The notes under the pieces are model-generated. The model ran no database searches and was not told the origin of the DNA. It saw only the letters and a program-made list of their open reading frames with translations. The translations under genes and the position numbers were made by a program. From positions 65,767,852 to 65,831,851 of the forward strand of contig NC_084463.1 in the NCBI RefSeq assembly GCF_027409185.1: a stretch of 64,000 nucleotides of DNA. The letters are read 5' to 3'. How positions within the stretch are numbered: position 1 is the stretch's first letter; the number at the start of each line of letters is the position of its first letter. This DNA comes from Cynocephalus volans (Eukaryota > Chordata > Mammalia > Dermoptera > Cynocephalidae). Below, one piece after another: positions 1-64,000 of this stretch.

Positions 1-365
1 CAAGACATTTCCTCATAAATAGCTTTCCACAGTTATCTAGAAGTCAAGTTTCTGGGGCGTTCTGGAATGAATTTGCAGCAAGATCTGCTAGTGAAGCACC
101 ACAGTGGTTTCTCTACTACTGAGTGTGGCCCATGGAGTGGAAGGAACTCTTCACTGGCGGCTCCAAATCAGCCGTAAGGATAGTGGCTACTCCTTTTCTC
201 TGTTATTCATTTTTTTATTTAGAGTTCTCCTTACCTTTTGATATAAAATAGTTCACTGCTCCAATGCTGTTATAATTAATCATTCTTTATATAAACTTGC
301 CCTGTTGACCTTACTGTGTAGTTTCTCTGTCTTGATGGATCCTGACTGATAAATATTACATTCAG
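1..365 (+). repeat. Possible 3' part of an ERVL-type LTR
   Basis: The end of this stretch, around 300-355, reads like the end of an MLT2/ERVL-class LTR: a phrase resembling 'gtgtagtttctctgtcttgat' followed by a 'ggatcctgactgat' block. It sits in the 3' flank of FOLH1. No target-site duplication was found and the left end is cut by the window edge. Family assignment is from memory of consensus sequences and is weak. Confidence 0.3.
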
Positions 366-419
366 ACAAGTGAATGCTCTATATTAAGGATCTGTTGAAC
401 TCTGGCCACAGTGATACAT

Positions 420-775
420 AGAAGAAACATCAAAGGCTAAGGAAATAGTCAAGTATCAGAAAAATACACGTAGTATGATTTTATTTATAAAAAGTTCAAA
501 AACCACAGGAAGCCAAAACATGTAAAGATACAGTAATGTGTGCTAAAAGTATAAAGAAAAAGAGTAAAGATAAACCTGAAATTTAAGAAAATGATAACCT
601 CCGGCAGAAAAGGCACAATTGATCAGCAGTACGTGGAGGATCCAAACATAATGGAAATGTTTCTTTCTTAGTCTGATTATTGGGTTTACAAATGTTCATT
701 TCTATTATTTTTAACTGTACACATATGTTACATATAAACTTATATATAAATAAAATGTTTCTTAATTTAAAAATA
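420..775 (+). repeat. Old LINE-1 3' end (L1ME-like)
   Basis: A-rich, diverged sequence resembling the 3' end of ancient L1ME elements. It includes a short-exposure-type ORF2 tail phrase near 640-700 and ends in an A/T-rich tail with AATAAA near 748. No open reading frame remains. Nothing else is recognised between 776 and 1160. Confidence 0.35.
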
Positions 776-1160
776 ATAATCTCTTGTGGTAAAAAATGAC
801 TACATTTACCAGGAGTGGGATTAGATCAGAATTTCTTAATTAATATGCTAAGATAAGGTTCTTGTCACCTTGGGGTGGCCAGGCAGGGCCTGAGGAGGCC
901 TCTGGCTTGGAGCAGCCTTGTGCATTTTCCTCAGTGTGCTCTATAATAAACATGATTTTCTATGTGTGCAATCACATGAATAGAATTGGAAGTGCTATAG
1001 TAGAGTTGATATCCTAATAATTAATGCAAGGTAAGAGTTTTACTATGTTAGTCTGCTCTCTTTAATTTTAATACTTAGTTCAATATCAACTTCAGAATAA
1101 CCTTCTATAATTATAGAATAAAAAGTCTCCTTTTTTATCTACAGAGAGAAGAAAAAAATG

Positions 1161-1290
1161 GGCAAACAAACACACACACACACACACACATGAGGGTACT
1201 TCAAAAAGTTCATGGAAAGATTTGTATTCTCTTTTAATTCAATTTTTTCATAAATTTTTTGAAGTACCCTCATCTGTGTTTGTTTGTGTG
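1161..1290. repeat. Palindromic MITE-like element inside CA/TG arms
   Basis: TGAGGGTACTTCAAAAA at 1191-1207 is matched by its reverse complement at 1255-1273, with an imperfectly self-complementary centre. The termini resemble mariner-type MITE ends. The flanks also pair: CAAACAAACACACA on the left against TGTGTTTGTTTGTGTG on the right. The whole 130 bp can fold into a long hairpin. It starts about 100 bp past the FOLH1 stop codon and could lie in the 3' UTR of that gene. An ATTAAA on the minus strand at 1233-1238 falls in the loop. Confidence 0.6.
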
Positions 1291-1389
1291 TATATCCTTC
1301 AACTTTTTCAGTTAATCGATATTACCCGTCATGATTCTCTCTGAGTGATATACCATACAAATTCAACACGGGTTCTGTAAAGAACCCTT

Positions 1390-1579
1390 TTAGGCTACTT
1401 CTCTCAAAGTACCTGCTGCAGCCTGTACTGTAAAGGATGCGACAGAAATCTGTCTCTTCACTTCGCCCCAAGCTTTGGAAGGGTCCACTTTGCTTTCAAT
1501 ATCAAACAGAGCATCATAAATTCCTGGGAAGGATTCCCCTGCATACTTGTTGTGGCTGCTTGGAGCATAGATGATATGC
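1390..1579 (-). CDS. FOLH1: FOLH1 exon 19 (terminal coding exon)
   Basis: 190 nt of coding sequence. The acceptor is CAACAG before base 1579 and the first G completes a split codon. It begins [19 protein letters not shown] and ends in TLREVA then TAA (minus-strand stop at 1392-1390). It holds H689 of the charge-relay remnant and K699/Y700, which contact the glutamate side of the substrate in the human enzyme. Differences from my recollection of human are mild (Y to S, E to G, S to R near the C-terminus). The dimer-forming helical domain is complete. Confidence 0.95.
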
Positions 1580-4500
1580 CTGTTGACAAAAGAGTTTGCA
1601 GTCTATTAGTTGTCCAAATGACACACAAGAGACAAAGAGGACTCTATAATTCCTGCATTGCATATTTCTAGTTTTATGACTTGAATAAGCCACTTGTCAC
1701 TTCAATCATCTCCAAAGACTAATCTACGAAATTTGTGTTAATTAATTTTAACATTAAATAGATAATTTAAAGTGGCTCAGAGCTACAACAACAATAGCAA
1801 CAGCTGCTGATTACCTATTATGGACCATGCCTCATATTCATGAATTTACCTATGATTTTTCTAATCCTTATAAATAAACTCTATAAAGTTGATATTAGTA
1901 TTTCAGAAGAGGAAACTGTGGTCTGAGCAATTAAGTGATTAAACGATTTGTCTCAAAGCACACTGCAAATAAGTGCTGATTTGCTGCTATACCATAGTAG
2001 CCTCTGAATTATACCCACAACTGTGATCATTAAAGTCCTGTTTGTTTTCATCCCACTTACTACTGTATTTTTTTCTTCTCTTTAAAAAAGTCACAATAGG
2101 ATGCTAGAATGCTTAGCTCGAAGCATGAAGAATAATTACAAACAATTTTGTGATGTTCCACATGACCTAGTCAGAAAACTGTTTTATTGAAGAGTCTAAG
2201 GCAGTTCATGTAATAGCCCTAGAAGAGAAGAACTAACTCCAAAGTAAAGAGGTGAAGAAGTAAACAAGCACATTCATGCTGCCATTGGCAAACCAGCTAC
2301 CCTGTTTGGACGATGTCCTTGCTCCCAAACCCTTCGAGAATCCCTAGACTGAAACATGACACCATTTCCAGCTGTCTAATTATCAATTCATTCTGCAATA
2401 CTTGTTAAGAATAGCCTGGGAACAGTTGATGTTTATCAGAAATAATACAATTATCACAATTTAGGGGGAAAGAAAACCTAGATGCCAACATTAGGGGAGT
2501 GAGTAAATAAATATATATTTATTATATATTATATATTTATATATAGATTTATTAAGTGTTACGTGAATACATAAACACAAGTATATTTAACATAGGAAAG
2601 ATTAAAATTATATACACCAAAATATAAACAAGATTTTATATTTGGCTGATGGGAATGAGAAGATTTTTATTTTATTCCTGTGACTTTCTGGATCTTTTAA
2701 ATTCCCTAAAATGAACATATTTGTCTTTTATAAGAAGAAATGGAAAAAAGATACTAAAAAAGAAAGATATTCAAGAATCTACATGAAGAAACAATATAGT
2801 TTTTACTTATTGCATATATTTTGAAATTTTCTATTTGCTTGCGAGAAATCAACTATGATATTTTTCTATAGTGCAAAAAATAAGAAAATGTGACGTTATA
2901 GCAAAGAGACATACTATTTTTCTTACATATAGAAAGGCCTGCCCTGGTAACCCATAAATGCTCGTTCCAGAAACATCAGTTGATCATTCATAATTCTCAA
3001 TAACATTGGGCTAAAGAAGGAAATAAATATAGTTATAACTTCACGAAATGTATGTACTACTCAGCAAACTAAAAATTTAAAGCAAAACAAAAATATTTTA
3101 AATTACCATAAAATGCTAATTAAATAACATACATAATTACCATATTTTTAAAAATCCTATAAAATACTATTCTGCTATTTTGCTTCATATTTTATAGGTA
3201 TCTTATTATATTGCCTTATAATCATCAATTTTAGGGTTACAATGTGTTGAAATTGGTGAATATTTAATCTAGTAAGTTCTTTCCTCCTAGGCATTAAGGT
3301 GTTTTGAATTATTTGCTGTTACAATTTTATAATTCATATTTTTCTCTGAGCAGTCTTTTTCCCTCCAAACCTGAGACTCTTTCTTTAAGCAAATTCAAGA
3401 AATGGAAATACTAGGTCACAGTATCAGAACTCTATGATGGCTCTTGAAACCGTTGCAATGTGTATTTATGCCTTCCAGAAAAATGCGAGAAAAATGCAAG
3501 AGCCCCTGCTTCAGTATACCGCCTGGAGCAATGAACACAACCAACTTTTAAATTGTTTTTAATTTAATGAGAAAGTAATAATAGTATTTTCATTTCTATT
3601 TCATTTTTTGAATTATTAGTGAACTAGAATATTTTGCTATATGTGTCTTCTTTTTGAATTATTTTTCTTGTCCATTAGCGCTATTTCCAACTTTGTTCTT
3701 TTGGAATTTCTTACAAAATAAGTTTCCAACTCTTTTCTCTTTGCTTTTTAGTATTAATTTTCATATTCTGAACCATTTTAATCTTTGCAAATCTAATGGC
3801 ATCATTTTCCATTGATTTTAACTTGGCATCTTTCCTTCAAGAAATTTCCATTTTTAATAAATAATTCTTCTACACTTGTTTACGTTTGCATAAAATGTGA
3901 AGTGAGAGTCTGAATTTACTTCTTTTATTAATTTCTAACAGAGATTATATAATATTATTTATGAATAATTCTTTCCCCATTGATTTCTACTATATCCTTC
4001 ATTACAAATACTTTCTTAAATATCACTGACCCTATGTCTAAAGCATCTATTCTTATTTTTCCATGTATTCTTGTATCAGTACCCAAGGATTTGATATTTC
4101 TATCATGATATTATGTTTAATACACAGTAGATGTTCATCCTCATAATTCTACTTTTAAAAAATTTTTCCTTAGTGTTCTTACATTTTTTCTTCCATCTTT
4201 ATATTTAGCTCAAAATATATTTTATGTTTGTGATTTTATATAGAATTAATCCTAAATGATTAACATTTCCAAAAATAATGGCTTCACAGTATTTACCATT
4301 CTATATAAATAGAATTTAGCCAGCTGAAAGTGGAAATGAGGAATTCTATGTGGAGATAATGACTTCAAGAGAAGGTAGTGGGAAATTATGCTCTGAAAAT
4401 AAGGCAATTTGCTGAAGTATGATGTATTGATGGTGAAGGAACAAGAGACAAAACTGGAGAAAGCTGGGGTCACACAGTGGAGAATCATCGATACTCAGGT

Positions 4501-7500
4501 GGGCATGTTGTAACAAATCCGTTGGCACGGAGGAGGCATTGCATTTCTGAGTGGCACGGTTCTCATTCAGAATGTCGGAAGCAGGTCTTTGAGAGATATG
4601 GCAGACCTGTACAGGATTTGTTAGAGGGGAGACACAGAAAACAGCAAAAAATTTCCACAAATATTTCAGCAACAAAGAATGTCAATTAGTATTTCCTTTC
4701 AAGCATATCTATTATGTACACAACTTACAAATGTAGAACATACTTGGTTTTCTCGAAGTCTTGTAGTCTCTCACTGAACTGAGAAGCAATTTCTGTAAAA
4801 TTCTTTACTGCAGAAAAAAGTGAATCTGAAACAGAAATTGTGGTCATGAAAAGCTTAAGAATATTTCTAATGGAGTTGTTCTACAGTTCAAGAACAGGGA
4901 ACAATACAGAAAGCCATGTTCTTTTGTGTTTTACAAGGTATCTTCACTTTGTGTGTCATAAGATGTGGGAACTTACGAAATGAAAATATTTATAGGTAAA
5001 TATTTGATTATATGGAATAGCAATAAATAATAAATGAGCTAAAAACTAGGTAGGTCATTACACTTCAGAGATCAACAGAAACATATAGATAATGAAGTTG
5101 AAAGAGAAAGAGTAACATACCAAATGATACACCATATGTTTTCATTTCTTGTGGATGTTTCATTGAAATATTGTAGATTTTGTCAGCATACTTTCTTAAA
5201 ACTACAGCATAATCTCGACAGTCAAAAGGGAGCACTACAGAATTGGCTAGTTCAAACACCATCCCTCCTCGAACCTGGGCCACAGTAAGGTGATATTTAA
5301 ATGTTGGTTCATAGAACTTTTCCACCAATTCATATGTTTCATAGACACTGTGATACAGTGGATAGCTGCTGAATTTGTTTGTTTCCTACAAAAAAATAAC
5401 AAAATACATCTCTTGTAAGATAGCTTATAAGAAAATGCCTAGCGCCATGTTTACTATTAATATCAGTAAGAATGTTTGGTCAATGGTGATTAAAGGAAAG
5501 TACTTAAGCACCTACTTAGTAAGCTACTTACTAAAAGACTAATATTATAGTATTTAAACACACTTTAGGTTTGTGCCAATTAAACTATATGTGTAAATAA
5601 TGTAAATAATATTATAAAAACTCTTTTTTAAAGATACCTAAGAGGCTTGCCTTTAAAAATATAGATGTGGAAATGTTTTTAAAACTCTGAATAAACGACA
5701 GGACATTATTGTAGTTGAGTAAAAATAATTTAAGAAAACAGACAGAGAACTTTTAGAGGCAAGTAAATAAGCATTATACAATATTATACAGGGGAGTACA
5801 ATAAATCGTTTAACCACTGAAATTCTGTGGATAAACGATTCTCTGACAGGCAGTGTGCTGAAGAGTGGAGTTTGAGAGGTGAAGGGTTCAGCAGTAGATC
5901 TGAAATCTCACTAAGGACAGAGAGGGGATACTAAGACAGGTGTAAGGAAAGCCAAGAACAAACAAAAAGACAAGGAGAGGACTTTTCAAACTGTGAATTG
6001 CTGATTTATATCTTTGACCATTTTTAAGATGCTCATTTTTTTGTTATCAATATAAAAGAACACTTTATATAGCAGTGTGTTGAAGAGACTGGAACTCTGA
6101 AATTATCTTTACAGTGTTTGAATCCAATCTTCAAGACTTATTACCAAAAACTTTAGATGTTCACTTTACCTTTCTTAGCAGTAGTATTCTCATGAGTAAA
6201 ATATAGATAATATCAATATCTACCCTCACCACCACCACTATATTAGCCTTACACTCAACCTCCATGGCAGGAGATTAAAGATTTACAGTCTGAGAAGAAT
6301 AACTTTTTTCCAAAAAAGACCTATAGATACATAATGTTGGCTGTAAATCCCCAGCGGTCTTTGTCCTGTTTGGAATTGAGTTCAATATCTTTCTGCTGTT
6401 ATAGTATCCCTATTGCAATAGTCTTGAATAAAGTCCTTCTTGCCATTATAATAAGTGTCAGAAGAATTTTTTTCTTTAACAACATAGAACTGAAAAGTGA
6501 AGTTGCAGCGTAAGCATGTTATTTATAAACATAGAGGTAGGTATCAAAGAAACCAATTTTTAAAAAGTGAAAAGAGTTCATTTGATTAACAGAAATTAGT
6601 GGTGGAGTGACCATGCAAGTGAGATAATGAACCACTTTTTTTAATCATAAGCTCTTATGGTAATGACATTTTATAAACTATGTACATATGATACCTGATG
6701 AAAGTTAAACTATAAAAGTTATCATTAACAACAACAAAAGAAATCATGAATTTTATGTGTTGACGGTGTATTATAAATGCTACTTGTTGTTTAATGATTT
6801 GCTGTTTGTTTAATGATGGCAGACACAATAATATACAAAAATTCAAATATGTTTAGGTCTGTATACTGATTAATTTTGAATGATAATGAGGATACAGGAG
6901 TCATAGACAATTCCTCCATTTCCAACTGAAATGAACAAGTGAATACATTGCCATCAAAAGAAAAAATATATATATTTAAGGGAGTCCACAGAAGTTCAAG
7001 TTGGCAGACGTGAGTATTGGTACCAACTGACATGTGAATATAGGGCTCAGGATATGATATGTGGGAACTATACCATGCAGTAGGAGCACCATCAACCTCT
7101 GAGACTTCCTTCTGCTCACAAATTCCCCTATTCCTCTAATGCTTGAGTCACTTCATTGGAGTCAGAATTGTTTGTTTAATATATATTTATAAATATTTCT
7201 GAAAATTTTCCAAGCATGGAGAAATATGACAGCAACCAGATACAGGAAGCTCAGAGGTTGTCAGCCAAATTCACTGCAAGGAGGAACACTCCAAGACACA
7301 TCATAATCAAATTTTCAAAAACCAAAGACCAAGAAAGCACACTGAAAACAGCCAGAGAAAAGAAACACATGACATTCAACATAGCACCAATACTTCTGTC
7401 AGTGGATTTCTCTGTGGAGACCCTACAGGCCAGAAAAGAGTGGGATGATATATTCAAAGAGATGAAGGAAAAAGACTGTCAGTCAAGAATTTTGTATTCA

Positions 7501-10500
7501 GCAAAACTAACCTTCAAATATGAAACAGAAATAAAGTATTTGCCAGAAAAACAAAACCTAAGGGAATTCATCAACACTAGACCTGCCTTACAAGAAATGC
7601 TAAAGAGAGTTCCTCAATCTGAAAGAATAAGATATAAAGGAGCAGGAAGAAAACATTTAAGGTACACAGCTTATTAGTAATGTAAATTCACAGACAACCT
7701 CCAAATACTCCAGTGTTGTAAGGGTGGTGAATAAACTGCTTACATCTTTAGTATGAAGACTAAAAGACAAACCTAACAAGAAAATAACATATACACAACT
7801 ATATAGGACACAGGCAATATTAAAAGATGTAACTTGAAATAACACAATGTCAAAAAGTGAAGGGGAATGACGCCAAAGCCTAGAGTTGGCTTTGTTTTTT
7901 TTTTCTTAGATATCAAAATTAAGTTGTTATTAGCCTAAAATAATCTGTTATACCTATAACAAGTTTGTTTGTGAGCTTCATGGTAACCATAATACAAAAA
8001 CTTAGACATACTGAAAATAAATAGTGAGTAATCAAAATACAGTACTAGAGAAAACCACTCAATTAAAGAGGAAGACAGTAAGATCAGAAAAAAAAAAATC
8101 AACAAATCAACCAGAAAAAAAAGTAACAAAATGGCAGAATATATATCAATAATAATTCTACATGTAAATGGATTAAATGCACCAATTAAACGACACAGAC
8201 TGGCTCAATGGATTAAAAAACAAGAACATCAACTACAAGAAAATCACTTCACCTATAAAGACATGTACCATCTAAAAGTGAAGGGATGGAAAAAGATGTT
8301 TCATAAAAATGGAAACCAAAAAAGGAGCAGGAGTAGCTATACTTATTTAAGATAAAATAGACTTCAATCCAAGGAATTAATATATATATGTATTTATATA
8401 AGGAATGTTACTATACATTGATAAAGGGATCAATTCAGCAAGAGGCTATAGCAATTCTAAATATATATTCACCCAACTCTAGAGAACCCAGTTGTATAAA
8501 GCGATTACTATTGGAACTAATGCGAGAAATAGGCTCCAACACAGTAACAGTTGGTTGTTTTAACACCCTACTTTCAGCAAAGGACAGATCATCCACACAG
8601 AAAGTTAACCAGGAAACATCAGAATTAATCTCTAATCTAGGCAGATAGGACCTAACAGACATATAGAACCTTTCATCCAATGACTGCAGAATACACATTA
8701 TTCTCAGAAGCATATGGAACATTTTCATATGTTAGGTCACAAAACAAGCCTCAACAAATTTCAAAAAACTGAGATCATATCAACTGCTTTGTCAGACCAC
8801 AATGCAATAAAACTAGAAATAAACATCAAAAGGGATATTAAAAACCATGCAAACACACAGAAACTAAACAACATGCTCTTAAACAATAAACGAGTCAAAG
8901 AAGAAATAAAAAAGGAAATTAAAAAATTCCTGGAGACAAATGAAAAGAAAACATAACATACCAGAATCTAAGGGATACAACAAAAGCAATTCTAGGAGTG
9001 AAGTTTATAGCAATAAATGCCTACATCAAAGAAGAAAGACTTCAAATAAACAACCTAACATTATATCACGAGGAACTATAAAAATAAGAATGAACCAAAC
9101 CTAAAATAAATAAAAGGACAGAAATAACAAAGATCAGAGCAGAAATTAGAGATTAAAAAAATACAAAAGATTAATGAAATAAAGAGTTGGTTTTTTGAAA
9201 TGATAACGAAACTGATAAACCTTTAGCTAGACTAAAGAAGAAAAAAAGAGAGAAGACTCAAATAAGTAAAATCAGAAATGGAAAATATCACAGGAATACA
9301 AAGGATCATAAGGTATTATTATGAACAACTATATGCAAACAAACTGGAAAATCTAGAAGTAATGGATAAATTCCTGGATACAAACAACTTACCAAGGTTG
9401 AATCAGGAAGAAGGAGAAAACCTAAAAACACCAATAACCAGTAATTACATTGAATCAATAATGAAGTCTTCCAACAAAGAAAACCCTAGGACCAGACATC
9501 TTTACTGCTGAATTCTACCAAATATTTAAAGAACTAATTCCAATTCTTCTCAAACTCTTCCAAAAAATTGAAAAGAAGGGAATACCTCCAAATTCATTCT
9601 ACAAGGCCAACATTAACCTCATATGGAAACCAGAAAACATACAATGAAAAAGTTGTGAGCAATACCCCTAATGAACACAGCTGAGAAGATCCTCAACAAA
9701 ATACTAGCAAACAGAATCCAACAACACATTAAAAAAATCTATCACCATAATCAAGTGGGACAGACCCCAGGTATTTAAAGATGATTCAACACATGCAAAT
9801 CAATAAATGCGATACAGCACATCCACAGAATGAAGGGGAAAAAAAAGATCATTTCAATAGATGCATAAATGTATTTAATAAAATCCAGTATCTCTTCCTA
9901 ACAAAAACACTCAACAAACTAGGTATAGAAGAATATATCTCAACACGATAAAGACCATATATGAAAAACCCACAGCTATTATTATACAAAATGGACAAAA
10001 ATTGGAGGCTTTTCCTCTAAGATCTGGAACAAGACAAGGATGCTCACTTCTCTCACTGTTACACAACATAGTACTCGAAGTTCTAGCCAGCACAGTAAGG
10101 AGATAGAAAGCAACAAAGGGCATCTAAATTGAAAAGTAGGAAGATAAACTATCTCTATTTGCAGATGCCAAGATCATATACATAGAAAACCCAGAAAACT
10201 TCACCAAAAATTTATTAGAATTAATAAATGAATTTAATATAATGGCAGGATACAAAGTCAACACACAAATATCAATAGGTTTCTTATATCCAAATAATGA
10301 AATCGCCAAAGAAGAAATCAAAAAGTAATCCTATTCTCAATAGCTAGCAATTAAAGTAAATACCTTGGAGTAAATTGAACCAAGGAGGTGAAAGATCTAT
10401 AAAACACTGGCACAAAATATTGAAGAGGATACAAATAAATGGAAAGATATCCCACGTTCATGGGTTGGAAGAATTAACATTGTCTAAATGTCCATATCAC

Positions 10501-13500
10501 CCCAAGGTATCTACACATTCAATACAATTCCCATCAAAATACCAATCACAGAAATGGAAAAAACAATCTTAAAATTTGTATGGAACTACAAAAGACCCCA
10601 TACTGCTAAGGCAATCTTGAATAAAAACAACAAAGTTGGAGACATAACATTTCCTGACATTAAAATATTTTATAAAACTATAGTAACCAAAACAGAATGA
10701 TTCTGGAAGAAAAAGAGACCAATATGCCAATCGAACAGAATAGAGCCAGAAATAAACCTGCACACTTACAGCCAACTGATTTTGAACAAAGGTGCCAAGA
10801 CTATAGAGTGGGGAAAAGACAGCTTTTTCAATAAGTGGTGCTGGGAAGACTGGATATCCACATGCAGAAGATTGAAACTTGATTCCTATTTTTCCCATGC
10901 ACAAAAATCAACTCAAAATAGGTTAATGACCTAAATTTAAGACCCAAAACTGTGAAACTAACTAGAAGAAAACATAGCAGAAACACTATGCAAAATGGTA
11001 GTGGTCAGCACTTTTATAAGTGAGACTACAAAGGCACAGGCAATTAAAGCAGAAATACACAAATGGGACTACATAAAACTGAAAAGCTTCTGCACAGCAA
11101 GGGACACTATCAACAAAGTGAAGAGAAAACTTACTGAATGGAAGAAAGTGGTTGCAAACTACACATCAGACAAGAGGCTAATATCCAGAATATATAAGGA
11201 ACTCAACTCAACAGAAAATAATAATAATAATAATAACAACAACCCAATTAAAAGTGGGCAACAGACATTTATCAAAAGAAGATATACAAGTGGCCAACAG
11301 ACACATGAAAACATGCACAAAATTACTAATCATCAGGGAAACGCAAATTAAAATTGTAATGAGATATCATCTCACCTGAGTTAGAATACCTATTATCAAA
11401 AAGGCAGACAATAAAAAATGTTGGCGAGGATGTGGGGAAAAGGGAACTCTCCTCTTTTGTCAGTGGGAATATAAACGGGTATTGCCATTGTGGAAAACAG
11501 CATGGAAGTTCCTCAGAGAAATAAAAATTTATCTACCTTATGACCCAAATTTATCTACCTTATGACCCATCTATCCCACTACTAGGTATACATCCCAAGA
11601 AAATGAAATCAATATATCAAAAAGACATCTGCATCCCCATATGCATTGCAATGCTATTCACAATAACCAAGACATGGAATCAACCTAAATGCCCATCAAT
11701 GGACGAATGGATAAAAACCTGTCATATATATTCATAATGGGATACTATTCAGCTATAAAAATAAAAGTGATATCCTATCATTTGAAGAAACATGGATGGA
11801 ATAGAAAATTATCATGTTAAGTAATGTAATTCAGGCACAGAAAGACAAATACCGCACAATCTCTCTCGCATGTGGAATCTAATAAAAAAAATGTGATTCT
11901 CAGACTCATAGAAAGAAGTAAGAGAGTAGAATAATGGTTACCAGAGGCTGGGAGGGGAGGTGAGATTCGGTGGGAAAGAGATTTGGTGGACTAGCAGGTA
12001 GAAAACTATGCTATCTACCCTAACTGAATCATTGTGCAGTATATGCATGTATTGAAACAACACTGTATCCCACAAAATGTACAAGTAAATGTTAAAATAA
12101 AAAACATATATATTCATAAATAATCTTGAAGAAATTATTGATAGACTCACCCAATTTTTTGTATAACGTGCTCTACCTGAAGGAATTCCAAGTCTTTGGA
12201 AGAACACCTCAAAATCATTGCCAGATCCTAATTTGCTAATCCTATTAGGGGTAAAATAAGAGAATTATTTCAGAGTAATTTCTTCATCAAGTAAAGATTA
12301 AAAATCAATAAAACTAAACTTTATTCTTACTATGACAAATATAATTTTTAAGTGTACAACCTTAGACATGCAGCAAATAACGGGAGAAATATTAATTCTG
12401 ATCACAAAATACCTAAGTCTGTAACGTAATTTTGTGTAGAAGTGATATTTTATGTCATTTTTTTTTAGAGATTCCTTAAGTTGGAAAATATTTTCCTTTA
12501 GATTACTTAATTCTTCTTATCATCTAAAGTTATTATACATGATAAAGTAAAAAGAATCAACAATTTTCCAGATAATTTAGAAATGTTATGCCCTTAATAC
12601 TTAAAATTATTCATAATGTTGACATCTACAATCTCATACAACTGAGATATTTATTCCTCTTCTCTTGCTTGTGTAGATACACAGTGCTGAAGTGATGTTT
12701 ATACTTTTATTAGAGTAACCACATTTCTTAACTGTATGATGTTCAGAAAAAAATAATTACAGAGTGATGAGGGGACTGAAATATGAACAGAATTACTTTC
12801 CACCATTACCTCCATTATAATCTTTTTAAAAATCTCCTGTGTGTATATGTTACCTCTTGTTAAGAGCATCAGTTTTTGAAGACCTACAGTTAACTTCAAA
12901 ACACACAGTAACATTTTATTTGTAAACCTAAGAATTGTTTTACCTTTATGAGATTTTAGAGCATTATGAATGTTAATTTTTTAAATTATTGATTGAAATA
13001 AAATACTCTTTTATTTTCAAAACAATCACAGACTAAATTCTGTATAGAAAGTTTTGTTTGTTTGTTTACCTGGGCACACCACTGAACTCAGGTGAGGAAC
13101 TTTTCTCACTCCAGCTCTCATAAAGAGATTTGCCTTCAAAGCCTTCATCAGGGCTTTGCAGCTACACAAATTAAAACAAACAAACAAATAAAAGACAACA
13201 CTTTTAAATCAGATGTATTAAGACCTAGATAGATATCCATTAGACTGGGAGTGAATGGCTAAACTATAGATTAGCAAAACAAGGAATGTGATCCATATAT
13301 TAGCAGTCATCAAGAATTGCAGTGAGTTTCTGAAAATATGGGAAAATGCTCATGTTATCCTGTATAGATCCTGTATAGGTGCAAATACATTATAAAAATA
13401 AATGCATGAATACATAGTAAAGAAGGCTACACCAACTTATTACCAAGCCATTGTTTTTAAGTGAATGATCATATTGTATGATCTTTTGTCTATTTTTTTA

Positions 13501-16500
13501 TTTTCTACTCTCAAAACCATATATTCCTTCTCCTCTTATAAAAAATAAAATGGAAAGAGGCAAACTGGATAAGGGAAAAAGCAGTCCTTTTAATATTATT
13601 TCTTGCAACTAAGGGTGCCAAAGTCTTAAATAATATATAATAAAGTACAATGTTGGTAATAATGTATTTAATTAATTATTAATGGTAATTCTGTTAAGCA
13701 CTGGGCTTCAAATAAATTTTCTGGTGTTACAAATGAGAAAATAAAGGGAGTAAAATATGACCTATTATTGAATACTATACACAGAGAATTAAGTGTTGTG
13801 CCAAAAATATTCAGCAAACTAAACTGTAGTTAATACCCCATAGTTATTTACAGGAAACCAAACAATACATGGCATAAAATGTTTTTATTTTATATTTTAA
13901 AAAGCACTATGTACTATTTTTCCATGAACTCAATTCAGAAAGTTTATAGAGGAGTACCTATACTGCTTAATACTTTTTGTAGATACCAGAGACAGAGATA
14001 AATAAGACATATAGCATACTCTCTAATAGAGATGATTAGTATGTAAGTAAAAATGTAGAATTCAGACAGGAGAGGCACCCAGGGAGGCAGGAGAACAGGC
14101 CAGCCACCTACCTAGCCCCACCCCACCTACACAGTTGGCAGGACCCCATGCACCATGCCACAACCGTGAGTCTTCACACAGCTTCTGTGGAGGTGGTGCA
14201 CAATAGCCATGAACACAGGTAATATTGTTGCAAGGATAGCTCACTGCCTTAGTAACATCCACAACTACTGTGCAGGTGGCCCACCACATATTCAACTTCA
14301 TTGTCACAAGGAGAGTCAACGGAGGAGTCTGGAAAAAGAGGAAGAAGTCTTTCTCCTAAAGTCTACTTCAGAGTAACAGAAGAAGCAACTGATCTACCAG
14401 ATGAGCAAACATCAACATAGAGATACTAGAAATATGAAAAAATCAGAAATATGACACCCCAAAGGAATTCAGTAACTCTCAAGGTCAAAGAAAGAATCCT
14501 AAAAGCAGCAGGAGAAAAGCATCAAGTCACTTATAAGGGAGCACCCATCAGTCGAACAGCAGACTTCTCAACTGAAACCCTACAGCAAGAAGAAAATGGG
14601 ATGACATATTCAAAATACTGAAAGAAAAAAACTGCCAGCCAAGAATATTATATCTGGCAAGGCTATCCTTCAAAAATGAGAAAGAAATAGAGTATGTCCC
14701 AGGCAAGCAAAAACTGCAAGAGTTCATCACCACATGACCAGTCATGGGAGAAATACTCAAGGGAGTCCTGCAATGGAATCCAAAAAACAATAATCATTAC
14801 CATGAATAAACAAATAAGAACAAAATCCACTAGGTAAAACACAAATAAAAATGAGAAAGAGAAAAGAAACTAAATATTACCACCTCAAAAAAAAAAGAAA
14901 AGAAAAAAAACCACAAACATTGAAATCAATAATACAAGGAGAAGTGAGGAACAAATGTTACTCTCAAAACATATAAACATAAAGCCATAAAGTGCCAGGA
15001 ATACAACAATACCTCTCAATAAAAACCCTAAATGTAAATGGAATAAACTCCCCACTCCAAAGACACAGACTGATGGATTAGATAAAAAAGCAAGACCCAA
15101 CTATATGCTGTCTTCAGGAGACTCATCTCACTGGTAAAGGTGCACACAGACTAATAGTGAAGAGATGGAAAAACATATACCATGCAAATGGAAACCAAAA
15201 ATGAGCAGTAATCGCTATTCTTATATCAGATGGAAAGACAATCTATGCTCTTGGCTTAGGAGAACTGACGTTGTGAAAATGTACATACTACCCGGAGCAA
15301 TATACAGAAACAATGCAACCCCCATCAAAATGCCAATGAAATTCTTCACAGAAATAGAAAAAAAAAAAATTAACATTCACATGGAACAACAAAAGACCCT
15401 GAATAGCCAAAGCAATGCTGAGCAAAAAAATATTAAGCCGGAGGCATCACACTATCTGACTTCAAATGATACTAAAAGCTATAGTAACCAAAAAAGCATG
15501 GTACTGGCATAAAATAGACACTCAGACCAGTAAAACAGAATAGAGAACCCAGAAATCAATCCACAGGCTTATAGCCAATTGATATTTGAGAAAAGCAACA
15601 AGAACATACACTGGGGAAAAGACTGCCTCTTCTGTAAGTGGTGCTGAGAAAACTGGATATCAATATGCAGAAGAATGAAACTAAACATGCACCCCTCACC
15701 ATATACTAAAAACAACTAAAAATGGATAAAAGACTTACTTAAGTGTAAGATCTGAAACTACAAAACTACTAAGGGAAAATGCAGGGGAAACACTTCAGGA
15801 ACTAAGACTGGACACAGATTTTATAAAGAAGAGTACAAAAGCCCAGCAACAAAAGAAAAGACAAATAAATAGGTTTATATCAAACTAAGAAGCTTCTGCA
15901 CAGCAAAGGAGACAATCGACAGAGTGAAACAACAACCTACAGAATGGGAGAAAATATTTGAAAACTATACATCTAACAAGGGATTAATATCCAGAATATA
16001 CAAGGAACTGGAGAAATTACACAGTAAAATAAGTAAATAAATAACCCAATTAAAAAATGGGCAAAGGTGTTGAATAAACATTTTTTGAAGGAAGACATAC
16101 ACATGGACAAAAGGTACTTGAAAAAATGCTAAACATCACTAATCATCAGGGAAATGCAGATTAAAACCACCTTGAGATATCACCTTATCCCAATTAGACT
16201 GGCTATAATCAAAAAGACTGAAAATAACAAGTGCTGATGAGGATGTAGAGAGCAGCGAACACTCCTACACTGTCAGTGGGACTGTAAATTAGTACAACTA
16301 CTTTGGAAAACAGTACAGAGGTTTCTCGGCTACAGGTAGATCTACCATATGATTCAGCAATCTCACTTCTAGGTATGTACCCAGCGGAGTGGAAATCATC
16401 AGTTTGAAGGGATACCTGCACTCCCATGTTCATCACAGCTTTATTTGCAACAGCCAAGATATGGAACCAACCTAAATGTCCATTGACCGAAGACTGGATG

Positions 16501-19500
16501 AGGAAAATGTGGTACATATGCACAACGTAATATTACTCAGCCATGAAAAGAATGAAACTCTGCCATTCGCAGCAACATGGACGAGCTTGGAGAAAATTGT
16601 GTGTGTCAAGTGAAATAAGCCAGGCACAGCAGAAAAAATACCACATATCTTCACTCATAAGAGGGAGCTAAGAGAAAGAAGGAAGGAAGAAGGTGACTTG
16701 GACTTGTAGAGGAAGAGAGCAGACCTAGGCTTGCAGAGTGGGGTGGAGGGGTGGAGGGAGGTTGGGGATTAACTGGGTTAGGGACATGGAGAATAACTGC
16801 AATTCATGGAAATGGGCATGCTCATAGTATTGACCTGGCCATCACATCTTGTGCACAAGTGGTGATGGTCAGCTTTGTACCCCATGAATATGCATAATCA
16901 ATTTTTAAAAAGGTAGAATTCAATTAGGTGCTATAATAGATATACATGCAAAGTTCTATCAGGACAAAAATTAAATTTGCATAAGCATGAAGAGAGATGC
17001 ATAAGCATGAGAGATGTTATGTCAACATCTTAACTTGTAAAATATGAATGAATGAAGCAATAAAACAATTTGTCATGTTTATAAATTTACATGAAACTTT
17101 GATACAAGGGACAGCAAAACTTCATTTATTCTAAAAAAGGCAAATTTGAAATAGTGTGAAAGTATACTACTAAATTTTCAGTCTATGAGCAAAATTCGAA
17201 ATGTTACAAATCACTATCCTAAAAGAAACACAGCAAAATAAAACAAAATATAAAATTACAAGCATCACATAATTTCAAACCTGACCTACAGTGCAATATT
17301 TTTGCAAGTCACAGGGTGCCACCAACCCAGCTAGTAAATAAAAATAACTGCGAAGTTTCTTTAGCATTCATCTTAAATTGCATAAATGGTGGGAATTCTC
17401 TGGAATACCATGTTTCAGAGATTTTAATTTTTATACATTGCATGGTAATTGATAACATTGAAGGCAAATGATGAAGCTCTTAAATAACTAGATAGATATT
17501 TTCAAATTAATTTTTATTTTCCTCTAAAAGAAGTTAAGATATATAATTAAATCCCATGCTTTTCATACCAAGGCTTAATGGCATTTAGGTTTTATTTACA
17601 ATCCCTATTTGAAGAAAAAAAATGTGTTTTTCTTGGTAACTACATTTTAGTTGGTAATTTTATCACGTTGTGAAAGTTGTCAGAATCAAAATGATTCACT
17701 GTGTCAAACCCCGACAAATAAGAGTTGGGGAAGGTCATGATGGGAGGGTTCTCACGCATAAATGCTTGATGACGGGAACTATTGCAAAAGACTCTGCAAA
17801 AACCGTAACCTTGAACAGAGTCCATCACAACCTTACACACACAAAAATTCTTCTGGAAGGACATATGCCCAGCCGCTGCCTGTCCAACCTCGGAATGTTG
17901 CCACCCTTGTTATTGATCCTTGTAGCCTAGGATAATTATCCCAAAACAATCATGTAATGCTCTGCATTTTTCTTTTGTCTTCCTTTACCTCTCTGAATAC
18001 CCACATAGTTTACTACAGCATGTGTATTCTCACTGCAATGCCCTATTCCTGAATAAGCATCATTTTCTTTTAGAAAGCCTCTCTCTGTAATTCAGTTTGA
18101 CATAAATGGTGTTCAGAAGCAGGACCGAGTAAGCTCACCTTGGACAAATTGGCAGCCCCTGGATCTGAGTGCTGTGTAAACCAAGCCCTGATGCTCTACA
18201 TTTCTGGGGTCACCCTTTCTGCCCTGGTGAATCTTCTCTCAGATTCTCGGACTTCCTCCCTTTGGTCAGTTCTTTGACATTACTTAGGATTTGGTACAAA
18301 GTCACCTTATTGAGACCAGGAAAGCTTTTGTTTTTTTTATTTATTTTTATTTTTTTGGCAAGCCTCTTCTGGTAGAAAGACAAGTGTCCTGGTTTGAGAA
18401 ATCTGGTTTCTACACAATTTACATTCTGTCTGTGAGGCCTGTCCTTTTTTGGTGAATTTGTTTTCAGTTCTGCACAACTGATTTATTATTTTGTTTGGTC
18501 TGTGTGCCTGGCTTTTTTTTTTTGGTATTTTGGGTCCTTTTTGGTTTGGTTATGCATGTCTGTAAATGATGTGGCTCATTTCTCTTGCTTGTTTCTGAAA
18601 ATACTGTAAGAGCAAAAATAAACATTCTAAATGATGAACACCGATTAGCTGATTGAAAGCCACTAGGGTGGTCACCACCATTAAAAACACTGGTCCAAAA
18701 TCCTGACATTCTCTGACAGGATTTATAACATTTTCTTTCCTCTTCAGAGATTAGTAAGAAATGGAATGAGATCCTCAAAATTCTAAAGCAAACCAAACCC
18801 TCTAAGGACTTCAAATGGCTGTTCATTCAGAATCAATGGTCCATTCTTGTGCAGATTTCTAATCAATGAACAAATTACACCAAGGATAATTTATGTCAAT
18901 TAAAGGGACCACTCAAGCTCTTCAAATTTATTTTTCGTAAATCTTCCCCAGCTATGGATGTTAATTCTACTCAAGTAGCTTTTTATTCCATGTTTATGAA
19001 TGGCCTTTCTTGATTGGTTTTACAGCTTGTTAAAAGAGCTCACACAGAACGGTTAACTATGCCAACTCCTGATTTAATCAACTTAGCAAATCTACTTGCC
19101 TGCACCTTTGAGGACACCACTCAGGAAAAAGAAAACCACTAAGATTTTTTTTTAAAATTATTGGTTATGAATATTCATGAGATACACAAAGCTGATTGTC
19201 ACCCCTCATGTCCATGATGTGGGGGCCAGATTCATTCTGGCTGTATACCCATTACCACAAATTGCATTTGAACCCCATGTCCCCTACCCAATTATCCCCA
19301 ACGTCTCTCTCCCTCCCCATTTCCCTCCCACTCCACTTTGTAGCCCATAGAATGTTCTCTCCCTCTGCAAGTCCAACGCACTGCTGTCCTCTTGCTTTCC
19401 TTCCTTCTTTCTCTCTTAGCTCCCACATATGAGTGAGTACATATGGTATTTATCCCTCTGTGTTTTGCTTATTTCATTCAACATAAGTTTCTCCAGGCTC

Positions 19501-22500
19501 ATCCATGTTGTTGCAAATGGGAGTATTTCATTCTTTTTTTATAGCAGAGTAGCATTCCATGATATATATATTTCCTTATGCAATCTTCCATTGATGGACA
19601 TTTAGGTTGGTTCCATGCCTTCATTTACAACAGATCGAAATGCCCAGACAAAGCATTAAGTGGAGACCCTCTGGTCTCTGCCGTGATTGTAAAAAACTAG
19701 GTCACTGGAAAAGAGATTTCCACAATAGAAAAAGGGCCCTGAAATTTTTTTCTCAACTTCCTCCATCCCCACCAGAAAATCAGTCTCAATGAACTGAACA
19801 CTTCCTAAGAGTCATCCCTTTTGGAAATGTAAATTTAGGCTTTTCTAGCTAACAATTGCTTAATGTGATAGAACAATTAATTAAAGGATTGATATTCTAA
19901 AAGTAAAAGAACTAGATAAATGTTTATAAAAGTTAGGTTGTGAGATCAAACAGGTACAAATCTTGAGCTCAGAGAAAAAATATAAGTAATTTCTTTCCCG
20001 CATAAAAATTGTTTTGTCTGCCACTCGAGGAACAGAAACAAAGCAAAAAAGAAAAAACAAAATCACCTGTAAATGGTTTTGTTTTCTTTTGGTTTTTGGT
20101 TTTTTAAAATACTTCCCTGCCCACACCCACATTGACTATTTCAACAAACCAGACTGGTAAACAAAAGAAAAATGTGTTGTTAAAGATTCAAGGCTGCTTG
20201 AATGTTTTGGTTTTCTTATACAATTCAGCTGCTATTAGCTAAAATGTAAACATTAGAAGTTTAACACTAAATTCATTTGAAAACGAAAAAAGTGTTTTAC
20301 CTATTGGGGCAAATAAAGTTTATCCATGTAAACAGGTACCATGTTGTCTGAAGTATAATTTAAATCCAAGTGTCTTTATAAACCAGTGAGTTTGTATTAC
20401 TATGTTCTACTGTTTTATGACTAAAATTAAAAAATTAAAACGAGGAAATCTGCTTCTATCCATGTGTTTGTGTATTTGTCTCTATGATTTTATGCTGTGT
20501 AATATTTTTTATCAAAATATATGAAAGAGCTATGATTATTTATTTTTTTAAAGTATGTAAACCAAATATTTTATCAAAAATGTAGTAACTAACCCAAATG
20601 TTTTTAGTTCATGTGACTTAAGTAAATCTTTGATAAATAAGCTGGTTTTTAAATTTGTGGATAAAATTTTTTAAATGTCTTCAGAATGGTCAACATACAT
20701 TTTTGCCTGGGTCAGACGATTTTAAATTTGTCTCTGTTAGATGTTTAAAGGTGTCAGGGTTTGACACAAAGATTATAAAACTCTTAATCCAGCCTAAAAA
20801 CAGAATGATCTTGTTTAATATTGTTGGTTTATTGACCACAGCTATATCTTCTGAGTTACAGGCAAAATACCCATTTTTTTTTAACTTTAAGATTATTGTG
20901 TAGGTGAACACCTGATATTCACAGGCTATAATGATGTCTATCAGCAAAATAACTTGAAATGATGACTAGCTTTGTCTAACATCTCAGTTTATATGAGCAA
21001 TCTAGTTATAATTGATAAAATAAATAAATTAGGTGAATGTGAATAAGTTAATTTACAAATGAACTTTTCATGTAATTTGAAATTTCAAAGTTATGTCATG
21101 TTAAATTAAATGATTGATATTCATTAAATGTCTGTGTCATTTCCAAATAAGTAAAATACTAATATGTGGCAGACAGTTCAAGATATCTTGATTTCTTGGT
21201 TTTCACTAGATATTAAGGTTACTAAGAGTTAAAAATTCTAATTAATGTCTAATTTTCTATACAAAATGTATTGAAAAATTAAGGTGTGTTTTTGATAAGG
21301 AAAATTATAAGAATGGCTTAAAATATGTCTTTATTAAGGAAAAGAATAATTTTATCTTAATTCAGAGGTTATTAAAGTGACCTACATGGTCACACCTAGC
21401 CTCTGTCCCACATTGATTTGTCCCTGGAAATCAGCACCTAGTTTTCTTATGTATACTCTTCTCAGTCAGAACTCCTCCTGTGTCTTTATTTAATTGGTAC
21501 CACTATAGTAAGGAGTATAAACCAGGGTTAAAATTAAGGAAAGCCATAGGACCAAGTCATGGATCAGCTACTGTACAAGTTGCATGACTTTGGTGGTTGA
21601 TATTCTTTCAGCTTGGTTTCCTCATTTTCAATATGACGATGGCAGACATAATGCTATTCAAATGCTCAGATACTGCCTTACTGTGACATGGAGAGGAATG
21701 AAGAAATGTGTGTAAACAGTTTGTTACATTTGATGCTCTACAGAGTGGATATTTATTATATGAAAAAATTAGATATAAAACAATGCCAATGTGTAACATA
21801 ATAATGGCACCTCAAGAAAACGTCATTTGTAGAATTTAGATTTTCTTAAATTATATGTAATCGTTTTTACCTCTTTTGTTAGGTTATATACCAAGCTGTA
21901 CATCAGTGGTGTACAGTCAACTCTCAGAGTGTAGTTTCCTGAAAAATAAGGAAATAGAAGATTGCTTTTTATTTCATTTATTTCTGAAATTCTTTTATTC
22001 AAAGACCGTTGTTAACTCCCTAGCCAGAATGATTCTCTTAAAACCTAAATTCAATTAAAACTCTCCAACAGTTCCGCATCTCACTCTATAAAATCCTCAT
22101 CTTCACCATGGCCCACTGTGCCACATATGAAATGACCCCAGGTCACCTCTCCAAATCTTCATCTCTTTACTCTGCCCAAGAATTCTGTCTCAGGGTCTTT
22201 GCACACACTGTTCCCTCAGCCTGGATCAGTGTTCTGCATTATATCTGTGTGCCTTATTCCTCCTCTCGTCTAATGTCACATTTTCTAAGAGGTTTCCCCT
22301 GACCACCCTACCAAACAGCACACTCTTCCCCACTCTCTGTCTTAACCACTCCATTTCTCTCTTAACGTTGGCTTATTTTTCTCCATATTACTCATTTAAC
22401 TAACATATCAAGTACATGTCTTTTTATTATCTGTCTTCCTACTAGAAAATAAGTTTCATGGGACTAGGCGCTCTATTTAACTTGCTGCCATAGCCCAGTG

Positions 22501-25500
22501 CTTTAAAACAGTTGTAGCATTTAGCATTCACCTAATACATATTTATTGTGAAAATGAATTTGTGAGCCAGGAGCCTTCTACCTGGTTCTGAATAGAGAGC
22601 AGACATGGCATTCCCATTCCTCAGGAGTTCAAGGGCTGGCAGGTGTGAAAGTCAAGAGAATCAGCCAGGAGAGGTGCTCTTGGGAGGCCTTGGGAGCACA
22701 GGGACGGGAGGCCAACTCAGGAGGACAGTGTGGGGGAGAGGAAGTTAAGACAACTTCACCAAGGGGGTGACTCTTGTACTGAGTTTTCTAGAACCAGAAG
22801 GAGACAGCTGAGCCAAAAGGAAATGGTAGTTTCAGCTATGGGCATAGCCTGTACAAATGCCCAGAAATATAATAGCACACGATACACTCAAAGGATGGCA
22901 AGTAGCTTTTATCCCAAACCTTAGGATCCATGTTTGGGAACAGAAAATGTTGAGGCTTTAGAAATAAATAGTGACACACTAGAAGGATTGCTTATGGAAC
23001 TTGAAAAGTTGATTTTAAAATTCTAAAATTCATCTGGAGGAATAAATGTGCACAAATAGCCAATGCAAGTTTTAAAAGAGAAAAAGTGCTTAAAAGAATA
23101 TCAATTAGGGAAGGGGGTAGATTGGGAGCAATTCTACAATTTAAATGCACATATTGCAGGACTAAACAATTATGTTTGTAGCGCTCTACCATCCCCTCTC
23201 CTTATATAGAAAAAAGCATGCAAATAAAAGGATATTTACTGCAACAAACTGAAGCGATCTGACCATCAACTAGAGAATTGGTACAAAAATTGTCCTATTG
23301 AATATATTGTGGCACGTTTCTTTGTTTTCCAGTGAAATAGATCCATATTTATTGATATGAAAAGTTTTCCATAATATGTCACTGAATGAAAAAAGAGCAG
23401 ATGCAGAACCATATAGCTGTAATATGATACCAAAAACGTGTAGAAAGGAGTGAGAGGCAATAGAGTGTAGTGGTTAGAAGGAAAAAGCTGAAACAGACCA
23501 GCTTGATTTGAGTCTAAGCTCAACATTACAGTAGCTGTGTGACCTTGGGAAAATTAATTTACTTTTCTGAATCTCAGTTTCCTCTTCAATACAAAAGAGA
23601 TAATAAAGCATACTTACCTTACAGGATTATTGTGAGTATTAAATAAATTTTTACATGTAAAGCATTTAAGACAGCACCTACTACACTTTTGGCATTCTGT
23701 GTAAGCTAAATTCTGTACTGTATAATAATGTCAACATGATGGAATCAATCCAAACAGAAGACATAGCACACTTGGAAAAGGGATTAAGTTTAAGAGTGGT
23801 TTGTGTTGGGAGTGCTATGGTTTGACTGTGTTTCTCAGAATTCATGCGTTAGAAATTTGGTCCCTGATGTGGCAGTATTGGAAACTGGAGCCTTTGAAAG
23901 GTGATTAGGTCAAGAAGCATTACTGCCACTTGCATGCTGGACTGGATTAATTCTCACAAGAGTGAGTGGGTTCTCCCTGTCACACGAGTGGATTAGTTCT
24001 CACTGGAATGATTAGTTCCCTAGAAAGCAGGGTGTTATAAAGCAAGGACACCCTCCTGTTTTCCCCCTTTCTCATGCGCCCACTTTCCCTTAGCCAGTAG
24101 CCTGAGAGGAGGAGGAAAAGACAACTGAAATGCACTGTGTAAACTAACTTTTAGGACAATGTAGTTCAGATGTGTGGACAAAGAAGACAATGTAAATGTC
24201 AAAATGACTCCATCAAGGTACCACGTCCCAATTGTTGACATGGAAAATGTACTAATACACTAAAGAAAATATTCTGAAAGTCCACCCTACACTCACATAT
24301 TCCTTCATTTTTTTGCATCCATGCCACAAATATTTACTTAATGAAATACTCCATGCCACAAATATTTACTTAATGAAAAACTAGAAATCAAGGAGTGGAC
24401 AAGCAAGACACTGTCTGTTCCCTGCTGAAGAATACTATCTATTGTGGGAGGCAGTTTATAAAACAAATAATTTCTTGAAAATGATAGCGATGAGTGCTAT
24501 GAAAATACGGCTTCTCTGAAAAAGTGACATTTCAGAGGAGACTGTAAGGATAAGAATCAAACAGGCAGAGAGGTACTGAAGAGCAGTCTGAGAATAGAGA
24601 ACAGCAGTTGCAATGGCTGGTACACTGCATTTGGTCACAGAATAGAAAGATTAGTGGAGCTGGAATACAGTGACAATGGACTCTTTAATTTTAGTGAAAT
24701 CAACTTGAGATGTCCTTTAGTTCACCTTTTTGCTTATTAAAACTGTATCCATTCTTCTATCTCAAATTCCTATTCCAATGCTTAAGCCTTTCTTGAAGTT
24801 GCTATTATTATTTCCTCTGAACTCCCAGAACAGTTTGATTACATCCCTCTTATAGCACCTCTGTATATTATAATTCAAGACTGATTTATTCTACCATCTA
24901 TACTGAGCCATAAACTCCTGAGTATAAGATCATTCCCTGCTAAGCTCTGACTCCTCTGAATCCCTGGAAAAGTACATTGTGCAGAGAGGAGCTCAGTAAA
25001 TTTTGTTAGAATTAATAAAAAAATTAAAAATGAAAATACTAGATAATAAATGAAATCTCAGAAATCAGTGTTTTTTTCAAAATTGGTATGCATGATATTA
25101 TGATGAAACTGAGGGTTAAATTTAAATGCTATTTTTCTACCCCATTCTAAATCATAAAATTATTTAGATCCATGACTTACTTATTCAACAGATAGTTAAT
25201 ACATTCCTGCCATATAAAAGGTAATCTGCCAGATGGAGCAAATCAAAAAATGCTGTTGTACTGAATTAGCACTCCATAGGGCAAAGCACATAAAAATTTT
25301 AAAGAATCTTTCAACTAGGGCTGCCACACGGCTGTGAGTCAGGGGTAGCAACCTGACAAACCAGCAGAAGATTCCCTAACCATACATTAATAGAATGCCT
25401 CCTGTGTTAGTGCATAATTTATGAACTAAACTGCTTATCATAGCATGATCACATCTTTTTTATGAGACAAATTATATTCACCTTCTATCGATGAATCAGC

Positions 25501-27093
25501 ATTAATATAGGCCACACCACGCTCTTGAAGGAGTCTGGAATTCTCCTATAATAAAAAGATAGAAAATTAGAAACATAAAGTTGTAACCCACCCTCTCACC
25601 CCCCACACCTCCCTGCACATCCAAATTTACTGTATGGAGATTTCTGATTTAGGCTGGTCCATGTTAAGCAAAAATTTGACATGTAAGATTCTCAAAAGAG
25701 AGTTACTTTGAAAGAATTTCAATAAAGATTATTGTTAAGAAACAACAGGAAAAACTTTTTTAAGGCTAGCATTTAAGGTGAAACTGTTCCTACACTTATG
25801 ATAAATGGAAAAGGAGTTAATTTCTTATCCATATTGTTGTTTATCCTTCAAAAAATTTTCTTAGCAAACATGAATGACTTAAGAGACTTTTCAGTGAAAA
25901 TCTTCCCATTAACATCTTACTATTTAAGCAAATATTCTTGCCTGATTCACAGGGAATGAGCTACTTCAAATTTACAGGTTGAAAAATGTATGAAGTTGAT
26001 GTCTCAGTGCCTGGAACATGATGTCAAGTTATCCTATGGGATGCTACCACCTACTGGTAATGTTTGATAATTGCACATTTTTAGAAAACTGACAAAAAGT
26101 GTAATAGTTTTTTTGAGATATCAATGTGGATTCTGAGTCTCCAAAACATGCAATTCCTAGGCATTTTGAGTGTATGATAGAAAATACAAAAAATATATTT
26201 TATCAAGTCTAAGTGATAAAAATAATTTGAAAGATACAAATCAAAGCCTCAAAATATCTAGACTCCTTCTAACATCAGCATAAATCTTTTTTGTAAAAGC
26301 TTCAAATAGGTCTACAGGAGCACTATTTTTTTTTCCCCAAACAAAATTGAAGTTTACAGGGTTTCACATAATACGTGGAGTATAGCAGGAGCCAAATAAA
26401 TATTTGCAGCATGACTGGAAGTAAATGGAATAAATATGAACCTTGCATGTATTTACAGCTAAAGCTTCTATTTCACAAAGCCAAAAATACATGCAGGTAA
26501 AATCACTTTTCAAGGAAACTAGTAAATATTATGTGATGGGACTTTCTGCCACACTTTTCACATTATTTAATATGGAGCAGGTCATTATGATATAAGGAAG
26601 ATACATTTGAAAAGTATACCTTATTGAACAAGTTCAAGGGGCCTTTAAATGAGGTTAGCTTTAGAAGCTATTTAGGAAAGAATAATAGAATCATGATAGA
26701 AATCAAACATATTTTGAGTATGTTGTCTAGTATAGCTACTTATTTACTACCACGCTTCTGGGAAATAAAGATAAATTAATTTTAACAATTGACATTAAGT
26801 GCCTCTAAAAAGCTCAAAGAAAACTTAGTTTTTCGGTGACAAAGGGATTTTTATTGCTGATTTTTGAATGAGGTTATATTGCTTCAGATTTTTTGGCAAA
26901 AACTTTGAATATTTTCTCACTTGATTCACTTGTCATTTTTACATGCTTAACAATTAAGCCCTAACTTTTATTATTATGAAAATTTATATTATAGCAAATT
27001 ATCAACTAACCTCTGCCCACTCAGTAGAACCAAGAAGACCAAATTCTTCTGCATCCCAGCTTGCAAATAAAATAGTTCTTCTAGGCCTCCATC
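1390..27093 (-). CDS. FOLH1: FOLH1 3' half (exons 11-19), glutamate carboxypeptidase II / PSMA, 5' half absent
   Basis: Nine exons on the minus strand encode a contiguous 338-residue C-terminal portion of an M28-family membrane zinc peptidase. In mammals this enzyme cleaves terminal glutamate from N-acetyl-aspartyl-glutamate and folate polyglutamates outside the cell. Residues fit FOLH1 rather than NAALAD2, for example [18 protein letters not shown] and [10 protein letters not shown]. Seen here: zinc ligands of the DAEEFG motif (E424/E425), D453 in NADSS and H553 in YHSVYE, the arginine patch (R534/R536), and the KYAGESFPG substrate loop (K699/Y700). Missing: everything before residue 409, that is cytoplasmic tail, membrane anchor, apical domain start and zinc ligands H377 and D387. 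Exon phases all agree and there is no stop before the terminal TAA. NOX4 exons occupy the place where exons 10-1 should be. As assembled this cannot encode an active enzyme. Confidence 0.93.
2927..3010 (-). CDS. FOLH1: FOLH1 exon 18, with net 9-nt deletion
   Basis: 84 nt instead of about 93. The acceptor is TTTAG before 3010 and the donor is GTAAG at 2926-2922. It reads [18 protein letters not shown] and then [10 protein letters not shown], where human has IDPLGLPDRPFYR. The pattern is explained by a 10-nt loss at about 2953/2954 and a 1-nt gain about 9 nt further along the gene, so the frame recovers. The last exon base is T instead of the usual G, giving AT|GTAAG, a weaker donor, and R688 becomes M. 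This could be decay after relaxed constraint, a lineage change, or a sequence error. Confidence 0.9.
3160..4140 (-). repeat. Probable ancient L1 fragments in FOLH1 intron 17
   Basis: The plus strand carries phrases typical of reverse-complement L1 ORF2, such as 'tctttccccattgatttctac' near 3970 and a 'tgtatcagtaccca' phrase near 4070. Similarity is patchy and no reading frame survives. The rest of the intron, 4141-4743, contains an unassigned, moderately GC-rich stretch at about 4280-4690 that looks like an old dispersed repeat. Confidence 0.35.
4744..4825 (-). CDS. FOLH1: FOLH1 exon 17
   Basis: 82 nt. The acceptor is TTTCAG before 4825 and the donor GTATGT is at 4743-4738. It encodes [20 protein letters not shown] and then QDFEKT, part of the C-terminal helical domain. 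It joins exon 16 through a split Asp codon (G|AT) and exon 18 through a split Asn codon (AA|C). No lesion. Confidence 0.95.
5121..5385 (-). CDS. FOLH1: FOLH1 exon 16
   Basis: 265 nt, the longest exon here. The acceptor is TTTGTAG before 5385 and the donor GTATGT is at 5120-5115. It starts [19 protein letters not shown] and includes the zinc ligand H553 in PLYHSVY. It continues through [20 protein letters not shown] and [18 protein letters not shown] (the S628 region) to KTYGVSF. It is 88 codons plus one base, with no gap against the family. Human has the peptide ELVEKFYDPMFKYHL where this has EPTF in place of DPMF. Confidence 0.97.
5386..7199. other. FOLH1 intron 15, left part, without recognised features
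   Basis: AT-rich intronic sequence between exon 16 and a long L1. I see no exon-like conserved stretch, simple repeat array or confidently assignable transposon. A (TA)-rich patch occurs near 6966-6976. Confidence 0.6.
7216..7677 (+). pseudogene. L1 ORF1p C-terminal fragment
   Basis: A 153-codon open stretch whose second half matches the RNA-binding and C-terminal domain of L1 ORF1 protein: [50 protein letters not shown] and [15 protein letters not shown]. The N-terminal coiled coil is absent. It is a transposon relic, not a host gene. Confidence 0.8.
8131..11760 (+). pseudogene. L1 ORF2p relic (endonuclease to C-terminus), many breaks
   Basis: It starts with [20 protein letters not shown], the L1 endonuclease N-terminus. 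Further pieces in different frames include EKIGKL-like linker sequence near 9190, the reverse-transcriptase region near 9480-10330, an [20 protein letters not shown]-like stretch near 10510-10600, and the Cys-rich tail region near 11400-11760 ([11 protein letters not shown] and a DEWIK block). Stops and frameshifts separate the pieces. No activity is possible. Confidence 0.82.
12151..12241 (-). CDS. FOLH1: FOLH1 exon 15
   Basis: 91 nt. The acceptor CTAATAG precedes 12241 and the donor GTGAGT is at 12150-12145. It encodes [18 protein letters not shown] and [12 protein letters not shown], containing the substrate-pocket residues N519, R534 and R536 and the Trp of the arene-binding site (W541) as numbered in human. 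The only clear difference from human in the stretch I recall is A to P before SGRARY. Its low end lies only about 35 bp from the tail of the adjoining L1. Confidence 0.96.
13070..13161 (-). CDS. FOLH1: FOLH1 exon 14
   Basis: 92 nt. The acceptor TTTGTGTAG precedes 13161 and the donor GTAAAC is at 13069-13064. It reads [17 protein letters not shown], then [14 protein letters not shown], matching the protease domain. It ends in a split Arg codon (AG|G) that exon 15 completes. No lesion. Confidence 0.95.
13162..14054. other. FOLH1 intron 13, part without recognised features
   Basis: AT-rich intronic DNA. No exon, array or confidently identified repeat is visible before the L1-derived block that begins near 14055. 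Confidence 0.55.
14055..16915 (+). mobile_element. Internally deleted LINE-1 in FOLH1 intron 13
   Basis: L1 in antisense to FOLH1. An ORF1-like part with the upstream leader comes first (about 14055-14760), then the ORF2 endonuclease start (near 15015: [14 protein letters not shown]-like, degraded). At about 15222-15240 the sequence jumps from the endonuclease directly to the post-reverse-transcriptase region (WKDNLCSW then [18 protein letters not shown]). It continues through the Cys-rich region to a 3' UTR ending near 16915. The jump removes about 1.9 kb of ORF2. A short shared word, AGATGGAAAGA, at the joint suggests microhomology. Many stops; dead element. Confidence 0.75.
17702..18102 (+). 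mobile_element. 5' LTR of a degraded endogenous retrovirus
   Basis: 401 bp beginning TGTCAAAC and ending GTTTGACA, a perfect terminal inverted repeat of eight bases with the TG...CA ends expected of an LTR. A primer-binding-like site and gag-like sequence follow in the correct order. No matching 3' LTR was recognised in the window. The element is on the opposite strand to FOLH1. Gag similarity suggests a class I (gamma-like) element; subfamily not assigned. Confidence 0.75.
18107..18124 (+). other. Putative retroviral primer-binding site
   Basis: TGGTGTTCAGAAGCAGGA lies four bases after the LTR end, starting with the TGG that pairs with the CCA end of a tRNA. I could not name the tRNA with certainty. 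Confidence 0.5.
19150..19620 (-). mobile_element. L1 3' end inserted within the retroviral gag remnant
   Basis: On the plus strand it reads as the reverse complement of an L1 3' end: A-rich tail remnants near 19150, a pyrimidine-rich 3' UTR, then ORF2 C-terminal sequence (CATGTTGTTGCAAATGG near 19504, and 'tggacatttaggttggttcca' at about 19594). The gag-like reading continues on both sides, so the L1 landed in the provirus. It is of the same old family as the L1 at 14-17 kb, judging by the shared 3' UTR word around 'catgaatat'. No clear target-site duplication. Confidence 0.7.
19800..21870. other. FOLH1 intron 12, AT-rich stretch without confident features
   Basis: No exon or clear transposon coding sequence. 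Parts of 19.8-21.3 kb may be untranslatable provirus remnant. At 20752-20768 a short palindrome-like TGTCAGGGTTTGACA resembles the ends of the LTR at 17.7 kb, but no LTR body accompanies it. Confidence 0.45.
21871..21938 (-). CDS. FOLH1: FOLH1 exon 13
   Basis: 68 nt. The acceptor TTTTTCAG precedes 21938 and the donor GTAAAAAC is at 21870-21863. It encodes [19 protein letters not shown] then TKE. It starts by completing the Gly codon begun in exon 12 (G|GA). One difference from human as I recall it is H to Y in SLVHNL. No lesion. Confidence 0.95.
22060..22560 (+). repeat. LINE-2 3' end
   Basis: Characteristic L2 order: a 'catggcccac' phrase, 'ttctgtctcagggtctttgca' near 22185, a 'cctcagcctggatc' phrase, 'ctgaccaccctacc', and the closing 'ttactagaaaataagtttcatggg' and 'agcccagtgc' phrases. 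It ends in a 'cacctaatacatatttattg' block. No reading frame remains. Confidence 0.7.
22565..22930 (+). repeat. Unassigned old dispersed repeat
   Basis: Moderately GC-rich stretch with the style of ancient mammalian interspersed repeats (phrases like 'gggctggcaggtgtgaaag', 'ctgtacaaatgcccag'). It shares its general pattern with 56700-57240 and with 24380-24640. I cannot name the family. Confidence 0.35.
22980..23455 (+). repeat. Old L1ME-type fragment
   Basis: It contains diverged ORF2 tail phrases ('aaaattcatctggaggaataaatgtgcac' split over 23018-23050) and an L1ME 3' end with 'gaacatattgtggc'-like and 'atgaaaagttttccataat' phrases near 23300-23370. No frame remains. Confidence 0.5.
23457..23700 (+). 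repeat. MIR SINE
   Basis: It follows the MIR consensus: 'tagagtgtagtggttagaa', a central 'agctgtgtgaccttggg' core near 23535, 'ctgaatctcagtttcctctt', a 'taataaagcatacttacctt' block and a 'gtaaagcatttaagacagcacc' tail. Confidence 0.8.
23815..24045 (+). repeat. MaLR-type LTR fragment (MST-like)
   Basis: It matches the start of a MaLR LTR: 'gctatggtttgactgtgtttc', 'aattcatgcgttagaaa', 'aggtgattaggtcaaga', then the repeated 'gtgggttctcc' and 'gtggattagttctcac' blocks and 'agcaaggacacc'. It lacks the 3' half. Confidence 0.65.
24319..24382. repeat. Tandem duplication, unit 32 bp, two copies
   Basis: The word CCATGCCACAAATATTTACT and the following bases to ATGAAA occur at 24319-24346 and again at 24351-24378, an offset of 32 bases. 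It is a local duplication in FOLH1 intron 12. Confidence 0.85.
25482..25545 (-). CDS. FOLH1: FOLH1 exon 12
   Basis: 64 nt. The acceptor TATTATAG precedes 25545 and the donor GTGAAT is at 25481-25476. It encodes [20 protein letters not shown] then EG, containing zinc ligand D453 in NADSS. It starts in phase 0 and ends on the first base of a Gly codon. No lesion. Confidence 0.95.
25546..27010. other. FOLH1 intron 11 without recognised features
   Basis: AT-rich intron. No exon, array or identifiable transposon is seen. Confidence 0.6.
27011..27093 (-). CDS. FOLH1: FOLH1 exon 11 (most 5' FOLH1 exon present)
   Basis: 83 nt. The acceptor ATTTTAG precedes 27093 and the donor GTTAGT is at 27010-27005. 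It encodes [20 protein letters not shown] then GSTEWAE, containing the catalytic Glu and zinc-bridging Glu of the WDAEEFG motif. Its first two bases complete a Gly codon from exon 10, which is not found anywhere in the window. Good splice sites show that the exon was part of a larger gene. Confidence 0.96.
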
Positions 27094-27609
27094 CTAAAAT
27101 ATGTGCATACATGTAAATGCTGAAAAAATTAATCATATACCCCAGACATTACTAAGCCCAAATTAGAAAAAACAAAAAACAAACAAACCAAAATGTCCCA
27201 GTGTGACCCCTTTCACCCTGGCATAATTTAGGTCAACAAGGAATTTCTAAACAGTCCTGCTCAGATATTGTGGGTAGGGATAGGACAGCTCAATATCTTT
27301 GAGCACCAAAAACCAACCCCATAAAAGAATTTTTTACAATCCTTTTTCCTCCCATAGAAAAGTGACTGTATGACCCCCATCCTAATTTCTACTTCTTTTC
27401 TCAGTAGGAAAGATTAATTTTCTATAGGTAAGAAAGAATCCCTCTAATGATTATCCACCGAAGTGGATGTTTTGGTATTCAATCAGTCACCTCTTCACTC
27501 CTATATGTCACACTACAGAGAGAGTGACAGCAGCTCAGTGGTTAGTATCTAATAACATTTTCTTGGACAATAGAAGCTAAAATTGTTTTCTTAAATTCCC
27601 GGCTTTGGG

Positions 27610-28154
27610 TCTATAAATCAACTTGGGTTTTTTCTTATAAAACTATGAATATTTCTGTTCAAATATTTATAGAAACATATGCTTTCATTTCTCTTAACAC
27701 TTTGGAGTTGAATGACTAGGTCATACAGTAGATAAATGCTTACTTTAAAAAAACTGACAAAGTGGCTATACTTTTTAATACTTTCACCAGCAGTATATGA
27801 ATGTTCCGGTACTTTCACCTACTCACCACTATTTATAAGGCAGCATGTTTTAATTTAAGCTATTCTAATAGGTCTGAAGTGACATTTTATTCTTGTTTCA
27901 GTTTATATTTCCCTAGTGATTAAAAATTAGTCATTTTTAGTATCTATTCAGTACTTATTCACCAACCATATATCATTTCTGGTGACATGTCTGTTCAATT
28001 CTCTTAACAGTATTTTATTGGACTGTTCATTTTCTTATTGAGTTTTGAGCATACTTTCTTGCGAAGTCTTCTATCTGATAGATGATTTCAAATACTTTCT
28101 TCTATCTTTTCATTCTCCTAACAGTGTCTTTGGATTGAAAGATGTTTGTTTTCC
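27610..28154 (-). repeat. Old L1 fragment (minus), cut at its right end by the young L1
   Basis: Reverse-complement L1ME-like ORF2 tail: 'tatgaatatttctgttca', 'atatgctttcatttctctt', 'caccagcagtatatgaatg', 'gtgacatgtctgttcaa' and 'gataga tgatttcaaatac' phrases in the expected order. The series stops at the 5' boundary of the young L1. It does not resume after 31150, where a different part of an L1 begins. Confidence 0.6.
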
Positions 28155-30922
28155 CAAAAAACAATTCAAAAGATCAACGAATCAAAAAGTTGGTTTTTTG
28201 AAAAGATAAATAAAATTGACAAACCATTAGCATGGCTAACAAAAAAAAGAAGAGAGAAGACTCAAATAACAAAAATTAGAAATGAAAAAGGCGATATTAC
28301 AACTGATTCATCTGAAATACAAGGAATCATTCGAGACTACTATAAACAACTATACGCCAACAAATTTGAAAATCTGGAGGAAATGGATAAATTTCTGGAC
28401 ACACACAAGCTCCCAAAACTGAACCGTGAAGACGTAGAAAATTTGAACAGACCAATAACAATAAAGGAGATTGAAGCTGTTATCAGAAGGCTCCCAACAA
28501 AGAAAAGCCCAGGACCAGATGGATTCACAGCAGAATTTTACCAAACATTCAAAGAGGAATTGACACCGATTCTTTACAAACTATTCCAAAAGATTGAAAT
28601 GGACGCAAATCTCCCAAACTCATTCTATGAAGCAAACATCATCCTGATACCAAAACCAGGTAAAGATATAACCAAAAAAGAAAACTACAGGCCGATATCC
28701 TTGATGAATATAGATGCAAAAATCCTCACTAAAATACTAGCAAACAGAATACAGCAACACATACATAAAATTATTCATCACGATCAAGTGGGATTCATCC
28801 CAGGGATGCAAGGTTGGTTCAACATACGCAAATCAATAAATGTGATACACCATATTAATAAACTCAAACACAAGGACCATATGATCATCTCTATAGATGC
28901 TGAAAAAGCATTTGATAAAGTTCAGCACTCATTCATGACAAAGACCCTCTATAAGTTAAGTATAGAGGGAAAGTATCTCAACATAATTAAAGCCATATAT
29001 GACAAACCCACTGCCAATATCATCCTGAATGGGGAAAAGCTGAAAGCTTTTCCTTTAAGAACAGGAACTAGACAAGGATGCCCACTCTCACCACTCCTAT
29101 TCAACATAGTGTTGGAAGTACTAGCCAGAGCAATCAGAGAAGAGAAGGAAATAAAGGGCATCCAGATTGGAAAAGATGAAGTCAAACTGTCCCTGTTTGC
29201 AGATGACATGATCCTATATATCGAACAGCCTAAAACTTCTACAAAAAAACTGCTGGAATTGATAAATGATTTCAGCACAGTAGCAGGATACAAAATCAAC
29301 ACACAAAAATCAGTAGCATTTCTTTTCTCCAATAGTGAACATGCAGAAGGAGAAATCAAGAAAGCCTGCCCATTTACAATAGCCACCAAAAAAATAAAAT
29401 ACTTAGGAATTGAGTTAACCAAGGAGGTGAAAAATCTCTATAATGAGAACTACAAACCACTGCTGAGAGAAATTAGAGAGGATACAAGAAGATGGAAAGA
29501 TATCCCATGCTCTTGGATTGGAAGAATCAACATAGTGAAAATGTCCATACTACCCAAAGTGATATACAATTTCAATGCAATCCCCATCAAAATTCCAAAG
29601 ACATTTTTATCAGAAATGGAAAAAACTATCTAGATATTTATATGGAATAATAAAAGACAATGCATAGCCAAAGCAATGCTGAGCAAAAAAAGTAAAGCTG
29701 GAGGCATAACACTACCTGACTTTAAGCTATACTACAAAGCTATAATAACCAAAACAGTATGGTACTGGCATAAAAACAGACACACTGATCAATGGAATAG
29801 AATAGAGAATCCAGAAATCAACCCACACACTACTGCCATCTGATCTTTGACAAAGGCACCAAGCCTATTCACTGGGGAAGGGACTGCCTCTTCAGCAAAT
29901 GGTGCTGGGATAACTGGATATCCATATGCAGGAGAATGAAACTAGATCCATACCTCTCACCGTATACGAAAATCAACTCAAAATGGATTAAGGATTTAAA
30001 TATACACCCTGAAACAATAAAACTTCTTAAAGAAAACATAGGAGAAACACTTCAGGAAATAGGACTGGGCACAGACTTCATGAATACAACCCCAAAAGCA
30101 CGGGCAACCAAAGGAAAAATAAACAAATGGGATTATATCAAACTAAAAAGCTTCTGCACAGCAAAAGAAACAATTAACAGAGTTAAAAGACAACCAACAG
30201 AGTGGGAGAAAATATTTGCAAAATATACATCTGACAAAGGATTAATATCCAGAATATATAAGGAACTCAAACAACTTTACATGAAGAAAACAAGCAACCC
30301 AATTAAAAAATGGGCAAAAGAGCTAAGTAGGCATTTCTCTAAGGAAGATATACAAATGGCCAACAGACATGAAAAAATGCTCAACATCACTCAGCATCCA
30401 GGAAATGCAAATCAAAACCACACTGAGATACCATCTAACCCCAGTTAGGATGGCTAAAATCCAAAAGACCCTGAACGATAAATGCTGGCGAGGTTGCAGA
30501 GAAAAAGGAACTCTCATACATTGTTGGTGGGACTGCAAAATGGTGCAGCCTCTATGGAAAATGGTATGGAGGTTCCTCAAAGAATTGCAGATAGATCTAC
30601 CATACGACCCAGCTATCCCACTGTTGGGAATATACCCAGAGGAATGGAAATCATCAAGTCGAAGGTATACCTGTTCCCCAATGTTCATCGCAGCACTCTT
30701 TACAATAGCCAAGAGTTTGAACCAGCCCAAATGTCCATCATCAGAGGAGTGGATACGGAAAATGTGGTACATCTACACAATGGAATACTACTCAGCTATA
30801 AAAATGAATGAAATACTGCTATTTGCAACAACATGGATGGACCTTGAGAGAATTATATTAAGTGAAACAAGTCAGGCACAGAAAGAGAAATGCCACATGC
30901 TCTCACTTATTGGTGGGAGCTA
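28155..30922 (+). pseudogene. L1 ORF2p relic with reverse transcriptase domain
   Basis: An open stretch of about 490 codons runs to a TAG at 29631-29633. It contains the RT motifs [22 protein letters not shown], a [14 protein letters not shown] block and [11 protein letters not shown] (the FADD catalytic motif). Against the copy at 59-61 kb there is a CAG to TAG change at 29631, one base lost near 29830 and two bases lost near 30369. The C-terminal Cys-rich region continues to 30922. The endonuclease domain is missing through 5' truncation. Confidence 0.9.
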
Positions 30923-31150
30923 AAAATTAATATATAAATTCACACACACACACACACACAAAAAAAAAAAACGGGGGGGGGAGAAGATATAACAACCACA
31001 ATTACTTGAAGTTGATACGACAAGCAAAGAGAAAGGACATTGTTGGGGGGGAGGGGGGCGGGAGGAGGGAGGGAGGTTTTGGTGATGGGGAGCAATAATC
31101 AGCCACAATGTATAACGACAAAAGAAAATTAAAAAAAAAAAAAAATATAT
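28155..31150 (+). mobile_element. 5'-truncated young L1 at the FOLH1/NOX4 junction
   Basis: About 3 kb of the young L1 family also seen at 45.9 and 59-61 kb. It has ORF2 from the linker before the reverse transcriptase to the stop, a 3' UTR with (CA)n, a G-rich run near 30973-31075 and an A-tail at 31132-31145 followed by (TA)n. It starts inside ORF2 near ATTCAAAAGATCAACGAATC. I could not find a target-site duplication flanking it, unlike the other two young copies. It is in reverse orientation to both host genes. Confidence 0.88.
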
Positions 31151-31164
31151 ATATATATAGTGCG

Positions 31165-31560
31165 GAAAAAATATGGAACAAACAGGTCCTCATTCCCCCT
31201 CCCCCCAGGCTCTGGCAATCACCTTACTCCTTTACGTCTCTGTGAATTAAACTACTCTAGGTGCTTCTTATAAGAGGAATCATACAATATTTGTCCTTTT
31301 GTTTCTGGCTTATTTCACATAGCATAATGTCTTCAAAATTCATCCATATTGCAGCATGTGTCAGAATTTCCTTCCTTTTTAAGACTGAATAACATTCCAT
31401 TATATGTGTACACCACATTTTGTTTATTCATTCATCTATTGATGGACATTTAGGTTGCTTCCATCTTTTGGCTACTGTGAGTAATGATTCTATGAACACT
31501 GGTGTACAAATATCTGTTTGAGTCCCTGCTTTTAATTATTCTAGGTATACGCGCAGAGCC
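31165..31560 (-). repeat. Old L1 3' end (minus)
   Basis: Reverse-complement L1 3' end: 'ccccctccccccaggctctggcaatcacc' (31195-31224), 'tctggcttatttcacatagc', 'aataacattccattatatg', 'tgatggacatttaggttgc' and 'gagtccctgcttttaatt'. Its last part overlaps in consensus position with the first part of the fragment at 27610, so the two are not halves of one interrupted copy. Confidence 0.65.
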
Positions 31561-32130
31561 TATCTTTTATTTGCATAAGCCCAGAGGCCTTATGTAATTT
31601 GCCTCACCCCAGAAAAGCACACACACCATCTCTCTAATTGCCCCTCCTACCACTCTTCTCCTCGCTTACTCTGCTTCATCCAAACAAGACTTCCTCTTCC
31701 TCCAACACACCGAACATACTATTGCATCAAAACCTTTGCCTGTGAAGTTAGGTTCCTTTATTTTTGTCCCCAAGATATGTACCTAGTCTGTCTCTTCACT
31801 TCTCTCAAGTCTGTACTAAAACAGCATTTTGTTTGGTGGGCATTACCAAACACAATATAAATTAATATGTCCTCTACCATTTATGCTGCTGTACCCTACA
31901 TTCTTTTCATTCTTTGTCCTAATCAGAATCTCAGAATCAGACATCTCATGTATTTTTATAGAATTGTTGTCTATCTGCCTCACTTAGGGATGTAAAGCCT
32001 GTAGGAAGAGACTTTTTTTGTTTTGTTTTGTTTGTTTGGTTACCTGATGTTTCTCCAGCTCCTAGAGCAATCCTTATTCTTAGTATGCAGTTAATAAATA
32101 TTTGTTGAATGACAGAATGACTGGCTGACT
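31561..32130 (+). repeat. LINE-2 remnant and flanking unassigned sequence
   Basis: 31640-32130 has L2-like phrases, notably near 31980-32110 ('ttagggatgtaaagcctgtagg' degenerate, 'gctcctagagcaatcc', 'gcagttaataaatatttgttgaat'). The stretch 31561-31640 is unassigned. NOX4 exon 17 is not found here. Confidence 0.5.
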
Positions 32131-32164
32131 GAATGAATACACACATAAAATGACATTTATAATG

Positions 32165-32620
32165 ATATCCATGCAGCAGTCTTTGCAATAAAAAAATAAA
32201 TATTCAACATCAGGAAATTTTTAAACAAGCTAGATACATCCAAGCCATGAAATACCCTACAGCAGTGAAAAGAATGTTAGCTCTACATGTCTAATACTAA
32301 AAAAAATTCAAGACATAGTAATAAGTTAAAAAAAAAAAGCAATCGGCAGAACAATATAAACAGTAAGATGCAATTTATAGTACACTCATCAGTTACTCAT
32401 TGAGTGGGGAAGGTAGTAAAAAACTTTATTTCAATTGTTTGAAATACAGAAAAGATGCATATGTGTATTACTTGTATAATTCGAATAAAGAAAGGTAAAT
32501 AAATAGATAAATAAAATGTTACAGGTAGGATAGGTGAAGAATGTCTGCTTTTATCCCTGTAAAAAATAAAACTTAAATCTAGGATTTTCAAGATTCTTCA
32601 TAATGCAGCAAAAAGTCTGG
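32165..32620 (+). repeat. Old L1ME-type 3' end
   Basis: Diverged phrases such as 'ccatgaaataccctacagcagtg', 'aaaaagcaatcggcagaacaat' and the low-complexity tail near 32490-32515 fit L1ME 3' ends. The sequence up to NOX4 exon 16 at 33039 has nothing else that I recognise. Confidence 0.4.
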
Positions 32621-33038
32621 TGATGGTCTATTTGGAATATTAAAGGTGGATATCAGGGATAAGAGCTATGAGAACAATGAATGGAAGATGTTGTAGAAAG
32701 TGTCTGCTGATGTCTTCAGCCATATGCACATAATTGTATGTTAAGCATCCTATGTTATAACATAGAAATGAATGTTTCTATGTTACAATATGTCATAGAT
32801 CTATATGCTTACCCATAAATATCCATATCTGAACAGATGTGTACCTAATTATTAACAGATGTTATCTAGGCTTTTTAAAAATATTTGAGACTTTTTTCTT
32901 TCTTTGTTATTTATCTTCATAATTTCTATATGCAGATAAGTACTTTATTCTACAGCAAGCATTTATTCCTTTTGTAATATGAAAAAAACTATTTTTTAAT
33001 TTAAAAAACTGCAAAACTAAAAATAATCCTAATGTTAC

Positions 33039-33147
33039 CTTGTTATGCAATACACAGAGTAAGTCTGCAAACCAATGGAAGGATTGTATGTCTCTGCACA
33101 CCCAAATAAAGTACAGTCTTCTAAGCTTGTATGGCTTCCAGTCATCC
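33039..33147 (-). CDS. NOX4: NOX4 exon 16 (human count), last NOX4 exon present
   Basis: 109 nt. The acceptor TTTTAAAG precedes 33147 and the donor GTAACA is at 33038-33033. It encodes DDWKPYKLRRLYFIWVCRDI then QSFHWFADLLCVLHNK, ending in phase 0. Relative to human as I recall it, R to H in SFRWFAD and M to V in LLCML are the only differences. No lesion. Confidence 0.95.
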
Positions 33148-35486
33148 CTTTAAAATTAAAATAAAGCGATAGTGATAAGAATGGCAAACAAAAAAAACTG
33201 AAGAATACCTATATTCTTCAAACTTTGCTTTTCATTAGAAAGCAAGCAATAGAAAATCAGTCATTTATATTCTAACATCTGATATAGCACTTACAATAAC
33301 TCACAAACGAATTTAGTATGCAATATGCTGACTCAAAGACATGGCACACATTATAAATTTGTGTTTATACTTGTGAATATCATATGCATATAATCTTTCC
33401 AGTTGAAGGTCATAGACTGAACTCCTGGGTCAGAATAATATTGGCCCCTGTATCTCAGAAAAACAAGTTCTGTTTTCTGTGAATTCTGTCACTGTGCAGG
33501 GCTCCAAATATCATTTGGTCTTGCCCTAACTTCCAAGAAAAATGAACCAAAACCATTCCAAAAAGTTGGTTGTTTATCCCCTTCTTAATAATTATTAAAG
33601 AAAGAAATTTCACAACCAAGTATGGTTGTGATTCCAGCAACTTATAATTCTGAGCCTGGATTCCTATTTAAAATTATGAAGTAGGCTTGAAGCTAAAAAA
33701 TGTTCTTCCTTTTTCATAACATTAGGTATCCAAATAACTTGTAATGTGTTGTCAGAAACAAATGATTTCTGACTTGGAATATGGTTATTTTTGTAAGAAC
33801 CTCCACAAATTCTCAAATTTACATCTAGCATTTAAAATAGAAATAAAACAACATTCAAACACATTGCTTCAACTTATCATTTCTTTTTGGTACTCCATAA
33901 AACAGATTTTAATGAAAATTGTGTCTACTTGAAAAGTGAATGGAATTGATTTGAGAGTAACTTCCTGATGTCATTTTGTGTTTTCACAACAATTAATATT
34001 AATAATCAATTAACTTTTGCTTATAATTTTGAAGCTGAAATAACTGAAGGAATATTTCCTGGTTAAGCAATATCACCTTTTAAAGTTCTTCTCTTTTGGC
34101 CATTGTAAATTTGCTAAGTAATAAACCAAAAAATAATGTGTTCATTTATCATCTTCACAGAAAAGCTTTTCCTGGCCATATTTCTACTATAAACCCAGCC
34201 CTAGATTTTTCTGTTTGTTTGGTGGCTGGCCAGTTTAGGTTTCTGAACCCTTGACCTTGGTGTTCTAACATCATGCCTTAACCAACTGAACTAACTGGAC
34301 AGCCACCAGTCCTTGATTTTTATATCCCATTATTCTGTCTTCTTTAAATTCTAATATATTTTTAAAAGATTCTATTTATAAATTTCCCATTGCTTTATTT
34401 TTCACTTGCCTCATTAGAAGGTAAGCTTTTTTAAGGGCAGGGATGCTGTTTTCACTCATTGCAGTATTCCCAGCACCTTTCAAACTGATTGGCACATGGG
34501 TACTCAACATATTTGTTGATGAATGAATGAGTAGTGCCACTTACCACTGATGAAGAGGTAGAGAATTGAAGGAAGGTGGTGACTGACTGTTAACAGAGCA
34601 AAAGGACGGAGGAAGGCATAATTGTGATCCTGACATATTTTTACAAAAACAGCACGCTGGGAGCAAATTATTCCCCTCATTAAATAGTAAATGGAACTCC
34701 TTGGACAATGAGTAGAAGAAATTATTTCATACTACAAAGAAAGATATCTGAAATATTGGCAGTTCTCTATTTGGAGTAACAAAATGGATCAAAATGACAT
34801 ACAGCAGGGTGTTGAGTATTGATGCAAATGGAGTTACTCCAATGCCTCCAGCCACGCAGAGGCTAACTTCATAGTTCAGTGATTCCTCGAAGGGACTTCC
34901 AAATGGACCATCGATATACAGCCTGCAGAGAAGGCAGACAAAGGTGAGAAAAATAAAATGTTAAATTCATTTTCTATAGCATGTAGCAAACATGATGAAT
35001 TCAATTTATGGGCTTTGGGATGGCTCAGGCCTTATTTCATTGTTTCTCATAGTGATAAGCCTAAAGGAATAAGAAATTTTGTTTATGAACTGTCAATATT
35101 AAAGTAAGTCCACCTGTTTGCAAGCATTCCTTTTTTGAGAGAAACATTAATCAAAAGTGTAGAGAAATGTCGACCAAGCCGAATAGCTAAGGACAAGTTA
35201 AAGCTCTGATCATATTGTAATACTATATTTGGCTAAATTAAAATACCAAATGCTTTACTGTGTCTATATTCAAAAAATAATTCCCCTTTGATGGCAGGGT
35301 CAGTAGCGGAAATATTTACTTAAACATTTACGATGTGAAGAGAAAAATCATAGAAAGAAGGAAAAGAATTTAAAACTGCTGCTCTCTTGTCCTAGTTAGG
35401 TTCATAAATATACAAACAGCTGAAGAACAATCACAAAGGAAGCTCTACTTACTCTACTTGTGCTCATGTATTTGTGTGTGTGCGTG

Positions 35487-35518
<32 letters not shown>

Positions 35519-38500
35519 TTCTTCTTAACTACAACAGACATGGCTAGTTGTTCATTCAATATTAATCTTCCCATTCTTACTTAGTAACAGACAGTAATTT
35601 TATTCAGAGTTGCGAGGTCCCACCAAAACACTGCATTTCTCAGACTTCTTTGCGTCTCTTTTGGCCAGGTGACAGTTTTCTGGCCACTGGACCCTTTCCG
35701 CCTCATTTGCTTTCCAAACCACACAAACCCGTCTACACCCTTCCCATTCCCCACACAGCTATTTTTTCATGTTTTGAAATATCTTTGGGCAAAAAAAACT
35801 AGAATTCAAAGTTCTAGTCATTTACTAGGGGTGGGACCATAGACAAGTTACTTTTCCTCTCTAAACCTGATTTCCTATATGTACAAAACGATCAACAACA
35901 TGGGATAATGCAGGAAAAGCCTGACGAGAATTGTTGAGAGCCAAACAAATATCAGAAATGCTTTTTGTTAATGGCATCAGTGAGGACCTACAGCGCACTG
36001 CCAGACCATTTGAGAGGTCTGGCATCGATGTAAGAAAAGAACTATGTTTAGTATGAGAATGGAAACGTAGATAGGAATTTGAAGTACCTTAGAGGATCAG
36101 CTGGGTTTTTTTTTTTTTTTGAAATTCTTTTTTGTACACAGTGGGACAAAATTTTGCTTTTCTTGGAGGAAGGTTAAAGATGAAATTACTAGTAATTGAT
36201 TACTTGGCAAGACCTGGTTTTTGGAGGGAGGCAGAAAGAGAAACTACTTAAACCATTTTTTACATATTTAATCTAATTAATGTGCAAAGTATACTGACTT
36301 TCATTTATGAGCTGTGACTTTCTCCGTATTTTAGTACATGATCTTTAAAATAATGCTATGTTACTATGATCATTATATATGTGAAGAGATCACAGATATT
36401 AAAGGTAACTATTCAAAGTTTTGCAACAACATAGTGCAGATGAGATCAGCTTGACACCTTTTTAAACTTCAGTTCATAACTAATGAAAAGATTCTCTGTG
36501 AAAGACTGTGAAGCTAAGAGGATTCTGTGAGAAGGAGGGATCCTCTTCCCTGGCCCATCCAAGAATATATACATATTTCTTGAAATTTAAGTGTTTTTCC
36601 CTTGAAAGCAGAATTCATTAACATTTTAAAAATTATTTTGTTTTATTGAGTAATATTAATGAGTTGATAAACCTCCTTTTTTCAATGGAGATATTCATCA
36701 GCTACAAATTAATTCAACTATATAAAGAAAAAAGAACAACCAATACTTCTTGAAATCTTGTTTCCTAACACTAGCTATCTATTGCCTCTCCCCTAACACA
36801 CTGATACCATGCAAATTGAAGTAGAATTTACTTAGACAATCTGAGGAGGAAGTTATTATTTTAAGAAAATATCTTTATCAATTTTAAAAAGTAGATATTA
36901 ATTGCACTAGTATTTCTCAAAAGGGATTTCACAGAATAATTTTACAAGTGGGAAAAAGTATATCACAGTCAAACAAAGTAGGGAAATGTGTTAAACAGAA
37001 TTTTTTAAAAATTTGTTTATTTTAAAACATCTTTAATGCAAAACTCTCAATATTGGAGTGGTGCTATGGTAATCTACCCACTTAAGAAAAAAAATTTCTA
37101 AAAGAGAGGCCAAAAACTGCATTTCCTACAATCTCTTACAAATGGTGGTGGTCATAAGACTCAGTTCAGTCTAACGAGATTAAGTAGAAGCTTCAGGTTG
37201 AGTTTCTGAGAACTTTCTTGAAGGGGAGGCTGAATTAGCTTGGCTCAGATGGCAAGTACATCACAGAATACAGATTGAACAAACACCACTAAAGAGGTCG
37301 GGGGGGGGGTCTCTAGAAGAGGAACTTAAACTTTGTTAGAGGAGAGAAAGGAAGATAAGCTGGAGAATAAATGACATGTGGAAAGGTCATCTGAGGCTTT
37401 GCAGTTAAGGATATTACCCAATATAACCATTTGAAGCCATTTTTAAGCAGTCCATTGGAAATGAGATTGGGTTGGGACATTGTTTTTATTGCCCGAACAA
37501 TCAAGGTTGTTCTTTGGCAGCAAACCAAGCCAAAGGAGGAACAGCTCTGAATTTTTTTATAAATAATATTCCTCTCTCTAAACAGTTCTGATATTAGGCA
37601 GCTCAGAGAACTTGATTTTTGTAGGAACCAAGTAGAAATATTTTATTTTTGTATTTTCACAGTATTTTTTAAAATACTATGATTAAAGCTTCCAAAGGTA
37701 TTGGGTCATGTTTTGCTGGCTTTATTGCGAAAATAGCTACAATTCACTTGTGAAAAAAATTATGCCAGATGTCCTCAACCATTGTACATGTCCTTATTTA
37801 CAAAAATAAGAGAATATTTTAACCACCTTCTAGTCTAAATATATTGTAAACTTAAATTCTTTAGAGTCAATGACAATCACACCAGTAAGGAATGAGCAAT
37901 AAAACCTCTACTTTATCTCTACCTTTTTTCCTCCAACCTATAAATGAACAACATGTATTTTGTATTAAGTGTGCATTCCTTTTATTCTTTCCACTCACTG
38001 TCACTTTCTGACAACTGTCACACCTATTCATGCTCTGAAAATTTTCACTGAGCAATATTTACAACCACATTCTGAACAGAATGGCTGTCCCTGGCTTTGT
38101 CAGTGGGTCAAATGAGAGTTCACAAATGTAAGAATGTTATTAATGAACATTATTATATTTTAGAATAACGTTCCCTAGCACCACTGCAGGTAACGTTTGT
38201 TAAATGGCTTTCTCTTAAGTGTGTGCAAGCGCGTGCACGCACACACACGCACACACAATCTCTTCAGGAACTAGTCAGTTCTCTTCTTCATGAATATCTT
38301 TCTCTTAAATAAAGAACACACTTTTCCATATTTCATTATTTGTTAGATGTTGTTTGATAGCAAGATGCTGAAGATGAGAGGGATAGTATGTTGACTAATT
38401 AGAGACTCTGCCCCAAATCCAAATAACCGCAGCCTACATTAGCCAGTGTACAGTGAGTCTATGTTGGCTATGGTATGTTCTGTCTATGTTGGTTGTGTTA

Positions 38501-41500
38501 TTCTCTGTAAATATCAGTCTGCAACACTACATAATATAGGGAACACAAACTGCTTCTTAACCCATATTTTAGGTCTTAAAATATATTTCTCACTAATAGA
38601 GTCTATGTCTAATAAGTCAGTAAAACAACCAGAAAAGTGAGGGGAAAATCTCAACGTAAATAGGTACACTTTGTTGTGAATATAAGAAACAAATTCTAGT
38701 TATTTGACCAAGTTTTCAACTTTCTAAAAAAATTTTTTGACAAAATTACAAATTCATTGACTTTCAATTATCTGCAATAATGAATAAATATGAGTATATC
38801 TGACAGAGATTATAACCGAGAGAATAAATGAGAGGATTCCAAACCATGGATAATCCAAAATTAAATCAGGGCTAGATATACACAAATCTCTGCCTACTCC
38901 TATTTATTGATTTGGCCCTTACTTCAACTTTCTCCTCCCCTACCCTAACATTCTTTACATGGGCATTCTTTATATGCTCAGAGTCTTTGCTGCTATGCCC
39001 TTCCCTGGACCAACTCAGCACTCCCTAGGCACCACACAAATAGGCAGAATTCTATTATTTTCTCTCTTTCCCAGTCATGGATCATAAAATTCTACTGCCA
39101 AACTAGGCACTAAACAGGAAGATGGCAGTACCTATTAAATAAAATGTGTTTAATCCAGATTGTTTATATAAATATCATTTAGACCCAGAAACTTTTAATT
39201 AGTATGTTTTCATTTGATAGTCTAGAAACTGAACTTCATAAAGATGTTAACTGGTCTCCAAAGCAGTGCCTCACAGTAGCCTCTAGCAATAATTTAAAAA
39301 TATTGAATAAATAGCACTTTCCTAGATATTAATAAGGGCAGTTGACAAAAGTATCCTGAAATAGAGTTATCCTTCCAGATCAATGAAAAATCTATTTCCC
39401 TAAGGTGTTTAGATACATGCAAATCTAAGTTAATTCTATATGCAATATTAAACAAATAATAATAAATAATATTAGCAGCTAAAATGAAGCATTTGTTACT
39501 TGTCAAGCTTGGTTCTAAATATTTTGTTTGTTAATTTGTTTAACCTTTATAATAACCCTGGGTATTAGGTATCATTTTCATCCCCTTTCATACAGGTGGA
39601 ATTGAGACACAGAGATAGTAGTTTGCCCTAGGACACAGAATCAGCCAGTAAGGCAGTGTGCTTCAGTCTGCACTCTCAACTGCTAGAATATGGTGTGCAT
39701 GATAACATGGATGACTTTTATTCTTTTAATTCACAGGCGCAAACAAAAAAAAAAAAAAAATCTGTCCCAAGGCTTAGACACTGCAGGATCATCACATAGT
39801 AGTATCTCTGTTAAAGATTAGAATAAATAAATCATTACTATCTGCTACAGACTGAATGCATGTGTACCCCAAAATTCATAATGAACCCTTAATCCTCACT
39901 GTGGATATTTAGAAATAGAGCTTTTGGAAGGTAATTAGGCCATAAGTTTGAAACCCTCATGATGGGAATAGTGCCCATACAGACTGAGACAGGAGACAAC
40001 TGGCTTCCTCTCTCTTTCCTCTCTGCCATATAAGGATACAATGAGAAGAAAGTTGTCTGCAAACCAAAGAGTGTCCTCCCCATCCTCTTGATCTCCTGTC
40101 ACCTTGATCTGTCTTAAACTTCTCAGCTACCAGAACTGTGAGAAATAAATATCTATTGCTTAAGTCACCCAATCTGTGGCAATTATTTATAGCACCCCCA
40201 AAAGGAATCTAACACCAAAGATACCTGAAAGACAGTACAGTTAAGGAAACCTGGGGAAATAGCTGCAAACAAATTGCCATTGGAGAAACCACTGTGACTC
40301 TCCTCTTCAAACAAAGGTGTCAAGTGGACAGCATGACTAAGAGACAGAAAAGCAGGCACTATTATCATACTCTGCAAACAGCAGCTGTCTGTAAAAACAC
40401 TGATAGTCATGCATCAATCTCTTCAGGCACATTCACGCTCCTAGTCAACATGTACGTGAAGAGCAATGTGTACATGCAAGGCTGTTTAGGCATATGCATG
40501 TCTCTGTGTGTTGAGGGGATTGAAGACTATTGCTGAAGATCAAGTCTAGATTAATATTTGAGACAATGCATAAGCAAGACAATTAGAACTCTATATTTAT
40601 TTTTGTCATAAGAATTAAGTAAACATTATTAAAGCTAAGTATTGGGGGGAGAATTCTCCCAGAAAGTGAAGTTTGGTGAATTCTTAAATAACCTGCCAAT
40701 GCAATCAAAGAATGAGCCATTTAGCATAGTGAGTAGTTTAGGTGAAATATGTGAAATAGGTGAAATAGAGTTTAGGTGAACTAAACTCTAAGTCTTTAAC
40801 TTAGTGATCTTCCTTTTCTATTTTAGATATTAGTTTATCCATTTAGCCTGTTTCATACTAGTTAGTAAAGAAAAAAGAGTCAGACACTCTTAGAGAGTGA
40901 TCCAAGATTCCACAGAAAGGGTTAAGAGTCCAGCATCTGCCTTTAGGGAAGGGGGTGTATAGTAAAAGGCCTGGTATTTCTTATCCTTCAGGAAGATGAA
41001 GACATATTCCAGTAAGAACACTTACAGCATCTAAGAGAAAAAAAGGTCTGCCTCATGTAAGAAAGGGTCAGATTTCACTCCCCCCAGTTATGAAAATGAT
41101 AAAGGGAAATATATAGAAATTGTTTAAAATGTTTCTAGCTTGAGATTATTTTGAAACCCACTTGTCACAACATGAATGAATCTTGCATTTAAAGAACAGA
41201 AAATAGAAAACCAGAAGAGGGATCACCCACAAAATATCTATTCCTGTTCATAGAGCATCAAGCAAAATAAGTCTGACCAGACACTGATGCAGAAAGCTTC
41301 TTGTTTGCACTCTGAGGCAGCTCCTCAGTCATGCCTGGGTTGCTCTTGGGAGCAAGTCTTTCCTCTCCCACCTAGTGGTGAAGAGCTCAACCAATATGTT
41401 GCAGGGGATGCCCTAGTTGGTTAGGTTAGGTTACGCAGGATTTTTAGAAATCCTGAAAAAGATTACATTTTGTTTTTGTCCACCCAAATCTCTCCCAGCA

Positions 41501-41628
41501 CCCTGTCCATTTCCTTCTCCATACACAGTAAACTCCTCTTGCTTACTTGGGATAATTTCTAGATTGAACAAATGGCAGAATCTCAGAGTCTTGAGTAGAT
41601 GGAGGCAGTAGTAAATCTCGGAATCGTT
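33039..41628 (-). CDS. NOX4: NOX4 exons 14-16 (NADPH oxidase 4), 3' end absent
   Basis: Three exons encode a contiguous C-terminal dehydrogenase segment of NOX4, the constitutively active membrane NADPH oxidase that makes hydrogen peroxide with p22phox. They correspond to about human residues 379-482, between the FAD-binding part and the final NADPH-binding part. CVAGGIGVTPFASIL, the NADPH-binding glycine motif, is present. Phases agree at each junction. Downstream of exon 16, toward low coordinates, the two last coding exons should follow (FWQENRPDYV... and the CCGPNSL region up to the terminal Phe-Ser). I do not find them; instead FOLH1 exon 11 follows at 27093. Exons 1-13 are presumably beyond 64000. 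As assembled the protein would lack 96 residues required for catalysis. Confidence 0.93.
33148..34210. other. NOX4 intron 15, part without recognised features
   Basis: AT-rich intron. No exon, array or confidently identified repeat is seen before the small SINE at 34211. Confidence 0.5.
34211..34310 (-). mobile_element. Short tRNA-derived SINE (monomeric CYN-like)
   Basis: The reverse complement reads as a tRNA-like unit: CAGTTAGTTCAGTTGGTTAA (A-box region), then GGTCAAGGGTTCAGAAACC (B-box-like GGTTCNANNCC), then ACTGGCCAGCCACC and a CAAACAAACAG tail. Near-identical 11-bp flanks, CCTAGATTTTT at 34200-34210 and CCTTGATTTTT at 34311-34321, are a probable target-site duplication. This fits the tRNA-derived monomer described for colugo CYN SINEs. 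It is not a functional tRNA gene. Confidence 0.7.
34385..34545 (+). repeat. LINE-2 3' end
   Basis: L2 tail phrases: 'cctcattagaaggtaagc', 'agggcagggatgctgtt', 'cccagcacctttcaaac', 'ggcacatgggtactcaacatat' and a (GAAT)n end. Confidence 0.7.
34803..34922 (-). CDS. NOX4: NOX4 exon 15 (human count)
   Basis: 120 nt. The acceptor CTCTGCAG precedes 34922 and the donor GTATGT is at 34802-34797. It encodes LYIDGPFGSPFEESLNYEVS then LCVAGGIGVTPFASILNTL, which is the conserved GGIGVTP NADPH-binding motif. The first G completes the Lys codon from exon 14 and the last two bases start a Leu codon finished in exon 16. The peptide matches human as I recall it, with no lesion. Confidence 0.97.
34923..39479. 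other. NOX4 intron 14, left part
   Basis: AT-rich intron. A (TG)n run is at 35471-35516 and a smaller mixed GT/GCAC run near 38219-38258. A T-run is at 36106-36120. No exon or clearly assignable transposon is seen in the rest. Confidence 0.5.
35471..35516. repeat. (TG)n microsatellite
   Basis: About 46 bp of TG repeats interrupted by CG near its start. Confidence 0.95.
39480..39700 (-). repeat. MIR SINE (minus)
   Basis: Reverse-complement MIR layout: 'aaccctgggtattaggtatc', 'tcatcccctttcatacaggtgga', 'gagacacagagatag' and 'gacacagaatcagccag' blocks in order. Confidence 0.65.
39848..40200 (+). repeat. MaLR-type LTR (MST/MLT1-like)
   Basis: It begins 'acagactgaatgcatgtgtacccc', continues through 'ggaaggtaattaggccat' and 'catgatgggaatagtgccc', and ends 'ccagaactgtgagaaataaat', 'taagtcacccaatctgtggc' and 'tatagca'. 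This is the standard MaLR LTR plan, including its AATAAA. Confidence 0.75.
41547..41628 (-). CDS. NOX4: NOX4 exon 14 (human count)
   Basis: 82 nt. The acceptor TTTTAACAG precedes 41628 and the donor GTAAGC is at 41546-41541. It encodes RFRDLLLPPSTQDSEILPF then VQSRNYP. It starts with two bases finishing a Glu codon and ends with two bases of the Lys codon that exon 15 completes. Conservative differences from human: S to T and I to V. No lesion. Confidence 0.95.
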
Positions 41629-41899
41629 CTGTTAAAAGAAAAATAAATATCAACCTGTGAAAAAATAAAAGTCATAAAAATAATTTCAAAATGGAATTAT
41701 TTCCTATTGTTATCTTTTGTTCATTTTCACTGTGCATCCTTTATTAGAAATTTAACCACCATCTTATGTACTACTGAAACATATGTCTATTTCTCATTAC
41801 TGGCTACATATGTCCTTACAATTAAAATATTGCAATCTCTTCACATATAGAAATAGCAGGTTTTCATTAGTAGAGACTAATAAAATCTTATAGTTGAAA

Positions 41900-42500
41900 G
41901 GCTAGAGAAAACATATATGAACAATAAACATACTAAGAAACGCACAATCTCATTGGTAACCTGGGAAGTGCAAATAAAAACCACACACCACTAGATAGCA
42001 TTCACATTACATGGCATTCAGTTAACAGAAATCAGTCTCAAAACCAAGTGTTAGACAGGATGCAGCTTAACATAGGCTCTTATACATTGCTGGTGGGGAT
42101 GCAGATTGGTAATATCACTCTGGAAAACATTTGGCATTACTTTTTAAGTTTGATCTTTGCATACCATAATGGTCCAATATTTCTGCAGGTATATATGTTG
42201 CAGAAACTTTTTTAGGCAGCAAGAAAAAGAAGACGTTCATAGCAGCACTGTTCATAATAATATAAATGGAAATAACTCAAATGCCCATTGACACCAGAAT
42301 AAACAATTTGTGCTATATTCAAACAATGGAATATTACTTGAAGTGAAACTGAATGATTTCAGTTACAAATAAAAAGTAGTGAATCATTAATATAATATTG
42401 AGTGGAAATTTAAATTAAGTGGAAAAAATTCCAGTGGGTTACATACAGCAGAATATCATTTTTATTGAGTTGAAAAACAATTAAGCAATGCATTGTTTAG
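41900..42500 (+). repeat. Old L1 ORF2 tail (L1M type)
   Basis: Diverged L1 phrases in order: 'aacctgggaagtgcaaataaaaacc', 'ttatacattgctggtgggga', 'catagcagcactgttcataat', 'aactcaaatgcccattgac' and 'caatggaatattactt'. No frame remains. Confidence 0.65.
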
Positions 42501-42780
42501 ATATATAATGTATGAGACAAAGCAATCCAATGATAAAAGGAATGTTACACACAATTCATGACAATGGTTATCTTTTCCTACAGTGTAGAAGGATGAAATA
42601 GATAAGATGCAAAAGGGTAGGTGTAAGTAACTGGTAATGTTTCATATGTATTCATTCATATGTATCATAGATTAATGAATGAATGAGTAAATGAGGGCCT
42701 AGCAGAGTCCAATGATGACAGTAGGTCATTAACTAAGAAGTGGTTTAATGAACTTCAGTGCATATGAAGTTCATAATGAA

Positions 42781-42855
42781 GGAGAGAGGGAGAAAGAGAA
42801 GGAAGGAGTAAGGAGGGAGGGAAAGGGGAAAAGGAAAAGGGGAAAATAAAAGAAA
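42781..42855. repeat. Purine-rich (GGGA/GAAA) tract
   Basis: About 75 bases almost entirely of A and G in short GGGAGG and GGAAAA blocks. Confidence 0.9.
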
Positions 42856-43019
42856 GAACATAGGTGATTATGGAGAAAGGACTAATGCTCGGTGCTACTT
42901 TGGATATACTTATATTGCATAGCTATTTGCACGGCACAGAGTAATCTATCACTCTAATACTGATCCTATATTTTAGGTCTATATTTTTATCGTATATTTT
43001 TATATTTTTATTCATTACC

Positions 43020-43290
43020 TCTGGAGTCATCTCTATGGGAAGGCTTCCTTGATCCTTCCATTATTCTTTCTTTCCTCCTGCCAAATTTGTAACACATGGT
43101 CCTACTCTGTACTCCTAATATACCCTGTGCTTACACTTTCACAGAATTTATCACACTGTTTTTTATTGTTCTATGTATTTGTCTGTGTACCCATCTCTCT
43201 CCTTCTAGTAGACGGGTTTTGTTCTACCATGATACAGAATGTTATCTGATACATATTAAAGTGCTGGATAAATATTTGTTGAAAGAATAC
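43020..43290 (+). repeat. LINE-2 3' end
   Basis: L2-like series: 'gaaggcttccttgatcc', 'ctcctaatataccctgtgc', 'ctatgtatttgtctgtgtac' and 'aaagtgctggataaatatttgttgaa'. Confidence 0.55.
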
Positions 43291-45864
43291 TTCCAAATAC
43301 CATTTTTACTATAAAAATAAAACTGTGAAGGTTAATCATGATGACTCTTAGAAGAGACCAACTGGTCATATATCAACCATGAAAACCAAGGGAACCCGTA
43401 CTCCAACCTTGGCAGAGTCACACAATCAAACTGAGATAAAAGTATAAAACTAAAGTTCCCATGCTGCAATAAATCCATCAGTAACCGAAGGTAAGCAATT
43501 TCCACAAAATACTGAAAAGCTACACTTGATGACAACTGCAGTTCCCAGTTACTGAATAGTTAGATGCTAAGTCATTTGTAAGCAAAGTGGTCACAAAATG
43601 TTATTGAGAAGAAGGATGCACACCTTATCTTCCTATTTATTAAAACATATTGAATCAGATATTAAACTGTCTTGTACTCTGATTTTGGTTTTAACCGCTC
43701 TGACAGTTCTTAAAATACACTTGGGGAGAAATGAATAAGATCCCCAAACAGAGGAGGTTGTACTCTGAAGTCTTAAGATCCAAAAAAGCACCATGTGTTT
43801 TTCTTCTTTTGTTATACTTACTCTTCATATTAAAAAAAAAAAAGAAATAAATTATATTATTGACAGATATACTGTTATTTTTAATCTATAAACAATATTT
43901 ATTTCAGCACACTTCCCAATTTATGTAGCACTCATTAAATGAATGATTTGCAGTGTTTATTCTTTTTTATTTTATTTTTTCTATTTAGCTCTTTCCTAAA
44001 GAAATTCTTGAAAAATAAAGCCAAAACCCAAAAACAAACAAGCAATTTACATATCAGGTAATGAATGTTCAATCACCTATATTAAACATAATATTCCTTG
44101 GAAGCTATAAGTATAAACTAAAGTTTACTGAATGACTCCCAAACTCATTGAAAAGCAAGCAAAAATCAGAATTCTTGATGCACACAATCATAATATAATA
44201 CATTCTTTACTCAGCAATCATTTTTTTTTTTAAATAAAATTACAAAGAATATTTGAGTGTAAACCTGGAAAAAAATCTCTGGAGATGACATTGTATTGAA
44301 AGGACTAAAACACAAACATATAGCAAAAGCAGCATAAAAGAGGTAACTTATAAAAGTACCCAAACCATGAAGAACTCTATAATTGAAACTCCTCCATTTG
44401 GAACACGCTTTAATCTGAATATCAAGGGAACATAAATGAAAGCCCTTGAATAACTAGCATGACTGTCAAAAAAAAGCTCATCTATACACAAACAGAATAT
44501 ATATACAGTATCTTAAAATTATATTGCTTTAAAAATTTCTCTTTTTATCATTATATTCATAAATTCTTAAAGGTGAACAGTTAATTTTATCCTATAAAGG
44601 TATATTGACTTATTTTTCCATTATATGAACAAAGATAAATGATAAAAATTGTCTTTAGAAAAACCAAGTAAATGAAAAATTGTTTATAATTCTTACAAGT
44701 CCTCTTTTAGTCTCCCAGATTTCTGCTTATCAATTATTTAATTAGCATCTCATTCTTTATCTGATTCTGAGGAAAAGACCAAAATAATTTGATGTTTCCT
44801 TTGTTACATAACAAAAATTGTAAAATGCTACTTATTCTCTTGCAGTAAAATGTCAAACCAGATAATATGCTTTCTCAGCAGGCCCAAGCTATTTCTTAAG
44901 AAAATGGCACAGTTACCCAAATCCGAGAGCTCAGTTCTTTCACAGATCTTCTTAGAACAATTTCATTAAAACCACTGAAAAGAACCAGAGAATCTTCTGA
45001 AAAGTGATATTATGTTGAGCTGACTAACGATGTGATAATGTTTGAACATGATTTTCTACCAGCAGGAAATATATCTTAATTAACACAAGCTGTTGTAGAC
45101 TTTCCGCCTACTTTTCCTTTCTGTCATTCAATCAACAAAAGGATTCTGAGGCTACCAGACCTGGATGACATATTGCACACAATTAAATTAATATGGGTTC
45201 TCTGGACAATCAATTGTGGGACAATACACTTAATTATTTAAAAACAAAGATGAGAAAAGTGAAATACTAACTGGAACTTTTCAATTCTAACTGGAACTTA
45301 TTTTGTGCATGGGTTTATTGTGACTTTTATTGTGACTGGGTTTCTTCATATTTTGCTTTGTGAAAAATGTTCAATCTCTAATCCTCCCCAATATACAGAA
45401 TATACCAAATGCAATAAGAATTTGCACAGCAACAAAAAAGCAGTATGCAAATATATTACCATGATGACAAGAAAATAAAATTTTGTATCGCTGAGAAAAA
45501 AAAGAAAAATGAAAAAATTAAACAAAACAAAGTGACTTCAATTAATGTTATTATTTTATGACCTAAAAACCCTTTGCATTTTAGAGATGTGATAACAGCC
45601 ATCTGATTGGTTTTTTCAACAGCCTAAGAAAGAGCTGGTGTTTGCTGGAGGGACCTTGTCAGACAGGCTTTACCAGCTCCAAGTTATTGTTTTCCTTTTG
45701 GTGATCCCCCTTCCCTATTTTCCCCTTTATAGTCTCCACTATGGAAGTGAATATTTTAACTACTTTAAGTATTAGATTATCATGGGCAAGGAAAAAATAT
45801 CAGATAAAATATCTCTAAAGGGTGAAAGTATTGCCCTATTAAAAAAAAAAAAAAAAAAAACCTG

Positions 45865-46591
45865 AAAAGAAGTTAGTTAGCCATCCTAACTGGTGTGGCA
45901 AGGTTGCGGAGAAAAAGGAACTCTCATACATTGTTGGTGGGACTGCAAAATGGTGCAGCCTCTATGGAAAATGGTATGGAGATTCCTCAAACAACTGCAG
46001 ATAGATCTACCATACGACCCAGCTATCCCACTGTTGGGAATATACCCAGAGGAATGGAAATCATCAAGTCGAAGGTATACCTGTTCCCCAATGTTCATCG
46101 CAGCACTCTTTACAATAGCCAAGAGTTGGAACCAACCCAAATGTCCATCATCAGATGAGTGGATACGGAAGATGTGGTACATCTACACAATGGAATACTA
46201 CTCAGCTATAAAAACGAATGAAATACTGCCATTTGCAACAACATGGATGGACCTTGAGAGAATTATATTAAGTGAAACAAGTCAGGCACAGAAAGAGAAA
46301 TACCACATGTTCTCACTTATTGGTGGGAGCTAAAAATTAATATATAAATTCACACACACACACACACACACAAACACCCCCACACACACCCACACACACA
46401 AAACCGGGGGGGGGGGGAGAAGATATAACAACCACAATTACTTGAAGTTGATACGACAAGCAAACAGAAAGGACATTGTTGGGGGGAAGGGGGGGAGGGA
46501 GAATGGAGGGAGGTTTTGGTGATGCGGAGCAATAATCAGCCACAATGTATATCGAGAAAATAAAATTTAAAAAAAAAAAAGAAGTTGGTTA
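45865..46591 (+). mobile_element. 5'-truncated young L1 with short inverted 5' end
   Basis: The last roughly 430 bp of ORF2 (from GCGGAGAAAAAGGAACTCTC near 45907), a 3' UTR with (CA)n and G runs, and an A-tail to about 46580. Target-site duplication: AAAAGAAGTTAGTTA at 45865-45879 and AAAAGAAGTTGGTTA at 46577-46591, one mismatch. Bases 45880-45893, GCCATCCTAACTGG, are the reverse complement of L1 sequence lying just upstream of the retained part, which indicates twin priming with a very short inverted segment. The residual frame reads [21 protein letters not shown] 20-base A run precedes the site at 45841-45860. Confidence 0.88.
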
Positions 46592-46689
46592 CATTTTTAT
46601 TAATAGGTAAAAATGTTCTCCTCTTTCTCCTAATACTCATAGTACACTGAATATGCCAGTTTTTAAGTTTGTTTTAAATTTGTTTTATT

Positions 46690-46945
46690 TCTAATTTTTT
46701 TTAATTTTTAAAAATTGAAATATATTGATTATATATATTTGTAGGGTACAGAGTTACATTTCAATACATGTGTACAATGTGTGATGATCAAAGCAAGGTA
46801 TTTAGCATATTCATTATTACAAACTTAATCATTTCTTTGTGATGTGGACATTTGATCTCCTCTCTTCTAGCCATTTGGTAACATGCACTAGATCATTGTT
46901 AATTATAGATGCCTAGCTCAAATATACACTGATAGAATTTCTTTG
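46690..46945 (-). repeat. Old L1 3' UTR (minus, L1MA/B-like)
   Basis: 'attgattatatatatttgtagg', 'atttcaatacatgtgtacaatgtgtgatgatcaaa', 'ttagcatattcat' and 'ctctcttctagccatttg' phrases match the reverse complement of L1MA/MB 3' ends. Stated from memory. Confidence 0.6.
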
Positions 46946-47252
46946 CCAGTTTAGATTTTTTTTTCCAAAATGTGCTAAAATGAAATCCTTAAGGGACATT
47001 AAATAGCCCCACTAAGGACTTAAACTTAGTTTTAAAAATAGCTGGTATAATGCAATGCAGTATTAGAAATGTATTGCAAGGAAACTGATATTCCCATACT
47101 CGACCTTTATACAAAATCAGTAAAATGATTGCACTATAATATTTATGTTACTTTACATTTATTTTGCAATAAAAGATGTGGGTTATTTCACAATAATTGA
47201 GTACACATGATAAAAGGTATACCAAGTGACAAATCTTTCTTTACTCATACAA

Positions 47253-47812
47253 TGTAGGGAAAATATAGGAAAATGGTCAGGGCCTCTCAGATGTTCAGAA
47301 TCTTGCCGAGCGTTTGATGTAAATAGGCACATGTGCCCAGGTATTCTTTGGTTATTGTCTAATGTAATTCTGCATGTGCACCCAGGAGTCCTGGGTTATG
47401 GACTTGAGTATAAATGACTAGTGTCTGTGATCTACGCACTCCCCTGACCCAAGGATGCCCCTGGGGAGGACAACGGGGAGGCCGCTACTGCTGCTGGAGG
47501 CTGTTGCTGCAAGCTGTTCCTGTTAGTGTTACCGGGATGCCCCGAGAGGCCACTGCTGCTGCTGTTTCTGATGTTACTGCTGAGGACTGAGCTCATGTCG
47601 TCTGTCAATGGCTCCTGGGATCTATCCCAATTACCTAGCATGGACCTGTGTGTAAGGGGTCTGGTGACCCAGGCTGGCATGTGAAGGGTCTGGTGACCCA
47701 GTCTGTACAATGGGTTTGAAGGGTCTGAGCCCTAGCCCTGATAATACAAATAGAAACTTAGTATTAATAAAATAATGAAATGTTTCGGCTTTAGTCATGA
47801 ATTGCTTTAACA
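47253..47812 (+). mobile_element. Solo LTR with 6-bp target-site duplication
   Basis: 560 bp beginning TGTAGGG and ending TTAACA, flanked on both sides by ATACAA (47247-47252 and 47813-47818). Inside are a TATA box (TATAAAT at 47409) and an AATAAA at 47766, in the right order for U3-R-U5 in plus orientation. The part between them is unusually GC-rich, with CTG/GCTG runs (about 47480-47580) and two copies of GGGTCTGGTGACCCA (about 47657-47671 and 47687-47701). No internal retroviral sequence is adjacent, so it is a solo LTR. Six-base duplications are typical of class II (ERVK-like) elements. Subfamily unknown. Confidence 0.75.
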
Positions 47813-48364
47813 ATACAATTGCCTAACTTTACAACTGGCATAGTCGTGCAGCAAGACATACAGTTTGCAATACTTAGAAGCAACAGGTTATAATAGAAAA
47901 GAAACTGTTGCTAAGTAGATCTTAAGTATTCTCAACACACACATACAAGGAAAGGTAACTAAGTGAGGTGATGGATGTGCTAATTAGCTTGATATATACA
48001 ATTTTCATTTGTCAATTGTACCTAAATAAAGGAAAAATATTTTGGAAGAAGAAAAAAGAAAAGACACTGAACCTGTTGTCAGAAAGCCTGAGTCCTTGAC
48101 CTGTTTCTGCCTCTGTTCTTAATTTTTTTCTCAAATGACAAATGAGTCAAATGAGTTTAGTGATCTTTAAGCCAAATTTCAACTTCAAGTTGCTTAAAGA
48201 ATTTATGCTTAAGGAAAGGAGGGAATCTTATCAAAGTCACTGAGAGTGAGGCCATATGTTTTGGTTTGCCTGGGACAGTTCTGGTTTATGCTTGCTGTCC
48301 TGGCATCCTGCTCTATTTAGTATTCATCTCAGACTTTTAGTTTTTAATTAAACATTAATTTTAA

Positions 48365-48700
48365 AAATGAGCTAGGGGTGGTGTGGTTGTTACAGACTAG
48401 TATCTCGCAAACTCCTCTCCAGTGAAAGACTTATTTTGTTGTGCAGCTGTACAGCATGCTGTTAGCAGGCAGCCTCCAGCTGTCAGCTCCGTCAGGGTGC
48501 ACTGGTAATGGTTTTCACAGAACAGCTCATAACCAATGATTGAACTAGGCAGTGATATTTCAGCCCTACACAGACAACTCTGATGAGCAAAATTTGCTTT
48601 AAATCTTCTCACTAGTTTGGCTGGGCTTTACTGATCCTACATAGAAGTTCAACTTTGTTCTCCACCCAATCCCTGTTTGGTCTCCTTACTGTCACAGGTG
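48365..48700. repeat. Unassigned moderately GC-rich stretch, likely old repeat
   Basis: A block distinct from the AT-rich surroundings, with phrases such as 'ggtggtgtggttgttacagac' and 'ggctgggctttactgatcc'. A 71-codon minus-strand opening (48397-48612) has no domain I recognise. Possibly a DNA transposon remnant. Confidence 0.3.
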
Positions 48701-50329
48701 TTGATCCCTTTAAATTAGCATTTAGCATTCCAGCAACATCTGAGCATCAGCTTCTAGCAAATCCAACCTGCAACAGATGGGCTTAATAGACCTCCACTTT
48801 GTACTGAGAGCTTCTGCCATGTTTTTGACTACTACTGGGTCAGAGGCATGTACATATGGTTATGTAAAATAAACATCACAATAAATCATTTCTCTTTTGC
48901 CAGCCCTTTCCAGATGTTACATAAATAACACCTCTTTTGCATATGCAGGTGTTCATTGTTAAAATGAAGTCATTTTAGATACATGTACCTTGGGACAAGT
49001 ATCACCATCTGTTCTGGGCTGATGGCAGAAGAAATAAGCAAGTGTCCCTGCAGGCCACGTGGTATATTAGGCAGTTGGCCCATGCCCTTGTTGCAGCCCA
49101 TGAAGTGCACAAAGCCATGAGGCTTTCAGGTGGTGGGGTCAGTAGAAAATGTAGAAGATTATAATTTAGGTTGATGTAAAAACTGTATAGGAAATAGAGG
49201 TTAAGCAACCTATCCTTATGTGCACAGAGTGGCTTGAACACTCTTGTTATACATGTATGCAAAATAAGTCATTTCAACAGCACTGAACTAAAAAAAAAGA
49301 TAATGCTTAAAAAAAGAAAGATGCTAAGTTTTTTTCTCCTTTTTCAAGAAAGTAAATGATGAACCTGTAACTTGAATAAAATGTTTTTCAATATTTGCCA
49401 TACACCCTAGAGGATTTCACCTTATAGATTTCACCCTTGATTTCACTGAACATGGAAAACAAACAAATATGTTGAGGATGAGTCAACACATACTTCAAAA
49501 GTTATTCATTATTTTATGAAAACTACGTCCAATGATGACAAAGTAGCACACAAATTTATAGAAAGTGCAGCAGAAGATAAATGTCATAAGAAAAAGTAAC
49601 TTGAATGTAACTGGATTCGAGTGGCCGGGTCCCTGTGCATAGTGTCAAGTTAAAGATTAGCTATTAATCCAAAATAATAACAAAGCAGTTCTAATTTTAT
49701 AGCATTGCTCAAAGAGCACCATTAATTTGTAGGAAAGTAGATAGGAGTGAAGAGATTCACCCCTACAATCCTTCCACACGTATCATCTATCTCAACATTC
49801 TGTAGAAGGCAGCTTCCTCACCTTTCTAGCTTGTACTTTCAAGTTAGAAAGGACAGATACCTGTTTCATATCTTATCTTTCCTATCCTCCTCCCTACCCT
49901 CAACCTTCTGTTCTTTAAAAAAAAATATTTTAGTGAATCTCAGTCCCTTCCAATGACAATTCCTCTTTCTCATTTCTCTATTTAGTCATTTTCTACTCAC
50001 CCCACTGTGTATCACAAAAATCCAGTAATAGTTCCCAAAGACATTCTTCTCTCCACAAGGTGAATTGGATGGGAGAAACTAAGCTAGTAAAGACTAGTAA
50101 AGTCTAGTTAATGAGGTTGGAGCTGGAAGTCACACTTCACAATTTTTATACACATACAAAAGAATGGGGTCTAACTATTGGAGTTAAAGAAGAAACAATG
50201 GCATAGATGCATAGGTAAATTTAAGACTAGTCATAAAATGGAAGACAGAGTATAGAAAAGATTCCTTCTCTGAAAGTACGAAACATCAAAAGTAAATTAA
50301 GAGGAAAAAATACAAAATAAAAGAGGGAG

Positions 50330-51120
50330 AAAAAAGAGATCATATGGATAAGGGGATTCCAACAGTGGTAGAGTATGTTTATTCCAATCATGCATTCTGG
50401 AATTGGAGAAATAACCATAGGATGGATTCTGGAACCCAACTGGTCCTATGGTGACAGAATCAAGCCAAAACTCCATTAATTTCCCATAAACCCGTACTGT
50501 TGCTGGCTGACTACAGTAATGTTCTGGTTCCTCAGGAAATAGTGTCACTTAGAGACAATGTTCAATTCCTCCAAAATTGGGTACATCCCTTTCTCCAATG
50601 TACAGTCACTCTGCTAAATGGCTGCAGGTTTCCTTGAGAAGAGCTAAGAGGATGATTTTACAGTTTAATTTTTAACATGTAAAGGGTGCTTTCTCAAAGG
50701 GACCTACCGTCCCTTTACTAAAAGGCCTCATAACATATGAATTGGTTCAAGTCTAGGAATTTGATGAAGAACTGAAATTGTCTATTGAGATGATTCATGA
50801 CATGCCTCTGTTCACCAATCCTAGAGTTTTATTTTACTTATACAAATCAGGTAAGATTTTTCTAGGTTGTCCATTTATTTGAGACTTAAGAACACCATGA
50901 TAAGTTATAAAATACCAAAGTTCTCTCTACAGGTCAATCCACCATGTTTACTCTTCCAACTGTGCTGCCCATTATAGTAACCATGCCCACTATCAGTTAA
51001 GAGCTGCCTTTTGGCCACCTGCCTCTCAGGGACCTTATCATCCCCACTGAGTTCCAGTCTCTGTAAGGTGCACGATAACTTTGACTACAATATACGTAGG
51101 AAGTCTACAGTCTATAGCGT
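50330..51120. repeat. Possible ERVL/MaLR internal remnant
   Basis: The style of 50390-50570 ('ggagaaataaccataggatgg', 'ccataaacccgtact', 'ggttcctcaggaaatagtgtcac') resembles internal sequence of MaLR/ERVL elements as I remember it. There is no intact frame and no LTR next to it. Confidence 0.3.
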
Positions 51121-51128
51121 ATACACCA

Positions 51129-51680
51129 GTCAAGAATGGATATGCCTGGGGCTGGCCCTGTGGCTCACTCAGGAGAGTGTGGCACTAGTAGCACTGAGGC
51201 CACGGGTTCAGATCCTATATAGGGATGGCCGGTGCGCTCACTGGCTGAGCATGGTGCAGACCACACCATGCTGAGGGTTGCAATCCCCTTCCCAATCAAA
51301 AAAATAAAAAAAGAGGGGATATGCCTAAGGACTTGAGATTAAACAAACAAAAAAAGACAATAGTTTTTTAATTTTATCTGTTTTGTTTTAATTTTCAATT
51401 TTTATATTTCATTTGAATTTTAATTTATAGTACTTATCTAAAAGTAATATTTTTTAAAAAGATAGATATAGAACATGAATGTGCACACTACCACAAGAAT
51501 GAATATGCCTTAGGATATGATTTAAGAGAAAAAAGAAATTAGCTTTTTATCTATATCTCATTTGAATTTTAATATTTATATTTTGTTTGAATTTTAATTT
51601 ATAGTACTTATCTAAAAGCAATAATTTTTAAAAAGACAGATGCAGGGCACAGATGTACAGACTACCACACATGGATATGT
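51129..51680. repeat. Imperfect tandem duplication interrupted by a SINE
   Basis: Two diverged copies of one unit of roughly 170-190 bp. Shared words: GAATGGATATGCCT / GAATGAATATGCCT, then 'catttgaattttaatttatagtacttatctaaaag' (51411-51445, and again at about 51586-51619), then 'actaccacaagaatg' / 'actaccacacatgg'. A third partial start is at 51663. The SINE at 51148-51316 sits in the first copy. Confidence 0.7.
51148..51316 (+). mobile_element. CYN-type tRNA-derived SINE
   Basis: It starts GGGCTGGCCCTGTGGCTCAC and contains the B-box-like block GGTTCAGATCC, TATATAGGGATGGCCGGTGC, a second tRNA-like half (GCTCACTGGCTGAGC, GGGTTGCAATCCCC) and an A-rich tail. A perfect 10-bp target-site duplication, GGATATGCCT, is at 51138-51147 and 51317-51326. 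The two tRNA-like halves indicate a dimeric CYN form. Confidence 0.9.
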
Positions 51681-52954
51681 TTTCAAGGGTAGTTGTCATT
51701 CACACTCCCCAAATCATAACTTATGGGGCACTGCCCGCTCTTCCACCACGTGGATGCAGCTGTGTGCACATACATGCTCACACACACACTGCTTCAAAAA
51801 GAAGGTACAAATTAATTTCCCCATAACATTTAGGAAGACTACTTAAATATATAAACATGAAATGTGAACATCAAAAACGTTAATTTTCAGCAACATTTAT
51901 TAATCACATACCAAAAATGAGGCAACAAGTTAGGTTCTCAATGAGCTAATAAGGTCTCATAATAGGTTAGACATATGTGTTACCAAAGGATACATATGCC
52001 ACAAATAAATAAATGCTGAATGTATGCACTGAGAATTCAGGAAAACAAACAGCTGAGTTTGTCTGGATGTGCTAGTAATAAAAAGCAAAGGAAATGGAGA
52101 GGTTTTAAAAATAAAGTTTTTCTGATCCATGGTGTTAGATGAGGTGAATATTTTTGCTTTGGCTTTTATATATCAATGATCTCTAATGATAGAGAATTTA
52201 AAATTGAGAGTAAGAACAATATTTTGGGCAGTAGGAACGTTATCAATTAAATCATATTTTATTCATTTATTCACTCATTCAGCAAACTTTTATAGAGTAC
52301 CTATATTTGTCACACACTATGTGTAAAAGAAATTCTTATCATATGGTACTGAACTCTGCTTATTACAAAGAAATGCCAAGAGAGCAAAAGAATCACAATA
52401 CCATTACAGCTACTTGAAAAAAGATGTAAAATGTAATTACAAAATTACTTAAAGAGGGAAAGAAGAGCATTACTCATAGGAATTCAAAGAAATTAATGGT
52501 TTGTCAAAATTTGATGTTTTATTTTCCTCAGGAAAAGGAACACACACATTAATCTTAGGAAAACAAATTACTTCAAAAAGTGAGAATTAAAGGGCACACT
52601 TAAAGTACACGAATACCAACTAGAAAGATATAGAGCATAAATTTCCCTTTTCTGAAATGTTTGTTTAAATCAAGTGAATGTTCTTTATTACCATGGTAAC
52701 TCAGTATTGAATAACAATAATTGCTATTTTAAAATACTGCTTTCAAAGCAACATCAAAGGCATTCCTGAAAAGTCAGGAAATCTAGTTGCAGGAGCAAGA
52801 ATATTTTCTTATTAAAGATACAGGCAAATCTTCTGTGTCAAAATTCAAATGAAAACAGTCTGCAATTCTAAAAGAATGAAAACAATCAGCTGCATGTTCT
52901 GTTATATAAAACTACTGTTTACACAAATATTAAAGGCAAAGTCAAAGCAATTAC

Positions 52955-53005
52955 AAATAAATAAATAAATAAATACATAAATACATAAATAAAATTTAAA
53001 AAAAG
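52955..53005. repeat. (AAAT)n low-complexity repeat
   Basis: 'aataaataaataaataaatacataaatacataaataaa' is a short A-rich tetranucleotide run. A similar (CAAA)n run is at 53431-53460. Confidence 0.9.
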
Positions 53006-53274
53006 AATCTTACTTTGTCTTATAGGAAAAAAATCAAGTCGATACATGCAGTTTTCAGAAGATGAGAACACAGAGCACAATGTACGTGCAATCAGAGCTA
53101 AGAAAAGAACAAGGACACTAATAGGAGATGGAAAGATAAACAACATAACAATCCTGTACTTGGCATACATCTTCCACAACACTCCTGTAAGATTTTTCTC
53201 AACTCTACCAAAATGTATTTATTATTATTCTCACTTCATGTGGAATTAAATTATTCATATTCTAGAATGTATTT

Positions 53275-53430
53275 TTTCTGAAAAGAATTATACAGTTTTA
53301 TAGTAATAATGAGATGAAACATGAGGAAACAGCTCTTTCAATTAGGTATGTTGTAGGTGAGAAAACAAAACCAGACAGCCGGGGTGGGGGGCAGTCCCAA
53401 GGTCACATGGCTAGCAGGAGGCAAAGAGAT
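53275..53430 (-). repeat. MIR SINE remnant (minus)
   Basis: 'gatgaaacatgaggaaacagctc', 'ggtatgttgtaggtgag' and 'cccaaggtcacatggctagcagg' follow the reverse-complement MIR core. Confidence 0.6.
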
Positions 53431-54501
53431 TTAAACAAACAAACAAACAAACAAAAAAACCCAAAACAAAAAACTCACAGGCCAGTGTTCTTTCAACTGT
53501 GATCATACTGCTTGATTCTCGAGAGAATACTATACTCCTTTTTCTCTCCTACCTCCCTTTACTTTGTTCTTGCCTAAGGATTACATAATAAGAGAAAAAC
53601 GCAGCAGGTCATACACAATCTGCATCCCTCAACACCTGGCACTTTTAAACACTGTAAGATCTAAAGGTAGACTATGCAGTATTACACAAAGGCTAATTGT
53701 TTTATGGATTCTTTCATTTTCAGGGGAAGCAGAGTGATAAAATTCTATTCCTGTGATACTATTCTGCTTCCTACTTATTAAACATACTATTAAAAAAATC
53801 AGAATCAGCTTTTGAAAGAACACATACTCCTTGTACTCTAAATACATCAAATAATCAATGTCTATAACTGGCTTTCTTATAAAATATACATTTTGTTTTA
53901 TTGCCACAGAGGGTAAACAACAACAAAAATTGAACGGGGAAAAAAAAGGTTTGAGAAAAGTGAAAGCAAATAATAGAGGCATTTCTGGATAAACACACTA
54001 TTGCTACTGAGCTTTCCATAATCCACCTTTTAAGAAAAATGTTATATTTTCATTTGTCACAGCAAATGCATTTTTTAAAAAAACAATGTTGGCATTTAAC
54101 GAAAGAAACACCTCGAAGTTGTCAAGGCTCAGCTTGATATTAATTCAGTTCCTGCCTTCTGTGCAGAAGCTGAATATCCCCTAGGTACACAACAAAGGAA
54201 TAAGCAATTTTATCCAGGACCCAAAGAAACTGGAGGTTTTCTTTTATGTTTTTATGAAGTTCAAACCTAAAACCCTGGGCAAACAAAATTAATGCCATGT
54301 AATATATGGTCCTTTGAAGCCTATCAAAACCAACCATGCAGTGAATATTCTGTTCTTAAATAATGAACATCTTGGCCAAAGACCAAGCCTATGGAATGTG
54401 TAGATCAGGGAAGATTAACAAGCAAGTATTTAAATTCACTTCCTTCACAGAGTGCTTAGGAAGTACATCAAGAAAATGAGTAGTTAAAAATATTCATCGT
54501 G

Positions 54502-54690
54502 GACCGACCCCCTGGCTCACTCAGGAGAGTGCGGCACTGGGAGCACAGCGGCGCCCCCACCGCGGGTTCGGATCCTATATAGGGATGGCTGGTGCGCTTA
54601 CTGGCTGAGCGCAGTGCGCGCGACACCAAGCCAAGGGTTGCGATCCCCTTACCAGTCACAAAAAGAAAGAAAAAACAAACAAACCAACAA
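54502..54690 (+). mobile_element. CYN-type tRNA-derived SINE
   Basis: Dimeric tRNA-like SINE with GCTCACTCAGGAGAGTGCGG, GGGTTCGGATCCTATATAGG and GGGTTGCGATCCCCTTACC, and a tail of AAAAAGAAAG and CAAACAAACC units. A perfect 16-bp target-site duplication, AAAAATATTCATCGTG, is at 54486-54501 and 54691-54706. CpGs are well preserved in the body (GCGGCGCCCCCACCGCGGG), so this copy is young. Confidence 0.93.
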
Positions 54691-54869
54691 AAAATATTCA
54701 TCGTGATAATGAAAACGGCATAAAACACTTGTTGCCTTTTTGACTTCTTTGAAATTATTTAGTCTTTTAATACTAGGATGACTTGGCAGAGTAACATGCA
54801 CCTTCTTAGCCATTCAGTACATTACTGTCATGTTTTTGACATTGATTAAGAAATTATGTAACCATTGAA

Positions 54870-55080
54870 GAAAAAAAGAAAGAAAGATACAACAATCACA
54901 ATAATTCACTGAACTTTGAAAAGGAGAGGACAAAACTGAGGCTCCTAGAAGTGGAAAAGGGGGAGGAGGAGAGAGGGTGAGTGAGAAATTGTTTAAAAGG
55001 CCACAAAGATCATTACATTATATAATGTTGAATATACTAATTATCCAGAAAAATAAATAAATATATTTTTTTAAAATTAT
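54870..55080 (+). repeat. Possible L1 3' UTR end
   Basis: 'aaagatacaacaatcacaataattcactgaactttg' split over 54884-54920, then a purine-rich patch and 'tataatgttgaatatactaatta', resembles an older relative of the 3' UTR seen in the young L1s. There is an A-rich end. Confidence 0.45.
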
Positions 55081-56229
55081 GTTACCAAGAAAATTTTTCA
55101 TTGTTCTCATTTTCTTTCATATTATACAGTAAAATCAAGTAGAAAATACTAGATAACATAAAAACTAAACTTTTAATGTAAGAATCCATGCAAACAAACC
55201 ACCTTACTATAATAAATCTACTTCCAGGCACAGAAATTGTATAACTTGCTTATTTTCAAGACGAAAAAGTAACATTTAAAAAAAAATTGGATAGAAAACA
55301 AAAATTTTGTATTTCCCCCTTTCTTTGGGGTTGTAAAATGTCAGGACTAGAATAAAACTAAATGAATATGAATTCCTATTATTTACTAACCAGTTTTTAT
55401 ATTACTGTGGCATTATACGTAAGCTGTAATCTACTAAAAAATGACAGCATATATCTCATGTTCATAAAATGAGAAACCAACGGGAAAACAATTTATCCTC
55501 TCGCCTGAGAACAGATGGGCATTTAAATTGTACTACACATATAATGTGCTTCTCGTTTCCCTGATATAAAAATTTTCTTGATTTCGGAGGCCATAAAATA
55601 TGGGATTTAAACCCAGCTCACATTTACTGAATAAATCATTATATTATGATAGCAAATAAGCTATATTAAGTTCCACCAAAATAACTAATTAATTGTCTTC
55701 AATGATTTCAACATAGATTCATGTGAGGCTAGAATTGAAGTGTTTCACTATATAAATCATATGTAATTTAAGATACAGTGGGTTAATCCTCATCCTGACC
55801 CAGATCCACCTAGATTTATATACAGGTAATTGCACCTGAGTTTGCTGCTCATTTTCCATGTGAATCACAGGCGAGATCAATATAAATTCAATTACTCTCA
55901 GAGTTCTGGAAAAATGTAGAAACAGGAAGAATTTAGAAATAGTCCCATTTGTTCTGTGCTTCCTTTTTATAGACTAACCTTCTCTATTTACAAGTCTACA
56001 ATTTACTCAGTAATACACAGCAATCTGTAGCATCCCCAAACTTTTCCCTTGCATTTTTCTAATGACATGATTTTATTGAGGCTAGCAGTAATCCCCTCCT
56101 ATAGCTACCATCCAGTTCTATTTTATTGGACACCATAGTTCAGAATTCAGAAGATAAATTCTTCCACTTTTTTGACAATATGACAAATCTTTAATTTGGT
56201 GTCTTTAACTTTAACCTGGTCTGCCTCCT

Positions 56230-56665
56230 TTCCATTCTGTACAACACTGGCAGAGTGACCCATCTAAAGTGCAAATTAGATTTCAGTTACCATTTAAAAC
56301 TCTTCAATGTTTCACCAGCATCTTTAGAAAAAAGACCAAGTTTCAAAAGACAAGTTCCTCCACGTCCTCATCTCTGGCTACTACCCCAGCCTTCCCTCCC
56401 AATAACATGACACTTTTCTGACATTCCGTGATAGCTCATCTTTCTAAGCTATTCAAGCTATTGCTCTCCCTGGAATAATCTCCCACTCTGAGAAAGTTCT
56501 ATTAATCCTTAACCCTCAGTTTGGCCCAGAAAGCCTCCCAAGTCTACAGAAACTCCTCAAAAGTTCCACATCCTCCATTTTGGTGGTATGTATTACATTT
56601 CTTCCTGTATCTGGCCCCCACTTCCACTAGATTGTGAGTTTTCACGAAGGAGCAGGTATGTTTGT
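56230..56665 (+). repeat. LINE-2 3' part
   Basis: L2 phrases in order: 'taaaactcttcaatg', 'ctggctactaccccagcc', 'ctattgctctccctggaata', 'cccagaaagcctccc' and 'ctagattgtgagttttcacg'. Confidence 0.7.
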
Positions 56666-56699
56666 CTTCCTCTGTCCCTTCCCCCTCACCTTACTTCTT

Positions 56700-57240
56700 T
56701 CCTTCTTTCCCTTAACAAATATTTGCATTTACTAGAAGCAACCATTTTATTAGGCCCTTGAGTACGATGGTGAGCAAAAAGAAATACAGGCCCCTACCAT
56801 GTTGGTGCTTAGAGTCTACTAGAAGAAACTTGTAACATTAACAAACACACTTTGACTATATAGCTACCAATGGGGATAAGTGCTTTAAAGGAAAGAAACA
56901 CATGATTTTTGCATATAAGAAACAGCACCTAAGTTAAGGCATCTAGAAGGTTTCTCAGAGAAATTGACTCCTGAGCTGTGATCTAAGTGCAAGTGTGGGT
57001 GGGGATGGGCAGGGCTGATGGTAAGTATTCTGGACATATGGATCAGGATACACAGAGGGTTGGGAGGAAGCAAGGGAAGCAAAAGGAACCAAAAAGCCAG
57101 TGTTGTATTTGTGCATGAAAGAAGCAAATTGGATCAGGGCCAGAGCATGGAGGCCTTTCTACGCCGTGGTAAGGATTTTTGTCCTTATCCTAGGAGCAAT
57201 GGAAAGCTATTAAAGTGTTTTAAGCAAGAGGAGTGATTTA
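56700..57240. repeat. Unassigned ancient interspersed repeat
   Basis: A familiar mammalian dispersed motif series, including 'gagcatggaggcctttctac', 'cctaggagcaatggaaagc' and 'ttttaagcaagaggagtga'. I recall the pattern but not a reliable family name. Confidence 0.4.
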
Positions 57241-58089
57241 ATTTAATCAGCCCTTTGAAGTTTCTTTGGTAGCATTGCAGAAAACGGATTAGGTGACAGC
57301 TATAGTGAATTTCATCAAAAGTGGACCAATAGTGGTTAAAATCCAACTCCTCACCTGACGAATACCTAATCTGATGCAGTGGACCGTGGCCGTGGCCGGA
57401 AAAATTTCACAATTATTCTGGACGGTCACATTTTAAATTTGCATGTACCTCAGTAGGACTCTTGACACAACTCCAAAGGGTCGCCACGCTTCTCTCATCA
57501 ATTTACTATTTCAAGCAAAACTTTACATCTTCTTCCTTCTCCTCAAAATTCCAACACACCTTCCACCATCCTCAATCTTAGTGATAATTTTACGTGTATT
57601 TCAGTGAGAAATACAGAAGAAATTGAAAGAGAAATCCCATTTCTCTCACTCCAAATCCACTGTGCAGCCTGTAGCCATCGTTTATAAACATCTTCTCTGC
57701 CTTCCTCCTGTTAGGAACCATGAGCCACCCACACTGCCTCATATCAAGTCAATTCTTTCTTTTCTAGAATCCATTATGAGGCACTTGTGGTCTTTGCTTC
57801 TGTAACTATACCCTCGATCTCTCCAGCAGTGTAAACGTTCCCTTCTCTATTTAATTCTCATTATTCAAATCTTTACTGTAAGTATATAAGTAAGCTGTAA
57901 TATAATTATTATAACATAGTAATATGCCCTTAGCTTATATCTGCTTTGTCCTTATATCTTCTTCAGCTGCTGACCTATTTCTTTATTCCACCTTAGATAC
58001 AATCTCCTTAGAATATGTCCAGTGGTCTTCCAGCAAATGTTTAACAGCCAGGTCTAAAAATAAATAACAAATAACTACATAAGCCCTAT

Positions 58090-58500
58090 TTTACGGTTGT
58101 CTTAGTTGGTTAAAATAACATAGACTGGGTCATTTATAAAGAAAAGATATTTATTTCTCACAGTTCTGGAGGCTGGAAAGTCCAAGATCAGGGCACTGGC
58201 AGGTTCAGAGTCTGGTGAAGGTTGCTCTATGCTTCCAAGATGGCACCTTATTGCCGAGATCTTACGTGGCAGAAGAGCAAAACAGAAAAAGGAGACGAAC
58301 ACTATGTCCTCACACGGTGGAAGAACAGGAGAATGAATCCACTCCCTCAAGCCCTTTTATAATGCCCTAAGCCCATTTATGAAGGCTTTGCCCTCATGAT
58401 TTAATCACCTCTTGAAGGTCCCAGCTCTTAATACTATCACATTCGCAATTAAGTTTCAACACATGAATTTTGAGGAACACATTCAGATCACCGGAATGGT
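58090..58500 (-). repeat. MaLR-type LTR (minus)
   Basis: Reverse complement of the MaLR LTR plan: 'tatttatttctcacagttctgg', 'ggaaagtccaagatcagggc', 'gtcctcacacggtggaagaac', 'ccctcatgatttaatcacc' and 'caacacatgaattttgaggaa'. Confidence 0.75.
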
Positions 58501-59003
58501 ATTTGTCAATTTCTGTGGAATAAATGCTCCCACTGTGGACGATAGAAAGCTTTCAAACATGACTTCACTGACCATAGAATTGGGAAGAGAAACAACCTCT
58601 CATGAGCTCATAGGGGCTAACCCCAGCATGCCACCGGATTTGTCTATACTTACCATTTCTACTTCCCGTCTTACTATTGTTATCTCTTGAACCTATTTTG
58701 ATCAGACATTAGTTCCCTACACTCCATTAAAACCACAGCTCCCATTGTCACTAATTCAGTCCTCATTTTACTACAGTTCTCAGCAGTGTTTGACACAACT
58801 GATCACTCTTTTTTGAAACACTGTTCTGTAATGTCTCAAAATCAAATGCTCCTCATTCTCTTCTTACCTCAGTGGCCACTCATTCTTAATTACCTTTGGT
58901 GAACACTACATGTTGAAATGTCCCAGGGCTCAGTCTTCTCTTTTGTCTCTTTTCTACCTATATCCATTTCTTAAATTAGTCACTCTTGATAGGACAGTGC
59001 CAT

Positions 59004-59249
59004 CTCTCAGGGGAAGTTTTTTTTTTTTTTTTTGAGATCTCATACCAATTCAAGTTTTATTTTATTTTTTATTTTTTTATTTTTTTAATTGTATTTTGTC
59101 GATATACATTGTAGCTGATTATTGCTCCCCATCACCAAAACCTCCCTCCCTTCTCCCTCCCCCCTCCCCCCCAACAATGTCCTTTCTGTTTGCTTGTTGT
59201 ATCAACTTCAAATAATTGTGGTTGTTATATCTTCTTCCCCCCCTCCCCG

Positions 59250-59290
<41 letters not shown>

Positions 59291-61223
59291 TGTGTGAATT
59301 TATATATTAATTTTTAGCTCCCTCCAATAAGTGAGAACATGTGGTATTTCTCTTTCTGTGCCTGACTTGTTTCACTTAATATAATTCTCTCAAGGTCCAT
59401 CCATGTTGTTGCAAATAGCAGTATTTCATTCGTTTTTATAGCTGAGTAGTATTCCATTGTGTAGATGTACCACATTTTCCGTATCCACTCATCTGATGAT
59501 GGGCATTTGGGCTGGTTCCAACTCTTGGCTATTGTAAAGAGTGCTGCGATGAACATTGGGAAACAGGTATACCTTCGACTTGATGATTTCCATTCCTCTG
59601 GGTATATTCCCAACAGTGGGATGGCTGGGTCGTATGGTAGATCTATTTGCAATTGTTTAAGGAACCTCCATACCATTTTCCATAGAGGCTGCACCATTTT
59701 GCAGTCCCACCAACAATGTATGAGAGTTCCTTTTTCTCCGCAGCCTCGCCAGCATTTATCGTTCATAGTCTTTTGGATTTTAGCCATCCTAACTGGGGTT
59801 AGATGGTATCTCAATGTGGTTTTGATTTGCATTTCCCGGATGCTGAGTGATGTTGAGCATTTTTTCATATGTCTGTTGGCCATTTGGATATCTTCCTTAG
59901 AGAAATGCCTACTTAGCTCTTTTGCCCATTTTTTAATTGGGTTGCTTGTTTTCTTCTTGTAAAGTTGTTTGAGTTCCTTATATATTCTGGATATTAATCC
60001 TTTGTCAGATGTATATTTTGCAAATATTTTCTCCCACTCTGTTGGTTGTCTTTTAACTCTTTTAATTGTTTCTTTTGCTGTGCAGAAGCTTTTTAGTTTG
60101 ATATAATCCCATTTGTTTATTTTTCCTTTGGTTGCCCGTGCTTTTGGGGTCGTATTCATGAAGTCTGTGCCCAGTCCTATTTCCTGAAGTGTTTCTCCTA
60201 TGTTTTCTTTAAGAAGTTTTATTGTCTCAGGGTGTATATTTAAATCCTTAATCCATTTTGAGTTGATTTTAGTATACGGTGAGAGGTATGGATCTAGTTT
60301 CATTCTCCTGCATATTGATATCCAGTTATCCCAGCACCACTTGCTGAAGAGGCAGTCCCTTCCCCAGTGAATAGGCTTGGTGCCTTTGTCAAAGATCAGA
60401 TGGCAGTAAGTGTGTGGGTTGATTTCTGGATTCTCTATTCTATTCCATTGGTCAGTATGTCTGTTTTTATGCCAGTACCATACTGTTTTGGTTATTATAG
60501 CTTTGTAGTATAGCTTAAAGTCAGGTAGTGTTATGCCTCCAGCTTTATTTTTTTTGCTCAGCATTGCTTTGGCTATTCGTGGTCTTTTATTGTTCCATAT
60601 AAATGTCTGAATAGTTTTTTCCATTTCTGAGAAAAATGTCTTTGGAATTTTGATGGGGATTGCATTGAATTTGTATATCACTTTGGGTAGTATGGACATT
60701 TTCACTATGTTGATTCTTCCAATCCAAGAGCATGGAATATCTTTCCATCTTCTTGTATCCTCTCTAATTTCTCTCAGCAGTGGTTTGTAGTTCTCATTAT
60801 AGAGATTTTTCACCTCCTTGGTTAACTCAATTCCTAAGTATTTTATTTTTTTGGTGTCTATTGTAAATGGGCAGGCTTTCTTGATTTCTCCTTCTGCATG
60901 TTCACTATTGGAGAAAAGAAATGCTACTGATTTTTGTGTGTTGATTTTGTATCCTGCTACTGTGCTGAAATCATTTATCAATTCCAACAATTTTTTTGTA
61001 GAGGTTTTAGGCTGTTCGATATATAGGATCATGTCATCTGCAAACAGGGACAGTTTGACTTCATCTTTTCCAATCTGGATGCCCTTTATTTCCTTCTCTT
61101 CTCTGATTGCTCTGGCTAGTACTTCCAACACTATGTTGAATAGGAGTGGTGAGAGTGGGCATCCTTGTCTAGTGCCTGTTCTTAAAGGAAAAGCTTTCAG
61201 CTTTTCCTCTCAGGGGAAGTTTT
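59004..61223 (-). mobile_element. 5'-truncated young L1 with 3' transduction
   Basis: Minus-strand L1 whose ORF2 starts within the reverse transcriptase at about 61205 and runs through the C-terminal region to the 3' UTR (G/C-rich and (TG)n region at 59140-59297). Target-site duplication CTCTCAGGGGAAGTTTT is at 59004-59020 and 61207-61223. On the minus strand the L1 ends in an imperfect A tail (59055-59093), then 21 non-L1 bases (59034-59054), then a second pure A run (59021-59033). This double tail is the mark of a 3' transduction. Confidence 0.9.
59314..61131 (-). pseudogene. L1 ORF2p C-terminal two-fifths, open 605-codon frame
   Basis: No stop across the retained part, so the copy is recent. 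It has the FADD reverse-transcriptase motif ([12 protein letters not shown]), the [20 protein letters not shown] region and the Cys-rich tail ([20 protein letters not shown]). The endonuclease and the first half of the RT are missing because of 5' truncation, so it is not autonomous. It serves as the reference that exposes three lesions in the copy at 28 kb. Confidence 0.92.
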
Positions 61224-61566
61224 GAGAACTTGTGGAGACAAGTTGATTCTCACAATGATGACACATTACTGAAATTTAAAGGGTGGAGGTCAGGGACAGT
61301 AGACATCCTGCAAAGTTGCAAAGAATACTATGCAACAAATAATTGTCTCACTTTCTACATTCCTTTTAACTGACTTGCAGTACACACATGTAAATATAAA
61401 ACTCATCTAGTTTTTTATTATAAAAATGCAAGATTTTTTGCATGATTTTAATATGCATTGATATTTCCAGGATTCGCAAACCCCCTGTAAATTGAAGAAA
61501 TATTGTGTTCTGCTGTATACAGAAGTTAACCAAAAGGTGTTGGCCATTTTGGAAAATCACATCATA

Positions 61567-61965
61567 AGTGCTGTGAATTAAATTTCATCCCCCCAAAATT
61601 CATATTTTGAAGCCCTAACCTACAATGTGACTGTAGTTGGAAACATTGTCCTCATGGAAGTAATTATAGTTAAATGAGATTATAAGGACAGGGTCTTGAT
61701 ACAATAGGATTAGTGTCCTTATAAGAGAGACAGGAGAGAGCTAACTCTCTCTCTCCTCCTCGCACCTCACAGTGTATCTTATGTTTCTTATGAGGACACA
61801 GTGAGAAGGTGACTGTCTGCAAGCCAGGAAGAGAGCCCCTCATTAGAACTGGCACCCTGATCTTGGACTTCCGGCCTTTAAAATTGTGAGAAAATAAATT
61901 TGTGCTGCTTAAGCCACCTGGTCTATAATATTTTGTTATGGCAGTACAAGATGACTAAGACAGTA
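61567..61965 (+). repeat. MaLR-type LTR
   Basis: Full plan: 'gctgtgaattaaatttcatccccccaaaattcat' start, 'ttagtgtccttataagagagacagg', 'tatgaggacacagtgagaagg', 'ctgcaagccaggaagagagccc', 'gcaccctgatcttggacttcc', 'aaataaatttgtgctg' and 'ttgttatggcagtacaagatgactaagaca' end. Confidence 0.85.
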
Positions 61966-62499
61966 AAGGAAACAGTGCTCATGGTATTTGAATCGTATTT
62001 GGAGTGTGTATTTAGAATGTCTTATTCCTAATCACTCTGTGTGGGGGTACCAGAGTTTACCTACTTCATTATGATTTCTAGTGTAGACATGCCTGAAATT
62101 TTAAATATTGAGTATAAATAATCTATCATAAATTGTTTTATTTAATAACTTCTTTACACTTTCTAAATTAGAATGTTAAATTGATTTTTAAAATTCGTGT
62201 GTATATAATGCCTCTAAATTTAATTTTAAGACTGTAAAATGAGATTATAAAATGTTATAAAACAAGGTGTTGGAGCTGACAGAGTTGAAAATTACTGCTA
62301 TAGGTAATCCCATCCAGCTTCAGGACTTTAAATCTATCAATATGCTAATGATTTCCAAATTTTGATCTCTAGGCCAGACCTCTCCCCAATTTCCATACTC
62401 ATGTATGCAAAGGCCTAGGCAATCTCACCTCTTGGAAGTCTAAGAAAGTCTCATAAATTTAATATGTACAAAACTAAACTTTGAAAGTCCACTCCTAAC

Positions 62500-63270
62500 T
62501 CCCAAACATGCCAAGGGTACTTCCCCATCTCAATGAGGGGCAGCACTGTCCACTTAGGCTAAAAACCTTTGAGTCTTCCTTGATGCCTGGCTTCTCTTAC
62601 ATCCCACCTCCAATGCATCAACAAAACCTAGCAGATTTACCTTGGAAAGTCAACCCCTCTTCATGACCCAATCGCTATCACCCTAAGCCAAATTAGCATT
62701 TTCTCTTGTCTGGACTTCAGCAAGAACTTCTCTCTTAACTCATCCCCCAATTTCCACTTTTGCCTACTCCCACCATATTCTCTACATAGCAAACAGAGTT
62801 ACCCTTTCAAAACGTGAGTCAGATCCTGATGGGCTCCCATTATATTTATAATAAAACTGAGGTCCTGAAGTAACTACCTGATGGGACCTATGAGTTTTTC
62901 TCAGACCTTATCAACTATGACTTTCCTTCTTTTTTTTTTTTTTTTTTTTTTTGTGACCGGTAAGGGGATCATTAACCCTTGGCTTGGTGTCGCCCACACC
63001 ACGCTCAGCCAGTGAGCGCACCGGCCATCCCTATATAGGATCCGAACCCACGGCCTCGGTGCTCCCAGTGCGGCACTCTCCCGAGTGAGCCACGGGGTCG
63101 GCCCATGACTTTCCTTCTTACTCACTCAGTGTCAGCAACACGGCACTTCTCACTCGTCCTGGAACACAAGCATTCATCTTATTCTGTGTTTTTGAGCTTC
63201 CTCTTATCTCTGGCTAAAACGCTTTTCCTCCGTATATTACTCCTCTCCATTCAGGGCTCTGTTCAGAGAG
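62500..63270 (+). repeat. LINE-2 fragment split by a SINE
   Basis: L2-like phrases occur on both sides of the SINE at 62931-63104: 'catcaacaaaacctagcag', 'gtctggacttcagcaag', 'cagagttaccctttcaaaacgtgagtcag', 'ctgatgggctcccat' before, and 'acacggcacttctcactcg', 'ggctctgttcag' after. Confidence 0.6.
62931..63104 (-). mobile_element. CYN-type tRNA-derived SINE (minus)
   Basis: T-run (A-tail) at 62931-62952, then the reverse complement of the dimeric SINE body (GTGACCGGTAAGGGGATC, CAGTGAGCGCACCGGCCATC, CTATATAGGATCCGAACC, GTGAGCCACGGGGTCGGCC). A perfect 14-bp target-site duplication, ATGACTTTCCTTCT, is at 62917-62930 and 63105-63118. Confidence 0.93.
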
Positions 63271-63719
63271 CTTTGCTGACCTGCAACAGTCCAGATTCAG
63301 CCAGAAACACGACTCAATTAAATGGAAGGAATTTAGTAAAGGGAACTAGTGGCTCAGTTGAGGGAAAAACTGAGAAGTCCAGTTGAGGATGGTGAAGAAA
63401 TCTAGAGAGTAGCAGGAAGCCACAGCCATCCATAGGTGCTGGTGGGACACAGGGTGCAGATGAGGTCACCACAACCCACAAACCAGGACTATATGGCAGG
63501 AGACAGAACCACCGCAAAAGCATCTCCACAAAGCTGATACAGCCTTCTCTCGCCACAAGTTTGGCCTGTTTTTTCACAATCCTCAGAATTCTCACTCTTT
63601 CCATCTTTCCTCTAAGCTCAGTTTGTTTGTTTTTTTCTTAATAACCTCAGCCTGCCAACCACTAAACAGTACATATAAGAAGAAAATGGATAATCATTCA
63701 GATTTAGACTTCAAAACCA

Positions 63720-64000
63720 ACCCTTGATCTCTACTAGGTTAAAATCTGAATCCTGCTATAGCCTATACTATGCAAATCCCCTACTCACCTCTCTGATCTC
63801 CTTTCGCACTGCTCTTCCCCTCTTTGTCTCCATTCCATACCCACTGGCCTCTTTGCTGTTCCTTGAATACCCAAACTTATTCTCACCTCAGAAGCTGTGC
63901 ACATGCTGTTTCCTCAAGCCTCAACACTTTTCTTCCTGAAATCCATCTGACTTATCCCCTCACCTACTTACCGGTCTGCGCAGAACATCTGTAACTATCT
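63720..64000 (+). repeat. LINE-2 3' part, reaching the window end
   Basis: 'cctctctgatctcctttcgcac', 'ctggcctctttgctgttcc', 'gaagctgtgcacatgctgtttcctcaagcc' and 'gaaatccatctgacttatcccc' are standard L2 phrases. Confidence 0.65.

Follow-up and report, generated by a model that had tools for sequence, protein, structure and literature searches.

In humans, FOLH1 and FOLH1B lie at 11p11.2 and 11q14.3, and one of the two copies is without the N-terminal exons. Our literature search on this duplication brought up nothing on point (judged by titles), and no paper linking FOLH1, NOX4 and segmental duplication was found. The 'reservoir' duplications of TRIM43/48/49/64 on human chromosome 11 are described as dispersed along the one chromosome, some of them inverted, and as young, with two segments at 96% and 99.6% identity (Han et al., 2011; PMC3228819), and the main text of that paper names neither FOLH1 nor NOX4. 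For LINE-LINE NAHR, the criteria given in one survey are L1s of >4 kb and loci <10 Mb apart (Startek et al., 2015; PMC4344489).

The stretch of DNA analysed here (64,000 nucleotides, hereafter the window) resembles the human FOLH1/FOLH1B case in its intrachromosomal FOLH1 duplication and in a copy without N-terminal exons, and differs from it in that the FOLH1 3' end was found seven times and the break in FOLH1 intron 10 is its own. As in the human TRIM reservoir, young segmental duplications on one chromosome surround TRIM43/48/49/64-clade genes; unlike there, the mammal is a different one and the duplicated pieces bear FOLH1 and NOX4 exons (compare PMC3228819). Judged by the 0.3-1.2% divergence between copies, the burst appears to be recent and independent of the human one. 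This gives a second lineage with a very recent duplication of a region bearing FOLH1 and TRIM43/64-clade genes, so that it can be asked if instability of this neighbourhood across mammals stems from the same sequence features. Sequence comparison shows that recent segmental duplications make up the window as a mosaic, in which there are two joints, J1 and J2, and we assign a probability of roughly 0.76 to the reading that it arose in two or more steps through recent segmental duplication within a single chromosome.

Human FOLH1 and NOX4 queries were compared with the whole 64-kb window by tblastn. Nine FOLH1 exons were matched (aa 409-750, minus strand, 27,094 to 1,393) with E-values of 3e-6 to 6e-48 and as-aligned identities of 50-100%, the low values being due to alignments overrunning exon ends. 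Three NOX4 exons were matched (aa 378-482, minus strand, 41,632-33,039) at 93-98% identity with E-values of 4e-12 to 1e-19. These E-values rule out chance similarity as the source of the matches. In PDB searches, one FOLH1 exon matched glutamate carboxypeptidase 2 (E 6e-53) and one NOX4 exon matched the NADPH-oxidase family, with dual oxidase 1 as the top match (E 2.7e-9). The features of the two genes are:

1,390-27,093, minus strand: 3'-half copy of FOLH1 with exons 19-11 (aa 409-750; tblastn)
1,390-1,579, 2,927-3,010, 4,744-4,825, 5,121-5,385, 12,151-12,241 and 13,070-13,161, minus strand: FOLH1 exons 19-14 of this copy
21,871-21,938, 25,482-25,545 and 27,011-27,093, minus strand: FOLH1 exons 13-11 of this copy
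31,148-64,000, minus strand: partial NOX4 copy running from intron 16 past intron 13 (comparison with 86.17-86.48 Mb of the same contig)
33,039-33,147, minus strand: NOX4 exon 16 (aa 447-482; tblastn, 94% identity; same exon at 86.48 Mb)
34,803-34,922, minus strand: NOX4 exon 15 (aa 406-446; tblastn, 98% identity)
41,547-41,632, minus strand: NOX4 exon 14 (aa 378-406; tblastn, 93% identity), acceptor base approximate

The initial annotation had placed FOLH1 exons 19-11 and NOX4 exons 16-14 on the same strand, which the minus-strand matches bear out, and it was also right that the tract between them lacks FOLH1 exon 10 and NOX4 exon 17: tblastn of 27,094-33,038 with the human queries found neither FOLH1 exon 10 nor NOX4 exon 17 or 18, which rules out that the missing exons are concealed there. 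The window contains no N, including across both joints. Annotating FOLH1 or NOX4 from the window alone would wrongly call both broken.

An apparently complete pair, judged by exon matches rather than reading frames, lies about 20 Mb away on the contig of the same assembly that carries the window (C4, on which all Mb positions are given). There FOLH1 (minus strand, 86.13-86.19 Mb) and NOX4 (plus strand, with exons 17-18, 86.34-86.50 Mb) are divergent. The NOX4 matches at this locus cover aa 17-339, 377-407 and 444-578. Among all 60 of 60 candidates, the exons for aa 478-578 occur at the 86 Mb locus only, and aa 340-376 have no match at either the window or the 86 Mb locus; FOLH1 exons for aa 1-72 at 86 Mb are absent among the matches listed (best 60 of 135 candidates). 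The proposal that one event had split both genes is thus not borne out, because this pair is present, and the alternative offered with it, that a second intact FOLH1 and NOX4 would point to a duplicate, describes what was found. A seeming loss of two medically relevant genes becomes instead a recent gene duplication, in which the cut FOLH1 and NOX4 copies are most likely non-functional passengers and function would be carried by the 86.13-86.50 Mb pair, itself judged by exon matches.

Segmental duplication was taken as non-transposon sequence of >1 kb present at ≥90% identity in at least two places. Window positions 1-3,084 recur in six other places at about 97-99.6% identity with gaps uncounted (94.6-99.2% with gaps counted), 31,426-34,928 and 61,735-64,000 are each at least 99.5% identical to one other place, and a donor with FOLH1 and NOX4 is present in the same genome at 86.13-86.50 Mb. 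The seven FOLH1 3' ends on C4 include that of the window and leave out a gene at 83.45 Mb (75% identity), which we take to be NAALAD2, and weaker matches at 160.32-160.33 Mb. Five of them differ mutually by 0.3-0.75% and are about 3% from the other two, the ones that also retain exons lying 5' of exon 11. Similarity between the 84.34 Mb copy and the window covers 1-3,084, and the 30 kb around its expected exons 11-12 matched the window in L1 only.

The FOLH1 break is followed by two further features:

27,186-27,188, no strand: joint J1, FOLH1 intron 10 to X, AAC fitting both sides (alignment with fuller FOLH1 and X-only copies)
27,186-28,153, plus strand: X, piece of a duplicated block, 98.5-99.6% identical to seven copies

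J1 has a 3-nt microhomology, AAC, 92 bp from FOLH1 exon 11, and occurs four times, in the window and at 57.144, 62.972 and 84.648 Mb; about 24 kb past the joint was searched in each of the three other copies and no NOX4 exon was found. The FOLH1 intron 10 sequence beside the break is present in the two fuller FOLH1 copies and in five old copies at 81% (7/7 candidates), with no recent copy beyond the two fuller genes among these seven. X has an eighth, 80% identical copy at 83.61 Mb. In 7/7 other near-identical copies it continues into a common sequence, X', from which the window departs at 28,153. X' was read for about 24 kb in the 57.14 Mb copy, and its alignments extend for 24 and 19 kb in two further copies and for 1.5 kb in the remaining four; at 57.14 Mb it holds pieces of a TRIM43/64-like gene (SPRY and B-box Pfam matches), the tripartite-motif names among the matches being TRIM43/43B/64/64B/64C-like. 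As this foreign piece of 968 bp, which the initial annotation does not mention, sits between FOLH1 and the L1, there are two joints and not one. A FOLH1 break inside the L1 is rejected, since the break at 27,186-27,188 is 0.97 kb from it; the initial annotation's view of the L1 as the junction holds for the NOX4 joint J2 only. The first step, to which the shared sequence attests, was fusion of the FOLH1 3' half by microhomology to a block that bears a TRIM43/64-like gene, a unit now in at least four places.

The second joint lies within the adjoining element:

28,154-31,147, plus strand: hybrid L1 with joint J2 (comparison with the NOX4 L1 at 86.48 Mb and the X copies)

L1 similarity is detectable from 28,158 to 31,147. 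At 86.48 Mb, NOX4 holds the same L1 as a clean insertion with a 5' end 485 bp shorter, so that the 5' part of the window L1 (28,154-28,638) is absent there, whilst the 3' part and the right-hand target-site duplication of the window L1 are those of the L1 in NOX4 intron 16. The 86.48 Mb element has ATATATAGTGCG at both flanks and the window L1 has ATATATAGTGCG on the NOX4 side only. The different 5' part and left flank mark the window L1 as a hybrid, with X on its left and NOX4 intron 16 on its right. Substitutions relative to the 86.48 Mb copy fall toward the NOX4 side, from 1.93% (28,639-29,000) through 0.78% (29,001-29,640) to 0.40% (29,641-31,147). The gradient comprises 18 substitutions, with Fisher p values of 0.027 and 0.0046 at two cut points picked after viewing the data. 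The NOX4-side parent was found at 86.48 Mb; the other parent would be an L1 in X, inserted at 28,153, and none was seen in the eight other X copies read. A plain L1 insertion at 28,153 is ruled out, there being no matching target-site duplication and no restart of X' beyond the L1.

Rightward from the L1, the window begins a collinear inverted copy of at least 317 kb of 86.17-86.48 Mb, as indicated by 13 exon anchors whose position sums between the two loci vary by ≤8 kb over 317 kb. Base-by-base comparison covered 31,148-34,928 and 61,735-64,000, with about 0.25% substitutions at 31,148-34,900 and 5 mismatches in 2,267 positions in the second part. NOX4 exons of the window locus extend to aa 17-53 at 65.947 Mb, with nothing past aa 483 (60/60 candidates). 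Beyond NOX4, at 66.103-66.120 Mb, come 5' exons of FOLH1 (aa 73-309) in the opposite orientation (best 60 of 135 candidates), and the collinear copy reaches as far as those for aa 73-276 at 66.10-66.12 Mb. In the second step, within a probable duplication hotspot, the window's FOLH1-X unit would have been joined, through exchange between two same-orientation L1s, to this inverted copy, which takes in ~317 kb of the FOLH1-NOX4 region at 86 Mb and starts within the NOX4 intron 16 L1. Sequence comparison shows that the copy is inverted and collinear, that an apparently complete donor exists and that the L1 is a hybrid; we infer that J2 arose by L1-L1 homologous recombination or template switching in L1 rather than by assembly error. 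A joint inside an L1 that was probably made from two directly oriented L1s is as in LINE-LINE-mediated NAHR, although here about 2.5 kb of L1 is shared instead of >4 kb, the loci are ~20 Mb apart instead of <10 Mb, and one parental L1 was not found in the eight other X copies (compare PMC4344489).

The initial annotation had proposed a single inversion that cut the only copies of the two genes and exchanged the ends of FOLH1 with those of NOX4. The order and orientation do fit, down to the FOLH1 5' exons past NOX4, but the FOLH1 break is common to four copies of which the three others show no NOX4 exon in about 24 kb past the joint, the neighbours of the two joints differ, and the predicted reciprocal joint of FOLH1 exon 10 with NOX4 exon 17 was looked for and not found (7/7 FOLH1 intron 10 candidates; NOX4 exons 17-18 at 86 Mb only). 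With the apparently complete pair at 86.13-86.50 Mb, and provided that this stretch is itself correctly assembled, a balanced inversion splitting two single-copy genes is rejected and this history is highly improbable. The misjoin across the L1 that had also been raised could apply at J2, with an alternate NOX4-region haplotype attached to a genuine FOLH1-X copy, and not at J1, which is outside the L1 and in four copies. For J2 it is an unlikely account that we favour less than duplication. Two points in its favour run contrary to the exchange model: J2 was seen once, and only two copies of NOX4 exon 16 were found (60/60 candidates, and separately the best 40 of 11,299), 0.22-0.25% apart and so close enough for alleles. 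A misjoin is also favoured by the youth of the L1 at J2 and by its 96% relative in the same window. The VGP flying lemur assembly, if that was used here, is described as haplotype-unresolved with documented errors in the IGH locus (PMC12090573). Against a misjoin, the attached block is inverted, ~20 Mb distant and remains collinear over 317 kb, as far as 5' exons of FOLH1; these are ~1% divergent from the 86 Mb locus (7/735 plus 2 gaps) and exist in at least four recent copies (best 60 of 135 candidates), exceeding two alleles; and another partial NOX4 copy at 63.22-63.27 Mb indicates that the region does duplicate. The joint has no N, and the L1 (3 kb) is far below the HiFi read length of 15-25 kb (PMC12090573), if HiFi was used here.

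Within the duplication reading, J2 may instead have formed by a switch of template during replication, of the FoSTeS/MMBIR type, into homologous L1 sequence and not by crossover between resident L1s, a variant we consider doubtful. The J1 microhomology is typical of such events, the locus is a many-piece mosaic, and the X-side parental L1, missing from the eight other X copies, also counts against resident exchange; the L1 divergence gradient, however, is the expected trace of homologous L1-L1 exchange, and the data separate the two poorly. More broadly, we raise only tentatively that the FOLH1/NOX4/TRIM43/64 neighbourhood might be prone to repeated duplication, a property that several mammal lineages inherited. 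It would have become active independently here, as in African apes, and have scattered NOX4, TRIM genes and halves of FOLH1 over one chromosome via microhomology and L1 exchange, with the window as one product.

The FOLH1 copy in the window has AG acceptors in 9/9 exons and GT at all eight internal donors, and its spliced exons give an open frame of 338 aa; in exon 18, the loss of 10 bp and the gain of 1 bp (net -9) set it apart from 6/6 other copies. On the strand that both copies share, the NOX4 copy precedes FOLH1 exons 11-19, and a splice that joined NOX4 exon 16 with FOLH1 exon 12 would keep the reading frame.

Human FOLH1 and NOX4 protein sequences were used as tblastn queries against the window, keeping the exon numbering of the initial annotation (FOLH1 exon 11 being aa 409-436). 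The matches were nine FOLH1 exons (aa 409-750, from 27,094 to 1,393) and, further along, three NOX4 exons (aa 378-482, from 41,632 to 33,039), all on the minus strand. This bears out the initial annotation, which had the two genes on one strand without FOLH1 exon 10 or NOX4 exon 17 between them: tblastn detected neither FOLH1 exon 10 nor NOX4 exon 17/18 there. The window contains no Ns. Among solved structures, one FOLH1 exon (aa 542 onward) matched glutamate carboxypeptidase 2 (E 6e-53) and one NOX4 exon (aa 406-446) matched NADPH oxidases. With edges corrected, AG acceptors were present at 9/9 FOLH1 exons and GT donors at 8/8 internal ones, and the joined exons gave an open frame of 338 aa; exon 18 (2927-3010) carries a private 10-bp deletion and 1-bp insertion (net -9, frame kept), found in none of the six other copies.

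Copies of the FOLH1 3' end were counted across the genome (2.81 Gb in 130 contigs) using a TFR_dimer family search followed by comparison of the retrieved DNA. Seven were found on contig C4, which carries the window (C4:65,767,852-65,831,851) and to which all Mb positions refer: 57.12, 62.99, 63.48, 65.77 (window), 84.34, 84.68 and 86.13 Mb. A match at 83.45 Mb (75% identical to FOLH1), in a gene we take to be NAALAD2, and weaker matches at 160.3 Mb were excluded from the count. Divergence over window 1-3,084 is 0.3-0.75% among the window, 57.12, 62.99, 84.34 and 84.68 Mb copies. The 63.48 and 86.13 Mb copies lie ~3% from those five and, in the stretches read, extend into exons upstream of exon 11, to aa 138. 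Among the best 60 of 135 candidates, the exon for aa 542-633 fell in the same seven places and that for aa 73-140 in four recent copies (63.42, 66.10, 66.68 and 86.18 Mb). Matches at 66.10 Mb reach aa 309; a match for aa 1-40 at 66.096 Mb, scoring as in an old FOLH1-like family and with its 86 Mb counterpart not among the matches listed, was left out of the anchors used below. Another FOLH1 5'-half copy at 66.68-66.70 Mb is 0.4% from the 66.10 Mb copy over 786 bp, and no recent-type sequence from the exon 10 side was found there. The 84.34 Mb 3'-end copy (comparison stretches L008 and L012-L014) has the aa 510-562 and 542-633 exons and departs from the window sequence somewhere in window-equivalent 12-24 kb. 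The second, old family (L037-L041; 57.24, 65.26, 83.67, 84.55 and 2.96 Mb) is ~20-27% diverged around exon 11, with <1% among its five copies, and lies near the X blocks described below, at ~97-105 kb in four cases.

A protein search, with 60/60 candidates scored, placed three NOX4 loci on C4.

NOX4 loci on C4
86.339-86.497 Mb, plus strand: locus 1, matches for aa 17-339, 377-407 and 444-578
65.947 to 65.801 Mb, minus strand: locus 2 (window locus), matches from aa 17 to 483, none beyond
63.22-63.27 Mb, minus strand: locus 3, partial, starting at aa 17

Within the same 60 candidates, aa 340-376 had no match at any of the three loci and aa 1-16 were not found. At 86.13-86.19 Mb FOLH1 lies on the minus strand, with matches spanning aa 73-393 and the greater part of aa 510-750, and with aa 1-72 not among the matches listed (best 60 of 135 candidates); aa 437-462 and the next exon were read in retrieved DNA. 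Judged by these exon matches, with NOX4 on the plus and FOLH1 on the minus strand, 86.13-86.50 Mb is apparently a complete divergent FOLH1-NOX4 pair, the arrangement that the initial annotation gives for the human and mouse genes.

When 13 exon anchors running from NOX4 exon 16 as far as FOLH1 aa 213-276 were compared, positions at the window and 86 Mb loci summed to 152,280,580-152,288,439, a spread within 8 kb across 317 kb, and 65.80-66.12 Mb is therefore an inverted copy of 86.17-86.48 Mb. The same inverted collinearity was found for 63.22-63.48 Mb (eight anchors, sums 149,607,450-149,610,052); this second inverted copy of the pair holds only the first NOX4 exons, and its FOLH1, 0.5% from the 86 Mb copy, matches that copy in completeness as far as exons were found. 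Divergence of the window locus from the 86 Mb locus is ~0.25% over window 31,148-34,900, 0.22% (5/2,267) at the window's right end and 0.9% (7/781) at NOX4 aa 17-53, and that of FOLH1 aa 73-140 between 66.10 and 86 Mb is ~1% (7/735 plus 2 gaps). At a mammalian substitution rate of ~2.2e-9 per site per year, divergences of 0.25-1% would correspond to an estimated 0.5-2.5 million years and 3% to an estimated 7 million years, ages that gene conversion could render too young.

In the window, FOLH1 intron 10 meets a foreign piece, X (27,186-28,153), at joint J1 (27,186-27,188), and X is followed by an L1 (28,154-31,147) containing a second joint, J2. Among the best 40 of 326 candidates for window 27,010-28,150, the whole of J1 is present at four places (57.144, 62.972, 65.795 (window) and 84.648 Mb), and the part from 27,186 onward only at four others (3.062, 65.363, 66.575 and 83.873 Mb; 98-99%) and, at 76-80%, at a ninth (83.61 Mb). 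The two fuller FOLH1 copies (63.48 and 86.13 Mb) have a BLAST match up to 27,191, but read differently from 27,189 on. When FOLH1 (...ACAAACAAAC), X (...TATGAACCAAAATG) and the window (...ACAAACCAAAATG) were read side by side, AAC at 27,186-27,188 was common to the FOLH1 and X sides. The reciprocal joint, which would lie elsewhere in the genome under the inversion considered in the initial annotation, was not found in the assembly, since the part of FOLH1 intron 10 past the break was present in the two fuller copies and, at 81%, in five old copies (7/7 candidates).

The sequence following X in other X copies was read for 24 kb beyond 28,153 at 57.14 Mb, where it holds a SPRY frame that is open (Pfam E 3e-13) and, just over its cut-off, a B-box (Pfam E 4e-5). 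Its alignment extends for 24 kb in the copy at 84.65 Mb and for 19 kb in that at 62.97 Mb; in the remaining four copies 1.5 kb of it was read. The tripartite-motif names among the 46 protein matches of the SPRY frame are TRIM43-, 43B-, 64-, 64B- and 64C-like, many matches being unnamed. TRIM43/64-like gene pieces lie next to FOLH1 3' copies in stretches L011 (7167-7679) and L010. In human, this TRIM clade is located at 11q14.3 and in the region surrounding the centromere of chromosome 11, and it has been termed a "reservoir" spawning segmental duplications (PMC3228819).

Up to 28,153 the window tracks 7/7 near-identical X copies, as well as the one at 80%, then diverges from all of them, with L1 similarity visible from 28,158. 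Among the best 40 of 11,299 candidates for window 31,160-33,160, a single other place is near-identical (C4:86,479,569-86,481,565), the remainder matching the old L1 part alone at ~80%. NOX4 exon 17 lies in the DNA adjoining this match (L047), as does the L1 seen in the window, which here has ATATATAGTGCG at either end as a normal target-site duplication and starts at the base that corresponds to window 28,639. The window L1 shares the right end and right target-site copy of the 86.48 Mb L1, but its 5' end is longer by 485 bases and its left flank is another sequence.

Substitutions in the window relative to the 86.48 Mb L1 (last line, 86.48 Mb locus)
28,639-29,000: 7/362
29,001-29,640: 5/640
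29,641-31,147: 6/1,507
beyond 31,147: 5/2,013

Fisher tests on the L1 substitutions gave p values of 0.027 and 0.0046, the two cut points having been picked after viewing the data. Given the shared right end, the extra 5' bases, the other left flank and these counts, the window L1 is best read as a hybrid, the 3' part being the NOX4 intron 16 insertion and the 5' part another, longer L1.

The duplications, the apparently complete pair, the two joints and the two-sided L1 are seen in the sequence; we infer that J2 is biological, and it would have formed via a template switch or an exchange between L1s. If the assembly analysed is that of the VGP Philippine flying lemur (GCA_027409185.1), it is haplotype-unresolved, with documented IGH errors (PMC12090573). 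An assembly misjoin at J2 is the less likely reading. It is consistent with the low divergence near the joint, with J2 occurring just once and with a second parental L1 not being seen in the 8 other X copies read, but it sits poorly with a 317-kb block that is collinear and inverted, with that block's FOLH1 end being 1% diverged and present in four recent copies, and with the shortness of the L1.

The window-locus NOX4 copy is without C-terminal exons. The window FOLH1 piece is without the first exon and is predicted to lack the membrane anchor, along with the two zinc ligands named in the initial annotation. Non-functional partial copies are the likeliest reading of both pieces. A transcript joining NOX4 exon 16 straight to FOLH1 exon 11 is predicted to be out of frame, with a stop after 47 foreign residues, and one that skips exon 11 and joins FOLH1 exon 12 is predicted to stay in frame as far as the FOLH1 stop.
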